IMG/VR virus record: IMGVR_UViG_3300035204_002300
Coordinates: 1 to 48,445 of that record
From: a virus
Reading direction: 5' to 3' (one strand)
DNA: 48,445 nucleotides
Part shown: piece after piece, positions 1 through 48,445 of the stretch
Position numbering within the stretch: position 1 is the stretch's first letter
How the letters are laid out: each line of letters starts with the position of its first letter
Notes under the pieces: model-generated
What the model was told of the DNA's origin: nothing
Databases searched by the model: none
The model's input: only the letters and a program-made list of their open reading frames with translations
Made by a program: the position numbers and the translations under genes

Positions 1-125
1 TCTTCCGTCTGGTGGCACAAAGAACAACTCTTGCTAATAAAAAGCTCTTTGCCTTTTTTAATATTGTCGTCTGCTTGAGAAAGGCTAACAAACGCTAATA
101 ATAATATTGATAATGTTTTTTTCAT
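1..125 (-). CDS. Secreted cytochrome c, N-terminal part (runs off window)
   Basis: The first 41 codons read as a signal peptide (MKKTLSILLLAFVSLSQA, cleavage likely after SQA) followed by a c-type heme motif, CSLCH (CxxCH, residues about 35-39). The protein should therefore be exported to the periplasm and carry covalent heme. The rest of the gene lies left of the window, so size, axial methionine and extra domains cannot be judged. The start is set by a strong Shine-Dalgarno sequence, AAGGAG, and the ATG overlaps the stop of the upstream gene (ATGA). A cytochrome c is unusual cargo for a phage. A proline dehydrogenase, which feeds electrons to the respiratory chain, is encoded about 2 kb upstream in the same gene string. 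The heme motif and signal are seen directly; an electron-transfer role is inferred. Confidence 0.8.
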   Translation of the reverse strand, partial: MKKTLSILLLAFVSLSQADDNIKKGKELFISKSCSLCHQTE

Positions 126-295
126 TTATCTCCTTTAATTAGTTTCACTAACAATAAAACAGCAATCACGATTAAGGTCCACTTAATCCAAAGTAAAGCT
201 TCGGTAATCTCTGGAGGCGTTACTATTTTAATGTCGGGGTTAACCTCGACTTTAACCGGCGTCCCAATCACCCCATCTATTATACCTGTTGCCAT
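122..295 (-). CDS. Small single-pass membrane protein, 57 aa
   Basis: This is a short open frame with a hydrophilic N-terminal half and one hydrophobic segment at about residues 35-52 (LLWIKWTLIVIAVLLLVKLI), ending in a short basic tail. Its stop codon overlaps the cytochrome c start (ATGA) and its start directly follows the stop of the next upstream gene (TAAATG), so it sits in a tightly packed operon. I recognise no family. Membrane location is predicted from composition only. A holin- or lysis-accessory role is possible but not supported by a motif. Confidence 0.65.
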   Translation of the reverse strand: MATGIIDGVIGTPVKVEVNPDIKIVTPPEITEALLWIKWTLIVIAVLLLVKLIKGDK

Positions 296-382
296 TTATT
301 TCAATTCTATAAACTTAGTTAGCCAGATACATATAAGTATCGTTATTCCGATTGCTGCTCCCACTGCGATAAGGGGTACCAT
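296..382 (-). CDS. Tiny membrane peptide, 28 aa
   Basis: A 28-residue frame that is almost entirely one hydrophobic helix (residues 3-22, LIAVGAAIGITILICIWLT) followed by KFIELK. It abuts the downstream 57-aa gene with no spacer (TAAATG) and follows the basic 24-aa gene by one base. The support is the perfect fit into the chain of overlapping small genes and the coherent membrane-helix composition; no homologue is recognised. Function unknown. Confidence 0.5.
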   Translation of the reverse strand: MVPLIAVGAAIGITILICIWLTKFIELK

Positions 383-383
383 T

Positions 384-458
384 TTACTTACCCTTCTTTT
401 TCTTTTCTTTCTTGGGCTTTTTCTTTTCTCTTCTTGGTTTTGCTTTATCTCTTCCCAT
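384..458 (-). CDS. Tiny Lys/Arg-rich peptide, 24 aa
   Basis: A 24-residue frame, 15 of whose residues are Lys or Arg (MGRDKAKPRREKKKPKKEKK and a short remainder). Upstream of the ATG is a purine-rich AAAGAAAGA that may act as ribosome binding site. It lies between the APS-kinase-like gene and the 28-aa membrane peptide. A nucleic-acid-binding role would fit the charge, but low-complexity purine-rich DNA can also give such a frame by chance, so the call is tentative. Confidence 0.4.
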   Translation of the reverse strand: MGRDKAKPRREKKKPKKEKKKKGK

Positions 459-485
459 AATTTATCTTTCTTTATAGTTTATCGT

Positions 486-920
486 TCATAATTTTAATAA
501 AGTTCTTAGTTTGCTCCAGCTAAAATCTGGCTCTCTGTCTGTATTAAAATGAAAGTGTGGGCTCCCCGACTCGAAGTCTTCGGTGTGATACTCTCTCTTG
601 TCCGCTCTTGACGTACTCAACAGTATTTCTGTTACGTGGCCTTTATTGTTTCTCTTTAATTCATTTCTAAGATCTAAATAAGGATTTACAATACTCATGA
701 CTACGTGTCCATCTGGCCTACTCTTCTTATGACAGTAAGTAGCTATAGAATTTGCACTTTTAATGTTCTCCTCTCGGCCTTCTCTATTGTAGTTAGTATT
801 GCAAAACATCTCTCTAATTTCATCGCCGTCAATAACAAACGGCGTATCAAGGTGATCCGCCAACAATTTACCCAACGTCGTTTTACCCGCTCCAGACTGC
901 CCATAAAGCAAATAAATCAT
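486..920 (-). CDS. Adenylylsulfate kinase-like P-loop kinase
   Basis: APS kinase phosphorylates adenylylsulfate to PAPS, the sulfate donor of sulfotransferases. Seen here are an N-terminal Walker A loop GQSGAGKTT, then IDGDEIR and the YNREGREENI block typical of CysC-family kinases, and a shortened SIVNPYLDLRNEL segment matching the family's ISPY region. From the chosen start (ATG at 920, overlapping the stop of a 21-aa gene as ATGA) it is 144 aa, shorter than the usual roughly 200. I do not see the usual lid segment (DPKGLYKKA-like), so substrate specificity is less certain than fold. The sulfotransferase at 21781-22677 gives it an obvious partner. A longer start four codons upstream is possible but has no advantage. 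Confidence 0.75.
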   Translation of the reverse strand: MIYLLYGQSGAGKTTLGKLLADHLDTPFVIDGDEIREMFCNTNYNREGREENIKSANSIATYCHKKSRPDGHVVMSIVNPYLDLRNELKRNNKGHVTEILLSTSRADKREYHTEDFESGSPHFHFNTDREPDFSWSKLRTLLKL

Positions 921-982
921 ACGCCACCCCACTCACTGGTCGTATCGTACTTATCCCAAAATTCTTTTTCGAAATCAGTCAT
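917..982 (-). CDS. Tiny acidic/aromatic peptide, 21 aa
   Basis: A 21-residue frame (MTDFEKEFWDKYDTTSEWGG plus V) whose TGA overlaps the ATG of the APS-kinase-like gene, and which begins three bases after the stop of the ExbD-like gene. It could be a translational-coupling leader for the kinase or a small protein in its own right. No family is recognised. Support is only its exact fit in the overlapping gene chain. Confidence 0.4.
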   Translation of the reverse strand: MTDFEKEFWDKYDTTSEWGGV

Positions 983-985
983 TGT

Positions 986-1597
986 CTACTCTCCCAATGG
1001 GTTAACTAAATTTGCTGGGAGCTCATTTATTTCGGTGATGACACCATTTTTGTCCGTCCTAAACCTAAACGCAGTCTTTTGGTCTCCTGTCGTTACAAAC
1101 TCTCTTTCTTTTACTACGACTTCTCTAAAAGGTTTAATTTTAATTAATTTAATTGTTGCTTTTGTGGGTGATTCATCTCTCTTGGCGTATACATGTACTG
1201 TAACTATGTTCTCTCCCTCTGTGACGCCCCTAAAAGAGACTACCTCCTCGTTAAAGTCTACTACCGTGCCGGCCACTCCTATTTCAAGACTATTATTTCT
1301 GCGCTTGCCTAAGGCGTCGTGATCTAGACTAATCAAACTTCCTTGTCCGCCTTCCCGATTATTAAATGAAACTACGTGACCGGAAGCTGCCTGTACATAA
1401 ATATCTAAATCGTCTTCGCTATTACCGTCCCACGTTAATACGACTTCGTACAGCACGTTCGGTGGGCGCATTTTAGTTTTTTCCTCCTCGCTTTTGAGGA
1501 GAAACAGAATCGCAACTAACATTAATAGGCAACAAAAAAGCACATCGATAAATGGCCTAAACGAAAAAAACTTTTTGTATCCTGAATTAATCGCCAT
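986..1597 (-). CDS. ExbD/TolR-like membrane protein with DUF2135-like beta domain
   Basis: The N-terminus has the hallmark of ExbD/TolR proton-motor subunits: a short cytoplasmic stretch, then FRPFIDVLF leading into one transmembrane helix (about 16-34), with the conserved proton-carrying Asp at residue 18. After the helix the usual periplasmic ExbD fold is not evident. Instead residues about 48-100 (VLTWDGNSEDDLDIYVQAA, then a Gly-rich turn and LDHDALG) resemble the DUF2135/YfaP-type beta-sandwich (LxW-DLDLxV pattern). The gene overlaps the TolQ-like gene by 11 bases, so the pair is almost surely co-translated. Family assignment of the N-terminus is well supported; the second domain is a weaker reading. 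Function could be a phage-encoded proton-driven motor acting on the envelope. Confidence 0.7.
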   Translation of the reverse strand: MAINSGYKKFFSFRPFIDVLFCCLLMLVAILFLLKSEEEKTKMRPPNVLYEVVLTWDGNSEDDLDIYVQAASGHVVSFNNREGGQGSLISLDHDALGKRRNNSLEIGVAGTVVDFNEEVVSFRGVTEGENIVTVHVYAKRDESPTKATIKLIKIKPFREVVVKEREFVTTGDQKTAFRFRTDKNGVITEINELPANLVNPLGE

Positions 1598-2072
1598 CTT
1601 CTAATTTAAATTTCAAAATCATGAGTTGTGCTTGAAGGGGCAAGCTAAAAACAATACCGCAGATCGTAGTATAAAACGCAGTATGCAGTCCATTCTTGAG
1701 TCCAGATACAATTTCACTTATTTGTGCAGTTTCATCAAGGTTAGTCGTCGTCGCCACACACAGACCAAAAACTGTACCCAATAAACCAAGCGAAAAGAAG
1801 TGCTCCGCAGCAAACCACCCGACCTCCGCCTTTCTCAAAAGAGCAGCGGAATCATTTTCGACCTTGTTATTATCCACTCTGTCTGCCAAGTAACATAATC
1901 TACCTACCATGGCAGAGACCAAAACATAAAGAGTCATGATGACTACGGTTAAATAACTGACGTCATTTTTTATCATCAGGGAAATAGCTCCCTTTGTTTC
2001 TGCGAAGAACACGCCGGTGATCATTACCGCGTTAAGCAAAAACCATTTAGTAAAAGTCGTTTTATTTTTCAT
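1587..2072 (-). CDS. MotA/TolQ/ExbB-family proton channel subunit
   Basis: A 161-aa protein with hydrophobic segments at about 11-28, 40-60, 92-108 and 132-150. The third carries SLGLLGTVFGL, the family signature (LLGTVxG). The fourth carries the GLHTAFYTTICGIVFSLP block, matching the conserved second pore helix with its Thr pair of TolQ/ExbB (ALxTTAxGLxxAIP). In TolQR and ExbBD such proteins form a pentamer around two ExbD/TolR helices and convert proton flow to motion. The partner gene follows with overlapping ends. It is shorter than typical ExbB/TolQ (about 230 aa). Confidence 0.8.
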   Translation of the reverse strand: MKNKTTFTKWFLLNAVMITGVFFAETKGAISLMIKNDVSYLTVVIMTLYVLVSAMVGRLCYLADRVDNNKVENDSAALLRKAEVGWFAAEHFFSLGLLGTVFGLCVATTTNLDETAQISEIVSGLKNGLHTAFYTTICGIVFSLPLQAQLMILKFKLEDGD

Positions 2073-2278
2073 TGATTCATGTATTCACTATCTGGACAAT
2101 CTGTCCTAGGGCGAGTAGCCGTCTCCAAATCTCTACGTCTTTGCTCGCACGTATTCCACTGCTTCTGGGAGTGTCTAGATCTATATTCTTTAGGATTATA
2201 GTCTCCCTTCGTAAGGACTGCCCAACAAAACCTTACCCTAGTCCACAAACTCATTTTTTCTTGATTAAACCAAGCCAT
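2069..2278 (-). CDS. Hypothetical protein, 69 aa
   Basis: The chosen start (MAWFNQEKMSLW) reduces overlap with the proline dehydrogenase gene to 28 bases; a longer frame starting 14 codons earlier exists. The product is basic and hydrophilic after a short amphipathic N-terminus (TRVRFCWAVLTKGD) and has no motif I recognise. Its stop overlaps the ATG of the TolQ-like gene, which suggests translational coupling to the motor pair rather than to the dehydrogenase. Confidence 0.55.
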   Translation of the reverse strand: MAWFNQEKMSLWTRVRFCWAVLTKGDYNPKEYRSRHSQKQWNTCEQRRRDLETATRPRTDCPDSEYMNQ

Positions 2279-3102
2279 TCTTTTAAAATATTTCCGATGA
2301 CGAACTTCAAGTTCTTCCATTCTTTTAACCTTCTTAGAGTATAAGGCAACCAGTCCCTTCCGAACGGTAAATATATTCTAACAGAGTACCCGTCCTTAAG
2401 CAAGCTTTTTTGTAAATCTCTTCTAACTCCGTAAAGAAACTCATAATCAAATGTTTTGGAGTTTTTTATCTTTAATATTTCATTCAAAATCTTTTCATCA
2501 TGCGTAGCTATCGCGCATCTAACTTCAGACTGAGCTAACAAAACGCCCATATACATTAAAAAACAACCGCGAACGTCACCCTCGGGGTGAATACATATAT
2601 CCTTACCCTCTCTGTATGCTCCCTTTACCAACCTAATGGAAACCTTTTTGTTTATTATTTTAAAGATATCTTCTTTGGTTCTATAAAGGTTAGATTGTAG
2701 TGCCAATCCTATATTCGGAAATCTTCTTCTTAATTTTAGGCATAAATTAATAGTATCATCTGTGACCTTTGAGTCCTCCATGTCTAGCCTAATGGTGTGC
2801 CCGTTGAGGTACGCAGTCTCTACTACGTTCCTCAATAACTCTAGGCAGAAGTGCCTGTCAAAAAGAAGTCCAAGCTGGGTAAGTTTTATGGACATGTCAA
2901 TGTCCCTACCTTTATAAAAATTACTTATTTCTATGTATTGCTTGGCGGCTCGAGCTGCGTCCTCCGTAGTTTCACTTAGTTCTCCTACGTAATCAACAGA
3001 GATCTGGTAGCCTTTACCGAGTAGCTCCTCGATTTTTTCTTTTGCCGACTCAAAATCGTGCCCAGCAATAAAGCGTTTAGCTAATGGGTAAAGTAGTTTC
3101 AC
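2251..3102 (-). CDS. Proline dehydrogenase (monofunctional)
   Basis: PRODH oxidises L-proline to pyrroline-5-carboxylate with FAD, passing electrons to the membrane quinone pool. The 283-aa sequence shows the family blocks in order: SIKLTQLGL (71-79), IRLDMEDS (104-111), LALQSNLYRT (133-142), IRLVKGAYREG (156-166), IATHDEKIL (198-206), FEFLYGV-like YEFLYGV (220-226), and the proline-binding C-terminus VRIYLPFGRDWLPYTLRR (241-258) with the paired arginines. Length fits the short bacterial PutB type, not the bifunctional PutA; no P5C dehydrogenase is seen in the window. The gene overlaps a small upstream gene by four bases. All key blocks look intact, so activity is expected. A phage-borne proline oxidase may draw energy from host proline during infection (inference). 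Confidence 0.9.
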   Translation of the reverse strand: MKLLYPLAKRFIAGHDFESAKEKIEELLGKGYQISVDYVGELSETTEDAARAAKQYIEISNFYKGRDIDMSIKLTQLGLLFDRHFCLELLRNVVETAYLNGHTIRLDMEDSKVTDDTINLCLKLRRRFPNIGLALQSNLYRTKEDIFKIINKKVSIRLVKGAYREGKDICIHPEGDVRGCFLMYMGVLLAQSEVRCAIATHDEKILNEILKIKNSKTFDYEFLYGVRRDLQKSLLKDGYSVRIYLPFGRDWLPYTLRRLKEWKNLKFVIGNILKEWLGLIKKK

Positions 3103-3275
3103 TCTACATCCTTAAACTCTCTTTCTATTATTCTCGTGGGATAAACGACCACCTTAGTATTGAATCTTCCTTCGTACTCCTGAGCTTTCTCTAAGCTAAG
3201 AAAAAAGCCGACCGTATTCCACACGACACCACCCCCCTGTTGAACTTCATAAAAATTTTTTACCTTTTTATACAT
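3099..3275 (-). CDS. Hypothetical protein, 58 aa
   Basis: I chose the ATG at 3275 (MYKKVKNFYEVQQGGGVVWN), which begins inside the 3' end of the dioxygenase gene (16-base overlap). A start four codons earlier is possible. The sequence looks like a small beta-rich protein (VVWNTVGFFLSLEKAQEYEG) with a C-terminal FNTKVVVYPTRIIE strand pair, a pattern common in small phage proteins. No function can be assigned. It overlaps the proline dehydrogenase start. Confidence 0.6.
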   Translation of the reverse strand: MYKKVKNFYEVQQGGGVVWNTVGFFLSLEKAQEYEGRFNTKVVVYPTRIIEREFKDVE

Positions 3276-3907
3276 AAGACAAACCAATCCCCATAGCCCT
3301 TGTTCGAATTTCCTCCAGCGACTATTGGCGATGCATTATGCCAGAATTTACCATCATCTAACATTAAAATATCCCCATCCTGTAGTTGGTAGGTGAGAAA
3401 CGGTTCATCATTTTGGTTTTGGTAAGCTAATAGTTCTCCGCCTCGAATATTGTGCCTATTAATTCCGACAATCGCTATATCGTCGTACCCGTCTTGGTGG
3501 ACGCCCTCTGGTGCCACCTCTGCCCTACCGTCTTCTAGGGTAACAACTCTAAGCTGATGAATTTCTATCTCTTGGCCGTCAATTAATCCCAATGATTCTT
3601 TTAGGGTGAGTAGGATATTTTTCATTCCTTGACTCTCGAATACCTGCTTTTCAATACCCTCGAATGTCCTGATCATTCCACCTTGGTGATTATTGAACTC
3701 TTCACTCTGCAAAAAGTCACGGTGAGGTAGCACCGTAATTTCTGCTTCTCTCTTGGCATTCCAAAATGAAGTTCTTAATTCTATAGCCGCGTAGCGCCTG
3801 AGCCTGAACTTTCCGTCCTTATGTTCTGTATGCGGTAAGTTATTAAACGATTCTTTAAGGTCACTAATCGCTTCCTCTCCTAGTTGATGTAGCTGTAAGG
3901 ATTTCAT
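3260..3907 (-). CDS. 2-oxoglutarate/Fe(II) dioxygenase, amino-acid hydroxylase-like (PF10014 type)
   Basis: Members of this family hydroxylate free amino acids such as isoleucine, using 2-oxoglutarate, O2 and Fe(II). The signature VAPEGVHQDGYDDIAIVGIN (131-150) supplies the iron-binding His137 and Asp139. It is followed by RHNIRGGELLAYQ and by the distal ligand in MLDDGKFWHNASPI (His190), which matches the family's DD...LHGVSPI block. The 215-aa length is normal. The gene sits between a lipoprotein and the proline dehydrogenase, so a role in amino-acid chemistry fits, but the substrate cannot be read from sequence; it could also act on a peptide or a sugar intermediate. Confidence 0.8.
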   Translation of the reverse strand: MKSLQLHQLGEEAISDLKESFNNLPHTEHKDGKFRLRRYAAIELRTSFWNAKREAEITVLPHRDFLQSEEFNNHQGGMIRTFEGIEKQVFESQGMKNILLTLKESLGLIDGQEIEIHQLRVVTLEDGRAEVAPEGVHQDGYDDIAIVGINRHNIRGGELLAYQNQNDEPFLTYQLQDGDILMLDDGKFWHNASPIVAGGNSNKGYGDWFVLCIKR

Positions 3908-4179
3908 TTCTCATTTGTTTTTCTTTTTATAAAAAATCTAACTGATAGAGCCACCAAAATAACAACAATGCATACTGTAATAAATTCAGTATAGTTAGTT
4001 TGAGGCGAAGGAAAAGAAAAGTCTACCCCGTTGTCTACAATTTCTCCCGTCGAATTACTATCGACCGGTTCTTTGGGCTCCTCCGCGCTCTGGCCTATTC
4101 CTAGTGCTTTTTTGACAGTGGTGCAACCAGTGCTAAATAATAACATAGAACTTAAAACAATTTTATTAATTTTATTCAT
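3904..4179 (-). CDS. Lipoprotein with C-terminal transmembrane helix; possible unimolecular spanin
   Basis: The N-terminus is a lipoprotein signal with lipobox FSTGC (Cys19). A short hydrophilic, proline- and acid-rich linker (residues 20-63) leads to one transmembrane helix at about 64-83 (FITVCIVVILVALSVRFFI) and a basic C-terminus. A lipid anchor at one end and a membrane helix at the other is the layout of u-spanins, which join inner and outer membranes at lysis. The linker here is short compared with known u-spanins and no endolysin is adjacent, so this role is a hypothesis. The lipoprotein call is strong. Confidence 0.65.
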   Translation of the reverse strand: MNKINKIVLSSMLLFSTGCTTVKKALGIGQSAEEPKEPVDSNSTGEIVDNGVDFSFPSPQTNYTEFITVCIVVILVALSVRFFIKRKTNEK

Positions 4180-4459
4180 AAGACTTTCCTTTACCTATTT
4201 TAAGCCAAATTGTCTCATATTTATAAAGGATTTTTTCAGCTTTAATCCTATTATCTACTTCTGGCCCATAGAAATCTTCTTGATTACTATCTAATATATC
4301 ATTACACATCCTCATGATAAAAAGAACTGTCCATTCGAACTGTCTGACCAGTGAGCGGACTTCTTGAGGGTGATACTCCGTCTTTAATACCCGGAGCTTA
4401 GAAACTATATCTTCTGCGTCCGCGACCGCCGCAGCTAATCTTTTGTATTCCACTCTCAT
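4172..4459 (-). CDS. Hypothetical helical protein, 95 aa
   Basis: The sequence is mostly predicted helix with heptad-like hydrophobic spacing (AAAVADAEDIVSKLRVLKTE; EVRSLVRQFEWTVLFIMRMC). No motif is recognised. It overlaps the lipoprotein start by eight bases, and its ATG lies in a short AT-rich stretch after a 41-base gap, the first gap of any size downstream of the 4501-4749 gene. Function unknown. Confidence 0.6.
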   Translation of the reverse strand: MRVEYKRLAAAVADAEDIVSKLRVLKTEYHPQEVRSLVRQFEWTVLFIMRMCNDILDSNQEDFYGPEVDNRIKAEKILYKYETIWLKIGKGKSYE

Positions 4460-4500
4460 ATATCGTCCACATTTTTGAGCGACCCCCTTTCGGGAAAAAA

Positions 4501-4749
4501 TTAGTTTTTTTCGTTTTGCTTAAGGGGAATCACGCAAGGTATTGCACCTCCCTTTTTCCAAGTCTTAGCTGACTCGGCCAACATCTTATTAAGATATTTT
4601 TTTAAAGCTTTTTTATGTGCTCGTTTCTTTCCTGTGGCCGCCTTGTATAAATTAACAAAGTCTTTTGTATATTCGAACTCAATATCTGCCGAGCCATCAG
4701 CATGACCTTTTATCTTAGTCACTTTTATACATTCACCAATGTTAATCAT
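4501..4749 (-). CDS. Hypothetical basic protein, 82 aa
   Basis: Starts MINIGECIKVTKIKGHADGS with a short beta-rich segment, then a lysine-rich helical region (KAATGKKRAHKKALKKYLNK) and a C-terminal strand-like GGAIPCVIPLKQ. The layout resembles small phage proteins of unknown function. It overlaps the methyltransferase stop by eight bases, which places it in the same transcript. Confidence 0.6.
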   Translation of the reverse strand: MINIGECIKVTKIKGHADGSADIEFEYTKDFVNLYKAATGKKRAHKKALKKYLNKMLAESAKTWKKGGAIPCVIPLKQNEKN

Positions 4750-5314
4750 GTTTAAAAAATACTATCAATTGATTTTGCAAACTGTGTCTTCCTAGCTCAG
4801 ATCTATGGGCCACGAAATTTAAATGCAGGGGATTAAGGTGTTTGTAATGTTTCAAAAATCTCCATGCCCCGGCCTTGAGTACGTCTTCTACTACGTAAAC
4901 TCCACCGACCTTAAGCTTTTGGTAGAGGTTATCAAACGTGTTCATTTGCGTACGAAAAAAATGATCACCGTCCTCTACAATAATATCAAATTCATTTTCT
5001 TTTATAAGTTGCGCTTCTAGAAGGTCGGCAGAGGTTGAGTCGCCTTCTATTAAAGTAATCTTCTCGTAGGTACCTCGGTATTTTTCAAGCACTTGAGAAG
5101 TATCTACGTCTACTCCAATAATATTTTTTGCATTCGGAAAGTAATCCTGCCACAACATCAAAGACGCACCCCGCTGAACGCCCACCTCCAAGATATTTAT
5201 AGGCTTATTTTTGTAGGGCAGAAACAGTCCTTCATAAAAATCTATATAACTATGTTTTGTGCCCTTATCGCAGTGATCCTTATAAGTTTCATAAAGTTCG
5301 TACAAATTATTCAT
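4742..5314 (-). CDS. Class I SAM-dependent methyltransferase
   Basis: A Rossmann methyltransferase of the kind found in polysaccharide and rhamnosyl O-methyltransferase families. Motif I is INILEVGVQRGASLMLW (about 38-55), with the acidic ribose-binding residue in IIGVDVD. The middle strand is FDIIVEDGDHFFRTQ, with the VEDGDH block seen in such enzymes, and KVGGVYVVEDV follows. A GAGG element upstream of the ATG and a three-base gap to the upstream gene indicate operon expression. The acceptor is unknown; sugar O-methylation fits the many glycosyltransferases in the window. Confidence 0.8.
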   Translation of the reverse strand: MNNLYELYETYKDHCDKGTKHSYIDFYEGLFLPYKNKPINILEVGVQRGASLMLWQDYFPNAKNIIGVDVDTSQVLEKYRGTYEKITLIEGDSTSADLLEAQLIKENEFDIIVEDGDHFFRTQMNTFDNLYQKLKVGGVYVVEDVLKAGAWRFLKHYKHLNPLHLNFVAHRSELGRHSLQNQLIVFFKHD

Positions 5315-5317
5315 GCT

Positions 5318-5854
5318 CTACCTCAGCTCTTCTCTAAGAAGTCTCCACCTGTCACTATCTATTTTCTTTTCTCCACTATCAATTTGTTTGATCATTCCTA
5401 CGACCTCCTCAATGGAATTATAAATATAGTGATGAGGCAGCATTCCCATCATCCAAAGGGGCGTGGCGTGTTTGCCTCCTTCCATGGAGATAAAAATTGG
5501 CTTCTTCATTCTGACTGCCGTGACAAGTTCCTCCGCGCTTCCCCAGCTTGCGACGTCTGGCAACAGGTGCGCTATGATAAAGTCACTCCTGTCTACAAGA
5601 TTCAAATCATAACTACGAACGAGTTTCATCCTCTCTGCCACATCATTAAAGTAGCCATGTTTTTGGCAGTGATCTAGCGATAAGCGAGTATCCTCGTCCT
5701 CATTCACATCTTTAACGAAGGGCTTTTTATATGGATTAAAAATTCTTATCCCGAGGGGCTCAAGTTCGGCCTCTACGTAATCTCGCCAATCCCTACCGCT
5801 GGCGTATTGCATGTGGCCAACTAAATAAGTTCTTGTCTTGTTTAGTATCCTCAT
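5318..5854 (-). CDS. Nucleoside 2-deoxyribosyltransferase-like protein
   Basis: The fold signature is an N-terminal YLVGHMQYA strand-turn (10-18), then DWRDYVEAELEPLG and FNPY, and a second half with VDRSDFIIAHLLPD and SWGSAEELVTAVRMKKPI, where Glu108/109 occupies the nucleophile position of the family. Real members move deoxyribose between bases or hydrolyse nucleoside glycosidic bonds. Related proteins are common in large phages, presumably for nucleotide salvage or hypermodified-base metabolism. Overlaps the upstream cysteine-containing gene by four bases. Exact activity is not readable. Confidence 0.7.
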   Translation of the reverse strand: MRILNKTRTYLVGHMQYASGRDWRDYVEAELEPLGIRIFNPYKKPFVKDVNEDEDTRLSLDHCQKHGYFNDVAERMKLVRSYDLNLVDRSDFIIAHLLPDVASWGSAEELVTAVRMKKPIFISMEGGKHATPLWMMGMLPHHYIYNSIEEVVGMIKQIDSGEKKIDSDRWRLLREELR

Positions 5855-6102
5855 ATCTGAAAATCACCCGAGCAAGCGAAGAATTCTGCCTCGCAGGCGT
5901 CCAATTCTTTTTCTTCTCTGTGGAGCTTATCTATACAGCAGTTCATCTCCTCTGTAAGCTTAGCTTTTTCTTCGTTACATGGCCCAGAGTCGCAGCCTTC
6001 TATATTTTCATATTTTCTGTAAATATTATCTGTCTCCTTCTCAAGGAAGTTGACAGTTTTATCTATCAACTTTTTCTTAGATAATATTTTTAAGATCTTC
6101 AT
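5851..6102 (-). CDS. Hypothetical Cys-containing coiled protein, 83 aa
   Basis: A charged, helix-forming protein with a basic N-terminus and seven or so cysteines in its second two thirds (GCDSGPCNEEK, MNCCIDKLHR, DACEAEFFACSGD). The cysteine spacing does not match a zinc finger I know. It overlaps the deoxyribosyltransferase-like gene (ATGA) and begins three bases after the stop of the 53-aa gene. Function unknown. Confidence 0.6.
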   Translation of the reverse strand: MKILKILSKKKLIDKTVNFLEKETDNIYRKYENIEGCDSGPCNEEKAKLTEEMNCCIDKLHREEKELDACEAEFFACSGDFQI

Positions 6103-6105
6103 GTT

Positions 6106-6267
6106 CTAGTGAACTTTGATCTGATATTCTTGCTTATTTTTGGCAGTTAACTTATTAAGATAATCTTGGGCGTCTATTTTTCCTTCCGGAGTATAGGGAA
6201 ACGCCCCCTGTACATAGCCCTTGTCTACACTTATAACAACATATGCTTTGTCTTTCTTGACTCTCAT
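6106..6267 (-). CDS. Hypothetical protein, 53 aa, first gene of a minus-strand operon
   Basis: A short beta-rich protein (MRVKKDKAYVVISVDKGYVQ, then a PYTPEGKIDAQDYLNKLTAK helix). It appears to be the first gene of the leftward transcript covering 1-6.3 kb. A promoter-like element ends seven bases before its ATG, with no Shine-Dalgarno sequence between. No family is recognised. Confidence 0.6.
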   Translation of the reverse strand: MRVKKDKAYVVISVDKGYVQGAFPYTPEGKIDAQDYLNKLTAKNKQEYQIKVH

Positions 6268-6274
6268 AATAGTA

Positions 6275-6303
6275 ATTATGACCTATATCCCATAAAAAAG
6301 CAA
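6275..6303 (-). promoter_or_regulatory. Sigma70-like promoter for the 6267-to-1 operon
   Basis: On the minus strand TTGCTT (6298-6303), 17 bp, CATAAT (6275-6280). The -10 element ends seven bases before the ATG at 6267, so the transcript would start almost at the start codon. The -35 matches consensus weakly; spacing and position agree with the other promoters in this window. Confidence 0.5.
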
Positions 6304-6341
6304 GAATAAAAACGCTAGTTTAGTGTAATTATATATTGGGA

Positions 6342-6695
6342 ATGAATATTTTAGAACAGAAAGTCGAAGAACTAGATAAGCTGAGTAATAGGAAGCTCGT
6401 CTATAGGAAGTTCGTGTCTAATGAAAACTCCTACGCCCTAGCAAACAAAGAGAAGAAAAAAATCGTTGTACTAATAGCTGACAAAGAACAGACTTATATT
6501 AAGTCGTACTCTGTAGACCTAGAAAACTGGTTGGATGCCGAAAGCAAGGGGATCAATAGCGAAGATATAATAAAGGGACTGTCCGTTCTTCGGGCATTCG
6601 GAGTAAGAACTGGGCAAAGATTTATATCTCAGGGCGATATATTTCAAGAGATTAATTTAGATGACGTAGAAAGCCACTTGGAAATTATTGATTGA
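6342..6695 (+). CDS. Hypothetical protein, 117 aa (plus strand)
   Basis: The only gene on the plus strand in the left 18 kb. From the ATG at 6342 (a TTG two codons earlier is less likely) it encodes MNILEQKVEELDKLSNRKLV and onward, an alternating helix/strand protein with IVVLIADKEQTY and a C-terminal acidic helix. It is divergent from the 53-aa gene and its 3' end overlaps the convergent GT61-like gene by 52 bases. An AT-rich stretch containing TATATT lies four bases upstream of the ATG, and no ribosome binding site is visible. Function unknown. Confidence 0.6.
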   Translation: MNILEQKVEELDKLSNRKLVYRKFVSNENSYALANKEKKKIVVLIADKEQTYIKSYSVDLENWLDAESKGINSEDIIKGLSVLRAFGVRTGQRFISQGDIFQEINLDDVESHLEIID

Positions 6696-7738
6696 ATTCC
6701 GATCCGATTTTCTTCCGACGTCTCAAAAGTTACTTTACATAAAGAACGGTACCATCTAACACACTTGTATCCCTCTACAACCTTTGTGTTTTCGTCTGGT
6801 GTTTGCACAATGTGCCAATCACGAAGTTGTTCGCTGTCTGCTCGGGGATAATTTTCCCCGTAAAGTGACGCAAGATGAGCGTCTATGCTCTCACTTCTAA
6901 ATGCAGAACAAAAGCCAGAGAACCCACCCAAAGCGCCTAGTGACTGTCGCCACTTACCTCTTTTGTTAACCCTGTCTGCACACACAATTTCTATAAGTAG
7001 TTGCTCTTCATTTGTCCAATAAGAATTTACAAAGTCTGTGCCGTTGCCGCCAACAATTATGGCACTTTCGCTATACATTCTCATCTGCTGCTCCACTGAC
7101 GTTTCTGTATTATTTGCCCACCTAACAAACTCAAAGTTATTTTTTTGGCAGAAATTATCGAGTAGACTCTCTAGATTTTTGTCCCTTAAAAATCTTATCG
7201 TATCTGACTCCCTCGGAACATATAATACCCTCCTTTTTATTTCAGGCTTTATTCCGAATGCTCCAAGGCAATGGTCTCTGAAGCCATCAGAGGCTACCTT
7301 GGGATAAGGGGCCGTGTGCCCTCCCCAATCGTCTCCATGTCTCGTTATCGTGCCTATACGTTTATGAAACCCCGAGTTTAAATTATAATAATTTCCTGCA
7401 CTTATTACGTGGTCGGTTCTTTTTTGCGCCCAATCTATATGTTCACCACCTACTTCGTCACATGCTTGCTTAAATAATTTCTCTTTATTGTAAACTATGG
7501 CTCCAAAAACTTTTTCTAAAAAGCGTTTGTGCCTTGGTGACATACGTGAGGTGTTCGACCCCCTCCTCGCCGGCGAGGCATTAATTAATAATTGATGATC
7601 CGGATCATTTAATAATTTTTTTTTATTTAAATAATAATATATCCATAACGCTGCGTCCCTCATGAAATGACCGTAATTGTTATAGCACTGCGTAGCCTTT
7701 TCGTGTGGTCGCACGAAATTTAAACAAGAATACTTCAT
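6644..7738 (-). CDS. GT61/DUF563-like glycosyltransferase
   Basis: A 364-aa protein whose second half carries the GT61 pattern: RRVLYVPRESDTIRFL (an xxYIxR-like strand), a middle helix, then IIVGGNGTDFVNSYW, corresponding to the family's HGAGLTN donor-site block, and the LLIEIVCADR strand. The N-terminal half begins with residues such as NNYGHFMRDAALWIYYYL, comparable to the family's N-H-W/F block. Such enzymes act in capsular and cell-wall glycan assembly. It is the last gene of the large leftward glycan operon and converges on the plus-strand gene. Acceptor and donor unknown. Confidence 0.7.
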   Translation of the reverse strand: MKYSCLNFVRPHEKATQCYNNYGHFMRDAALWIYYYLNKKKLLNDPDHQLLINASPARRGSNTSRMSPRHKRFLEKVFGAIVYNKEKLFKQACDEVGGEHIDWAQKRTDHVISAGNYYNLNSGFHKRIGTITRHGDDWGGHTAPYPKVASDGFRDHCLGAFGIKPEIKRRVLYVPRESDTIRFLRDKNLESLLDNFCQKNNFEFVRWANNTETSVEQQMRMYSESAIIVGGNGTDFVNSYWTNEEQLLIEIVCADRVNKRGKWRQSLGALGGFSGFCSAFRSESIDAHLASLYGENYPRADSEQLRDWHIVQTPDENTKVVEGYKCVRWYRSLCKVTFETSEENRIGIQSIISKWLSTSSKLIS

Positions 7739-7739
7739 T

Positions 7740-8540
7740 TTAATCTTTCTTTAGTGAAAGCTCGTAAACTAGTTCGTTAGTCTCTGTTATGGAAATAGAG
7801 TAGGCATTTTGGGGGTCATACTTCCCATCTTTTAGGTATTCCCTACTACTATTGCACGTCGTTTGGAACAGTTTACACCTGTGGTCTATTTTAATTTTCG
7901 GATAATATTTTTTATGTAACTTGCGATATATCTCTTGGTCACTTCTGGGCCTAGAGGATCTAATCGTAAGTATGTCTCCGATTACTTCTTTTAAAAAGCT
8001 AGTTCTGGCTATCCAAACCCCTGAATTCAAAAAACAAAATGGGCTTTCCTCTCTGTATATCCCGCGCTCATACTCTGCAAGCTCATTATTCGTTGGGTAA
8101 GAGATAAGCTCTGCATTAAATAACATATCACAATCAAAATTGTCTTCGAATGTATCAATTAAATCATTTCCATCTCGAAGAAGGCAAACATCATGGGAGT
8201 CTATGCCCATGGTATATTTTGTATTTATATTTGGCAGATAGTCCGCTAATAATCCTGCCTTCATGGTATTTTTCCACCCCTCCGTCCCCCTTCCTTTCAT
8301 CACGTAAGGAACTTTAAAATACTTTAATGTTTTTTCTAGCGTCGTTTCCCTCCCTCCATAAGAAGTACAGATAAAATACGTTGTGTCTCTCATCCCTCCA
8401 TCTCCGCCGTGTTCGTTTTCTTTCATGTAATCAAACACCTGAGTCCTAAGCCTTCTACCCTGAGGATTCTTAAGATAGCTTCCATTCATATGGAATATGA
8501 ATGGGCATGTATCAAAGACGTTATTTTTCAGCTTTATCAT
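7740..8540 (-). CDS. PLOD-type (procollagen-glycosyltransferase-like) glycosyltransferase
   Basis: Starting at the ATG that overlaps the upstream stop (ATGA), the protein shows the blocks of the glycosyltransferase domain of lysyl hydroxylases: a donor-site segment MGIDSHDVCLL (DxxD), then FDCDMLFNAELISYP, FCFLNSGVWIARTSFLKEV, SDQEIYRKLHKKYYP and IDHRCKLFQTT. These match the animal and mimivirus-type domain closely in order. The hydroxylase half is absent. It may glycosylate a protein or extend a glycan; the acceptor is unknown. Four members of this family lie in the window. Confidence 0.75.
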   Translation of the reverse strand: MIKLKNNVFDTCPFIFHMNGSYLKNPQGRRLRTQVFDYMKENEHGGDGGMRDTTYFICTSYGGRETTLEKTLKYFKVPYVMKGRGTEGWKNTMKAGLLADYLPNINTKYTMGIDSHDVCLLRDGNDLIDTFEDNFDCDMLFNAELISYPTNNELAEYERGIYREESPFCFLNSGVWIARTSFLKEVIGDILTIRSSRPRSDQEIYRKLHKKYYPKIKIDHRCKLFQTTCNSSREYLKDGKYDPQNAYSISITETNELVYELSLKKD

Positions 8541-9352
8541 ACTTCCGTACCCATATCCCTTATCTTCTGAATAGTCGGCTCCCAAAACGCGTCCTTACCA
8601 TTCGGGGTTCTCCATACTTTCTTACCACCGAAGAAATGTGCACCATAAACTTGTTCGTCCCTTTCATTGGTCACGTCATAGTTACCGCTGGAGTCACGGT
8701 TGAATTTACAAAATCTCCCCCACCAATTCCAAAAATAGTGTTCTTCAAAGACAAATGGGTTGTAATTTTTATGAGCTATCCATTCATTAACCGCGTGCTG
8801 CTGTCTCCAGCTTATATCACCGGGAGAACTTCCGTTGCTGCCCTCCGGAAACTTAGATGTCATGTAATCATAAATAGCATCCACATCAAAAAAATTGCTG
8901 TCCCCTACTCCATATAATCCACCATTTAAATGATTCTCCTGCTTTCTCTGGTAGCCCCCGTGCCCAGTCCCGACAAAAGGGTTATCATCTAAGTGTTTAT
9001 AGAATTCTTTTATAGGTTTAAACAAAAATAAATCTGTATCTATAGACACGTATGGTGCTTCCTCATACCAGACGCTCATCATATAATTTCTTATGAACGG
9101 TGTAAAGGTGAGCCTAGGTCTTCTGGGTATAGGAAAGGGTGTAGACTTTAATTTTTTAATAGTAACATTATCGTAGTTCTTTAGAAAATTCTGACAGTGA
9201 TCTGAAAAAAGTTCGTTACGGTCCTCCCAAGCGTAAGCCAAGACAATCTCACATTCAGACATGTACTGGTGATTGTGAGCTAACCAAGCTAAAAACATTT
9301 TATAATAATTATCTTTCCCGTGAGTATAGTTAGCTATAGTAATTACTTTCAT
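8537..9352 (-). CDS. GT-A fold glycosyltransferase (DTD motif)
   Basis: Begins MKVITIANYTHGKDNYYKMF, a typical first strand/helix of nucleotide-sugar-binding enzymes, and carries the metal-binding DxD in YVSIDTDLFLFKPI. Later HLNGGLYGVGDSNFFDVD resembles the acceptor/donor loop of GT8/GT32-like enzymes, and a tryptophan-rich stretch (EEHYFWNWWGRFC) precedes the YGAHFFGGKKVW end. It overlaps genes on both sides by four bases. The sugar is not predictable. Confidence 0.7.
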   Translation of the reverse strand: MKVITIANYTHGKDNYYKMFLAWLAHNHQYMSECEIVLAYAWEDRNELFSDHCQNFLKNYDNVTIKKLKSTPFPIPRRPRLTFTPFIRNYMMSVWYEEAPYVSIDTDLFLFKPIKEFYKHLDDNPFVGTGHGGYQRKQENHLNGGLYGVGDSNFFDVDAIYDYMTSKFPEGSNGSSPGDISWRQQHAVNEWIAHKNYNPFVFEEHYFWNWWGRFCKFNRDSSGNYDVTNERDEQVYGAHFFGGKKVWRTPNGKDAFWEPTIQKIRDMGTEV

Positions 9353-10056
9353 GCGGCATACCCCTTTCCAAAGTTATCTGTCATATAATTCAATTTAGTT
9401 TTAAATGGGTCGGGCTTATAAGCTTTTGTTAACGCACCATTAAACCTAAGAGCTATTAGTATCTCATTTCCTTCTGTGTACGGATTGACCTTACCCTTAG
9501 ATATTGTATCCAAATACTCCCAAGTATTTAAAAAGCCATTTATCTTGTGTGGGTGAGCGTCTATGTACATTATCTTTTCACTAACTGGTCGCCAGTAGTG
9601 CCATAAATTAACACCGAATAACTCACTATAAAAGTCATATTTTTCTTCATGATTTTCTTTTGTAAGGTATCTCCTGAACCAAAACCCCGACCCCTTGTTA
9701 ACAAAAAAATCCTTATCCCAATGGTTTATCTTTATATCTGAATCTAAATAAAAAATCTTTCTGTACCCCAAGTCAAGTGCATTCTTTATTGACTCTCTCT
9801 TTTGGTGAAAATTAAACCAGTTCTTGTTCCTACCCTTTCTTACATCCTTTAACCACTCTGGCTCAAACTTATAAACTGGTACTCCCGAGACTTTTCCGTC
9901 AAAAAAGCTGGGGTCATCTGTAGTAATAACCAATTGCAGGTCAGACATCATCTTCTTGAACTCAACGTCTGATTCTATATTTTTTAACAAAAAAGAATTA
10001 TACTTCTCGCCGCAGCTAAGTAACGTCACGCAACAATCTTTTACTGTCGTACTCAT
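9349..10056 (-). CDS. GT-A-like glycosyltransferase (DSD motif)
   Basis: A 235-aa protein with an N-terminal strand (CCVTLLSCGEKYNSFLLKN), a central LGYRKIFYLDSDIKIN block providing a DxD motif, and aromatic-rich FWFRRY and LWHYWRP segments. It is compact for a GT-A enzyme but has the key motif. Its start lies 41 bases inside the upstream gene; no later ATG gives a plausible full domain. It belongs to the continuous glycan operon. Confidence 0.6.
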   Translation of the reverse strand: MSTTVKDCCVTLLSCGEKYNSFLLKNIESDVEFKKMMSDLQLVITTDDPSFFDGKVSGVPVYKFEPEWLKDVRKGRNKNWFNFHQKRESIKNALDLGYRKIFYLDSDIKINHWDKDFFVNKGSGFWFRRYLTKENHEEKYDFYSELFGVNLWHYWRPVSEKIMYIDAHPHKINGFLNTWEYLDTISKGKVNPYTEGNEILIALRFNGALTKAYKPDPFKTKLNYMTDNFGKGYAA

Positions 10057-11101
10057 TTAATTTAGAAGAAATTAATACTTCTTCTATCCATAATAATAAC
10101 TCTTTAGCGGGAGGATGTCTATATTTTTTAGTATCAATAACATTAAAATGCTCTGAATCTAACGTGTCTTTTGGGAGGCGGGCAATTCGAACTCTCTTCT
10201 CAAGATAACCATCCGTAAGGGACTCCAATAAATAACAAGGCGTTCTAAAAGGATTCCAGTAATGTGCGTACCTAAGAAAGGTCCTATACCTATACCCTCC
10301 CCAAGTAAGATGTGGCGTCCCACATAGGGAGGCGAAATGAATAGGACCACTACTCTGCCCCACAATTAGCCTACTAGATCTCAACGTCTCTGTCAACTTG
10401 GAAAGTGATAGGCCCCTTAGATCGATTGCTCCTTGAGGGCAATAAGACTGCGACTCTAGCCCCACGAAGGCAATCTTATATTTCGAAGACAAGTTCTCAT
10501 ATAGAAATTTATAATCTTCATCAGACAAGTTGACCGACATCCTCCCCGTCTCCTTTCTTCTAGCATGAAAAACAATATCATAATTCCGTACTGGAGTCGG
10601 GAGATTCTCGCCATACTTTATGAAAGACTGTTTATATTTAAGGTTACCCAACCCCCTCTTCACTGAGGACCGACAAAATGCCTCCGAAATATGAGTTACC
10701 AGCCCATTAGAGCTCTCCTTCGTCTCTTTCGTGTAACCAAGTGAGTTAGCCTCTTCTATTGATAAAAAATCTGTAGCAAAATCTTCATACAAAAATTCCA
10801 TCCCTTCTCTGCATGACACTATAATTTTTTCATAAGGCCTTTTGGTTTCCTTGTCTGCCAGTTTGCTTATCTCTCTAGCATATCCTTGAAAAGAAAATAA
10901 CTCATGCCCAAACTCATGGGTGTAGGGCCCAACGAAAAGGGTACTGATAGGTAGGCGCCTATTAAATATCGAAGACTTACTAAGCGGGAGCCTTACTATC
11001 GTCTGGTCCCCAGACTTAATCCATTTCGTTTTCTTCTTTATGAAGTTCTTAGCTACATCCTGCTGCTTGCCGAGTGCATCTTCTGGATTAAATTCAGACA
11101 T
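10016..11101 (-). CDS. GT-B/GT9-like glycosyltransferase
   Basis: The C-terminal half has the nucleotide-sugar site of heptosyltransferase-like GT-B enzymes: YDIVFHARRKETGR, YKIAFVGLESQSYCP, then LRSSRLIVGQSSGPIHFASL and CGTPHLTWGGYRYR, comparable to the GPSSGPMHLA-CGTP block of GT9. The N-terminal half begins with a basic region and LFVGPYTHEFGHELFSFQGY, a Gly/His segment likely at the acceptor side. 361 aa is normal for the fold. Overlaps the neighbouring PLOD-type gene by eight bases. Confidence 0.65.
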   Translation of the reverse strand: MSEFNPEDALGKQQDVAKNFIKKKTKWIKSGDQTIVRLPLSKSSIFNRRLPISTLFVGPYTHEFGHELFSFQGYAREISKLADKETKRPYEKIIVSCREGMEFLYEDFATDFLSIEEANSLGYTKETKESSNGLVTHISEAFCRSSVKRGLGNLKYKQSFIKYGENLPTPVRNYDIVFHARRKETGRMSVNLSDEDYKFLYENLSSKYKIAFVGLESQSYCPQGAIDLRGLSLSKLTETLRSSRLIVGQSSGPIHFASLCGTPHLTWGGYRYRTFLRYAHYWNPFRTPCYLLESLTDGYLEKRVRIARLPKDTLDSEHFNVIDTKKYRHPPAKELLLWIEEVLISSKLNEYDSKRLLRDVT

Positions 11102-11921
11102 TAAATCTTACCTTCTTTGGTCCCATACATTGAAACATCTCACATTTATTATCTATCTGTATTTCTGGATAATATAAAAAATGTAAGTGATGCATGATCG
11201 TTTGCTCATTTAAGTTCATAAACTCTTCCATCAGTCCAACGTACTTATCGACCAAGGAAACAAAATAATCTCTTTCACATACCATGCACCCCCCGTTTAA
11301 ATAGCACAGCCTAACCCCATTATCTTCGAAGCAATCCTTTCCGTAGGTCTCTTTTTCAAACTTCTTCACGTCCCCATAGTTTGCAAAATATTTATTTACT
11401 TCGCTGTAAAAATCCGCAGTCCTAACCCTCATAGCAAAATACATGCACTTCGACTCCGCACCGAACATCATGCCACAATTTTTACTCTTGAATAACTCTA
11501 ACTTAGACTCGGGATTATCAGTTAGATAAACATCCGACTGATCAAACATATAAACATACTTTTTGACTGCACTTGGGTTGGACTTTATATAATGATACAG
11601 GGAGAGCATCTTAACTAGGGGAAAGTAGTCTGTCTTTTTCCAGTCTTTAAAAATCAAATATTTTCTAGGTCGTTGATCTGTGGGATATTTATTGTTAATA
11701 AACGAGAGGTGTTCGCTGTCTCCTAAATTCGTATACGGTACGCCTATCTTATCACAACAATTTACGAACAGTTTGTTGCTTAAATTATTATCAAACGTAA
11801 AAACGCTAGCTGTGTTATTAAAGGTCTGATTTTGTTTGAGAGACTGCTGTATAGTATTCATCTCACTAGAATATCTAGAGAAAGTCTTACCATTAAAATG
11901 AAAAGCTATGGGTCTACTCAT
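11094..11921 (-). CDS. PLOD-type glycosyltransferase
   Basis: Same family as the product of 7740-8540. Visible blocks are YVYMFDQSDVYLT (DxxD donor site), GMMFGAESKCMYFA, CYLNGGCMVCERDYFVSL and HFLYYPEIQIDNKCEMFQC, in the same order as in procollagen glycosyltransferase domains. The N-terminal 90 residues hold the nucleotide-binding strand VFTFDNNLSNKLF. Overlaps the tandem GlcNAc-transferase gene by four bases and the GT-B gene by eight. Acceptor unknown. Confidence 0.7.
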   Translation of the reverse strand: MSRPIAFHFNGKTFSRYSSEMNTIQQSLKQNQTFNNTASVFTFDNNLSNKLFVNCCDKIGVPYTNLGDSEHLSFINNKYPTDQRPRKYLIFKDWKKTDYFPLVKMLSLYHYIKSNPSAVKKYVYMFDQSDVYLTDNPESKLELFKSKNCGMMFGAESKCMYFAMRVRTADFYSEVNKYFANYGDVKKFEKETYGKDCFEDNGVRLCYLNGGCMVCERDYFVSLVDKYVGLMEEFMNLNEQTIMHHLHFLYYPEIQIDNKCEMFQCMGPKKVRFNV

Positions 11922-13891
11922 GAGAGCACTGGCACACCGAGTTTGGCTGCCTCATGCAGGATTCGTTTTTTAAAATCAATGCCAGCTGCTTTTTCGAAAT
12001 CTCCTATGCTCCTGTCTTTTCCGAGTCCGTATCTACCAAAATCTCTGCTCTTTTTTTCCATTCCCAAAAGTTCTCTAAGTGCCTTATGACTTTCTTCGTG
12101 GAGAGAACCATAAGACATTTTTTGATCAGACCAATGGCAGACCCTTTCTTCTCTGGTATAGTTATGGAATACCACGTTCTCCGTCGGGGTAAAGATGTCC
12201 CACCCCTTGGTCCAAGATCTAATAGCTAAACAGATTTCATCTCCCGCAAAATATAAACTAGGATCATAAGGATACTCTTTAATGTGCGAGGCTAAAGTAA
12301 AATAAAAATGACCAGAGACGAACATGGAAGGCAAGGGCTTTTCGCTCCTCTCTTCCTCCTTAACCCTGTGTTGTCTAAAAGATATTGTTCCTCCGGGGTT
12401 AAATCTGAGGCAGTACATTTTAAATAGCTCCTTACGCTGAAGATATTCCTGCTTCTTCTGAGAAAACGTAAATGGCGTACAGTAATGAGATACGATAGGC
12501 TTTTTAGATCCCGTCGCATGAAGCATATTCTTGAGTTTAGTATCCCACCCTCTGGAAAATCTCATGTGAGAATCTAACTGCATGGTGTACTCCGCGTCCC
12601 CATCAAAGTATAGTCTCTGTATCATATTTCTCGCGTATCCTAGTCCAGAGCTAGCATAAAATGGCGTCCTTATTACCCTAAAGTTATCTCTATCGTAAAG
12701 ATCTAGGTGCTTATTTTCTGGACCGTACTGATCAAAGATTCCAAATATTAATTTACTAGGATCTTCCGCTTGATTCATACAATCGTTAACCGTATTAAAG
12801 ATATCAGGATCTCTGTAGCTAGCTATCTGTATGAAAATTTTATCATCTCCGGAAACAACCGAATGATCTTTACTTTTCTTTCTGATAACTTTCTTTTTCG
12901 ATACTGAGGGAGTTTCCCTGCTCTCTCTCACAAAATTTCCGTCGATGAATACCTTCTTGGGGTCTATGGTTCTTTTTTTATAGTCTACGCCGCACCAGTC
13001 CCTGTAGTCCTCTAGACTTCTCTTCGTGCCTAATCCATACCTTGTACCTGCGGGAATCTTGCCTTTTATTACATCATTAAAACGTCTTACTCCCTCTTTC
13101 GCCATAACGTTCCAATCTTTATGATCTTCTTGCCCCTTGTGATTGTTATGGTTCTTTTCAGCCTTTTCTCTGTAAAAGTGATGCCACACATATACTTTGT
13201 GCGGTTGAAAAATGTCCCACCCTCTAGTCCACGCCTTCGCCGCGAGAATAGGCTCGTCCCCCGTACTTATTATAGCAAATTTATCATCGTAGGGCATCTC
13301 GTTTATGATCTTTCCCTCTGAGAACATATAGTGACCAGAGATAAGACAGCTTGGAATTGGGTCATTGAACCCGTGCCTAGGCCTCATGCCTCCCGACGTT
13401 ACAATTAAGACTCCGTTGTCTCTGAACTTCTGGGGGTGCATATAGGTTGATAGCCCCTTCTTGAGTTCATCATTCTTTTCTGGATAATAGGGTAAGGTTC
13501 TGGAAGTGATAATGGGGAGCTTTGAATTATATTTTCTTTTACATCTTTCATGTAAATTAAGAAGATGCCAGTCCCAATCCTGAGCAAATCTCATATGAGA
13601 ATCTATTTGGAGCTGAAATTTCTCTCCCCTGTAAAAAGACTGACTGATTTTCCTAGCCCAGCCCATTCCTAAGCTATCTCTGTAATCATATCTAGAATAA
13701 TTAAGTCCCGCTATGTCTTTAAATAATTCATCTTCTTCCTCATTGAACGTCTTGGGTTCATCTGGGCCATGTTGCCAGCATATTCCAAATGAAATTCTAC
13801 TTTTGTCCTTGGCCTTTAGAATGGCGTCCCTCACAGTGGGAATTAATTCTCCATCTCTGTACCCTGCTATATTAATAAAAATGTCATTCAT
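11918..13891 (-). CDS. Two fused GlcNAc-transferase-family (PF11397-type) domains
   Basis: The 657-aa chain contains two copies of one domain joined by a short basic linker (about 335-350, KKKVIRKKSKDHS). Each copy starts with a nucleotide-sugar strand (IFINIAGYRDGELIPTVRDA; IFIQIASYRDPDIFNTVNDC), continues with GICWQHGP or GIFDQYGP, a metal-site block LQIDSHMRF or MQLDSHMRF, ISGHYMFSEG or VSGHFYFTLA, a GDE segment, and ends with RYGLGTKRSLEDY or RYGLGKDRSIGDF. This is the family of Skp1 GlcNAc-transferase. Both copies keep the DSHMRF and GDE residues, so both may be active and add two sugars in succession. It sits between the epimerase and PLOD-type genes. Confidence 0.8.
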   Translation of the reverse strand: MNDIFINIAGYRDGELIPTVRDAILKAKDKSRISFGICWQHGPDEPKTFNEEEDELFKDIAGLNYSRYDYRDSLGMGWARKISQSFYRGEKFQLQIDSHMRFAQDWDWHLLNLHERCKRKYNSKLPIITSRTLPYYPEKNDELKKGLSTYMHPQKFRDNGVLIVTSGGMRPRHGFNDPIPSCLISGHYMFSEGKIINEMPYDDKFAIISTGDEPILAAKAWTRGWDIFQPHKVYVWHHFYREKAEKNHNNHKGQEDHKDWNVMAKEGVRRFNDVIKGKIPAGTRYGLGTKRSLEDYRDWCGVDYKKRTIDPKKVFIDGNFVRESRETPSVSKKKVIRKKSKDHSVVSGDDKIFIQIASYRDPDIFNTVNDCMNQAEDPSKLIFGIFDQYGPENKHLDLYDRDNFRVIRTPFYASSGLGYARNMIQRLYFDGDAEYTMQLDSHMRFSRGWDTKLKNMLHATGSKKPIVSHYCTPFTFSQKKQEYLQRKELFKMYCLRFNPGGTISFRQHRVKEEERSEKPLPSMFVSGHFYFTLASHIKEYPYDPSLYFAGDEICLAIRSWTKGWDIFTPTENVVFHNYTREERVCHWSDQKMSYGSLHEESHKALRELLGMEKKSRDFGRYGLGKDRSIGDFEKAAGIDFKKRILHEAAKLGVPVLS

Positions 13892-14792
13892 AACTTTTAA
13901 TCCAATCTTCTAAATTCACTTGTGGATCGCAACCCAGCAATGTTTTAAGTTTAGTAATGTCTGCTAAGGTAGCCCTCGCCTCACCCGGCCTTGCGGGAAT
14001 ATGTTCGGGGTCTCCATTCATTAGACCTACCAAGTCTAATACGCTATGATTTCTGCCTGTCCCAACATTAATGATTTCACCTGCAATATTTTTGTTGTCT
14101 AAAAGCGCTGCACTAACATTTGCGTTGACCACATCTGAAACGTGTGTATAGTCTCTGGTCTGAAGTCCATCTCCTACCACTGTCATTTTTTCTCCTGCGT
14201 CTTTCTGCCTTTTGAAGAGTCCTATGACTGGGGCGTACTGGCCCTTCGTCGGTTGCCTCTCTCCATAAACATTAAAATATCTAAATATAACAGTCTCCAA
14301 GCCCCAAAGATCACTATACATCTTGCATAGTCCTTCTCCAGCCACCTTCGTCGAAGAGTAAGGGTTGAGACAATCTGTAGGCATATCTTCTCTGAGGGGC
14401 GGCTCGTTCTTCAATCCATACGCGGAAGAAGTAGAGGAATACATCACCCTCTTTACATTATTGTGTCTTGATGCCTCTAAGATATTACATGTTCCTAGAT
14501 AATTGGTTCTGCATGCTTCTTGAGGTTTGCCCATACATATCATGATTCTAGCTTGGGCAGCTAAATGAAATACATAATCTGCCTCCCCAAATATTGGTAA
14601 TATTTTTTCGTAGTCACAAATATCTACATTATTATACTGTGCCTTCTCGTTGTGGTGAAAATTGTCGTTGCTTTCTGCTGAATAATTGTCAATAACTCTT
14701 ACTTCATGTCCCAAATCTACCAGCTTATCGACTAGGTGTCCGCCAATAAATCCAGCACCGCCCGTAACTATAGATATACTATTACTTCTCAC
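13884..14792 (-). CDS. NDP-sugar epimerase/dehydratase (extended SDR)
   Basis: A GalE/Gne-like enzyme: N-terminal NAD-binding GGAGFIGGHLVDKL, Asp ending the second strand (VRVIDN), the catalytic Ser in YSSTSSAYG, and the YxxxK pair in NPYSSTKVAGE, followed by FRYFNVYGERQ and a C-terminal VGTGRNHSV substrate-binding region. It should interconvert or prepare nucleotide sugars (for example UDP-Glc/UDP-Gal or the GlcNAc forms) for the neighbouring transferases. The start is GTG (14792). The 302-aa length is normal. It is the first gene of the 6.6-14.8 kb leftward run, after a 43-base gap. Confidence 0.85.
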   Translation of the reverse strand: MRSNSISIVTGGAGFIGGHLVDKLVDLGHEVRVIDNYSAESNDNFHHNEKAQYNNVDICDYEKILPIFGEADYVFHLAAQARIMICMGKPQEACRTNYLGTCNILEASRHNNVKRVMYSSTSSAYGLKNEPPLREDMPTDCLNPYSSTKVAGEGLCKMYSDLWGLETVIFRYFNVYGERQPTKGQYAPVIGLFKRQKDAGEKMTVVGDGLQTRDYTHVSDVVNANVSAALLDNKNIAGEIINVGTGRNHSVLDLVGLMNGDPEHIPARPGEARATLADITKLKTLLGCDPQVNLEDWIKSYE

Positions 14793-14835
14793 AATTAGAA
14801 ATTAACATACGAAAAGGGAAGATGCAACTATATTT

Positions 14836-15075
14836 TTAAATATTGTTATTGTGATAATATTTTCTACATAGCTCATCTGGCCTGCCCGTCTCCTCCGTGC
14901 ATCTTTTCACATATTCATCTATGTCTTCCCCCTCTAAAATAAGTGGTACAGGTTTTTCGTAGATCTTAATCCCCGCTTCTCTTTCGTACTGTCTGCGCAC
15001 CCCTTCAAAAAATAACGCAGCGATACCCGAAGGCATCGCTGCGTCTTCTCCACCCCCTTGGGCACCCCTTGGCAT
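14836..15075 (-). CDS. Hypothetical protein, 79 aa
   Basis: Has a clear Shine-Dalgarno AAGGAG that overlaps the stop codon of the protease gene, so it is translated as the second gene of that transcript. The N-terminus is Gly-rich (MPRGAQGGGEDAAMPSGIAA), followed by a charged helix and ILEGEDIDEYVKRCTEETGR. No family is recognised. A link to the protease is suggested only by position. Confidence 0.65.
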   Translation of the reverse strand: MPRGAQGGGEDAAMPSGIAALFFEGVRRQYEREAGIKIYEKPVPLILEGEDIDEYVKRCTEETGRPDELCRKYYHNNNI

Positions 15076-15078
15076 AAG

Positions 15079-16008
15079 CTACTCCTTAATAATTAGTAAA
15101 TTAGGATGAGTAACCCTGAGCATGAAGGGAAATACCTTTTTCGCCGCCGCTTCGTCTGCTGTCTCCTCAGTTTTTTCCTTTGGAGCGTGCTCAATAGGCA
15201 GGGCCTTTAAATCGTCTTCCGTGGGCATGGCTACACTTTTATCTAGGGCCCACATAATCTTATGTTTCTCGCAATACTCTGCCATTCTGCGAACGGGTAC
15301 GATAAGATTAAACCCTTCTCCCGCTCCGCGGACCAACATTCCTACATATCTGGCATCTTTCTTTAGATACACCCCGCCCCCAGACGAGCCCGGAAAAGCA
15401 GTACAGGTCGTTTGGTCGAACACGAATTTGTTTAGCGACTTAATTAATCTACCGTGTTGGGAATAAATACCATCTGTCATACTATTTGCACCCTTTTGAC
15501 CGAGCAATGACCCGACATGTAGCAAGTCTTCTCCTAAGGGCGGAATTTTTTTATCGAGATAAAATGTAACTGTATCTGTAACGAAATTAAACTTACGTAC
15601 TCTAAGCAAGGCTAAGTCATGACCGTCATCGGCGTCGCTATATTTTAACACCTCTGCGTCCATTTGTAATCGACCAACGGTTCTCCCGTTCTGCCTAATC
15701 TCTTTTACGACCATTGGGTCTTTAAACTCAACGATAATCTTGGGCTTGCCATCTACCAGAGTCGTTCTGGTTTTCCTTAGGTTATCTATGACATGACCGG
15801 CGGTCCACACTAGATTTACTAGATTTCCGTCTTTGTCTTTTCTTGTAAAAATTACCCCAGAGCCTTCCCCGACGGAGAATGTGCCTTCGGAACAAATTGT
15901 TACAGATACATTTTGAAGATGGTCTGCTGTGGTATTTTTCTTCTCAGCTCCTGATACGGAAGTAGTAACGAGGGCGAGACCCAGAATTAGAGATGCTAAA
16001 GTTTTCAT
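15079..16008 (-). CDS. Secreted trypsin-like serine protease
   Basis: Carries a Sec signal peptide (about residues 1-21, ending SVSGA) and a chymotrypsin-fold catalytic triad in order: His72 in WTAGHVID, Asp131 in DDGHDLALL, Ser209 in FPGSSGGGV. All three are intact. The product should act in the periplasm or outside the cell. The C-terminal 50 residues are acidic/Ala-rich (KTEETADEAAAKK) and lie outside the catalytic domain. A promoter-like element precedes the gene. Possible roles are processing of virion or host surface proteins; it could also be a host-derived defence or stress protease. No transmembrane anchor is seen apart from the signal. Confidence 0.85.
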   Translation of the reverse strand: MKTLASLILGLALVTTSVSGAEKKNTTADHLQNVSVTICSEGTFSVGEGSGVIFTRKDKDGNLVNLVWTAGHVIDNLRKTRTTLVDGKPKIIVEFKDPMVVKEIRQNGRTVGRLQMDAEVLKYSDADDGHDLALLRVRKFNFVTDTVTFYLDKKIPPLGEDLLHVGSLLGQKGANSMTDGIYSQHGRLIKSLNKFVFDQTTCTAFPGSSGGGVYLKKDARYVGMLVRGAGEGFNLIVPVRRMAEYCEKHKIMWALDKSVAMPTEDDLKALPIEHAPKEKTEETADEAAAKKVFPFMLRVTHPNLLIIKE

Positions 16009-16026
16009 AACTATCTACTACAAAAT

Positions 16027-16055
16027 ATTATAACCTAACAGGACAATCAAGTTAA
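16027..16055 (-). promoter_or_regulatory. Sigma70-like promoter for the protease gene
   Basis: Minus strand TTAACT (16050-16055), 17 bp, TATAAT (16027-16032). The -10 is a perfect match and ends 18 bases before the ATG at 16008, leaving a leader of roughly 11 bases. It lies in the gap between the protease gene and the glycosyltransferase gene that ends at 16063. Confidence 0.5.
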
Positions 16056-16062
16056 ATTTTAT

Positions 16063-16863
16063 TTATACGAAAACGTCTGCAGATATTTTACCAGCCCGCC
16101 ACAGTTTACCGATTTTATGACATCGCGCGAGCAGCTTCTGATGCCCGTCTATTTGTAGCTGAGGGTAGTATTTATGCTCTAAAAATCTTAATATTTGCTG
16201 ATCATACGTGCAACCATAGGGATATTCTGGGTGCTCCCCCCATAGTTTTTCGTCTCTCTTTCCTTTGGAGTCAAATTCGTAAGACAGCATGTCTTTATAG
16301 ACTCTTATTACGAAATCCTTTCTTCCTATGAATAGACCAGCGTTTAAGTGACAATTTTGTCCGAACTCCCTTCTCTTTCGGGCATGATGTTCTAGGTCTT
16401 CTTCTGAATATTTGTCCCATCGAGTGTGGTTCTTAAATGTGGTAGCGTTATATAACAAATCACAATCAAAATGTTTTAAAAAATTAATTAAAATATTAGA
16501 AGGAGAATCAACGAAAAGGACATCGGTAGCGTCACAGAAGAGAATATATTCTTTAGTCTTGCAGTCCTCGCCCTCAAGATATTCTAACATTTTTTTCCAA
16601 CGAAGCAAGTGACTCCACTCTGCAGAGTCAACTTCACCGAATTCTATAACCTTATACCTATCACTCGGCACCCTGTGGCGCTCCATTTGGAGCTCGAAGA
16701 GAGTTTTCTCATAGTTATGACTAGTAAGCAGAAGTAAATTATCTGGAACAACAAAATCCATGGGCCTAAGAGAGTAAAATCTTCTCAAGAGCCTTCTCCA
16801 TAAGGTCCTAGCCTGCCCCCTGCTTCCGTAAAGACTTTTATGTACCGCTCCCAATTTTAACAT
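16063..16863 (-). CDS. PLOD-type glycosyltransferase
   Basis: Closely related to the adjacent upstream gene product. Visible blocks are FVVPDNLLLLTSHNYEKTLF (nucleotide-sugar strand), EYILFCDATDVLFVDSP (DxxD donor site), FDCDLLYNATTF, CHLNAGLFIGRKDFVIRVY, YDQQILRFLEHKYYPQLQID. The C-terminal segment after QIDGHQKLLARC diverges from the PLOD pattern. A basic N-terminus (RTLWRRLLRRFYSLRP) may associate with membrane. It overlaps its paralogue by seven bases, suggesting tandem duplication. Confidence 0.7.
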   Translation of the reverse strand: MLKLGAVHKSLYGSRGQARTLWRRLLRRFYSLRPMDFVVPDNLLLLTSHNYEKTLFELQMERHRVPSDRYKVIEFGEVDSAEWSHLLRWKKMLEYLEGEDCKTKEYILFCDATDVLFVDSPSNILINFLKHFDCDLLYNATTFKNHTRWDKYSEEDLEHHARKRREFGQNCHLNAGLFIGRKDFVIRVYKDMLSYEFDSKGKRDEKLWGEHPEYPYGCTYDQQILRFLEHKYYPQLQIDGHQKLLARCHKIGKLWRAGKISADVFV

Positions 16864-17753
16864 CTTTGATCTCTCCCTCGAGTGTGGTGATGAGTAAACA
16901 ACCTGCGGAACACGTTAGAATTATTAAACTTGCCCAAGTCTAGCACCCCTTTCTCAAAACACTGCCTGTAAGTTAATCTAGCCATTAATTTGAATTCCCT
17001 GTCCACCTGAAGTTCTGGGTGGTAATCCAACTGCAAGTACCTAAGTATAAGCTGGTCTGATGGGGAACCAAATGGAAAATTGAGACCCTCCCATGGTCTA
17101 TCTTTCTCCATGTCTAGCATCTCTCTTCTTATATTCACGTCATCGGTAACATAACTTAAAACATCTTCATATACTTTTATTATAAAGTCTTTTTCACCTA
17201 TATAAACCCCCGCATTTAAATGCACACCTCCATTACTGACAGCAAACTGCCGAGTCTTCTCAGACTTTTTGCTCTCTGTGTAATAGTGCCATGCTGCCCA
17301 GTACCCCCCATTATACAGCAAACTACAACTAAAGTTATTTAAAAATGAATTTAAAATAAATTCAGGACTATCTAAGAAAAGAACGTCGCTCGCGTCACAA
17401 AATAAAACGTATTTCTTACTGCTACACTCATCACTTTTTAAAAATTCGAGATGATATCTTAGTCTAAATACATTGCTCCAAGAGGGCGTGCCTGACTCTC
17501 CGTGCGGATTGCTTAACTCATTGTTGAAATTTTGATAATTTTCATTAGAAATTACAGCCATCTCTGCCTCGTTAAAGTTGGGCTTAATGACTTTGTAATC
17601 CGTGCAATTTTGCAGCCTCATTTGCCTTTCGAAAAGACTGTCTTCAAGATTATGAGAAGTAAAAATTATAAGATTGTCTGGAACTTTAAAGTCAAATGCC
17701 CCGAGCCTCTCGAACCATTCCGAACTCCTTCCATCGTGTACCAACGATAGCAT
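16857..17753 (-). CDS. PLOD-type glycosyltransferase (tandem paralogue)
   Basis: Shares the same blocks and order as its downstream neighbour: FKVPDNLIIFTSHNLEDSLF, KYVLFCDASDVLFLDSPEF, FSCSLLYNGGYW, VHLNAGVYIGEKDFIIKVY, SDQLILRYLQLDYHPELQVD. The two genes are tandem duplicates that have diverged, so they probably add different sugars or act on different acceptors. It starts at an ATG joined to the upstream stop (TAAATG). Confidence 0.7.
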   Translation of the reverse strand: MLSLVHDGRSSEWFERLGAFDFKVPDNLIIFTSHNLEDSLFERQMRLQNCTDYKVIKPNFNEAEMAVISNENYQNFNNELSNPHGESGTPSWSNVFRLRYHLEFLKSDECSSKKYVLFCDASDVLFLDSPEFILNSFLNNFSCSLLYNGGYWAAWHYYTESKKSEKTRQFAVSNGGVHLNAGVYIGEKDFIIKVYEDVLSYVTDDVNIRREMLDMEKDRPWEGLNFPFGSPSDQLILRYLQLDYHPELQVDREFKLMARLTYRQCFEKGVLDLGKFNNSNVFRRLFTHHHTRGRDQRC

Positions 17754-17972
17754 TTAGTCGTTACACTCCTCCCCAGTTATTATATCACACTGGGTCCTTC
17801 TATCCTCTATAAATCCTTCGTCATAGAGATACTGTATAACCTTGCACTGTAAGCCTTCTGTAACGACTTCTTGTGGATCATATATTTTAATTGCCTTCGA
17901 CTGCCAATGATCTGGCACACCTGTAGGTTTGTCGTAAATATCTACTAAAAGATTGTAAACAAAAACAACCAT
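17754..17972 (-). CDS. Hypothetical protein, 72 aa
   Basis: Starts MVVFVYNLLVDIYDKPTGVP, with WQSKAIKIYDPQEVVTEGLQ and a C-terminal Cys-containing acidic tail (QCDIITGEECND). It could be a small cytoplasmic or exported protein. A TATAAT sequence lies four bases before its ATG, in the ten-base gap after the upstream gene. No family recognised. Confidence 0.6.
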   Translation of the reverse strand: MVVFVYNLLVDIYDKPTGVPDHWQSKAIKIYDPQEVVTEGLQCKVIQYLYDEGFIEDRRTQCDIITGEECND

Positions 17973-17982
17973 AACTATTATA

Positions 17983-18267
17983 TTATTTCTTTAGGTTATC
18001 TATCTTCTCTTCTAACCTGTCAAATCTATCATTCATTCTCTCAGAGAACATCTTAAAGTCTTCCTTGCTTACGTATTTATCGGGTAAGGACAGCGCTAGG
18101 TCTGTGTATTTCGAGGTGATTTTTTCTACATCGTCGTGATGTTTCTTCATTAATTGGTTGTGTTCTTCTTTAATTTCATTCACGTGGCCCAAGAGCATCT
18201 TAAAAACCCATCCACCCATAAGAGTAACCACACCGACAGCTATATTGACGAGTATTTGGTAGTCCAT
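17983..18267 (-). CDS. Membrane-anchored coiled-coil protein (holin- or spanin-like layout)
   Basis: An N-terminal transmembrane helix (about 6-26, LVNIAVGVVTLMGGWVFKML) is followed by a continuous charged helix with heptad repeats (NEIKEEHNQLMKKHHDDVEK; VSKEDFKMFSERMNDRFDRL). Many phages encode such proteins near lysis or tail genes, either as holin-family members or as inner-membrane spanin subunits; the sequence alone does not decide. The gene follows an intrinsic terminator and its ATG is preceded by an AT-rich TAATTATTAGT without a clear ribosome binding site. Confidence 0.6.
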   Translation of the reverse strand: MDYQILVNIAVGVVTLMGGWVFKMLLGHVNEIKEEHNQLMKKHHDDVEKITSKYTDLALSLPDKYVSKEDFKMFSERMNDRFDRLEEKIDNLKK

Positions 18268-18283
18268 ACTAATAATTACACAT

Positions 18284-18311
18284 AAAAAAAGCGGGCCACG
18301 AAAGGACCCGC
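18284..18311 (-). terminator. Intrinsic terminator (minus strand)
   Basis: In the minus-strand RNA a 7-bp stem, GCGGGUC with GGCCCGC (one U-G pair), closes a short loop and is followed by seven U residues. It lies 19 bases after the stop of the gene at 18330-18575 and should end that transcript. Confidence 0.75.
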
Positions 18312-18329
18312 CTTATTATTTTATATATT

Positions 18330-18575
18330 CTATCTCAGTACTTTATACATTTTTAAAACGCCCCATCCCATTAGGGAATAACCGAGCCATGCTATGGGAT
18401 TCAGCCAGCCCAGCACCAGACCTAGACCAACTAGGGTCAGTCCTCCACCGAACAAAAGGTCTTCATCATCCCAATTAAATAGCACCCAGTCCTTTAATTC
18501 TGTTAGTTTTAGTGACAATTTATTCCAGAAGGTAACTTTCTTCTTAGACTTTGATTTCGAGCTTTTCTTTTTCAT
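18330..18575 (-). CDS. Small membrane protein with Lys/Ser-rich N-terminus, 81 aa
   Basis: I chose the ATG at 18575 (MKKKSSKSKSKKKVTFWNKL) because the longer frame would run through a terminator-like hairpin at 18581-18604. The C-terminal half is hydrophobic and Gly-rich, with two possible transmembrane segments (FGGGLTLVGLGLVLGWLNPI and AWLGYSLMGWGVLKMY). It stands alone between two hairpins, so it may be a separately regulated monocistronic gene. Function unknown; the composition would allow a holin-like role. Confidence 0.6.
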   Translation of the reverse strand: MKKKSSKSKSKKKVTFWNKLSLKLTELKDWVLFNWDDEDLLFGGGLTLVGLGLVLGWLNPIAWLGYSLMGWGVLKMYKVLR

Positions 18576-18580
18576 AACGT

Positions 18581-18604
18581 AAAAAGCCTCCCTTCGTGAG
18601 AGGC
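18581..18604 (-). terminator. Terminator-like hairpin in the leader of the 18330-18575 gene
   Basis: Minus-strand RNA forms GCCUCUC-ACGAA-GGGAGGC (7-bp stem with one U-G pair) followed by UUUUU, then the ATG of the gene only a few bases later. No minus-strand gene lies immediately upstream, since 18676-20060 are plus-strand genes. It may therefore stop read-through antisense transcripts from the 20-24 kb operon, or act as an attenuator for the gene it precedes. Confidence 0.6.
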
Positions 18605-18636
18605 GTTCCTGTAGTAATATATACACCATATTAAAA

Positions 18637-18665
18637 TTGAGAAATTATTTATTTTATGTTATAAT
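18637..18665 (+). promoter_or_regulatory. Sigma70-like promoter for signal peptidase gene
   Basis: Plus strand TTGAGA (18637-18642), 17 bp, TATAAT (18660-18665). The -10 ends ten bases before the ATG at 18676, so the mRNA would have a leader of about four bases and no room for a Shine-Dalgarno sequence. Confidence 0.7.
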
Positions 18666-18675
18666 TAGATAGTTA

Positions 18676-19200
18676 ATGAAAAAAATCAAGTCTTTTCTGA
18701 CAAAAACAAAGCTCCGATCAGCGTTATGGCTCACAGCTATATGTTTGTTCATTATCTGGTCTATTTTTGGGCATAGGTATCAATTCACATACAATAAGGG
18801 CTCAAGTATGGAGCCTACATATTCCAACGGAGACTGGATAGTAGTAGAAAAAAGAAATTATCTTCCAAAATATTGGATACCCGACAGATACGATGTCGTG
18901 GTTATCTATGACGGAGAATCAGATGATAGCCTATCGAAAAGAGTAATCGGGATACCCGGAGACACCATAGAAATAAAGCATGGAGTACTCTTCGTGAACG
19001 ATAAGAAACATAATGATCCGTTCTCAACTAATGAAAATATCATAGTCTACCTTGACAGTGAAAGAGAGTTGTTTCATAATATGTACGTAGATAAAATAAC
19101 GGTTCCAGAGGGGTACGTGTGGGTTATAGGAGACAATAGAAAAATATCTTGGTACGGACTACTGCCGGTAAAGGATATAGAAGGACTAATTATATTATGA
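18676..19200 (+). CDS. Signal peptidase I (S26 family)
   Basis: Signal peptidase I cleaves Sec signal peptides at the outer face of the inner membrane with a Ser/Lys dyad. A basic N-terminus and one transmembrane helix (about 16-33) precede GSSMEPT, with the catalytic Ser44, then the general base Lys88 in SKRVIGIPGD, and the conserved C-terminal IGDNRKISWYGLLP block. All signatures are present. The 174-aa length is near the minimum of single-helix bacterial forms. It is the first gene of a two-gene plus-strand unit with a strong promoter, followed by a methyltransferase overlapping as ATGA. A phage copy could speed processing of exported phage proteins such as the protease at 15079-16008. Confidence 0.85.
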   Translation: MKKIKSFLTKTKLRSALWLTAICLFIIWSIFGHRYQFTYNKGSSMEPTYSNGDWIVVEKRNYLPKYWIPDRYDVVVIYDGESDDSLSKRVIGIPGDTIEIKHGVLFVNDKKHNDPFSTNENIIVYLDSERELFHNMYVDKITVPEGYVWVIGDNRKISWYGLLPVKDIEGLIIL

Positions 19201-20060
19201 GCTTAGATTATAAAAACATGTGTGACGAGGAGGGTAAATTTTCCTTTGGCATCAACTGGACGGACTATGCAGAGAACATTGTAGATGAAGAGATCGTAGA
19301 TATCCATGTAAAAGATATGATGGGTAATCTCTTGCACTTACCGAGTCTCCTTAATGGTCCCGACCCCCACCAACTTCTCAAGGGTAAAAGCGTTATAGAC
19401 ATAGGGTGCGGGTCCGGTTTGTCTTCTCTATCATTTTATAAGAATGGATGTAGAGACATCACCTCGTTCGACGTAAATGAAGATAGTATAAAAGCTACTA
19501 ACATATTAAAAGATAAATTTTGCGACGACGCAAGGGGGACGGAGTGGACAGTTAAAAAGGGGAGCGTGTTGGACACTAATCTGATTGAGAATCTAAAATC
19601 CAAAAAATATGACATAGTATACTCATGGGGAGTTTTACATCACACTGGAGATATGAAAAAAGCAATCGACAACGCGATATCACTTTGTAAAAGTGGGTCT
19701 ATATTGTGGATCGCTTTATATATTAAAATGGACCGAGACGACGGGGAAGAAATATATCAAAAAGATCTGGCCAAAAAAATAAAATTCAATGAGGCGTCGA
19801 ACGAAGTAAAGGAAGAGATGGTCATGCAGCACCTCCGTAAACATTACAAAAATCCAGAAAAGTGGAGCCAACCGTATGATGGTAGGGGAATGACGCCCCT
19901 AAATGATACCTATGATTGGCTAGGAGGGTATCCATACGAAGTCGCCTTAGCGAAAGACATTAAGGAACTTATGAAAAAAAGGGACTTTACTAAAATCAAA
20001 ATCGATAATGAAGACCGAGGCTCTGGAACCAACGTAATATATATTTACCAAAAAAATTAA
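19197..20060 (+). CDS. Class I SAM-dependent methyltransferase
   Basis: From the ATG overlapping the signal-peptidase stop (ATGA), the protein has motif I KSVIDIGCGSGLSSLSFY, an acidic residue in DITSFDVNEDS, and the motif IV-like YDIVYSWGVLHHTGDM, followed by CKSGSILWIALY. This is a small-molecule or sugar methyltransferase pattern (UbiE-like core). The C-terminal third (GGYPYEVALAKDIKELMKKR) resembles the cap of methyltransferases that act on nucleotide-linked sugars. It ends exactly against the convergent gene at 20061. Substrate unknown. Confidence 0.8.
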   Translation: MSLDYKNMCDEEGKFSFGINWTDYAENIVDEEIVDIHVKDMMGNLLHLPSLLNGPDPHQLLKGKSVIDIGCGSGLSSLSFYKNGCRDITSFDVNEDSIKATNILKDKFCDDARGTEWTVKKGSVLDTNLIENLKSKKYDIVYSWGVLHHTGDMKKAIDNAISLCKSGSILWIALYIKMDRDDGEEIYQKDLAKKIKFNEASNEVKEEMVMQHLRKHYKNPEKWSQPYDGRGMTPLNDTYDWLGGYPYEVALAKDIKELMKKRDFTKIKIDNEDRGSGTNVIYIYQKN

Positions 20061-20846
20061 CTATTGTAATGTAATCTTGAACGATGGGGGCAGTAATGCA
20101 GCAGCAGACTGACCTATGGCAGTAAATATTCTGCATTTATTAGACAGTCTAACATTATTATTTCCCATTCTCAAGTCTTTAAGGCTAGGTATAAATAATT
20201 GATACCCCCTTGACTCAAGTATTCTCCACGCAAAAATTAAATTTCTAGCCCCCTTGCTTAAAGTCCCATCCGCATCGTAGAAATCATGGGCGACAAAAGC
20301 AAAGTCATCTTTAGCTATACCAAGAAGCGCGTCCACTTGCGTATTGGGCAAGTCACAATCAAAAAAAGCAAAGTCTATCTCTTTCCCCTCATCCTTTAAT
20401 TGATTTATCAATCCAATCGCTCCCATATTGTGAGTCTTAATAAATTTATCGTGTCTCTCTGAAGGGATATATGTATCCACTGGGTCACAAGTGTATACCT
20501 TTCCTCCATAAGTGCTGCACGCCTCTGCCATAATCTTAGTAGTCGTTCCTATATAAGTCCCCGCCTCAAAAATAATTTCAGGTTTGAACTCTAGGGTTAA
20601 AAGGTACAGCAACCAGCAATCCGGCTTACCCGTACTATTGTCTACTGTTCCGATCTCATTATGAAAATCATTTAAGTCGGGATATACATCTAAAAAGTGA
20701 GCCTTGTGATTAAGATACAAGTGCGCCACCAACGACTTCATTGCTTTCGATCTATTTGAAAGTGCATCAGAGAAGGAAGCGAGTAGTCTTTTCTCCTCCT
20801 CCTTGATTTTATGTAAGTAATTTAATTCTTCTTCTTTTATTTTCAT
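20061..20846 (-). CDS. Class I SAM-dependent methyltransferase (Methyltransf_24-like)
   Basis: After a charged N-terminal helix, the core reads PEIIFEAGTYIGTTTKIMAE (motif I), VYTCDPVDTYI (acidic loop), IDFAFFDCDLPNTQVDALLG and DDFAFVAHDFYDADG. This is the class that methylates sugars or peptides and often accompanies glycosyltransferases. The start is ATG at 20846, or GTG at 20849, immediately after a tRNA gene in the same orientation. The tRNA must be cut out of, or transcribed with, this mRNA. Confidence 0.7.
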   Translation of the reverse strand: MKIKEEELNYLHKIKEEEKRLLASFSDALSNRSKAMKSLVAHLYLNHKAHFLDVYPDLNDFHNEIGTVDNSTGKPDCWLLYLLTLEFKPEIIFEAGTYIGTTTKIMAEACSTYGGKVYTCDPVDTYIPSERHDKFIKTHNMGAIGLINQLKDEGKEIDFAFFDCDLPNTQVDALLGIAKDDFAFVAHDFYDADGTLSKGARNLIFAWRILESRGYQLFIPSLKDLRMGNNNVRLSNKCRIFTAIGQSAAALLPPSFKITLQ

Positions 20847-20854
20847 CACAAAAA

Positions 20855-20931
20855 TGGTACTCCCGGTTGGACTCGAACCAACGACCCTCTGTTTAGAAGA
20901 CAGATGCTCTATCCAACTGAGCTACGAGAGC
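20855..20931 (-). tRNA. tRNA-Arg (anticodon UCU)
   Basis: A 77-nt cloverleaf on the minus strand. The acceptor stem GCTCTCG pairs with CGGGAGT (two G-U pairs), the D arm has GTAGCTCAGTTGGATAGAGC, the anticodon stem TCTGT/ACAGA encloses the loop CTTCTAA with anticodon TCT, and the T arm is GTTGGTTCGAGTCCAAC. CCA is encoded. It reads AGA and AGG codons, which AT-rich phage genes use heavily. It sits four bases after the dehydrogenase stop and about five bases before the next coding start. Confidence 0.95.
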
Positions 20932-20935
20932 GCAA

Positions 20936-21784
20936 TTAAATTATAGCACGCCCCCTATCGTTTTCCCAGTCTTTTTCTGGTCTATCATGGAGCTTGTTCC
21001 TCCGAATAGCCGCTCCCACCACGGGACTTGCTAAGCCGTTTTCTACATGCATCTGATGATGAAGCGAAGCCATATCTTTCGGAAAACATGTGCCCCCAAA
21101 ACCCTTCTTGCCATCAGGACCCGGAACGGCTGTGTGACTGGAACCTATTCGTCCGTCCATGATAGTTAACTCCCTGACCTTACGGTAATTTATTTCTTTT
21201 TCTCTGCAGAACTCTTCTACCTCATTAAAAAAAGATACTTTGGTTGCGAGGAAACAGTTTCGGGTATATTTAGTTAGCTCCGCCTCCTCGGTAGTGGAAA
21301 AGGTCATCTTTGGCCTGTAGTTAAGTACCCCATGGTTCCAAGCTGACTCAAATAGTTGGTAGACTTCATCCCTTATCTTATCATTTCTGCCGTTCGTTCC
21401 CAATATCCAATTCTGTTGATCAAGGAAATCGTCTCTCCAGTTTTGTTCCGTTAGGAACTCTGGCATAAACATAACACCCAGCTTCCTAGCTGTACCAACT
21501 GGAACAGTAGATTTAATGATTACCCTTTCCTTATCGTAACCTGCGTCTGCTAGTTCATTGACTACCCCCTCCACGATGTGGGTCGCGCATTCTCCACTCT
21601 CACGCATGGGAGTGGGAACAGCTACGAAAACGAAACTACACTCGAGTAAATCTTTAAAGACTAGGCCCTCGGGACGGCACTTGTCTGGCTCCTTGTCGTA
21701 AATATAAAAACTAACATTTTTATGTTCTAAAAGCGCCGTGGCTCCCCCGACATACCCATTCCCGACTATCCCTATTTTTGTCAT
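20936..21784 (-). CDS. UDP-glucose/GDP-mannose dehydrogenase, short form
   Basis: Oxidises a nucleotide sugar to the uronic acid using NAD. The N-terminal NAD site is KIGIVGNGYVGGATALLE, followed by CSFVFVAVPTP, VIIKSTVPVGTARKL, and the active-site Cys233 in GFGGTCFPKDM. The lysine/asparagine block TKYTRNCFLATKVSFFNE is present. At 282 aa it is much shorter than the usual 420-450. The C-terminal UDP-binding domain is absent: the chain ends shortly after the active-site Cys and one helix. The gene is otherwise intact and in register with its neighbours, so this looks like a deliberate short form. It would supply UDP-uronic acid to the glycosyltransferases. Confidence 0.8.
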   Translation of the reverse strand: MTKIGIVGNGYVGGATALLEHKNVSFYIYDKEPDKCRPEGLVFKDLLECSFVFVAVPTPMRESGECATHIVEGVVNELADAGYDKERVIIKSTVPVGTARKLGVMFMPEFLTEQNWRDDFLDQQNWILGTNGRNDKIRDEVYQLFESAWNHGVLNYRPKMTFSTTEEAELTKYTRNCFLATKVSFFNEVEEFCREKEINYRKVRELTIMDGRIGSSHTAVPGPDGKKGFGGTCFPKDMASLHHQMHVENGLASPVVGAAIRRNKLHDRPEKDWENDRGRAII

Positions 21785-22677
21785 AATTCCCAGACTTTTA
21801 TCTCTCTACCTAATAGATTATAAAACTCGTCCTTCATCTCTCTAAAATATTTTTTCAGATATTTTTCGTCCTCCTTAGCGAGGTAGCCGTATTTCTGGTA
21901 ATTAGAGAAATTTATATAGTTACTTAGCGCCCCCAACCCGGCTGACTGCCTTTGGTACTTGGGCGGCTTCAGCCCAAGCCATTTAAAAAGCTTAAGGTAC
22001 TCCTTCATGGGGTTTAACTTCGTCTCTTCATTTACGAGGACATAAACACTATCTTTACCGAACAGATTAATTAACTCGCTATACATATATGCATAATCAG
22101 TGCCTTGAAGTATAAGATTAGAGTGCTTGCTGTTTTGGGGCAGCCAATGGTGAAGTTGGTGGGGTTTTATGGACTCAGAGAAGGGAAGTCCGACATAATG
22201 ATCCCACACTTGACCATAGTCAAGATCTTGCAGATGCACCCATTGCGAATGAGTTCTTTGCACGGGCTCCCTGACACAAAGAATAAGTTTTACGTCTTTA
22301 AGATGCTCTTTAATTCTTTTTCGAGGCTCTGGGTTCCACATACAATATGACGGGCTCTTTTCTCCAATATATTTAAAAGTAGGTATCACTCTATCTGCGT
22401 CACTATAGACTCTGGGGTTTACTCTGTCTGCATCTTCGTCATAATAAATTCCATCAAAAAATTTTTTATAAAAATCTATGCCTAGGTGATAGTAGGCTGT
22501 ACTAAAAAAATGAATTTCTCCGGAACTATTAGCGGGATCACGGCGAGCAAGCTCAACGCACTCTTTCGGCCACTTTTGATTTATCCATACCTTAGGGTGA
22601 GAATTTAAGACCCGCCCCGCATGGCTAGTTCCACATCTTGGTGCTCCGACTATCAATAGGTTAGGTAATGTATTCAT
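21781..22677 (-). CDS. Sulfotransferase
   Basis: A PAPS-dependent sulfotransferase. The 5'-phosphosulfate loop is LLIVGAPRCGTSHAGRVL (residues 8-25), and the 3'-phosphate site is LILCVREPVQRTHSQW (about 131-146), with the conserved Arg and Ser. The intervening IGEKSPSY is also typical. 298 aa is normal. It overlaps the dehydrogenase and the next glycosyltransferase by four bases each, so sulfate is likely transferred to the same glycan or protein those enzymes build. The APS-kinase-like protein at 486-920 could provide PAPS. Confidence 0.85.
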   Translation of the reverse strand: MNTLPNLLIVGAPRCGTSHAGRVLNSHPKVWINQKWPKECVELARRDPANSSGEIHFFSTAYYHLGIDFYKKFFDGIYYDEDADRVNPRVYSDADRVIPTFKYIGEKSPSYCMWNPEPRKRIKEHLKDVKLILCVREPVQRTHSQWVHLQDLDYGQVWDHYVGLPFSESIKPHQLHHWLPQNSKHSNLILQGTDYAYMYSELINLFGKDSVYVLVNEETKLNPMKEYLKLFKWLGLKPPKYQRQSAGLGALSNYINFSNYQKYGYLAKEDEKYLKKYFREMKDEFYNLLGREIKVWEL

Positions 22678-23648
22678 AATTTGTATTCGTAATTTTCATT
22701 TATCCCTTTATAACTTACCCCTTTAAGTTCATGACTATCCTTGGACCTGAAGAACATCTCAAAGGGCTTGTTCATTCCTCTCTCATTGTCCCTCCATTTA
22801 AGTATCCCGTTATCATCTCTCTCTAAATGTATATCATAATTTATACCCTTTAACAAGTCTAGCCTAGTTACGTATCCCCTCCTGCACATGGGCCCATGAT
22901 ACCTGTGTATTACTTCTGCGTCCAAATAATTTATGCTCTCTTTAACATAGTCGTAGGTATTTGTGACATATTCATTCACGAAAGGCATGATAGACTTACA
23001 ATTTTTACTATAAATATCCCGTGTCCACCACTGAGCCTCTGGGTGGTCCATGAGTCCAGCGGAAGCATAATAAGTTATTAAATCCCCTGCCCCCGTTGGG
23101 TCATAATCAAATAATCCGCCTTGAATGAAGAACTCTCTATTGGCTGCCCACGCTAAGCCAACGTGATACTTCTTAAAGTCGTGCCGATTTTGTTTATCGT
23201 TTACAAATCCATATCCCATGGTGGTAAATGACCTGCACTCTTCCTTGTCGAACACTCCGCTATCCATCTTACTCTCTTTTAAAAAGCGAAATTTACTACC
23301 TATCTGCAAGAGCTTACATTTTTCAAGTAGATCGCTTACCTTATCTGCCCAGTCATCATCTTGAATAAATATATCTGAGTCTAACCAAGCGATCTTTTGT
23401 ACATTAGGAGGCAATCTCTTGACTAAGAAATTTAACAAAGCCTCCTTGTGCCAAAGCACAGTGTCTGTCCTGAGTCTTAAGTATGTATCATCGCCTAATA
23501 GAAATTCATCATTGTAGAATGCGAGTTCGATCGTATATAATTTAACCCCCTGCCTTCTCAGGTTATCGCTAAACTCTTTGTGACGTTTAATTGCGTGGGT
23601 ATTTTTTGCATAAGAAAAAAAGCAAGTAATCGCCGCTAGGTCATTCAT
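22674..23648 (-). CDS. GT-A-like glycosyltransferase (DSD motif)
   Basis: The N-terminus reads LAAITCFFSYAKNTHAIKRH, and the metal site is IAWLDSDIFIQDDDWADK. Downstream are WAANREFFIQGGLFDYD, a loop with GAGDLITYYAS, and VIHRYHGPMCRRGY, which resembles the HxH-G-x acceptor loop of several GT families. 324 aa from the chosen ATG (23648, inside the upstream 3' end); two Met codons slightly upstream are alternatives. Donor and acceptor unknown. Confidence 0.65.
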   Translation of the reverse strand: MNDLAAITCFFSYAKNTHAIKRHKEFSDNLRRQGVKLYTIELAFYNDEFLLGDDTYLRLRTDTVLWHKEALLNFLVKRLPPNVQKIAWLDSDIFIQDDDWADKVSDLLEKCKLLQIGSKFRFLKESKMDSGVFDKEECRSFTTMGYGFVNDKQNRHDFKKYHVGLAWAANREFFIQGGLFDYDPTGAGDLITYYASAGLMDHPEAQWWTRDIYSKNCKSIMPFVNEYVTNTYDYVKESINYLDAEVIHRYHGPMCRRGYVTRLDLLKGINYDIHLERDDNGILKWRDNERGMNKPFEMFFRSKDSHELKGVSYKGINENYEYKL

Positions 23649-23874
23649 TATCATCAAAGCTAATGTCTAAGTCGTCATCTCCATCCTCTTCGCTCTTGTT
23701 ACACACCTGATCAAACGACATACATATCATATCAGCGCTTTCGTCCGAAAGCAAATTCAAATGCATGTCTATCTTTTGTTCTTGCTCATTATTTTTGAGA
23801 ATACAAATAACATACTCAATTCCCTCCTCGTCGAGCTTATCTTTTAGGTCATAAACAAAGTCTAATGAAGCCAT
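23641..23874 (-). CDS. Hypothetical acidic protein, 77 aa
   Basis: Starts MASLDFVYDLKDKLDEEGIE and ends in a run of acidic residues (SEEDGDDDLDISFDDNE). The middle forms a beta-alpha pattern (YVICILKNNEQEQKIDMHLN). A TATAAT sequence ends four bases before the ATG and no Shine-Dalgarno sequence is seen. Function unknown. Confidence 0.6.
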   Translation of the reverse strand: MASLDFVYDLKDKLDEEGIEYVICILKNNEQEQKIDMHLNLLSDESADMICMSFDQVCNKSEEDGDDDLDISFDDNE

Positions 23875-23892
23875 ATATATTATACTTAATTC

Positions 23893-24555
23893 TTATATGA
23901 TTTTATGCGGTAACTTGTAGAATACATGAGGGGTAGCTTTGATGTGAACAGATCCATAAATAGTAGAAGTTTTTCCCAGTAAATCTAAAATAATAGGCAA
24001 CGAACTACTACCTAAATATCTTTCTTCTGCATGATATGCTTTATAAACATTTTTCTCAAAAGTCTCAGAGACATCTAAAGTTACTACATCAGAAGGCATC
24101 GTTGGCCTCCACTTCTTGAGCGAAAAAACTCGTTTACGTCTAACTGGTATAGTAACTTTCTTCGGTATTTCCGTATCGGGAAATTCTATGAGCCTTAGCT
24201 TCATGTTTCTGTCATAGTCTAAATCATCATGTAGTCCAGCAAAATATTCAGACATGTAAACGTCTATGTTGGGATTATGAGGTTGAAATCCGAAATTATA
24301 ATATTCTCCTTCAATACCAAAATCGCACGGGTCGAATTGCCAGTGCTCTTCGTTCCAAGGATTGTTACCTGCATTTACCAAGGTCACTCCCTCGCAAAAC
24401 TCTTGGTGTTCAAGGAGTCTTTTAACTCTCGGGTACATATAGTAATTCTCTGTTACAACAAAATGTACTTTTTCTCCGTGCGTTTTGTGATACCAAGACG
24501 CCACGGGCCACAATAGGAAAAAGTCACCTATCTTACTTACGCTAGTAAAAATCAT
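23893..24555 (-). CDS. GT-B/GT9-like N-terminal domain protein
   Basis: Starts with MIFTSVSKIGDFFLLWPVAS, the first strand and glycine loop of heptosyltransferase-type enzymes (xxxGDxxLxxP), then GEKVHFVVTENYYMY and an aromatic-rich middle. At 220 aa, about two thirds of a GT9 enzyme, it keeps a second-domain strand (VVTLDVSETFEKN) but lacks the Gly-rich nucleotide-sugar block. It may be a reduced enzyme or a partner of another transferase. The glycosyltransferase call rests on the N-terminus. Confidence 0.5.
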   Translation of the reverse strand: MIFTSVSKIGDFFLLWPVASWYHKTHGEKVHFVVTENYYMYPRVKRLLEHQEFCEGVTLVNAGNNPWNEEHWQFDPCDFGIEGEYYNFGFQPHNPNIDVYMSEYFAGLHDDLDYDRNMKLRLIEFPDTEIPKKVTIPVRRKRVFSLKKWRPTMPSDVVTLDVSETFEKNVYKAYHAEERYLGSSSLPIILDLLGKTSTIYGSVHIKATPHVFYKLPHKII

Positions 24556-24570
24556 TATTAAATAAATAAG

Positions 24571-24900
24571 TTAGTCACACAAATAGGAAATTACCTCATC
24601 GACACCTATTAGTGAAAAGATTTCATCATTAAGGTCGTCTATCATTTGGTCTTGAGTAAAGCCCTCTGCCTCTGCCCAAGCATATTTTTTTACATTTATG
24701 GTAAAGGCTCCCACGATTTTCTCGATATCGTTAGTCTTGTCGTCTCGAATATTTATAACGCCTACCGCTACCACTTTTTGGGCGTCCTTAGAAGAGGCGA
24801 GGTATCCCTCTTCCCCCACGGGTTTGAAATTAATGTCACAATCTTGTTGATTGACCTGCGCCGTTAGTTCTTCGACAATTTCCTCTACCAAGTGGTGCAT
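24571..24900 (-). CDS. Hypothetical acidic protein, 109 aa
   Basis: An acidic alpha/beta protein (MHHLVEEIVEELTAQVNQQD; VVAVGVINIRDDKTNDIEKI; a C-terminal LNDEIFSLIGVDEVISYLCD). No motif recognised. The gene is preceded by TATTTATTTATATG, a run similar to that ahead of the next gene downstream, and by a terminator that ends the upstream transcript of the 25004-25216 gene. Confidence 0.6.
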   Translation of the reverse strand: MHHLVEEIVEELTAQVNQQDCDINFKPVGEEGYLASSKDAQKVVAVGVINIRDDKTNDIEKIVGAFTINVKKYAWAEAEGFTQDQMIDDLNDEIFSLIGVDEVISYLCD

Positions 24901-24919
24901 ATAAATAAATACACCGTAA

Positions 24920-24965
24920 AAACAAAAAGGCCCCGCTATGCCAAAGGAAGAAAAACATAACGGGG
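24920..24965 (-). terminator. Intrinsic terminator (minus strand)
   Basis: Minus-strand RNA forms a stem of CCCCG-UAUG with CAUA-CGGGG (bulged A and C), then UUUUUGUUUUU. It lies between the stop of the 25004-25216 gene and the start of the 24571-24900 gene and should end the short transcript from the promoter at 25227-25255. Confidence 0.65.
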
Positions 24966-25003
24966 GTGAGATGAAGATTAATTAAATATTTTTAATAAAT
25001 AAA

Positions 25004-25216
25004 TTAATTATCTTCGTTAAGATTTTTGATGACTAATGGTGGAGACGTCCGTTCAGTGGCCGCATCGATTTGGGTCTGCACGGTTTGGTTCATACTATAT
25101 ACTACATAACCAGTCAAGCAAAAGTTAATTGCGAGCAAAAGCATTGCAATCCGCGCGTAGGCGGTCTTAACTGTTGTGAGGTGGTTACTGTTATTATTAA
25201 CTTGTTCTGTATTCAT
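25004..25216 (-). CDS. Single-pass membrane protein, 70 aa
   Basis: The correct start is the ATG at 25216 (MNTEQVNNNSNHLTTVKTAY). A longer frame begins inside the -35 box of the promoter and is excluded. One transmembrane helix (about 22-42, ARIAMLLLAINFCLTGYVVY) follows a polar N-terminus, and the C-terminus is polar. It is transcribed alone from a near-consensus promoter to a terminator, which suggests an early or constitutively expressed gene. Function unknown. Confidence 0.65.
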   Translation of the reverse strand: MNTEQVNNNSNHLTTVKTAYARIAMLLLAINFCLTGYVVYSMNQTVQTQIDAATERTSPPLVIKNLNEDN

Positions 25217-25226
25217 TGTTAAGTAA

Positions 25227-25255
25227 AGTATATATCCTTCCCAAAAATATGTCAA
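25227..25255 (-). promoter_or_regulatory. Near-consensus sigma70 promoter
   Basis: Minus strand TTGACA (25250-25255, perfect), 17 bp, TATACT (25227-25232). The -10 ends ten bases before the ATG at 25216, so the leader is at most a few bases. This is the strongest promoter I see in the window by sequence. Confidence 0.8.
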
Positions 25256-25297
25256 CATTTTTTTTTAGTCCACTGCCTATTGTGTATAAAATATAGT

Positions 25298-25858
25298 ATG
25301 GAGCATTTTCACAAGAATATCCACGGGTGGTTTAACTATCAAAATTTATATAAAAGAGTAGTCGACGAGTACCCATCTGGATCTCACTTCGTAGAAGTCG
25401 GAACTTGGCTCGGCAAGAGCGCGGCTTTCATGGCTGTGGAAATAATAAACTCTAAAAAATATATAAAATTTGATTGTGTCGACAACTGGGAGCCTTATCC
25501 GTTACTGATCGAATCTCAAGACCGTTCAAATTTCTTTCCTTTTGAGACTATGTATGAAAAATTTCTAGATAATATAAAGCCCGTGAGTAATACAATTACT
25601 CCCGTAAAGTTGAGCTCTGTGGACGCGTCTAAAAACTACGAAGATAAAAGTCTAGATTTTATATTTATAGACGCCGACCATTCATATAGAGCTGTAAAGA
25701 GAGACATAGTCGCTTGGTATCCCAAATTAAAAGAAAACGGTATGATAGCTGGTCATGACTTCCCCCATAGGGGGGTAAAAAAGGCCGTAAAAGAATTCTT
25801 TGGCAGAAAAGTTCATGCCATTAGGCGAGAAGGTTGCTGGGTTGTTACTCCCAACTAA
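25298..25858 (+). CDS. Class I SAM-dependent methyltransferase (Methyltransf_24-like)
   Basis: The start is taken at ATG 25298 (MEHFHKNIHGWFNYQNLYKR). The core shows SHFVEVGTWLGKSAAFMA (motif I), FDCVDNWEPYP (acidic loop), SLDFIFIDADHSYRAVKRD and LKENGMIAGHDFPHRGVKKA, the family's IDADHSY and GGxIxGHD blocks. It is a compact single-domain enzyme of 186 aa. It is a lone plus-strand gene converging on the gene at 25855-26268 (four-base overlap). A TAAAAT box ends five bases before the ATG. A glycan or small-molecule substrate is likely. Confidence 0.8.
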   Translation: MEHFHKNIHGWFNYQNLYKRVVDEYPSGSHFVEVGTWLGKSAAFMAVEIINSKKYIKFDCVDNWEPYPLLIESQDRSNFFPFETMYEKFLDNIKPVSNTITPVKLSSVDASKNYEDKSLDFIFIDADHSYRAVKRDIVAWYPKLKENGMIAGHDFPHRGVKKAVKEFFGRKVHAIRREGCWVVTPN

Positions 25859-26268
25859 AACTCAGAAAAAAGGCCACCGTTCATAAACATCCTTACCTTT
25901 TCTATTGCTAACGCATTTTTAAGTAAAACCTGTTCGCTCTCCTCCATGTTCACTAAGTCGAGATATGCTTCCTCTGTCTTTTTCACTCGCTTGTTTCTTG
26001 TGCAACCACACCCTTGTCCAATTTTCTCATATAGTCCACAAAAAACTTTAATTAAGGGCATCTCGTCATTGTTGTGCACTTGAGTTACAACTGCCGTCTG
26101 ATATAAATCTACCATATCAAGGAAGTCCCTAGAGTTTATCTCTAGCTGCTGCAATGGAACATTAAGGTTCTGATCAGTCATAGGCTCGCCTATCATGCCT
26201 TCCATTATTCCCATTGGGACCCCTTCTCCAGAAGAAGGTACGTTGGGGTTAAGAGATGATTCTTCCAT
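25855..26268 (-). CDS. Hypothetical protein, 137 aa, with Cys/basic cluster
   Basis: The N-terminal 35 residues are disordered and Met/Pro/Gly-rich (PSSGEGVPMGIMEGMIGEPM). A helical middle follows (LEINSRDFLDMVDLYQTAVV), then the cluster GQGCGCTRNKRVKK and a C-terminal helix. I recognise no family; the organisation resembles small phage structural or assembly proteins. A TATAAT box ends five bases before the ATG (26268). Confidence 0.55.
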   Translation of the reverse strand: MEESSLNPNVPSSGEGVPMGIMEGMIGEPMTDQNLNVPLQQLEINSRDFLDMVDLYQTAVVTQVHNNDEMPLIKVFCGLYEKIGQGCGCTRNKRVKKTEEAYLDLVNMEESEQVLLKNALAIEKVRMFMNGGLFSEF

Positions 26269-26292
26269 ACTATATTATATACCCTTCATATT

Positions 26293-28245
26293 CTATACGC
26301 GAATTTTTCTTTTTCTTTTTCTTTTTAATTTCTTCCTCTTTGCATCTTTTTTTAACTTAAAGCAAATTTTATCAAGACCATTATGGGTGTAGCAGGATAC
26401 TCTTTGTGCGTTTACATGACTTAAGAACGCTATTTCGAAGTACCCTCTATGGCTTCCCGCCCCCTCCATTTTATGTATATCCTCCATGTCTGAAACATAT
26501 GGTATCACTCTATGTACGTGCGGGTTTCCCTCTACTATGCCGAAGTATTGGGGTGATGTGGCGACATATAAATTGTAGTCAGGATACTGTTCTTTTAGAC
26601 TGGGGAAGATACTCGTACCCATATAGACGTCTCCCGCACTTTCGGGGATAACATATAAAATTCTCTTTCCTCTGTCGTCTTTGTCTAGGAAGTCTTCTAG
26701 GCTTTTCTTCTGTGAGACTTCCTTCTTTGCTACCCCACGAAAGTACTCGACTATGCTCTCCCTGTCTGTCCCCTTATCTATTTCAGACATCCAGTATTTA
26801 AATCCTTGGTCGTTTTCGTCCACTTTCATGTCCAAAATTTTATCGTACAGATGCATCACCCACTCTTTATCTGGAAGTCCTCCGTTTATATCAGCGTCTG
26901 GGTTTTGTTGGGAGGAAACCTCGTATATACTTTTATCTAAATCTGGACGAGAATCTATGAACTCCTCAAACATTTTTCCTACCTGTTTAATAGAAAAATT
27001 GTCTATCACCCACTGTCTTGCTTCTTTACCTTTTAGAAGCCTCTCATCTAGGGGCATTTTATACACCTGCTCCAGCTTCTCTGCTATCGATTCTGGCTTA
27101 GTCGATGCTTTGATGAATTCAGTATTGTGCTCCCTGTACTCTGACCAGTCCAGAGGCAGGGAATGAGCACCCTCTTCGCACATCTCTTCTCCGCAAGAAT
27201 AATTCGTAACAAGAGTGATGAGCTCGGTTAACTTCGCTTCCTGTATGGGTACTTCCTGTCCTCCTGAAGTAAATGGGTGACAGTAAACATCCATTAAGTT
27301 ATAAATCTCATTAAGTTGAGCCTCCGTAGCACCTTGATGTATGTTTGTCGTATTCAGAGCCTTCTTCTCTCCGCAACTGGGACATTGTAGTCCCTGCCCT
27401 TGATACTGTGCCACAAAATATTCGTTGCAGGATTTGCAGGTATATGTACATAAAATCTCATTTTTATCTATCTTGAATTCATCCGCTAATTTATGTATGC
27501 CCCAGCCTTCGTCAAAGTGAGTATGCAACAGAAGAAAACTTTTGACCTCTGGGTTTTTCTCTTTAAAAGCTTTGTATCCCTCAAGCAAATTGGGAACAGA
27601 CTTCCTTAGTTGATTACGAAAAACATAACCAATTACAAATGCTGATGACGGGATACTAAATCTCTTTCTAATCTGGAGTCTATCATTATCCTTTAGGCGA
27701 TAAAATAAAGAGTCATCAAGTGGTCCATGCACCGTCTTCACATGTCTATGGCCTATCTCATTGAGAGACTTTGATGCGAAGTTACTCCAAACCCAAAAAT
27801 TATCGACCTTCTCGCAGGCTTTCACTGCCGCTGGGAGAATCGGAAGAGAATCTAGCGTGGTCCAAATGGCTGAGTTATTTTTAGGAAACCATTTCTTGTT
27901 TATGACGTAGTCTACTCCCCATATATCTTGGACGGCTAGATATACGTCGGGCTTTTCTTCGCGCATGGCCTTGTCTATATTTTGTGCTCCGTAACTAGCA
28001 AGCTGCGCTAGTTTAGGGTCCCTTTGGAATTCTTGTATTGCCTTGGGGTCTTGGGGTAAAGCTCCAATGCATTTCCAAGGCAGTCTCTTGTAAGAAGGGT
28101 GGTTGTCCGTAAGGCCACAACAAAAATGCACGATATCGTACTTTCCGGTATTATGAAGATGCGTTAAGATTAACCTTGCAACTCTTCCGAACCCGGTTTT
28201 GAGTAAAGAGAAATCGCTATGATAAAATACTTTTTTCTTTTTCAT
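26293..28245 (-). CDS. Multidomain GT4 glycosyltransferase with zinc ribbon, DUF4214-like and GT-B-like parts
   Basis: A GT4 (GT-B fold) enzyme occupies about 1-430: YHSDFSLLKTGFGRVARLI at the N-terminus, FVIGYVFRNQLRKSVPNLLE, and the donor site YCHPFTSGGQEVPIQEAKL with the ExxxxxxxE pair. Inside it is an inserted zinc ribbon with C270xxC273 and C288xxC291. Residues about 460-512 (HLYDKILDMKVDENDQGFKY; WMSEIDKGTDRESIVEYFRG) resemble DUF4214, a domain linked to extracellular or surface proteins. Residues about 528-585 (RILYVIPESAGDVYMGTSIF) start like a heptosyltransferase, but only its N-terminal part is present. A very basic tail ends the chain. The ATG at 28245 overlaps the upstream stop (TAATG). 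Confidence 0.7.
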   Translation of the reverse strand: MKKKKVFYHSDFSLLKTGFGRVARLILTHLHNTGKYDIVHFCCGLTDNHPSYKRLPWKCIGALPQDPKAIQEFQRDPKLAQLASYGAQNIDKAMREEKPDVYLAVQDIWGVDYVINKKWFPKNNSAIWTTLDSLPILPAAVKACEKVDNFWVWSNFASKSLNEIGHRHVKTVHGPLDDSLFYRLKDNDRLQIRKRFSIPSSAFVIGYVFRNQLRKSVPNLLEGYKAFKEKNPEVKSFLLLHTHFDEGWGIHKLADEFKIDKNEILCTYTCKSCNEYFVAQYQGQGLQCPSCGEKKALNTTNIHQGATEAQLNEIYNLMDVYCHPFTSGGQEVPIQEAKLTELITLVTNYSCGEEMCEEGAHSLPLDWSEYREHNTEFIKASTKPESIAEKLEQVYKMPLDERLLKGKEARQWVIDNFSIKQVGKMFEEFIDSRPDLDKSIYEVSSQQNPDADINGGLPDKEWVMHLYDKILDMKVDENDQGFKYWMSEIDKGTDRESIVEYFRGVAKKEVSQKKSLEDFLDKDDRGKRILYVIPESAGDVYMGTSIFPSLKEQYPDYNLYVATSPQYFGIVEGNPHVHRVIPYVSDMEDIHKMEGAGSHRGYFEIAFLSHVNAQRVSCYTHNGLDKICFKLKKDAKRKKLKRKRKRKIRV

Positions 28246-28805
28246 TACCACAAATCGTCTTCTGCGTCTGGGGAGAGCTCAGACGTTGTCGCTTCTTCGG
28301 CTTTTTTGCGCTTGGCTCTCGCCGCCTCCTTAAACTTCTCCTTCTGTTTCTTCTTAAATTCTTCCTGATCTCTGTCGAAGCACTTACGTAGTGCATAAAT
28401 CAAAAACTCTTTTAAGTAACGGGCCTCTGGAAAAGTAAAACCTATAGCAAAAGACACCTTGTTCGTCGAATCCGCCTTGTCTTGACGATAAATAGATAAA
28501 GAAAATCCTTTCTTTCCTCCTGCCTCATATGTGGAGAACTTAAGTTGAAGTTGTTGGTTATCGCTATTGTGAAAATTACTCCACTCCCTGCTGGTTTCTA
28601 TTGTGTCTATAATCCCTCCAATTTCCGTAGGATTGAGTTTGGCTATCACCCTTTTCTGAGGATTGTCTTTGTTCTTGGCAAACGGACTTTTGCCCGGGGG
28701 TGCCGCCTGTTTTATTAAAGATACCATGACGTTCCCGTCAAAATTAGACCAGAAGGAACACGCCGTGCCCGTGACCTTAGCATTTGGTTTGTAAAACTGT
28801 ATCAT
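28245..28805 (-). CDS. Possible single-stranded DNA-binding protein
   Basis: The 186-aa protein has a beta-rich N-terminal two thirds (QFYKPNAKVTGTACSFWSNF; GNVMVSLIKQAAPPGKSPF; QLKFSTYEAGGKKGFSLSIY), a basic coiled region (QKEKFKEAARAKRKKAEEA), and an acidic tail ending in a hydrophobic residue (DAEDDLW), the layout by which SSB proteins recruit partners. It directly follows the polymerase core in transcription order and has its own promoter. The family is not recognised with certainty; a whirly- or PC4-like fold is possible. Confidence 0.45.
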   Translation of the reverse strand: MIQFYKPNAKVTGTACSFWSNFDGNVMVSLIKQAAPPGKSPFAKNKDNPQKRVIAKLNPTEIGGIIDTIETSREWSNFHNSDNQQLQLKFSTYEAGGKKGFSLSIYRQDKADSTNKVSFAIGFTFPEARYLKEFLIYALRKCFDRDQEEFKKKQKEKFKEAARAKRKKAEEATTSELSPDAEDDLW

Positions 28806-28812
28806 GTTACCT

Positions 28813-28841
28813 ATATTACTTTATATCCTTTATAATGTCAA
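28813..28841 (-). promoter_or_regulatory. Sigma70 promoter for the SSB-like gene
   Basis: Minus strand TTGACA (28836-28841, perfect), 17 bp, TAATAT (28813-28818). The -35 overlaps the stop codon of the polymerase-core gene. The -10 ends seven bases before the ATG at 28805, predicting a transcript that starts at or next to the start codon. Confidence 0.75.
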
Positions 28842-31384
28842 GCTTCCTTTAGTTCCGAGAGCTTGGTATAGACCTTATTGTCTTGGATACTTATTAAATT
28901 AGCAAAAACTGACTCGTCTTTTTTGGTCCCCTTAACAATGACGATATTGCCCTTCTCTGGTAAGCCATTATTCATGGTCTTGCACTCTTTAATATTATCA
29001 TTAAACATTAATACATCTATCGATCCTCCTTCATCCGTGATAACTAATTTTATATATTTATTCTGATTTTTGGAAACTCTACTAAAAATATCCTCAACCG
29101 TACCAATAAACACAGGCCTCCTGCCTATCGTGAGCTCTTTAACCTCTCTAATTGAGGTAAGATTGGGCCTTTTGTCGCTAAAAATCTCCCTAATCGCTAT
29201 TCCGTAAGTATAACCGAGTAGCTTATTTTCATAAAACCAGTTGGCAAATCTCTCAGACTGACTATTTAACTGGTAAATCATACGATAGGGTTCTGATTTC
29301 TTCTTTATTGTCTGATATCTTGAACTTTTTATCGCCACTTTGTTATCGTTATCCTTAAACTCCACGAGCTTTTTGACTATTGAGACCAGATCATAGTCGT
29401 ATTGCTCCGCAAACCGCATTACAAGCTTCTTTTCTCTCTCCGTAAGGATATTCCATACCTGAGCCTCGTAAACGATCTTAGAACGAGACTGAGAGAATCC
29501 CTGCAAGGCTCCCGCTTGGATCAGGGCGGAAAGAGCTCCAACATTTAGCCCCGCCTGCTTGGATGCCTGAAATGTTTCAAACTTATTAGCATATTTATTC
29601 CTAAACTTATTGAGCTTTTCTATACTTTTATCGCTGATCCCCTTGATTGACAATAAGCCATACCTAATGTTTTTATCTTCAATTATAAAATCCATGTCGG
29701 ACTTCGTAAGGTGCGGCGGAAGCAGCCGTATATCAAATACGGATAACTCTTTTTGGATCTTAGATATCTCTGACGTCGGATCTGGCTCGTGCCTAGTCAT
29801 TTTTAAAAGGCTCAAGAAGAATTGCTGCGGATACTTAAATTTAAGGTAAACCGTTATCGCTGCAAGTGCGGCGTAAGCGATACTGTGAGACTTATTAAAT
29901 GAATAGTTTGCGGAGTCTTCTAAAATTTTCCACAGCACGTCACTCACCTGAGTATCCAGATTATTTTCTTTGACCTTGTCTTTAATTTTCTTCTTCCATT
30001 TTCTAACTTCGCTAACTTTCTTTTTGCCGACGATACGCCTAAGCAGTTCCGCTTCGTCAAGGGTAAATCCAATCTTGTTCGCCATCTTCATTAACTGTTC
30101 TTGGTATAACGCGACCCCACCTGTCTCCTTCAAGATATCATCGAAGAAGGGGTGTATCGGGTCATAAATATCATGATTGGTATAGTCTGCATACTGCTTG
30201 ACGTAGGCCATGGCTCCGGGACGAGCAAGGGCAAGTACAGCGCTTAGTTCTTCTAGGTTCTTAGGTTTAACCTGCTGCCCCACCTTGTGGGCCATATCAG
30301 CCTCTATCTGAAATAAGCCATGGGGAGTTTTCATGTCCTGTAAGTTCTGGTAAATGAGGGGGTGCTCCAGATCAATCTTGTTCATGTCTATACCTACGTT
30401 TTCACAAACGTCATGAGCGACAGATACTCCCCTAAGACCGAGCAAATCTAACTTGACATTAAAAAGCGAAGCCCAATTCATGTCGTAAGAAGATACTGAG
30501 TCCTTGTCTGAAGAGAGCTCCGTGGGGCAGGAATCATCCATAGGCGAATAGGAGAGAAGCATCCCCGACGGATGTACGCCTTTGTTTTTTATAAGACCCC
30601 TAAGCTTAAGTGCAATAGTATATACCTCACTGTTTTCATCACACCATGTTTTAAACTTATCTACTTCCTCGTAGGACTCATCTAGGTCTTTGACTATGCC
30701 AAACATCTTGGGTATCATGGAGGTGACCTCATTCATCTCCTGCTCTGATTTACCCCCGACAATCTTACCGCACTCCTTAATAAGAAGCTTCGTACTTAAG
30801 GTATTAAGCGTCAGTATCTTTGAGGTTTTGCCTTCAAATTTCTCCTCCAAATACTGAATTACCCTCTGTCTGTTATAGTAGCATATATCTAAATCTACAT
30901 CGCACATCAAAGTGCCATCAAGGTATGTAATTCCCTTAACCACTTTCTTCTTGGCTCTAATTTTAGAAACGAATCTCTCGAAATAAAGGCCACGCTTAAC
31001 TGGGTCTATTTTTGTTACCCCTATTAAATATAATACTAAGCTACCTGCTGCGCTACCCCTACCGAGTCCTGTAGGTATATTATTTTTATTGCAAAAGTTA
31101 ATAACGTCCCAGCAAAGTAATATATAATCTATAAATCCAAGGTCCTTAAGTGTTTGAAGCTCATACTTGCCCCTTTCTCCGTACTCCTTGTACTCTTTTG
31201 ATCCCTTTTTAAACCCTAACTTTTTAAACCCATTAGTACATAACTCTCTAAGGAAGTCATAATTATTTATGTCTTCGCTTACTCCTAGTTCATGTTTGTA
31301 TTTATTATCAATATCAAACGAAGGTAGTCTCACTCCGTGAAGCGGTAGGTCAAGGTCCTTGAAGTTTTCAGCGAAATTATTCAT
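28838..31384 (-). CDS. dnaE: DNA polymerase III alpha subunit, polymerase core (PHP domain encoded separately)
   Basis: A C-family replicative polymerase that starts at the position where the PHP domain of normal DnaE ends. The start is ATG 31384, overlapping the exonuclease stop (ATGA) with GAGG upstream. Visible blocks are PTGLGRGSAAGSLVLYLIG, the catalytic pair in CDVDLDIC (PDIDIDF-like), GVHPSGMLLS, the third Asp in VKLDLLGLRG, then ALARPGAMAYV, LYQEQLMKMA, SFNKSHSIAYAALA, the helix-hairpin-helix GISDKSIEKLNKFRN and a C-terminal OB domain (FIGTVEDIFSRVSKN; DEGGSIDVLMF). 848 aa lack about 270 N-terminal residues; these correspond to the product of 34323-35075. Proofreading would come from the adjacent exonuclease. 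Confidence 0.9.
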   Translation of the reverse strand: MNNFAENFKDLDLPLHGVRLPSFDIDNKYKHELGVSEDINNYDFLRELCTNGFKKLGFKKGSKEYKEYGERGKYELQTLKDLGFIDYILLCWDVINFCNKNNIPTGLGRGSAAGSLVLYLIGVTKIDPVKRGLYFERFVSKIRAKKKVVKGITYLDGTLMCDVDLDICYYNRQRVIQYLEEKFEGKTSKILTLNTLSTKLLIKECGKIVGGKSEQEMNEVTSMIPKMFGIVKDLDESYEEVDKFKTWCDENSEVYTIALKLRGLIKNKGVHPSGMLLSYSPMDDSCPTELSSDKDSVSSYDMNWASLFNVKLDLLGLRGVSVAHDVCENVGIDMNKIDLEHPLIYQNLQDMKTPHGLFQIEADMAHKVGQQVKPKNLEELSAVLALARPGAMAYVKQYADYTNHDIYDPIHPFFDDILKETGGVALYQEQLMKMANKIGFTLDEAELLRRIVGKKKVSEVRKWKKKIKDKVKENNLDTQVSDVLWKILEDSANYSFNKSHSIAYAALAAITVYLKFKYPQQFFLSLLKMTRHEPDPTSEISKIQKELSVFDIRLLPPHLTKSDMDFIIEDKNIRYGLLSIKGISDKSIEKLNKFRNKYANKFETFQASKQAGLNVGALSALIQAGALQGFSQSRSKIVYEAQVWNILTEREKKLVMRFAEQYDYDLVSIVKKLVEFKDNDNKVAIKSSRYQTIKKKSEPYRMIYQLNSQSERFANWFYENKLLGYTYGIAIREIFSDKRPNLTSIREVKELTIGRRPVFIGTVEDIFSRVSKNQNKYIKLVITDEGGSIDVLMFNDNIKECKTMNNGLPEKGNIVIVKGTKKDESVFANLISIQDNKVYTKLSELKEA

Positions 31385-32022
31385 ACCTCTATTTGCCATT
31401 TCATTTTGTTCCATACTTTTAAATTTAATTCTAGGTCTACTATTGCGTCATGCAACTTTTCGTAATTATGTTCAATATTATAACCCTTGGCTACCGCCTT
31501 CAGATTTGTCCTTAAGTTCTTCTTTCTTGTATGCAGAAGTTTATATTGATACTCCAGAAAAGATTCTGATTCCGGCTTGTATCTGAGGTCTAATTTGACT
31601 CCCCTCATTAAACACATCGTGTCTACAATCTTATCGATAAGATGCCGATATCCTTCTCCGTTTTTTTCGTACATGGCCTTAATAAGATAAATATCAAAAC
31701 CTAATATGTTGTGCCCCGTAATATAGTCTGCATTATCTAGCCAGTCTTTAATCGTGGCAAATATTTGATCATAGTACACCGCTTGCTTCTTGTGCTTGGT
31801 GGGGCTAAAACGAGTTATCCTTGCCGCATCTGCTCCCACGTGCAGTTCCCTGTCCCAAGAGATATGGTAATTTCTTTCGTCAACCTTATCGCCGTTCTTG
31901 GTTTTGATCATGGCTACCTGCCAAGGCAAATTATGAGAATGGTTTAGGCATAGATTCTCTGTCTCGCAATCTATGAATACCATAGTCTTACCCTTATCAA
32001 ATCTTAACAAATGTTCATCCAT
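31381..32022 (-). CDS. DnaQ-like 3'-5' exonuclease (DEDDh)
   Basis: Proofreading exonuclease family. Motif I is MVFIDCETENL (Asp18, Glu20), motif II is ITGHNILGFDIYLIKAMYE, and motif III is EKLHDAIVDLEL, with the His and Asp of the DEDDh type. 213 aa is a normal single-domain length. It overlaps the polymerase core by four bases, so the two are translationally coupled and probably form a proofreading complex. Confidence 0.85.
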   Translation of the reverse strand: MDEHLLRFDKGKTMVFIDCETENLCLNHSHNLPWQVAMIKTKNGDKVDERNYHISWDRELHVGADAARITRFSPTKHKKQAVYYDQIFATIKDWLDNADYITGHNILGFDIYLIKAMYEKNGEGYRHLIDKIVDTMCLMRGVKLDLRYKPESESFLEYQYKLLHTRKKNLRTNLKAVAKGYNIEHNYEKLHDAIVDLELNLKVWNKMKWQIEV

Positions 32023-32025
32023 ATA

Positions 32026-32934
32026 TTATTTTTTCTTTTTTTGTTTCCAGCTCTTTTCTGAAATCGTGGACCTAGCATACCAGCATTTATTGCATATAAA
32101 ATTCTGGTCCCCCTCTGCCATCTTAGCAAGAAAGTCCTTCATCTTCTGAGAATTATGTATCTCTGATAGCTTCGTGGTCAACAAGTTTCCCAAAATATAT
32201 TCTAAAGAAAAATCAGAGCAGCAAACAGAAACGTCCCCGTTGGGCAGACAAGCATTACTGTACTGGCGCATCGTAGAACAAGTAACTGGAGTCTTTATTA
32301 CCTTAGTTTGTGGGGCACGATCCTCGTCTAAATTACCGCCCCTATCATGCATAACTGCTGCCTTGCGCCCTAACTCTGGCATAAGGGATTTTCCTGTGTC
32401 ATTAAAGTAGCCGACCTGAGGAATGCCTTTATACTTATCTAGAAACTCTTCATATATGTCTTGAGGGATTTTTCTTTTGCTATCAGTTAAGTGTATCTGG
32501 ACGGGAATTCGTAAGCTAACTAATTTATCAATATCCTCGGATTTAACTGAGTACAAGGTCGTGTTGATGGAAGTCCTAAATCCTTGATCGACGGTATACT
32601 TTACAATCTCATACCAATTTGGGTTAACTAAAGGCTCTGTAAATCCAGTAAAATAAACATAACTTACTACATCTACATTGCTTAGTATAACCTTGTAGTC
32701 TTCTAGGGTCATGCTCTTTTTAGGGGTGTCAATGTCCTTGTAGCCCTTTATGTAGTTCTCTTGGGGACAGTAAGAGCACATCATCGGGCAACCCGCAGTA
32801 AGAGTCATCTCTATGTGGCTCTTTTTATAGAAGGGCTCCGATTTCCTAGTTATACGAGATAGGGAATCTGGAAAGGCTTCAAAGCCGTCCTCCCAGTCTC
32901 CAGTTACCGCATAATTTTCATCTTTATTGTCCAT
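32026..32934 (-). CDS. Radical SAM/SPASM-type enzyme
   Basis: The 4Fe-4S motif CPMMCSYC (Cys49, Cys53, Cys56 from the ATG at 32934) defines a radical SAM enzyme. The barrel continues with YVYFTGFTEPLVNP (GGEP-like) and FRTSINTTLYSVK. The C-terminus has a SPASM-like cluster: ACLPNGDVSVCCSDFSLEYI, then GNLLTTKLSEI and CNKCWYARS. SPASM enzymes modify peptides or carry out sugar/alcohol dehydrogenation, and the substrate here is open. The start at 32934 is preferred over a longer frame that would overlap the cupin gene. It lies between the two polymerase pieces and next to a cupin and a sugar kinase. Confidence 0.8.
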   Translation of the reverse strand: MDNKDENYAVTGDWEDGFEAFPDSLSRITRKSEPFYKKSHIEMTLTAGCPMMCSYCPQENYIKGYKDIDTPKKSMTLEDYKVILSNVDVVSYVYFTGFTEPLVNPNWYEIVKYTVDQGFRTSINTTLYSVKSEDIDKLVSLRIPVQIHLTDSKRKIPQDIYEEFLDKYKGIPQVGYFNDTGKSLMPELGRKAAVMHDRGGNLDEDRAPQTKVIKTPVTCSTMRQYSNACLPNGDVSVCCSDFSLEYILGNLLTTKLSEIHNSQKMKDFLAKMAEGDQNFICNKCWYARSTISEKSWKQKKKK

Positions 32935-32939
32935 ACTGA

Positions 32940-33302
32940 TTACTTCCAAAGTCTGTAACTATCCTCGTCCTTATGAAAAGTGCTAACTTCTATGATCGTC
33001 GTATCTTGCTCGTCTGCTATTAGTTTATGGGGCCTTCCCCTCTCTATCTCCACAGACTCCCCTTCCCCGACCAGCATGGAAAATTTATATGACTGTGAAT
33101 GTCTGTCCGCTAAACCGTCTATCATAAGGCTGCCCTCTAGTACATACATTGTCTCGTGCTTGCTTAAGTGATAGTGCATTGATGTCGACTTATTCTTTTT
33201 TATAAATAATATCTTTCCACAATAATCCTCGTCCTTATTATTTGCAAGCCAAATCTCGTGTCCCCATTCTTTCTCTACTTTTTTTAATTTAAAGGGCACC
33301 AT
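32940..33302 (-). CDS. Cupin, mannose-6-phosphate isomerase C-terminal-like
   Basis: A single cupin barrel with first motif STSMHYHLSKHETMYVLEG (metal-binding His, His and Glu) and second motif SVEIERGRPHKLIA (His). The opening KEWGHEIWLANN and the end IIEVSTFHKDEDSYRL match sugar-phosphate isomerase and nucleotide-sugar cupins. The ATG at 33302 follows the upstream stop by two bases. A role in sugar metabolism fits the neighbouring heptose-kinase-like gene. Confidence 0.75.
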   Translation of the reverse strand: MVPFKLKKVEKEWGHEIWLANNKDEDYCGKILFIKKNKSTSMHYHLSKHETMYVLEGSLMIDGLADRHSQSYKFSMLVGEGESVEIERGRPHKLIADEQDTTIIEVSTFHKDEDSYRLWK

Positions 33303-33304
33303 CT

Positions 33305-33562
33305 TCAATTACTCCAAGATAAAAATCCATAAATATTCATAGCTGCGATAACAAGCGACATTACTAATGTGGGGTAAGCTTTTTTATGTGCAGAATATCC
33401 AGCAACGCAAAGATTACCAACAAACCAAATGAGCCAAGAAGATACATACTCGTTAGCATTAAGATAATAACCAAAGATAACAAGTCCTGAGCCAATCCAA
33501 CCCATCCTTTCACAAACTTTATCGGCATACTCTTTCCATCCCTTCTCCCAGTCATCAATCAT
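33305..33562 (-). CDS. Small multi-pass membrane protein, 85 aa
   Basis: From the ATG at 33562 (overlapping the kinase stop as ATGA) it has a polar N-terminus (MIDDWEKGWKEYADKVCERM) and three hydrophobic segments (GWIGSGLVIFGYYLNA; SSWLIWFVGNLCVAGYS; TLVMSLVIAAMNIYGFLSW). The spacing resembles half of PnuC/YgjV-type small integral membrane proteins. Transport of a small metabolite is possible. The annotation is structural, not functional. Confidence 0.6.
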   Translation of the reverse strand: MIDDWEKGWKEYADKVCERMGWIGSGLVIFGYYLNANEYVSSWLIWFVGNLCVAGYSAHKKAYPTLVMSLVIAAMNIYGFLSWSN

Positions 33563-34326
33563 ATTGTCGTTACACCCCTCTTGGCGACTACTTTTGAGGC
33601 GCATTCATTTGCGTATTCTATCGCCGTATCTGTGTCCCCTACTCTCGTCATGGATACCGCCAGCGCAGCCAAAAAAGTATCTCCCGCCCCAGACAGATCT
33701 TGAGCCACTACTCTATTCTGGGGTGCGTATACTTTACCCATATACGAACACCCTTTATGCCCCAAGGTCACGATTATTTGAGCCGGCCTATTGTACTGGC
33801 TACCTCCGTGTTGACTAGGGTGTAAGTGGTGCTTCCAGTGCGCATTTATTTCAAGTTCATTCTCGTTTATTTTTAAGAACCTTAAGTTGAGAGGCAAGTC
33901 ACAGTCCATCTTAACCTTGTTGCTGTCCAAGTAAACATTATCATGATACTGGCAGATGTCGCGAATTGCGCATGAACGGAGAAAACCTTTTCCGTAATTT
34001 GAAACCAAAACCGCGTCATATTTATCCCAAGCAACCCCTTTGTAATCAAACTTATCTTCTGCCTTGTCGTTTTCATCTATTCGAAGCAGCATTTGGTTCG
34101 TTTTTATATCCACATATCTAGTTTTTAAAATCTCGTTAGAATGAGTAATAATATCGCACTCTACTCCAAGAGCTCTGACGTTAGCCTGTACGTTAGCTGA
34201 CATACCACCATTTTCTTTCGACTTGATAGGTTCGAATACTGGAACGGGTGCTTCCGGACATATCCTTTCGCAGTTACCGTAGACAAATACGTCCTTGCAA
34301 CTATCTCCTATTGCCAAAAATCTCAT
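33559..34326 (-). CDS. PfkB-family kinase, HldE kinase-domain-like (heptose-7-phosphate)
   Basis: The opening LAIGDSCKDVFVYGNCERIC and PEAPVPVFEPI is the signature of the N-terminal kinase domain of HldE/RfaE, which phosphorylates D-glycero-D-manno-heptose 7-phosphate for LPS ADP-heptose synthesis. ENGGMSANVQANVRALG is the substrate-binding block, and DLSGAGDTFLAALA near the C-terminus is the PfkB catalytic GAGD. At 255 aa it is a little shorter than the roughly 320-aa domain and has no nucleotidyltransferase half. It overlaps the PHP gene by four bases. GT9-like genes elsewhere in the window could use ADP-heptose. Confidence 0.8.
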   Translation of the reverse strand: MRFLAIGDSCKDVFVYGNCERICPEAPVPVFEPIKSKENGGMSANVQANVRALGVECDIITHSNEILKTRYVDIKTNQMLLRIDENDKAEDKFDYKGVAWDKYDAVLVSNYGKGFLRSCAIRDICQYHDNVYLDSNKVKMDCDLPLNLRFLKINENELEINAHWKHHLHPSQHGGSQYNRPAQIIVTLGHKGCSYMGKVYAPQNRVVAQDLSGAGDTFLAALAVSMTRVGDTDTAIEYANECASKVVAKRGVTTI

Positions 34327-35075
34327 GCGACCTGTTCCTTCCAGCTTTCAAAACAAAACTCGTCACTGCACATGTGATCAAAGTTTGGTTTATCAAGGGT
34401 CGTACGGTTGTTGATGCAGCGAAAAGTTAAATACGATTTAAAATCCTGTTTATTTTTGTAATATATGCTTTTTGTTTTTTCAATCGGATATTTACCCTCA
34501 CAAAATGCGCTCACCCTGTCAGCTATCATCTTATCAAAGGGTAAATTGTTGTCTTCTACGAAAAATGTAGGTTCAACAAAATCTAATTCGGGAACACAAC
34601 TACTATATTCAAGGGTGTTCCTAAATATAAAGGAGTCGTAGAAAGGCACGCAAAGTAATAGATCTTTCTCTGACCAGAATTCTCTTAAGGAGCTAAAGTC
34701 TATCCTAGGATAATAGTAAAATCCATGCTTCGATGCATGGGTATATATCTTAATTAATTTCTTGTATCCGTTGTTGTTCTTCGCAAATATAATATATTTA
34801 CATGTCTTTGACAGCGAGTCGGGGCTCTTATCTTCGCAATCATCCAAAATAGATAGTCTTAGGCCGAATCTTAAATTAATTTTAGCGTCTACGCTACTCT
34901 GATAGGCCTCTAGAAAGCCATTCATATTGTCTTCGACAAGATAAAGTTCAGAAATATCATTATCAGAACAGATATTGACGACTGAGTCTGTTGAGGCTTC
35001 CTTATCGGGGTCTAACGTCAGAATGCTTCTTCCGATGCTATAGTGAGATTTAAACAGAGGCAGGGCTCGATCCAT
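34323..35075 (-). CDS. DNA polymerase III alpha PHP domain (split from core, metal ligands lost)
   Basis: This corresponds to the first roughly 270 residues of DnaE. LPLFKSHYSIGRSIL aligns with the family's HVHSEYSLLDG. YLVEDNMNGFLEAY aligns with LTDHGNMFG. IIFAKNNNGYKKLIKI and HGFYYYPRIDFSSL match LLAKNEEGYxNL and EGFYYKPRID. The end INNRTTLDKPNFDHMCSDEF matches QTGKTLDDPNR...DEF. In the aligned positions the HxH pair is replaced (Leu/Lys) and the DH pair by acidic/Asn residues, so the PHP site is very likely inactive and the piece structural. The core is encoded 2.9 kb downstream. It has its own promoter. Confidence 0.8.
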   Translation of the reverse strand: MDRALPLFKSHYSIGRSILTLDPDKEASTDSVVNICSDNDISELYLVEDNMNGFLEAYQSSVDAKINLRFGLRLSILDDCEDKSPDSLSKTCKYIIFAKNNNGYKKLIKIYTHASKHGFYYYPRIDFSSLREFWSEKDLLLCVPFYDSFIFRNTLEYSSCVPELDFVEPTFFVEDNNLPFDKMIADRVSAFCEGKYPIEKTKSIYYKNKQDFKSYLTFRCINNRTTLDKPNFDHMCSDEFCFESWKEQVA

Positions 35076-35081
35076 AAAACG

Positions 35082-35110
35082 ATTTTATAGTATGACCGAT
35101 TAAAAGTCAA
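35082..35110 (-). promoter_or_regulatory. Sigma70-like promoter for the PHP-domain gene
   Basis: Minus strand TTGACT (35105-35110), 17 bp, TAAAAT (35082-35087). The -35 overlaps the 3' end of the nuclease gene and the -10 ends six bases before the ATG at 35075, with no room for a ribosome binding site. It would drive the PHP, kinase, membrane, cupin, radical SAM, exonuclease and polymerase genes. Confidence 0.7.
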
Positions 35111-36089
35111 ACAAATCTTCCTCTTTTGAGGAACAATTTTTTGCAGGACAACCAGCATAGCTCATTTTTTCTACACTCTGACCATCCTGTATATCAAAAT
35201 CATTTTCATATGAAGACTTTATTCTCTTTCCGTCGTTGTCTAGCAGCACATAATAATCGAAGGGTTTATGAAAAGGACAAATCCACCCGCTTTTCGCTGG
35301 GCCACACAACCAACCATTGCCGTTCTCCGATGCGAAGTTCGATTTGCCATTATCTTCTGAAAAATTATTTATTATTTTATTTAAATGTTCGAGATATACT
35401 TCAAACCCTTTTAGTTCATCTTTAGTAAATTCTAACTCTTGAACGGGCTGCCTAGGGAATCTCAGAAAAAGAAACTGTACTATAATTCTTTTAAATTCTG
35501 GCCACAATTTTGTGGCTGCTAGTGCATACATCATCGCCTGTACATTCGACTCCAATTCCTCACCTTGAAACTTCCTTTTGCTAGACTTATAGTCTACGAT
35601 TTTTAGCTCTTTTTTCTTACTATACTTTATAGGCTTGTCCATGTAGCCATATATGTTATAGTTCGGCACGTCATTTTGGATCTTAAACTCCTGCTCTGGG
35701 CAATCAATTACCGCTCCTTCGTGACCAAAGAAGTTATGATTTAGTCCTATATAAACCATTTTATTTACGAGGTCGTGGTCTTCTTTTTCTATAACGCCCT
35801 GCTCAGAGTTCGTCTCAAATTTCCTCATATGTTTTAGGGCTAGGTTATAGACCGCTTTGCTACCCTTCATTGATTTTTTCTTAAGTATCGCGTCATAATG
35901 TTTCTTGTGCCTAGGCTTAAGAAGCAATTCGAAAATGAGGTGACAGAGACTACCTCTTAATGCCCCACTATTCGTGGAGTCAGGAAGCCCTAGTTGATAC
36001 TTGCACCAGTACTGCCAGCTACAAGTCTCTAGAGTTTTTATTCTAGACGCGGACAGGAACTGGCCGCCTTTTGATTTTTTTTGTGACAT
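35100..36089 (-). CDS. PD-(D/E)XK nuclease (RecB/Cas4-like), possible Fe-S cluster
   Basis: The N-terminus LSASRIKTLETCSWQYWCKY is the RecB-family S-x-x-LxxCPxxY block. The core has the catalytic Asp in YNIYGYMDKP and IVDYKSSK (D-x-K), and QAMMYALAATKLWP is the QxxxY block. Cysteines in the N-terminal motif and in the C-terminus (WLCGPAKSGWICPF; YAGCPAKNCSS) could bind a 4Fe-4S cluster as in Cas4 and AddB. 329 aa. It lies between the primase and PHP genes, consistent with DNA recombination or end processing during replication. Confidence 0.75.
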   Translation of the reverse strand: MSQKKSKGGQFLSASRIKTLETCSWQYWCKYQLGLPDSTNSGALRGSLCHLIFELLLKPRHKKHYDAILKKKSMKGSKAVYNLALKHMRKFETNSEQGVIEKEDHDLVNKMVYIGLNHNFFGHEGAVIDCPEQEFKIQNDVPNYNIYGYMDKPIKYSKKKELKIVDYKSSKRKFQGEELESNVQAMMYALAATKLWPEFKRIIVQFLFLRFPRQPVQELEFTKDELKGFEVYLEHLNKIINNFSEDNGKSNFASENGNGWLCGPAKSGWICPFHKPFDYYVLLDNDGKRIKSSYENDFDIQDGQSVEKMSYAGCPAKNCSSKEEDLFDF

Positions 36090-37001
36090 TTAAATTTTTT
36101 CATACCATGAAAGAACTTCATCCTTGGTCATATCTCCAAAATCATTTTTGGTTGGCAAGGATATACTTACTTGTTCTGTATCAAAGTGCGAAAGCAATTT
36201 TCTTCTAGCTTTTTCTGCGGCTTTATTGCCTGCAGAATTATTATACTGGTCATTGTTAAAGGAAATAATAACCTCACTTGGGTCAAAACGCAAGAGACAA
36301 CTTAAAATTGCCGGAGTAATATCTAAGCCGAAAGTAACTAAGACGTTCTTAACGCCGGCCTCCCACAAAGAAAGCATATCTCCTATACTCTCAATCAATA
36401 TAATTTTCTTAGAAAGCTGAATAATATCCCTATTGACCTGCAAAGGGTACTTCCAACTAGCCTTGTTTCCTATATGTTTCCACTTTGGTCTGTTTGATCG
36501 AGAGTTCTGGTAAACGTCCCTGCCGGAAACGCCTATTAACTTCCGCCTAGAATTAAAAATAGGAAAGATATAACGCCCGATCATCTTACCCCTTTCGCAA
36601 ACGCCCCCCTCAAAAATACTGAGGGTCTCGTTAGAAATTCCGCGCCTATTCCAATAAAAATTATTTTTTTTAATTTTATTTAGAAATTCTGTAGGTAAAA
36701 CCTTAGCCTCAGTTATCAATGGCTTCTGAATCGTTATCGAAGTTAAATCGATTTTGGAATTAAGGTACTTCTTCGCATCATCTATGCTTGATAATTGAAG
36801 AGACAGTTTAACTAGCTCCTCAAGGCTACCGGATATCCCCTCTTTAAAATCTACCCAGCGGCCTGTATCCTTTTTGATTCTTAAAACTGTATTGTTATCT
36901 GAATCTCTATATATGGGTCTAGCTCTATACTCCCTGCCGTAGTCACGCAAGTCGTACCCAATATCAGTTAAAATTTCTTTTATTTTATCTGAGTTATCCA
37001 T
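36090..37001 (-). CDS. DNA primase (TOPRIM, DnaG-like)
   Basis: Makes RNA primers for replication. The N-terminal region (YRARPIYRDSDNNTVLRIKK; TGRWVDFKEGISGSLEELVK) matches a CHC2-type domain, but without its zinc-binding cysteines. The TOPRIM part has KIILIESIGDMLSLWEAG (Glu), NVLVTFGLDITP and VIISFNNDQYNNSAGNKAAE. The second acidic cluster (usually DxD) reads NND, so the metal site is partly altered. It abuts the DnaB gene (three-base gap) and the nuclease gene. Confidence 0.8.
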   Translation of the reverse strand: MDNSDKIKEILTDIGYDLRDYGREYRARPIYRDSDNNTVLRIKKDTGRWVDFKEGISGSLEELVKLSLQLSSIDDAKKYLNSKIDLTSITIQKPLITEAKVLPTEFLNKIKKNNFYWNRRGISNETLSIFEGGVCERGKMIGRYIFPIFNSRRKLIGVSGRDVYQNSRSNRPKWKHIGNKASWKYPLQVNRDIIQLSKKIILIESIGDMLSLWEAGVKNVLVTFGLDITPAILSCLLRFDPSEVIISFNNDQYNNSAGNKAAEKARRKLLSHFDTEQVSISLPTKNDFGDMTKDEVLSWYEKI

Positions 37002-37004
37002 CTT

Positions 37005-38522
37005 TTATAGAAAATCATCATTGTCTGCTGCACCGTTGTCACTAATGTCATATCTTTCTTGCTCCCTCTCTACTATGTGCCTTAGTGACCCCTTCTCATC
37101 TACTCCAAAATTATTAACATCATAATTAATGAAATTGGGTGTCCACTTTGTAGATCTAACTTCTCTACCTGCAACCTGCTCTACAATGGTTCTACGCATG
37201 ATATCTTGGTGGCCTGCAGCATCTCTTCCTTGGAATCTGGTTTTAAGTGCTATTAGTTTGTGGGTTCCAAACTCTTCAGAATCAATAGCGATCTCTTCGG
37301 GGACCTTTCTGCGAAAAATGCCAACAAAGGAAGCAAACCATTGCAGCCTGTCTGACTGCGCTGCTGTCGACGAATCATCTGTGATGTTGGAAACCTTTTT
37401 ATTAAAATGCTCTCCACTTCTATTCTGCTGCATCGCTGTCAGAATCGGAGCTTCAATTTCTTCTGATATCTTTTTAAGTTTATCTATCTTCTGACCAATG
37501 GCTTGATACTCCGCCCAATTGGCCCCTATTTTCTCCCCAGTCATTTTTATATAATCATAAGCAAGGACGCATGGGTTCCCTCTGCCGACCTTAGAGTAAT
37601 ACCAGCGACGGATCACTGAGCATACCTCGTCAATACTCATATTACCTACAGGATAATGATAATAACTTTGATTCTTGCCGTCCATGTTCTCCCAAGCCCC
37701 TCTAATTTTTTCACACATATCTGGATCTTTTCTCCAGTTTCCCGTTTGGATGTACCACAGTGGAACACCTGACAGGGCCGATAACATTCTAAATTGTATC
37801 TCCTCTGTACTCATTTCCGTATCAAGAAACAGTGCCATTGTATTATTCTTTACCGCCGTCTTTCGGCAAATATCACTTAGCCAAGTCGTCTTACCCTCTC
37901 CCGGCCTTGAAATAATGGAGTAGATATTTCCCGGCAATAGTCCCCCAAACATACGGTTAAATTCTGGATATGGTGTTTGTAAGCCACTTTCATCTAACGG
38001 GTTGTTACCTCGTTCTTCTACCATCTCTTCGAGACCCTCGAAAACGTCGACTGGTTCCTGCCCGAAAGTATATGAAGAGATACGCTCGCTATAAATTTTA
38101 TCACTATTGGCTATGATTTCATCAACAGAATCATTAAGATTATTTTCTATGTATTTTTGTCCCTCTCCCAATGTCCTGTGAATCTCCCTGCACATTCTCA
38201 ACTTAGATAATTCCTGCGCACTTTCTAGTGCTGCCTCTTCTGTGATTTGCGTGTAATAAAGATCCTCTATATAATCAAAAATATTAATTTCATCTTTAAA
38301 GCTTATCCCTAGGTTTTTAATTTTATTTGCAATAAGAATCTTATCTGGCTTTTCATCATCTAGTAAAGACTGTTTAAGAACAGAGTAAACCGTTGCGTGA
38401 ACGTCTTGATAAAAATCTTTCTCTGAAAGAAAGGGATCGACATCTGGAAAAATATGCGTATGTTTTAAGATCCCGCTTAAGACATGCTTTTCTACTTGGT
38501 GGGAAAATATCTGCTTCGACAT
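37005..38522 (-). CDS. dnaB: Replicative DnaB-family helicase
   Basis: Hexameric replicative helicase. The N-terminal DnaB domain runs from HQVEKHVLSGILKHTHIFPD to the LYYTQITEEAA region. A linker leads to the RecA-like motor with Walker A SRPGEGKTTWLSD (205-217), FLDTEMSTEEIQFRML, the Walker B-like CVLAYDYIKM, and the Gln/sensor block ILTAMQQNRSGE. A Ser/Thr-rich switch follows (DDSSTAAQSDRLQW). The C-terminus is acidic (DNGAADNDDFL). The start is ATG 38522, with GTG 38525 as alternative; a promoter-like element ends five bases upstream. It should pair with the primase that follows. Confidence 0.9.
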   Translation of the reverse strand: MSKQIFSHQVEKHVLSGILKHTHIFPDVDPFLSEKDFYQDVHATVYSVLKQSLLDDEKPDKILIANKIKNLGISFKDEINIFDYIEDLYYTQITEEAALESAQELSKLRMCREIHRTLGEGQKYIENNLNDSVDEIIANSDKIYSERISSYTFGQEPVDVFEGLEEMVEERGNNPLDESGLQTPYPEFNRMFGGLLPGNIYSIISRPGEGKTTWLSDICRKTAVKNNTMALFLDTEMSTEEIQFRMLSALSGVPLWYIQTGNWRKDPDMCEKIRGAWENMDGKNQSYYHYPVGNMSIDEVCSVIRRWYYSKVGRGNPCVLAYDYIKMTGEKIGANWAEYQAIGQKIDKLKKISEEIEAPILTAMQQNRSGEHFNKKVSNITDDSSTAAQSDRLQWFASFVGIFRRKVPEEIAIDSEEFGTHKLIALKTRFQGRDAAGHQDIMRRTIVEQVAGREVRSTKWTPNFINYDVNNFGVDEKGSLRHIVEREQERYDISDNGAADNDDFL

Positions 38523-38527
38523 CACTA

Positions 38528-38556
38528 ATTATTGCACCGTTCCCTTGAAAAGTCAA
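38528..38556 (-). promoter_or_regulatory. Sigma70-like promoter for the helicase operon
   Basis: Minus strand TTGACT (38551-38556), 17 bp, AATAAT (38528-38533), in the 50-base gap between the giant structural gene and dnaB. The -10 ends five bases before ATG 38522, so the transcript would be leaderless. Confidence 0.6.
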
Positions 38557-38572
38557 CGTATTTATTAACTTA

Positions 38573-41500
38573 TCAGGCCGTCGTGCTGTCGCACACTTCG
38601 CCCCCATACTTTATACATTGAGCTCTTGTCATCGGATTTCCATCATGGGGCGATTTCAAAATGGTGTCACAACAGTTTATTAACTGTGTTTCTATTTTGT
38701 TACTATTTGTCCCCCCAGATGAAACAGTCGTTCCTGATGCACTGAGATTATGAGAGCTGGGCTCTCCATTGCTTTGCTTACTTGCCGAAGAACCCATCGC
38801 TGATGCCATTGATGTATTTCCTCTGCCCACGTTCTGCTGCATTGACTCGCTCATGGCACTAACTGCGCCTGAGCCAGAGGTGGCTGCTATCCCCATTGGC
38901 GGGCCACCCGCGACGACGCTACCAGCATAACCCCCTGACACTTGATCTCTATCATTGGCCGAAGAACAAACTAACATGGAACAACTTCCAAGATCTGTTA
39001 GCCTTGATAACTCGGATGCACTGAGAGGTTCAACAAACCTACAATTCTCCCAAGTACAGGACTTGCTTGATGAAATTAAGGTTCTTGCCCCCCCTACACA
39101 CGCGTTCCATACAGTAGCCGTCCCACCACCTCCGGGCAGGGCTCTCAGGTCGCGAGGGTACTCTGGATTCCCCATGAACAACCAATTTATATCTATGAAA
39201 CCCATTCTAGTAACAAGCCACTTGGTCACTGCGGAAACGAGTTCGTGCTGGATTCCCTTAGAGTACCAGCTGCCTGCAGCTAAACAAAATGTCCTAATCA
39301 TCAAACTCAATGCCGAAAAAGAACCGCTCCACTCTACTCCGGCTCCGGCACCACCAACTTGCGTGCCATCCTTCAGTCCTACTGCACTGCTTGCGTCGTT
39401 AACTACCCATGTGCCTCGACCCGTCACTTTCCAAATAGTTCTTCCTTCTTCTGCAAAGACGGATCCAGATGTCTTTCCATTGGATGACCAAAATTTTGCT
39501 TGTTTCTTTGGATCTTTAAAAATTGCATCTTTGTCCATTTCCGCCTTTAGGTCGGTTACATCTATTTTAATTTCCGGCTGGGAGAACAGGTAATGCTTAA
39601 ACGCGCACCTTAGCAACTTGTTTAAGATGGAAACATCTTTCAACATTAAGTTAAGTGTTGCCTGCGCGGGCTCGGGGGCACCCCGTACGGATGTTAGTTT
39701 GAGTTTCGTCGCTACTCTTGTAAGTATCCCTGCAACGCTCTCACAATTTGTACAGTACTCTTTTGCACCGCGATCCTTACCGGAGTTGTCTAACCAGCTC
39801 GTGAACGGCGAGGTACCGTACACGTTTGGCCCAGCATAACCGCTAGAGAACATCTGAAGGGCGGGGGCGACTTCTGAGTAAAGGCTTTGCATGTCTTGGA
39901 CCATGGTTTTCATGTTGCTATATCCCCCTCGGCTATCATCAAAATGTTTGGACCAGTTAAACTTATATTCATGTCCGTCCCAAGGTATCTTGTATATTAC
40001 TTCTGCGTTTGTCTGGTGAAAATACTCCTCAAGCCATAGCTTACCGCTGTCATTCGAGGAACCATAATGCGGATTATGTATAGCTGCCCAATCAGAGAGT
40101 AATGTTCTTATCCGCCTATCTGCCCCCATGAGAGGTTTCAATATCGTGTCTGCCTTTAGTACATGGTCCGAATATACCCCTTGGTAGTGCGGTTGATTTA
40201 GACCGGTCCTGAGGGGAGTTTGCGGCCCGGGGCAAGTCTGCGTCATATGCGCCGGTTGCATTTTAGAACTATAACATAAACACCCGAAAAACCGATGCGC
40301 ACATGGCCATACTATATCGTCTACCCCTTGTGCATTTTCTTCTATATTAAACCATGGTCTGTGCTCTCTATATTTCACCCAATAATCGTCAAATGAACAT
40401 TTTTTTATTTTGTCCGCCGTTGTCCCGTTACCGCCCTGCCCAACTTCACCGAGAGCAAGGCATTCCGTATAGCACTCTATTGGAATTGAACGAAGGGGGA
40501 TGCACCCATCGGTCTCACCGTCGGCAATAGGCCAACTCGTCGTGCAGTTCCCGCCGGCTTTATCACATGCGGCTATGTCATCTAGCATCTTCCTCGCATC
40601 ATCAATAGCACTTCCTATCGGCCCATGAGCCAGTAGTTCATTATACAATACCCAAAACCATTTTTGGTTGCACCAGTTATTATATGGTTTTGTAACGTTA
40701 GCAAGACCGCCAAAGTATCCCGCGGCCCTTCCCGGGTCTGCGAAACAATAAGTAGTCCAGTCCCTACCGGGAGGCATGAACATATAGTTCCCACACTTTT
40801 TACAACCAAGCGCGGCCTTTCCAAGATTTTTGTAAGTATCCTTTGATTGATATTCCCACCCGGGGACAGGAAGGTGTGAATAACCACCGGGGATATTACC
40901 TAGGGTGGAATATGAGTCGCTGTGGCCGGCGTACGGGGTTTGATCCATAGACACGGGGTTTTCGTAAGCCTTTGTACCCAAATAAGTACATGTTCCCTTG
41001 AGTAAAGCGCAACCGTTTGCCAAAGACCACCAACGAGATATGTGGTCAAAATATGTCTGCGTATAATAATTCCATTTTACCCAAGCTCTTTCGCAAGCGT
41101 CTCCCTCTTCTTCGGGGCTATCCCAAGTCAAGTCACAGGTGTGTAGCGTATCCATCCATTCTGGTCTTAGACTCGTGCTCGTACTTTTCCACCCGAGCTT
41201 GCCCCTGACGAAATCGAAACCATTTACTGCCGCTTTGACACCTTTATCGACTTTATCAACCCCCCAAGATAATGGCCTACCGACGAGTGGAGTGTGGGCT
41301 AATGCTTCCGTGAACCAACCTCCCTTTGGCGTCTTAACAATGAAATCAGCTAGATCGCTGACAGCGGCGTCGTATTCGGCTTGAGCTGCAGGGCCCAGAG
41401 TTTGTGGTTTGCCATGCTCGTTCACTCCTATCACTCCCTTTTCGTAACCACCGAAACCAATTGTATTAATGCAATGTTCAACAAAGGGCCGCACGTCATC

Positions 41501-44500
41501 GTAATTGTCCCAGTCTAGATTCATGTTCCTATAAAATAACCATTGCCAAGCTGCCTGCTCGACCACTTCGAACTGAAGTATTAATATTCCGTCCTGACCA
41601 GCTAGCTCAGGCCAGCGAGCTACATCATAAGGCTGCCACTTTTTGTCTGATACTATTTTTTCGAAATACGTTTTTATAGTCGGGCAAGGCGGATTTAGCT
41701 TTACCCAATCATCCCTATGCTGCGCAGCGTAATGACACTGCGGGAGCCAGCTTCCGGTAACGTCGCCATTCTTGGGATCTCCACCATTTGCCCAGCAATT
41801 TTTTGGATTAGATTTAAAATCCGGGTGTGGTGCGCCACACGCATCATGGCTACCGCCGTGTGCCTTTCCTTTCCTATCTATATGTGGTCCCGGAGTGGTG
41901 CCAATTACATTATACTTATTTCGAAATCTTGGATTATAAAATGTGCGATGTTTATACTTGGCTGGAGAACTGCAATTTAAAGAATTATCTACAGTGACAT
42001 ACTTTGCCAAGCCGTCCTTGTATGCCTTTTCCATTTCATTCATATATGCTTGTGCTGCAAGGCCTATCCCCGCCCAAGTCCTAACTAGGCATGCTCTTAT
42101 TATATAACGGATCATGGCTTCGCTTGGGCCCAATACCGTCAGAATCGGCAAGTCTTTAAGTAGGTCTCCTATTCCAAGGGGGATATAACTAAGTAAAGAA
42201 TCATGTTGGACCTGCATATGTTGCCTTAAGCTGTCTGCTGCAGATACATTCCACCTAACCGGTCCCATATCAAATACGGCCTGTGATTGAGCTCCTGCAA
42301 CTGCCCCTTTTCCGGCTCCGCTTTTGTGTTGGGTGAGGCTGGACTTTGATCTAAAGTTAAACTTCATTCCTAAGCCCATACCTATTCCGGGATTTACATT
42401 GAAGGGGAATCCCAGCCACTCAAGGAAGGTATTCTTTTTTAATGTCATATAAAAACCAATAGCAAATCCTATTTCTCCTCCTTGTCCTATTAGTCCGCCA
42501 GACCCCGGATTACCCAAACTGAGACCATACGTCGCAGTAGCGCGGAAGCAAAGCTGGCCCCACATCTTACCAAAATCATGAACTGTCCACTCAAAAAACG
42601 CGTCCCCACCTAGTTTGAATAATGGAGCGTTTATATTTAGTGCTTGGGCCTCGAGCGCGAATGTAGCCCCCGCGCTCACGTCTCCCGTATCATGACTCCA
42701 GCTGGAAAAATTATAGTTTTTCTTTATTGTCTTTGTATTTGCTATTAAATTAGCGTCCCATTCAAATCCATTAAGTATATGAGAAAATTTCTCCGATTTT
42801 ATTGAGCCAACCTGACCATGAAACTGCAAGCTCGGCGAAAATCTACTCGCACTACCAGTGGCATGTTCACACGCAATACCTACTGACGCAAACATCTTGG
42901 TAGAGTCTTCAGTTTCATGACCATAAATCTTAACTGGAGATTGGTAAGATAGGCCCAGTGTACCTCCGCCAGATAAAGTTTGGGCTATAGTAAATTGAAC
43001 TTTGTCATCCATGAACGTCTTACTTAGTGAAATAACTGGGTCAATCCCCTTGGCGAAACCAGAGGCGGGATCGAGCTTGATGCCGGACACACTCAGATTC
43101 CATCCATTCGAAAATTGCGCTCCGTAGGATACATTTGCTGTAAAAGTCTTAAATAAAGTACTATGAAAAGTCTTTGCAATTCTAGTGTTTTGTTTTGACT
43201 CCGGGTCAGTTTCTTCAAACAATTTTGCAGCCTTATCATGAGACATCGTCTCGGTTCTGCCTCCCAAATCAATATCAATCGTCAGATAATCCTTAACTAT
43301 GCTAAAATCAGTCCCTTTGCTATTACCGTTTCCCGTGCGTGCTCCGCCTGTGTGCCCCCACCTTTGCTTCGTGAAGTTTAACAAGTTGCTAAATTTCATA
43401 TAAGCGCTACACCCAATGGTCGTGCTCTCTGTATCAATTGGGTACGTGCTGCCAACGTCGGTTGATTCTGTACTATTAATCACCAAATTTATTCCGCATT
43501 CGAAATTTCTACCCGTATTCATACCTAGCGATAATGCTGCCGTACTTGTATAGGTGCGCCGGACAAACATCTCTAGGTATCGGGGTGGCCAAGCATCTAC
43601 TAATTCATATACCGTTTCATCCTCTCCCAAAGTAGGGTCTCCTGCTCTTGCGTTCATCTCTATCGTCTGCCTCCACCTATCGATAAATGTCATGCTATCG
43701 CTGACAGTCGTTGTAAACAATGATTTAAAAGATGCTTGATCCACATAAAGCTCTTTGTCCGATAACCAAGAGTTTCCCCCCATCCACACATTGGTTTGGG
43801 AATTGCCGGGAATAGAATAAGCTGTCTTCGTAAAATGTCCGTGCCCGAGCATTCTATTAATGTTTACTGAGCTATAACAATTTGGGTCACTATCTGGATC
43901 TGCGCAATCCATGTCAACGATAGTTCCTTCAAAGCCTGTGATCTGAAAGCCTCCGATATTTTCTCCCCAGCCAAAGGACGATAGCGTTCTCGCTATTTCT
44001 TCCGTTAATTTATATCTTTTACCTGCCTTAAAACAATCAGTGTCGCCCTCTCCGGGAGCCATTGCCGAAACTATTTTCTCTCTATCGCTGACGCAGAAGG
44101 GTAAGCCATTCTTGAACGACGAACCATTCCAGTTGCCAGTGGGGAATCCAACGGAACATTTACAGGGGTTCTGTTGAGTAACACCTGTCGGCATATCTGT
44201 CACCACTGATTTAATCTTGTAGCATTCGAATGCAGGGACGTCCGACCCTTGTATTAAGCCAGCTTTGCTAGTGTTCTTTGGATTTTTGTCTATCCTTATT
44301 AGGCTACCTACCGTCGGTCTAAGGCCGATAGATACCGGACAGCAGTAACTTTCACCGAACTTGGCCTTCTCTTTGCCGGGCTGATCACAAGGGCCACAGT
44401 CAGTGTCACAAAGATAGTTAAACTCAATCCATTTTGGGTAGCACTCGTCAGTGTTTGGTGCGCCATTGCCTAGTAATATTTTCAGCGGACCACACGGCGT

Positions 44501-45145
44501 TAGCGTTGTAAGATGTTTAAGCGAGCCCTTGATTGTCCCACCCGGGCTATAAGCCCAATAATTATTCGGGATTTTTTTACTAGAAAAGTCTTTTGCGCAG
44601 GTCCGCTGCGAGGCGTTCGTACATGGCCAATAGTCATCAATCTCGGCCCACATACGGTCTCCACCCCCGTGATCATAATAGAACCACATTGAGCTAGAAG
44701 CCCCCGTCGGCACCGTAATTTTATTCTCAAAAAGTGCCTTCCCCGTGCCTTTATAGATTCCTCCATCGGTTAGGGCGGTCGCACCTTTCACTTGTTGTTG
44801 CCAAGTATCTATTCTAAATTTTATCAGCCGGCCAGTTCCTCCGCCCTTCGGAGGTTTATAGCCTGTTGCCGATACCTCTATATTAAAAATTGTATGAGGA
44901 TCATTAGAATACCCATAAAGAATGGCTTCGCTTGCGTCTGAGCTCTTGGAATTTGTAACGACCTTATCTTTGTCCTTGCTCCAAGGACTCGCCATTGCTT
45001 TCCCTTTAACGTAAATTGTTCCAGAATCCCATGATCCTGATGAGGGGTCATAAACTTTTTCTATGTTTAATGACCAATAAAGCCCACCTTTTAGGTGAGT
45101 ATTATTACGAATGATATCATTTAATGAGTAATTTATGGAGCCCAT
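38573..45145 (-). CDS. Giant cysteine-rich protein, 2190 aa, probable virion component
   Basis: A 2190-residue protein with no recognised family over most of its length. Cysteine pairs are dense in the first 450 residues (LCDTDCGPCDQPG, YCCPVS, CKCSVG) and again between about 1150 and 1750 (LGCKKCGNYM, FGCLCYSS). A beta-rich middle of about 600-1000 has regularly spaced aromatic and Gly residues (FTANVSYGAQFSNGWNLSVS; GGTLGLSYQSPVKIYG). The last 200 residues are Ser/Gly/Thr/Met-rich (ASAMGSSASKQSNGEPSSHN) and end in a Cys module. No signal peptide or clear membrane helix. Size, position beside another giant repeat gene and richness in Cys, Trp and Tyr suggest a tail fibre, baseplate or surface-binding virion protein with disulfides. 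Higher G+C than the rest of the window. Confidence 0.6.
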   Translation of the reverse strand: MGSINYSLNDIIRNNTHLKGGLYWSLNIEKVYDPSSGSWDSGTIYVKGKAMASPWSKDKDKVVTNSKSSDASEAILYGYSNDPHTIFNIEVSATGYKPPKGGGTGRLIKFRIDTWQQQVKGATALTDGGIYKGTGKALFENKITVPTGASSSMWFYYDHGGGDRMWAEIDDYWPCTNASQRTCAKDFSSKKIPNNYWAYSPGGTIKGSLKHLTTLTPCGPLKILLGNGAPNTDECYPKWIEFNYLCDTDCGPCDQPGKEKAKFGESYCCPVSIGLRPTVGSLIRIDKNPKNTSKAGLIQGSDVPAFECYKIKSVVTDMPTGVTQQNPCKCSVGFPTGNWNGSSFKNGLPFCVSDREKIVSAMAPGEGDTDCFKAGKRYKLTEEIARTLSSFGWGENIGGFQITGFEGTIVDMDCADPDSDPNCYSSVNINRMLGHGHFTKTAYSIPGNSQTNVWMGGNSWLSDKELYVDQASFKSLFTTTVSDSMTFIDRWRQTIEMNARAGDPTLGEDETVYELVDAWPPRYLEMFVRRTYTSTAALSLGMNTGRNFECGINLVINSTESTDVGSTYPIDTESTTIGCSAYMKFSNLLNFTKQRWGHTGGARTGNGNSKGTDFSIVKDYLTIDIDLGGRTETMSHDKAAKLFEETDPESKQNTRIAKTFHSTLFKTFTANVSYGAQFSNGWNLSVSGIKLDPASGFAKGIDPVISLSKTFMDDKVQFTIAQTLSGGGTLGLSYQSPVKIYGHETEDSTKMFASVGIACEHATGSASRFSPSLQFHGQVGSIKSEKFSHILNGFEWDANLIANTKTIKKNYNFSSWSHDTGDVSAGATFALEAQALNINAPLFKLGGDAFFEWTVHDFGKMWGQLCFRATATYGLSLGNPGSGGLIGQGGEIGFAIGFYMTLKKNTFLEWLGFPFNVNPGIGMGLGMKFNFRSKSSLTQHKSGAGKGAVAGAQSQAVFDMGPVRWNVSAADSLRQHMQVQHDSLLSYIPLGIGDLLKDLPILTVLGPSEAMIRYIIRACLVRTWAGIGLAAQAYMNEMEKAYKDGLAKYVTVDNSLNCSSPAKYKHRTFYNPRFRNKYNVIGTTPGPHIDRKGKAHGGSHDACGAPHPDFKSNPKNCWANGGDPKNGDVTGSWLPQCHYAAQHRDDWVKLNPPCPTIKTYFEKIVSDKKWQPYDVARWPELAGQDGILILQFEVVEQAAWQWLFYRNMNLDWDNYDDVRPFVEHCINTIGFGGYEKGVIGVNEHGKPQTLGPAAQAEYDAAVSDLADFIVKTPKGGWFTEALAHTPLVGRPLSWGVDKVDKGVKAAVNGFDFVRGKLGWKSTSTSLRPEWMDTLHTCDLTWDSPEEEGDACERAWVKWNYYTQTYFDHISRWWSLANGCALLKGTCTYLGTKAYENPVSMDQTPYAGHSDSYSTLGNIPGGYSHLPVPGWEYQSKDTYKNLGKAALGCKKCGNYMFMPPGRDWTTYCFADPGRAAGYFGGLANVTKPYNNWCNQKWFWVLYNELLAHGPIGSAIDDARKMLDDIAACDKAGGNCTTSWPIADGETDGCIPLRSIPIECYTECLALGEVGQGGNGTTADKIKKCSFDDYWVKYREHRPWFNIEENAQGVDDIVWPCAHRFFGCLCYSSKMQPAHMTQTCPGPQTPLRTGLNQPHYQGVYSDHVLKADTILKPLMGADRRIRTLLSDWAAIHNPHYGSSNDSGKLWLEEYFHQTNAEVIYKIPWDGHEYKFNWSKHFDDSRGGYSNMKTMVQDMQSLYSEVAPALQMFSSGYAGPNVYGTSPFTSWLDNSGKDRGAKEYCTNCESVAGILTRVATKLKLTSVRGAPEPAQATLNLMLKDVSILNKLLRCAFKHYLFSQPEIKIDVTDLKAEMDKDAIFKDPKKQAKFWSSNGKTSGSVFAEEGRTIWKVTGRGTWVVNDASSAVGLKDGTQVGGAGAGVEWSGSFSALSLMIRTFCLAAGSWYSKGIQHELVSAVTKWLVTRMGFIDINWLFMGNPEYPRDLRALPGGGGTATVWNACVGGARTLISSSKSCTWENCRFVEPLSASELSRLTDLGSCSMLVCSSANDRDQVSGGYAGSVVAGGPPMGIAATSGSGAVSAMSESMQQNVGRGNTSMASAMGSSASKQSNGEPSSHNLSASGTTVSSGGTNSNKIETQLINCCDTILKSPHDGNPMTRAQCIKYGGEVCDSTTA

Positions 45146-45151
45146 GCGCGA

Positions 45152-45175
45152 GTATTTCCCTCATTGAGAAAATAC
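45152..45175 (-). promoter_or_regulatory. Hairpin just upstream of the giant gene
   Basis: In minus-strand RNA GUAUUUUC pairs with GGGAAAUAC around a short loop (about nine pairs, several U-G or A-U), ending six bases before the ATG at 45145. It buries the only Shine-Dalgarno-like sequence (GAGGG), so it may regulate translation. No U run follows, so it is not a terminator. The rest of the 73-base gap to the repeat gene holds nothing else I can name. Confidence 0.35.
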
Positions 45176-45218
45176 ACTTTATTACGGGATACTAAGCGTA
45201 GTCTTCGAGGGTTATTCT

Positions 45219-48200
45219 CTATTCACCCTGCATGATTTGGTGTTTGGCGATAAAGATAGTCGAAGGCATGCTCCAACTAAGCGATAATTTGGCATTGGTG
45301 AAGTGGTTTTCTTCGCTTGGGGCTGCCTTTGCTAATAATGGGCCAAAATTAGCTAATTTAAACACCATTGTAAGTCTCCAGTCTCCTCTTTCAAAGGCTT
45401 CTAGGCTGATCAGCTTTTTGATATCAATTTTACATTCTTCTGTCAGCGCCTGTTTCGACGCTCCGAAATTCTGAAGCATACCCATTATCATTGGTTTCGT
45501 ACCATTACCAAACCAAGTCCTAACAGATGCTGGAATGGTAACTATGTCGGAAGGTGTGACTAAGTCAGAATCTTTATATTCATCGTCGCCCTCCGGTTTA
45601 ACTTCGAGCTCCCAAGCTGTCATCATCGCTTTAACGGAGCCTATTCCATTATTCTGCACTCCAAATTTCCAAGTAATTGAATCGTGTGTTCCGTCTTGTG
45701 CATAAAAATTAACCGGACCTTTTGCTGCCGGACTGGAGTGATTTGTCGAGCCGGATGTCTGAGCTCCTAGTGTATCCGGGAATGTAAAGCTCCCGGTTTG
45801 AGCCGTAGCTTTTGCTCCAGATGCTACATTTTTACTAAAATCACATCCGATGGCTGCATCGAGATTAAAAGTCTCCCCTTTTATCCTGCACATCTTACCC
45901 ATGCCGGTCGCGTCATTGGTTGGTATACCATCATCCGCAACTGCATCACCAAAATATACTGCATCCTCCCACCCGTCATCTTCTACGCCGCCATTGGTCT
46001 TGAGGTCTTTACAAAGGTTTGGTATCTCAACCCTAGCCCACAGTCCATACTTAATATATGCCGTAGCGGACATAGTCTTCAATTGACCTTTGGTCGGGTC
46101 GACAAACACCGTTTTGTCTTCGTTGCCCTTTGCGTTATGCCCGGACAAATCTAACTGTATGGAGACGTTCTCATGTACTCCGTCATTTGGCTTATTGTAT
46201 ACTGTTCCCTCGGTCGATGGCATGTTGGACAATACGTGCTGGTCGGCTGGATAAGTTGAGCCTACGACTCCTGCTCGAACCAGATTTGTTATATTATGGT
46301 AATCGGGGAACACACTTGGCGAAATATTCTCCGGGTTTGTATCTGACGCTGACCTATATAATAAAGCCAAACCGAGAAATCTGAGTCTATATTGATTATA
46401 CGGGGCACTAGTTAAATCTTGGGTATTAAGTTGCGTTATTGTCGCCGTAATAACGGGAGCTTGCTGTTGAGAGTTTAGCTCCACGCTCGGCTTACCCGCT
46501 TTAGGGTCTCGATCACAGTCTTTATCTGGGTCCGACGGGTCATCAAGTTCAAATATATGTGAAATAACCTGATCAGTAAGGGCCTCCGCAGACTTTATTG
46601 AAATAGAGATCCTCGGGGGTGCATTTGTCGTACATTCTGCACAAGATCCTGTACACTCTAGGAATTTCGCTCCATCATCTGCAACTGAACTCAAGTCACT
46701 CTTGGAGGCTGGGGGATCATCAACGTCTACCACCGTACGATTTAAAGTCCACCCATCGCCCGGGGTTGCTCCAAGGGCATTGAAAGGCCATCCTCCGTCA
46801 TTGGGTATTATGGTGCCATCTACCTCTTTTAGAATGCTGTCCGGGGCGCTCGGATCGGTAAGATTAAACTCTGCAAAATCATAAGCTTGTGGGGTGGGGC
46901 AATAACCATTGCTGCCTTTTATGTTAAAGCAATATTCACCCGCAGCGTAGGAGGTGCTATTTTGTGAAACGTAATCCGGAATCTCTAAGACAACCCCGCA
47001 CTGGGATCCCGAGCCGTCCGCACAATCATCACCGGACGCGCAGTTCCAAAATGCATCTGAATTCGAAGTTGCTTCATCAATTAATAGATAAGCACAGGTC
47101 GCGCAATAACCATCCGTAGCACCGCAATGTTCAAGGGGCAATAAGCGCATTAACTTAGCCGGGGGAATAGTAGCTGTTGCCGAAGAAGAAACCGTAGGAG
47201 TGGCTGATTCGGAATATGAGCCCGGCCAAGAACGAGTAGGCGTCGCTGACACCGTCGTTGTTGCCGATGCCGTAAAGTGGGACTCAGTGGCCGATGCTGT
47301 TGCCGATCCAGTCGCTGTAAAGTGGGACTCAGTGGCCGATGCTGTTGCCGTCGCTGAAGCTGTACCCGGAGAAGCAGTAGCCGCGAATGTTTCTGACGCA
47401 GTAGCCGATCCGGTCGCCGTAAAGAGGGACTGGGTTGCCGATGCGGTTGGAGTAAACGACGCAGTAGCCGATCCGGTTGCCGTAAAGAGGGACTGGGTTG
47501 CCGATGCGGTTGATGACGATGTGGCTGTTCCTGACCCCGTAGCCGATCCGGTTGCCGTAAAGAGAGACTGCGTTGCTGACGCTGTAACAGTACCCGATTC
47601 CGTCGCTGTAGCTGTGCAAGATCCTATGGGATCATTACTGTCGCCCCACACACAATAATTACCCCAACTAGTTGCATTCATTGCTTCACTAGCATCGCAA
47701 CAGGTGGAAAAGGGCCCCACCATGGAATACACAGTAGCGACGGTGGTATTATTATCAAAGGTCTTGAAATACCCACACCAATAATCCGAGTCGCCGTTGC
47801 CGTAGATATATTTAATTCCATATATTTTGGTCGCATCATTTACATGCGCCGTAGGTATTTGAGTATTGGTCCTAAATCTTACTGCGCCGAGTGTATTAGA
47901 TCCATCCGTACGGCAAAGCTGAAAGTTATACGCATATAGTGGAGATGCTGTACTAGTTGCCGAAGCAGTTACTGTGGCTGAGGCAGTTGCTGAGAGAGTT
48001 GCCGACGGTGTGGCTGTTCCTGATCCCGTAGCCGATCCGGTCGCCGTAAAGATGGACTGGGTTGCCGATGGGGTTAAAGTAAACGACGCGGTTGACGATC
48101 CGGTCGCCGTAAAGAGGGACTGGGTTGCCGATGCGGTTTGTGACGACGTAGCTGTAGCACTCTTCGTAAATTCAGATCCAGTTGCTGACGGAGTAGCCGA

Positions 48201-48445
48201 TCCGGTCGCCGTAAAGAGAGACTGGGTTGCCGATGCGGTGTAAGTTTCGGAAATGCCACTGGTAGCACTGGCTGTTGCTGACGGAGTAGCCGATCCGGTT
48301 GCCGTAAAGAGGGACTGCGTCGCCGATGCGGTTGGAGTAAACGACGCAGTAGCCGATCCGGTCGCCGTAAAGAGGGACTGGGTTGCCGATGCGGTTGATG
48401 ACGATGTGGCTGTTCCTGATCCCGTAGCCGATCCGGTTGCCGTAA
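45219..48445 (-). CDS. Modular Ser/Thr/Ala-repeat and Cys-rich protein, C-terminal 1075 aa (N-terminus outside window)
   Basis: The reading frame is open from the stop at 45219 to the right edge, so it is partial at its 5' end; a GTG at 47732 is not the true start. From the N-terminal side it contains a repeat array (units like SATQSLFTATGSATAS), a Cys/aromatic domain of about 105 residues (NFQLCRTDGSN to VWGDSNDPIGSC), a second repeat array (ending in ATESHFTATGSATAS units), a Cys-rich domain (LEHCGATDGYCATCAYLLID), and a long beta-rich C-terminal region of about 500 residues without recognised family. Alternating flexible O-glycosylatable stalks and globular domains fit a tail fibre or surface adhesin. 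It precedes the giant Cys-rich gene. Confidence 0.7.
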   Translation of the reverse strand, partial: TATGSATGSGTATSSSTASATQSLFTATGSATASFTPTASATQSLFTATGSATPSATASATSGISETYTASATQSLFTATGSATPSATGSEFTKSATATSSQTASATQSLFTATGSSTASFTLTPSATQSIFTATGSATGSGTATPSATLSATASATVTASATSTASPLYAYNFQLCRTDGSNTLGAVRFRTNTQIPTAHVNDATKIYGIKYIYGNGDSDYWCGYFKTFDNNTTVATVYSMVGPFSTCCDASEAMNATSWGNYCVWGDSNDPIGSCTATATESGTVTASATQSLFTATGSATGSGTATSSSTASATQSLFTATGSATASFTPTASATQSLFTATGSATASETFAATASPGTASATATASATESHFTATGSATASATESHFTASATTTVSATPTRSWPGSYSESATPTVSSSATATIPPAKLMRLLPLEHCGATDGYCATCAYLLIDEATSNSDAFWNCASGDDCADGSGSQCGVVLEIPDYVSQNSTSYAAGEYCFNIKGSNGYCPTPQAYDFAEFNLTDPSAPDSILKEVDGTIIPNDGGWPFNALGATPGDGWTLNRTVVDVDDPPASKSDLSSVADDGAKFLECTGSCAECTTNAPPRISISIKSAEALTDQVISHIFELDDPSDPDKDCDRDPKAGKPSVELNSQQQAPVITATITQLNTQDLTSAPYNQYRLRFLGLALLYRSASDTNPENISPSVFPDYHNITNLVRAGVVGSTYPADQHVLSNMPSTEGTVYNKPNDGVHENVSIQLDLSGHNAKGNEDKTVFVDPTKGQLKTMSATAYIKYGLWARVEIPNLCKDLKTNGGVEDDGWEDAVYFGDAVADDGIPTNDATGMGKMCRIKGETFNLDAAIGCDFSKNVASGAKATAQTGSFTFPDTLGAQTSGSTNHSSPAAKGPVNFYAQDGTHDSITWKFGVQNNGIGSVKAMMTAWELEVKPEGDDEYKDSDLVTPSDIVTIPASVRTWFGNGTKPMIMGMLQNFGASKQALTEECKIDIKKLISLEAFERGDWRLTMVFKLANFGPLLAKAAPSEENHFTNAKLSLSWSMPSTIFIAKHQIMQGE
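47165..47617 (-). repeat. Ser/Thr/Ala-rich tandem repeat array, inner block
   Basis: Five repeat units with core ATQSLFTATGSAT or ATESHFTATGSAT, separated by variable Ser/Thr/Ala linkers, all in one reading frame. The DNA cores are nearly identical (gccgtaaagagggactgggt), including at synonymous positions, which indicates recent duplication or gene conversion. The last units are more diverged (ESHF in place of QSLF). Confidence 0.85.
47952..48445 (-). repeat. Ser/Thr/Ala-rich tandem repeat array, outer block
   Basis: Five full units and one partial unit at the window edge of the same ATQSLFTATGSAT repeat, with linkers of 8 to about 20 residues. A stretch of at least 140 bp beginning at 48301 is nearly identical to 47416 onward, 885 bp (295 codons) apart. 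The array continues beyond the window. Confidence 0.85.

What the first reader, a model, noticed from the sequence alone, without database searches (positions are those of the whole stretch)
28838..35075. DNA polymerase III alpha split into a degenerate PHP gene and a polymerase-core gene with five genes between
The product of 34323-35075 aligns block for block with the PHP region of DnaE, and the product of 28838-31384 begins where that region ends, so together they cover a whole alpha subunit. The break is not a sequencing frameshift: an HldE-like kinase, a membrane protein, a cupin, a radical SAM enzyme and the exonuclease lie between, all overlapping neatly. The PHP piece has lost the aligned HxH and DH metal ligands, so it is probably a structural subunit that must reassociate with the core. 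I know of intein-split DnaE in cyanobacteria, but neither piece here shows intein sequence and the break is at another place.
Basis: partly seen in the sequence, partly recalled or inferred. Interest (0 to 1): 0.8.

Follow-up and report, generated by a model that had tools for sequence, protein, structure and literature searches.

The report
Phage replicase split into three genes
A large group of uncultured tailed phages makes its bacterial-type DNA polymerase from separate genes (a dead PHP domain, a proofreading nuclease and the polymerase core); since the PHP domain is normally part of the polymerase chain, this is a natural test of what that domain is for.

Summary
Confirmed and extended. 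The 34323-35075 product is the PHP domain of a DnaE-type Pol III alpha and the 28838-31384 product is the rest: on one profile (TIGR00594) they match positions 32-245 and 275-1022; on phrog_405, 62-294 and 303-1090. The AlphaFold2 model of the PHP piece matches the PHP domain of solved alpha subunits. The break is not a one-off: all 202 related loci carrying both genes (149 distinct; PHP down to 36% identity) are split at this boundary, none fused, and a DnaQ-like exonuclease gene always lies between. The other four genes in this window are extra cargo. Eight of nine PHP metal ligands are gone in the 137 distinct PHP proteins, while exonuclease DEDDh and polymerase aspartates are invariant. 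All three genes are under strong purifying selection (dN/dS about 0.06-0.07). Seven relatives' contigs of 136-178 kb hold one C-family polymerase and no family A or B polymerase. The split cores form one clade, so one ancient fission fits best. Most likely PHP, exonuclease and core reassemble without a peptide bond, the PHP acting as scaffold; assembly itself is inferred. Other phages split DnaE elsewhere; I found no report of this one. Some relatives also carry split inteins in the core gene.

The parts
34323..35075 (-). Stand-alone degenerate PHP domain of DNA polymerase III alpha (250 aa)
   Evidence: Pfam PF02811, phrog_405 62-294, TIGR00594 32-245, Foldseek to Pol III alpha PHP; ligands lost
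33559..34326 (-). Cargo: PfkB / HldE-kinase-like protein, start overlaps PHP stop (ATGA)
   Evidence: PF00294 1.4e-15, TIGR02198 4.1e-32, phrog_8133 9.5e-71; absent from this position in other loci
33305..33604 (-). Cargo: PnuC-like membrane protein (C-terminal part of the family only)
   Evidence: PF04973 2.5e-9, positions 117-174 of 175
32940..33308 (-). Cargo: cupin; also found between PHP and exonuclease in 16 other loci
   Evidence: PF07883, PF07385, phrog_7851
32026..32949 (-). Cargo: radical SAM protein with SPASM domain
   Evidence: PF13186, PF04055; NF033640
31381..32022 (-). DnaQ/epsilon-like 3'-5' exonuclease, DEDDh residues invariant in the family
   Evidence: PF00929 1.2e-12, phrog_192 3.1e-21; NF004964 5.9e-13; catalytic residues D18, E20, D110, H191, D196
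28838..31384 (-). Polymerase core of Pol III alpha without PHP (palm, fingers, HHH, OB); start ATG overlaps exonuclease stop; alternative in-frame ATG at 31414
   Evidence: PF07733, PF17657, PF14579; TIGR00594 275-1022; fold; D172, D174, D323 (numbered from 31414) invariant
28245..28805 (-). Conserved downstream neighbour, no family match
   Evidence: present after the core in nearly all loci; no hits
35100..36089 (-). PD-(D/E)XK (RecB-like) nuclease, conserved upstream neighbour
   Evidence: PF12705 3.3e-19, phrog_69
36090..37001 (-). DnaG-like primase (Toprim)
   Evidence: phrog_47 2.1e-27
37005..38525 (-). DnaB-like replicative helicase
   Evidence: PF03796 4.4e-21, phrog_19 5.9e-55

Best explanation
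These phages encode their own replicase as three separate proteins that assemble without covalent joining: a catalytically dead PHP subunit, a DEDDh proofreading exonuclease, and a DnaE-type polymerase core. One gene fission at the PHP/palm linker (E. coli alpha about residues 249-259) in a common ancestor, with the exonuclease gene placed between the pieces, gave the order PHP - exonuclease - core. Shown: homology and completeness of the two pieces, the universal split in this clade, loss of PHP metal ligands, intact exonuclease and polymerase active sites, purifying selection on all three, and no other polymerase found. Inferred: the PHP subunit docks on the core as in fused alpha, stabilises it, and holds the exonuclease near the DNA exit; short overlaps between neighbouring genes help balanced synthesis.
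For: Two pieces tile one DnaE profile and match the respective parts of solved alpha subunits by sequence and predicted fold. 202 of 202 loci with both genes are split with the exonuclease gene between (149 distinct). Split cores form one clade, support 100/99. PHP ligands lost in 8 of 9 places across 137 distinct PHPs; exonuclease D18/E20/D110/H191/D196 and core D172/D174/D323 invariant. Median dN/dS 0.067 PHP, 0.057 exonuclease, 0.071 core. One PF07733, no PolA, no PolB in seven contigs of 136-178 kb. Precedent: E. coli alpha residues 1-270 alone fold and bind the exonuclease fully (PMC3642679); the inactive E. coli PHP domain stabilises the whole polymerase and supports its activity (PMC3666897).
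Against: No direct evidence of binding. E. coli alpha cut at residue 255, close to this break, was insoluble (PMC3642679), so the phage PHP must have adapted or need its partner. The phage exonuclease ends at its catalytic domain and has no epsilon-like C-terminal tail, so it must dock differently from E. coli epsilon. Pairwise co-variation showed no PHP-core signal above control gene pairs (about 33 effective sequences). The contigs are fragments of uncultured phages with unknown hosts.
Confidence: 0.8

Rival explanations
1. The PHP protein no longer joins the polymerase core. It is only an adaptor for the exonuclease, or captures host replisome parts (host epsilon or host alpha), and the core works alone.
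For: In E. coli the PHP fragment alone binds the exonuclease (PMC3642679). PHP and core genes can lie over 9 kb apart (L074). No PHP-core co-variation signal.
Against: PHP and core are found together in every locus long enough to show both and are conserved to a similar degree. In E. [quoted passage not shown] The phage carries its own exonuclease next to it.
Confidence: 0.12
2. The two pieces are made into one chain after expression, by protein or RNA trans-splicing, as in cyanobacterial DnaE.
For: Split inteins do occur in the core gene of a few relatives, so trans-splicing probably exists in this clade.
Against: PHP ends and core begins with no intein sequence in the alignments; each gene has its own start and stop; no intron family found around the break.
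Confidence: 0.02
3. The PHP gene is a decaying remnant, or the break is a sequencing or assembly fault.
For: The PHP metal site is destroyed.
Against: Intact and under strong purifying selection (dN/dS 0.067); 149 distinct split loci from many metagenomes; whole genes lie between the pieces.
Confidence: 0.01
4. The phage has another main replicase and this split enzyme has a side role such as repair.
For: Iyer et al. 2021 (PMC7824862) found jumbo phages with a minimal split Pol III alpha beside a family B polymerase.
Against: No family A or B polymerase in seven contigs of 136-178 kb and only one C-family core; the genes sit beside helicase and primase.
Confidence: 0.05

Closest known systems
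Bacterial DnaE-type DNA polymerase III alpha with DnaQ (E. coli alpha-epsilon)
   Same: Same domains, same catalytic residues, inactive PHP domain and separate DEDDh exonuclease, as in E. coli.
   Different: PHP is a separate gene; the exonuclease lacks the C-terminal tail that wraps the E. coli PHP domain; no C-terminal tau-binding region is evident.
Split DnaE genes of other phages (Bacillus phages Jayan and KLEB27-3, Rossellomorea phiT1, Alicyclobacillus KKP_3916)
   Same: Phage DnaE encoded in pieces.
   Different: They break inside the polymerase region at E. coli about 396-407, 574-584 and 612-628, with the PHP domain still attached to palm sequence; KLEB27-3 has an HNH endonuclease gene in the gap.
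Minimal split Pol III alpha of group 2.2 jumbo phages (PMC7824862)
   Same: Pol III alpha split into stand-alone proteins in phages.
   Different: As described there, split between the NTP-binding and the DNA/Mg-binding parts of the catalytic core, without other Pol III domains, beside a family B polymerase.
Cyanobacterial DnaE split by an intein
   Same: Replicase alpha encoded by two genes.
   Different: Different break point and trans-spliced by an intein (own knowledge; mentioned in PMC3919608); here there is no intein at the PHP/core break.
PolC
   Same: Order PHP / exonuclease / polymerase recalls PolC, where the exonuclease domain is inserted in the PHP domain (own knowledge).
   Different: C-terminal HHH and OB order and profile scores are DnaE type, not PolC.

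Membership tests
C-family DNA polymerase, DnaE type | Palm with DxD plus third aspartate | tested here: met
   D172, D174, D323 (numbered from 31414) invariant in all cores aligned there
C-family DNA polymerase, DnaE type | Fingers, HHH and OB domains after the palm in DnaE order | tested here: met
   PF07733, PF17657, PF14579, OB in order (the OB match is below its Pfam cut-off); TIGR00594 436.7 bits, above its cut-off 434.35, for the core alone
C-family DNA polymerase, DnaE type | PHP domain covalently at the N-terminus of the same chain | tested here: not met
   separate gene in 202 of 202 loci
Active PHP proofreading nuclease | HHDHEH(C/H)DH metal-ligand motif | tested here: not met
   8 of 9 positions lost across 137 distinct PHPs; only D49 mostly kept (motif from PMC12926913)
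DnaQ/epsilon-type exonuclease | DEDDh catalytic residues | tested here: met
   invariant in the aligned exonucleases
DnaQ/epsilon-type exonuclease | C-terminal tail that binds PHP and clamp, as in E. coli | tested here: not met
   the protein ends about 17 residues after the last catalytic residue
Intein-split DnaE | N- and C-intein halves at the break | tested here: not met
   none at the PHP/core break in alignments; present in the core of five distinct contigs at FNK/SHS and one at GRG/SAAGS
Non-covalent alpha-epsilon replicase | Physical PHP-core and PHP-exonuclease binding | not testable with these tools
   multimer prediction unavailable; co-variation uninformative

The most novel reading that the evidence does not exclude
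A whole lineage of uncultured tailed phages replicates with a naturally three-part Pol III core in which the PHP domain has become an obligate non-catalytic subunit: its own scaffold for the proofreader without an epsilon tail, and possibly without a recognised sliding clamp.
Probability: 0.5. Interest if true: 0.72.

Novelty: new variant of a known kind. Interest (0 to 1): 0.6.

Why it matters
The PHP domain is strictly conserved in bacterial replicative polymerases even where it has lost its nuclease activity (PMC3666897), and why it is kept is not settled. A clade in which evolution has cut it free, killed its metal site and still kept it under strong selection makes the scaffold question directly testable: add or leave out one protein. 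It also gives a ready-made split replicase, and marks a large group of phages with no close relative among the annotated phage records searched.

Tried and rejected
Co-variation between PHP and core against control gene pairs: no contrast with about 33 effective sequences. Host identification by scanning bacterial and archaeal genomes: 11 hits, all but one titled as metagenome-assembled genomes and of mixed phyla, best read as phage contigs binned by chance. Sliding clamp and clamp loader: no bacterial beta clamp; the search for the T4-type clamp PF02916 is not informative because its controls did not ring; one weak clamp-loader-like hit below cut-off. T4-type capsid search PF07068 likewise uninformative. 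Rfam search around the break for introns: nothing. Literature: no description of a PHP/core split found in eight searches of an open-access library; Kazlauskas and Venclovas 2011 could not be read there, so prior mention cannot be excluded.

Full report
Observation. The window is a 48,445-base IMG/VR virus record, a linear fragment. On its minus strand the gene order is DnaB helicase, primase, RecB-like nuclease, PHP protein, kinase, PnuC-like membrane protein, cupin, radical SAM protein, exonuclease, polymerase core. The PHP protein and the core tile one DnaE profile without overlap: TIGR00594 32-245 and 275-1022, phrog_405 62-294 and 303-1090. The core may start at 31384, overlapping the exonuclease stop as ATGA, or at 31414; relatives favour the region of 31384. 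The PHP stop overlaps the kinase start in the same way.

Structure. AlphaFold2 with 45 family sequences gave the PHP protein mean pLDDT 83.9 and pTM 0.83. Its best PDB matches are PHP domains of Pol III alpha: the E. coli alpha-epsilon chimera 4gx9 at E 5.9e-14, and Taq alpha 2hpi with TM 0.77 on the query. The core model (mean pLDDT 80.4) matches M. tuberculosis, Taq and E. coli alpha, best E 1.9e-34. Among predicted viral structures the PHP model matches mostly longer DnaE proteins or pieces of them; no stand-alone protein of similar length aligned over the whole domain.

Conservation of the split. Scans of IMG/VR with PHP and core, and one of genome contigs, gave over 200 loci. Of the family loci, 202 carry both genes; all 202 are split, all have the exonuclease gene between, none is fused; the remaining 21 show only one of the two genes, in most cases because the contig ends. 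These are 149 distinct loci by PHP sequence. In the shortest arrangement only the exonuclease gene separates the pieces (about 600 bases); in L074 they are 9.4 kb apart. Fused relatives examined for comparison, and E. coli DnaE, lie outside the split clade, which has support 100/99 on a long stem. One fission in a common ancestor is the simplest reading. The GenBank phage hits listed for the core lie near 25-32% identity and none reaches 60%, so no annotated phage record searched is a close member of the clade (records very near the window may be left out by the tool).

Other phages that split DnaE do it elsewhere: Jayan near E. coli residue 400, KKP_3916 near 396, phiT1 at 574-584, KLEB27-3 at 612-628 with an HNH gene in the gap. 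The window's break lies at about 249-259, the PHP/palm linker. Jumbo phages of group 2.2 carry a different, minimal split enzyme beside a family B polymerase (PMC7824862).

Active sites. Of the nine ligand positions of active PHP nucleases, only the third (Asp49) is mostly kept; the HxH segment is gone and the others are mainly Asn/Ser, Arg, Lys, Phe, Ser and Tyr/Phe, across 137 distinct PHPs. The exonuclease residues D18, E20, D110, H191, D196 and the polymerase aspartates are invariant where aligned. dN/dS in close pairs has medians of 0.067 (PHP), 0.057 (exonuclease) and 0.071 (core). Proofreading must therefore rest on the exonuclease; the PHP is kept for something else (inference).

Mechanism. 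In E. coli, alpha 1-270 or 1-285 alone is well behaved and binds the exonuclease fully, while 1-255 is insoluble (PMC3642679), and its metal-free PHP domain supports stability and activity of the whole polymerase (PMC3666897). By analogy the phage PHP most likely rejoins the core and positions the exonuclease. The phage exonuclease ends at its catalytic domain, so its docking must differ from that of epsilon. Binding was not shown; the one statistical test tried was uninformative.

Genome context. Contigs of 136-178 kb from seven relatives hold one C-family core and no family A or B polymerase and no bacterial beta clamp. The 178-kb relative encodes a terminase, a baseplate wedge-like protein, rIIA, ribonucleotide reductase, DNA ligase and IMP dehydrogenase: a large tailed phage, probably with a contractile tail. 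Completeness is not given, so absence is not proof.

Inteins. In five distinct contigs (L105 = L172, L112, L114, L126, L146) the core gene is itself split at FNK/SHS by what read as N- and C-intein halves, and in L226 at GRG/SAAGS. They suggest that trans-splicing occurs in this clade, but not at the PHP/core break. The intein reading rests on the sequence pattern; no intein profile was run.

Verdict. The finding is real, broad and coherent. It is a new variant of a known kind, a fission of DnaE, notable for its position, its fixation across a clade and its bearing on the role of the PHP domain.

Noticed in passing
L105:7998-11539, L112:8013-10971, L114:11620-14604, L126:3717-6698, L146:6573-9629: Core polymerase gene broken at FNK/SHS by intein-like halves (N-half starts with Cys, C-half ends ...SN before SHS), a few residues from where I recall the cyanobacterial DnaE split intein to sit; in L105 the N-half continues into a homing-endonuclease-like stretch.
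   Followed up: partly
L226:5962-9039: Another intein-like split in the core at a different site, inside the GRGSAAGS motif.
   Followed up: partly
window 31381-35075 and relatives: The gaps on either side of the exonuclease gene are insertion hot spots: half of 146 loci have extra sequence between PHP and exonuclease, and half between exonuclease and core; a cupin recurs in 16 loci of the first set.
   Followed up: partly
window 6644-24555: Long run with sugar and glycan genes (glycosyltransferase, nucleotide-sugar epimerase, UDP-glucose dehydrogenase-like, 2OG-Fe oxygenase).
   Followed up: no
window 38573-45145 and 45219-47732: Very long ORFs of 2190 and 837 aa with no PHROG match.
   Followed up: no
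window 28245-28805: 186-aa protein next to the core in nearly all loci, without any family match; position suggests a replication role such as ssDNA binding.
   Followed up: no
window 20855-20931: tRNA-Arg (tct) gene.
   Followed up: no
L113-L123: Members of the clade sit in metagenome-assembled genomes labelled Flavobacteriaceae, Verrucomicrobiales, Halobacteriovorax, Woesebacteria and a Lokiarchaeote: likely misbinned phage contigs.
   Followed up: no
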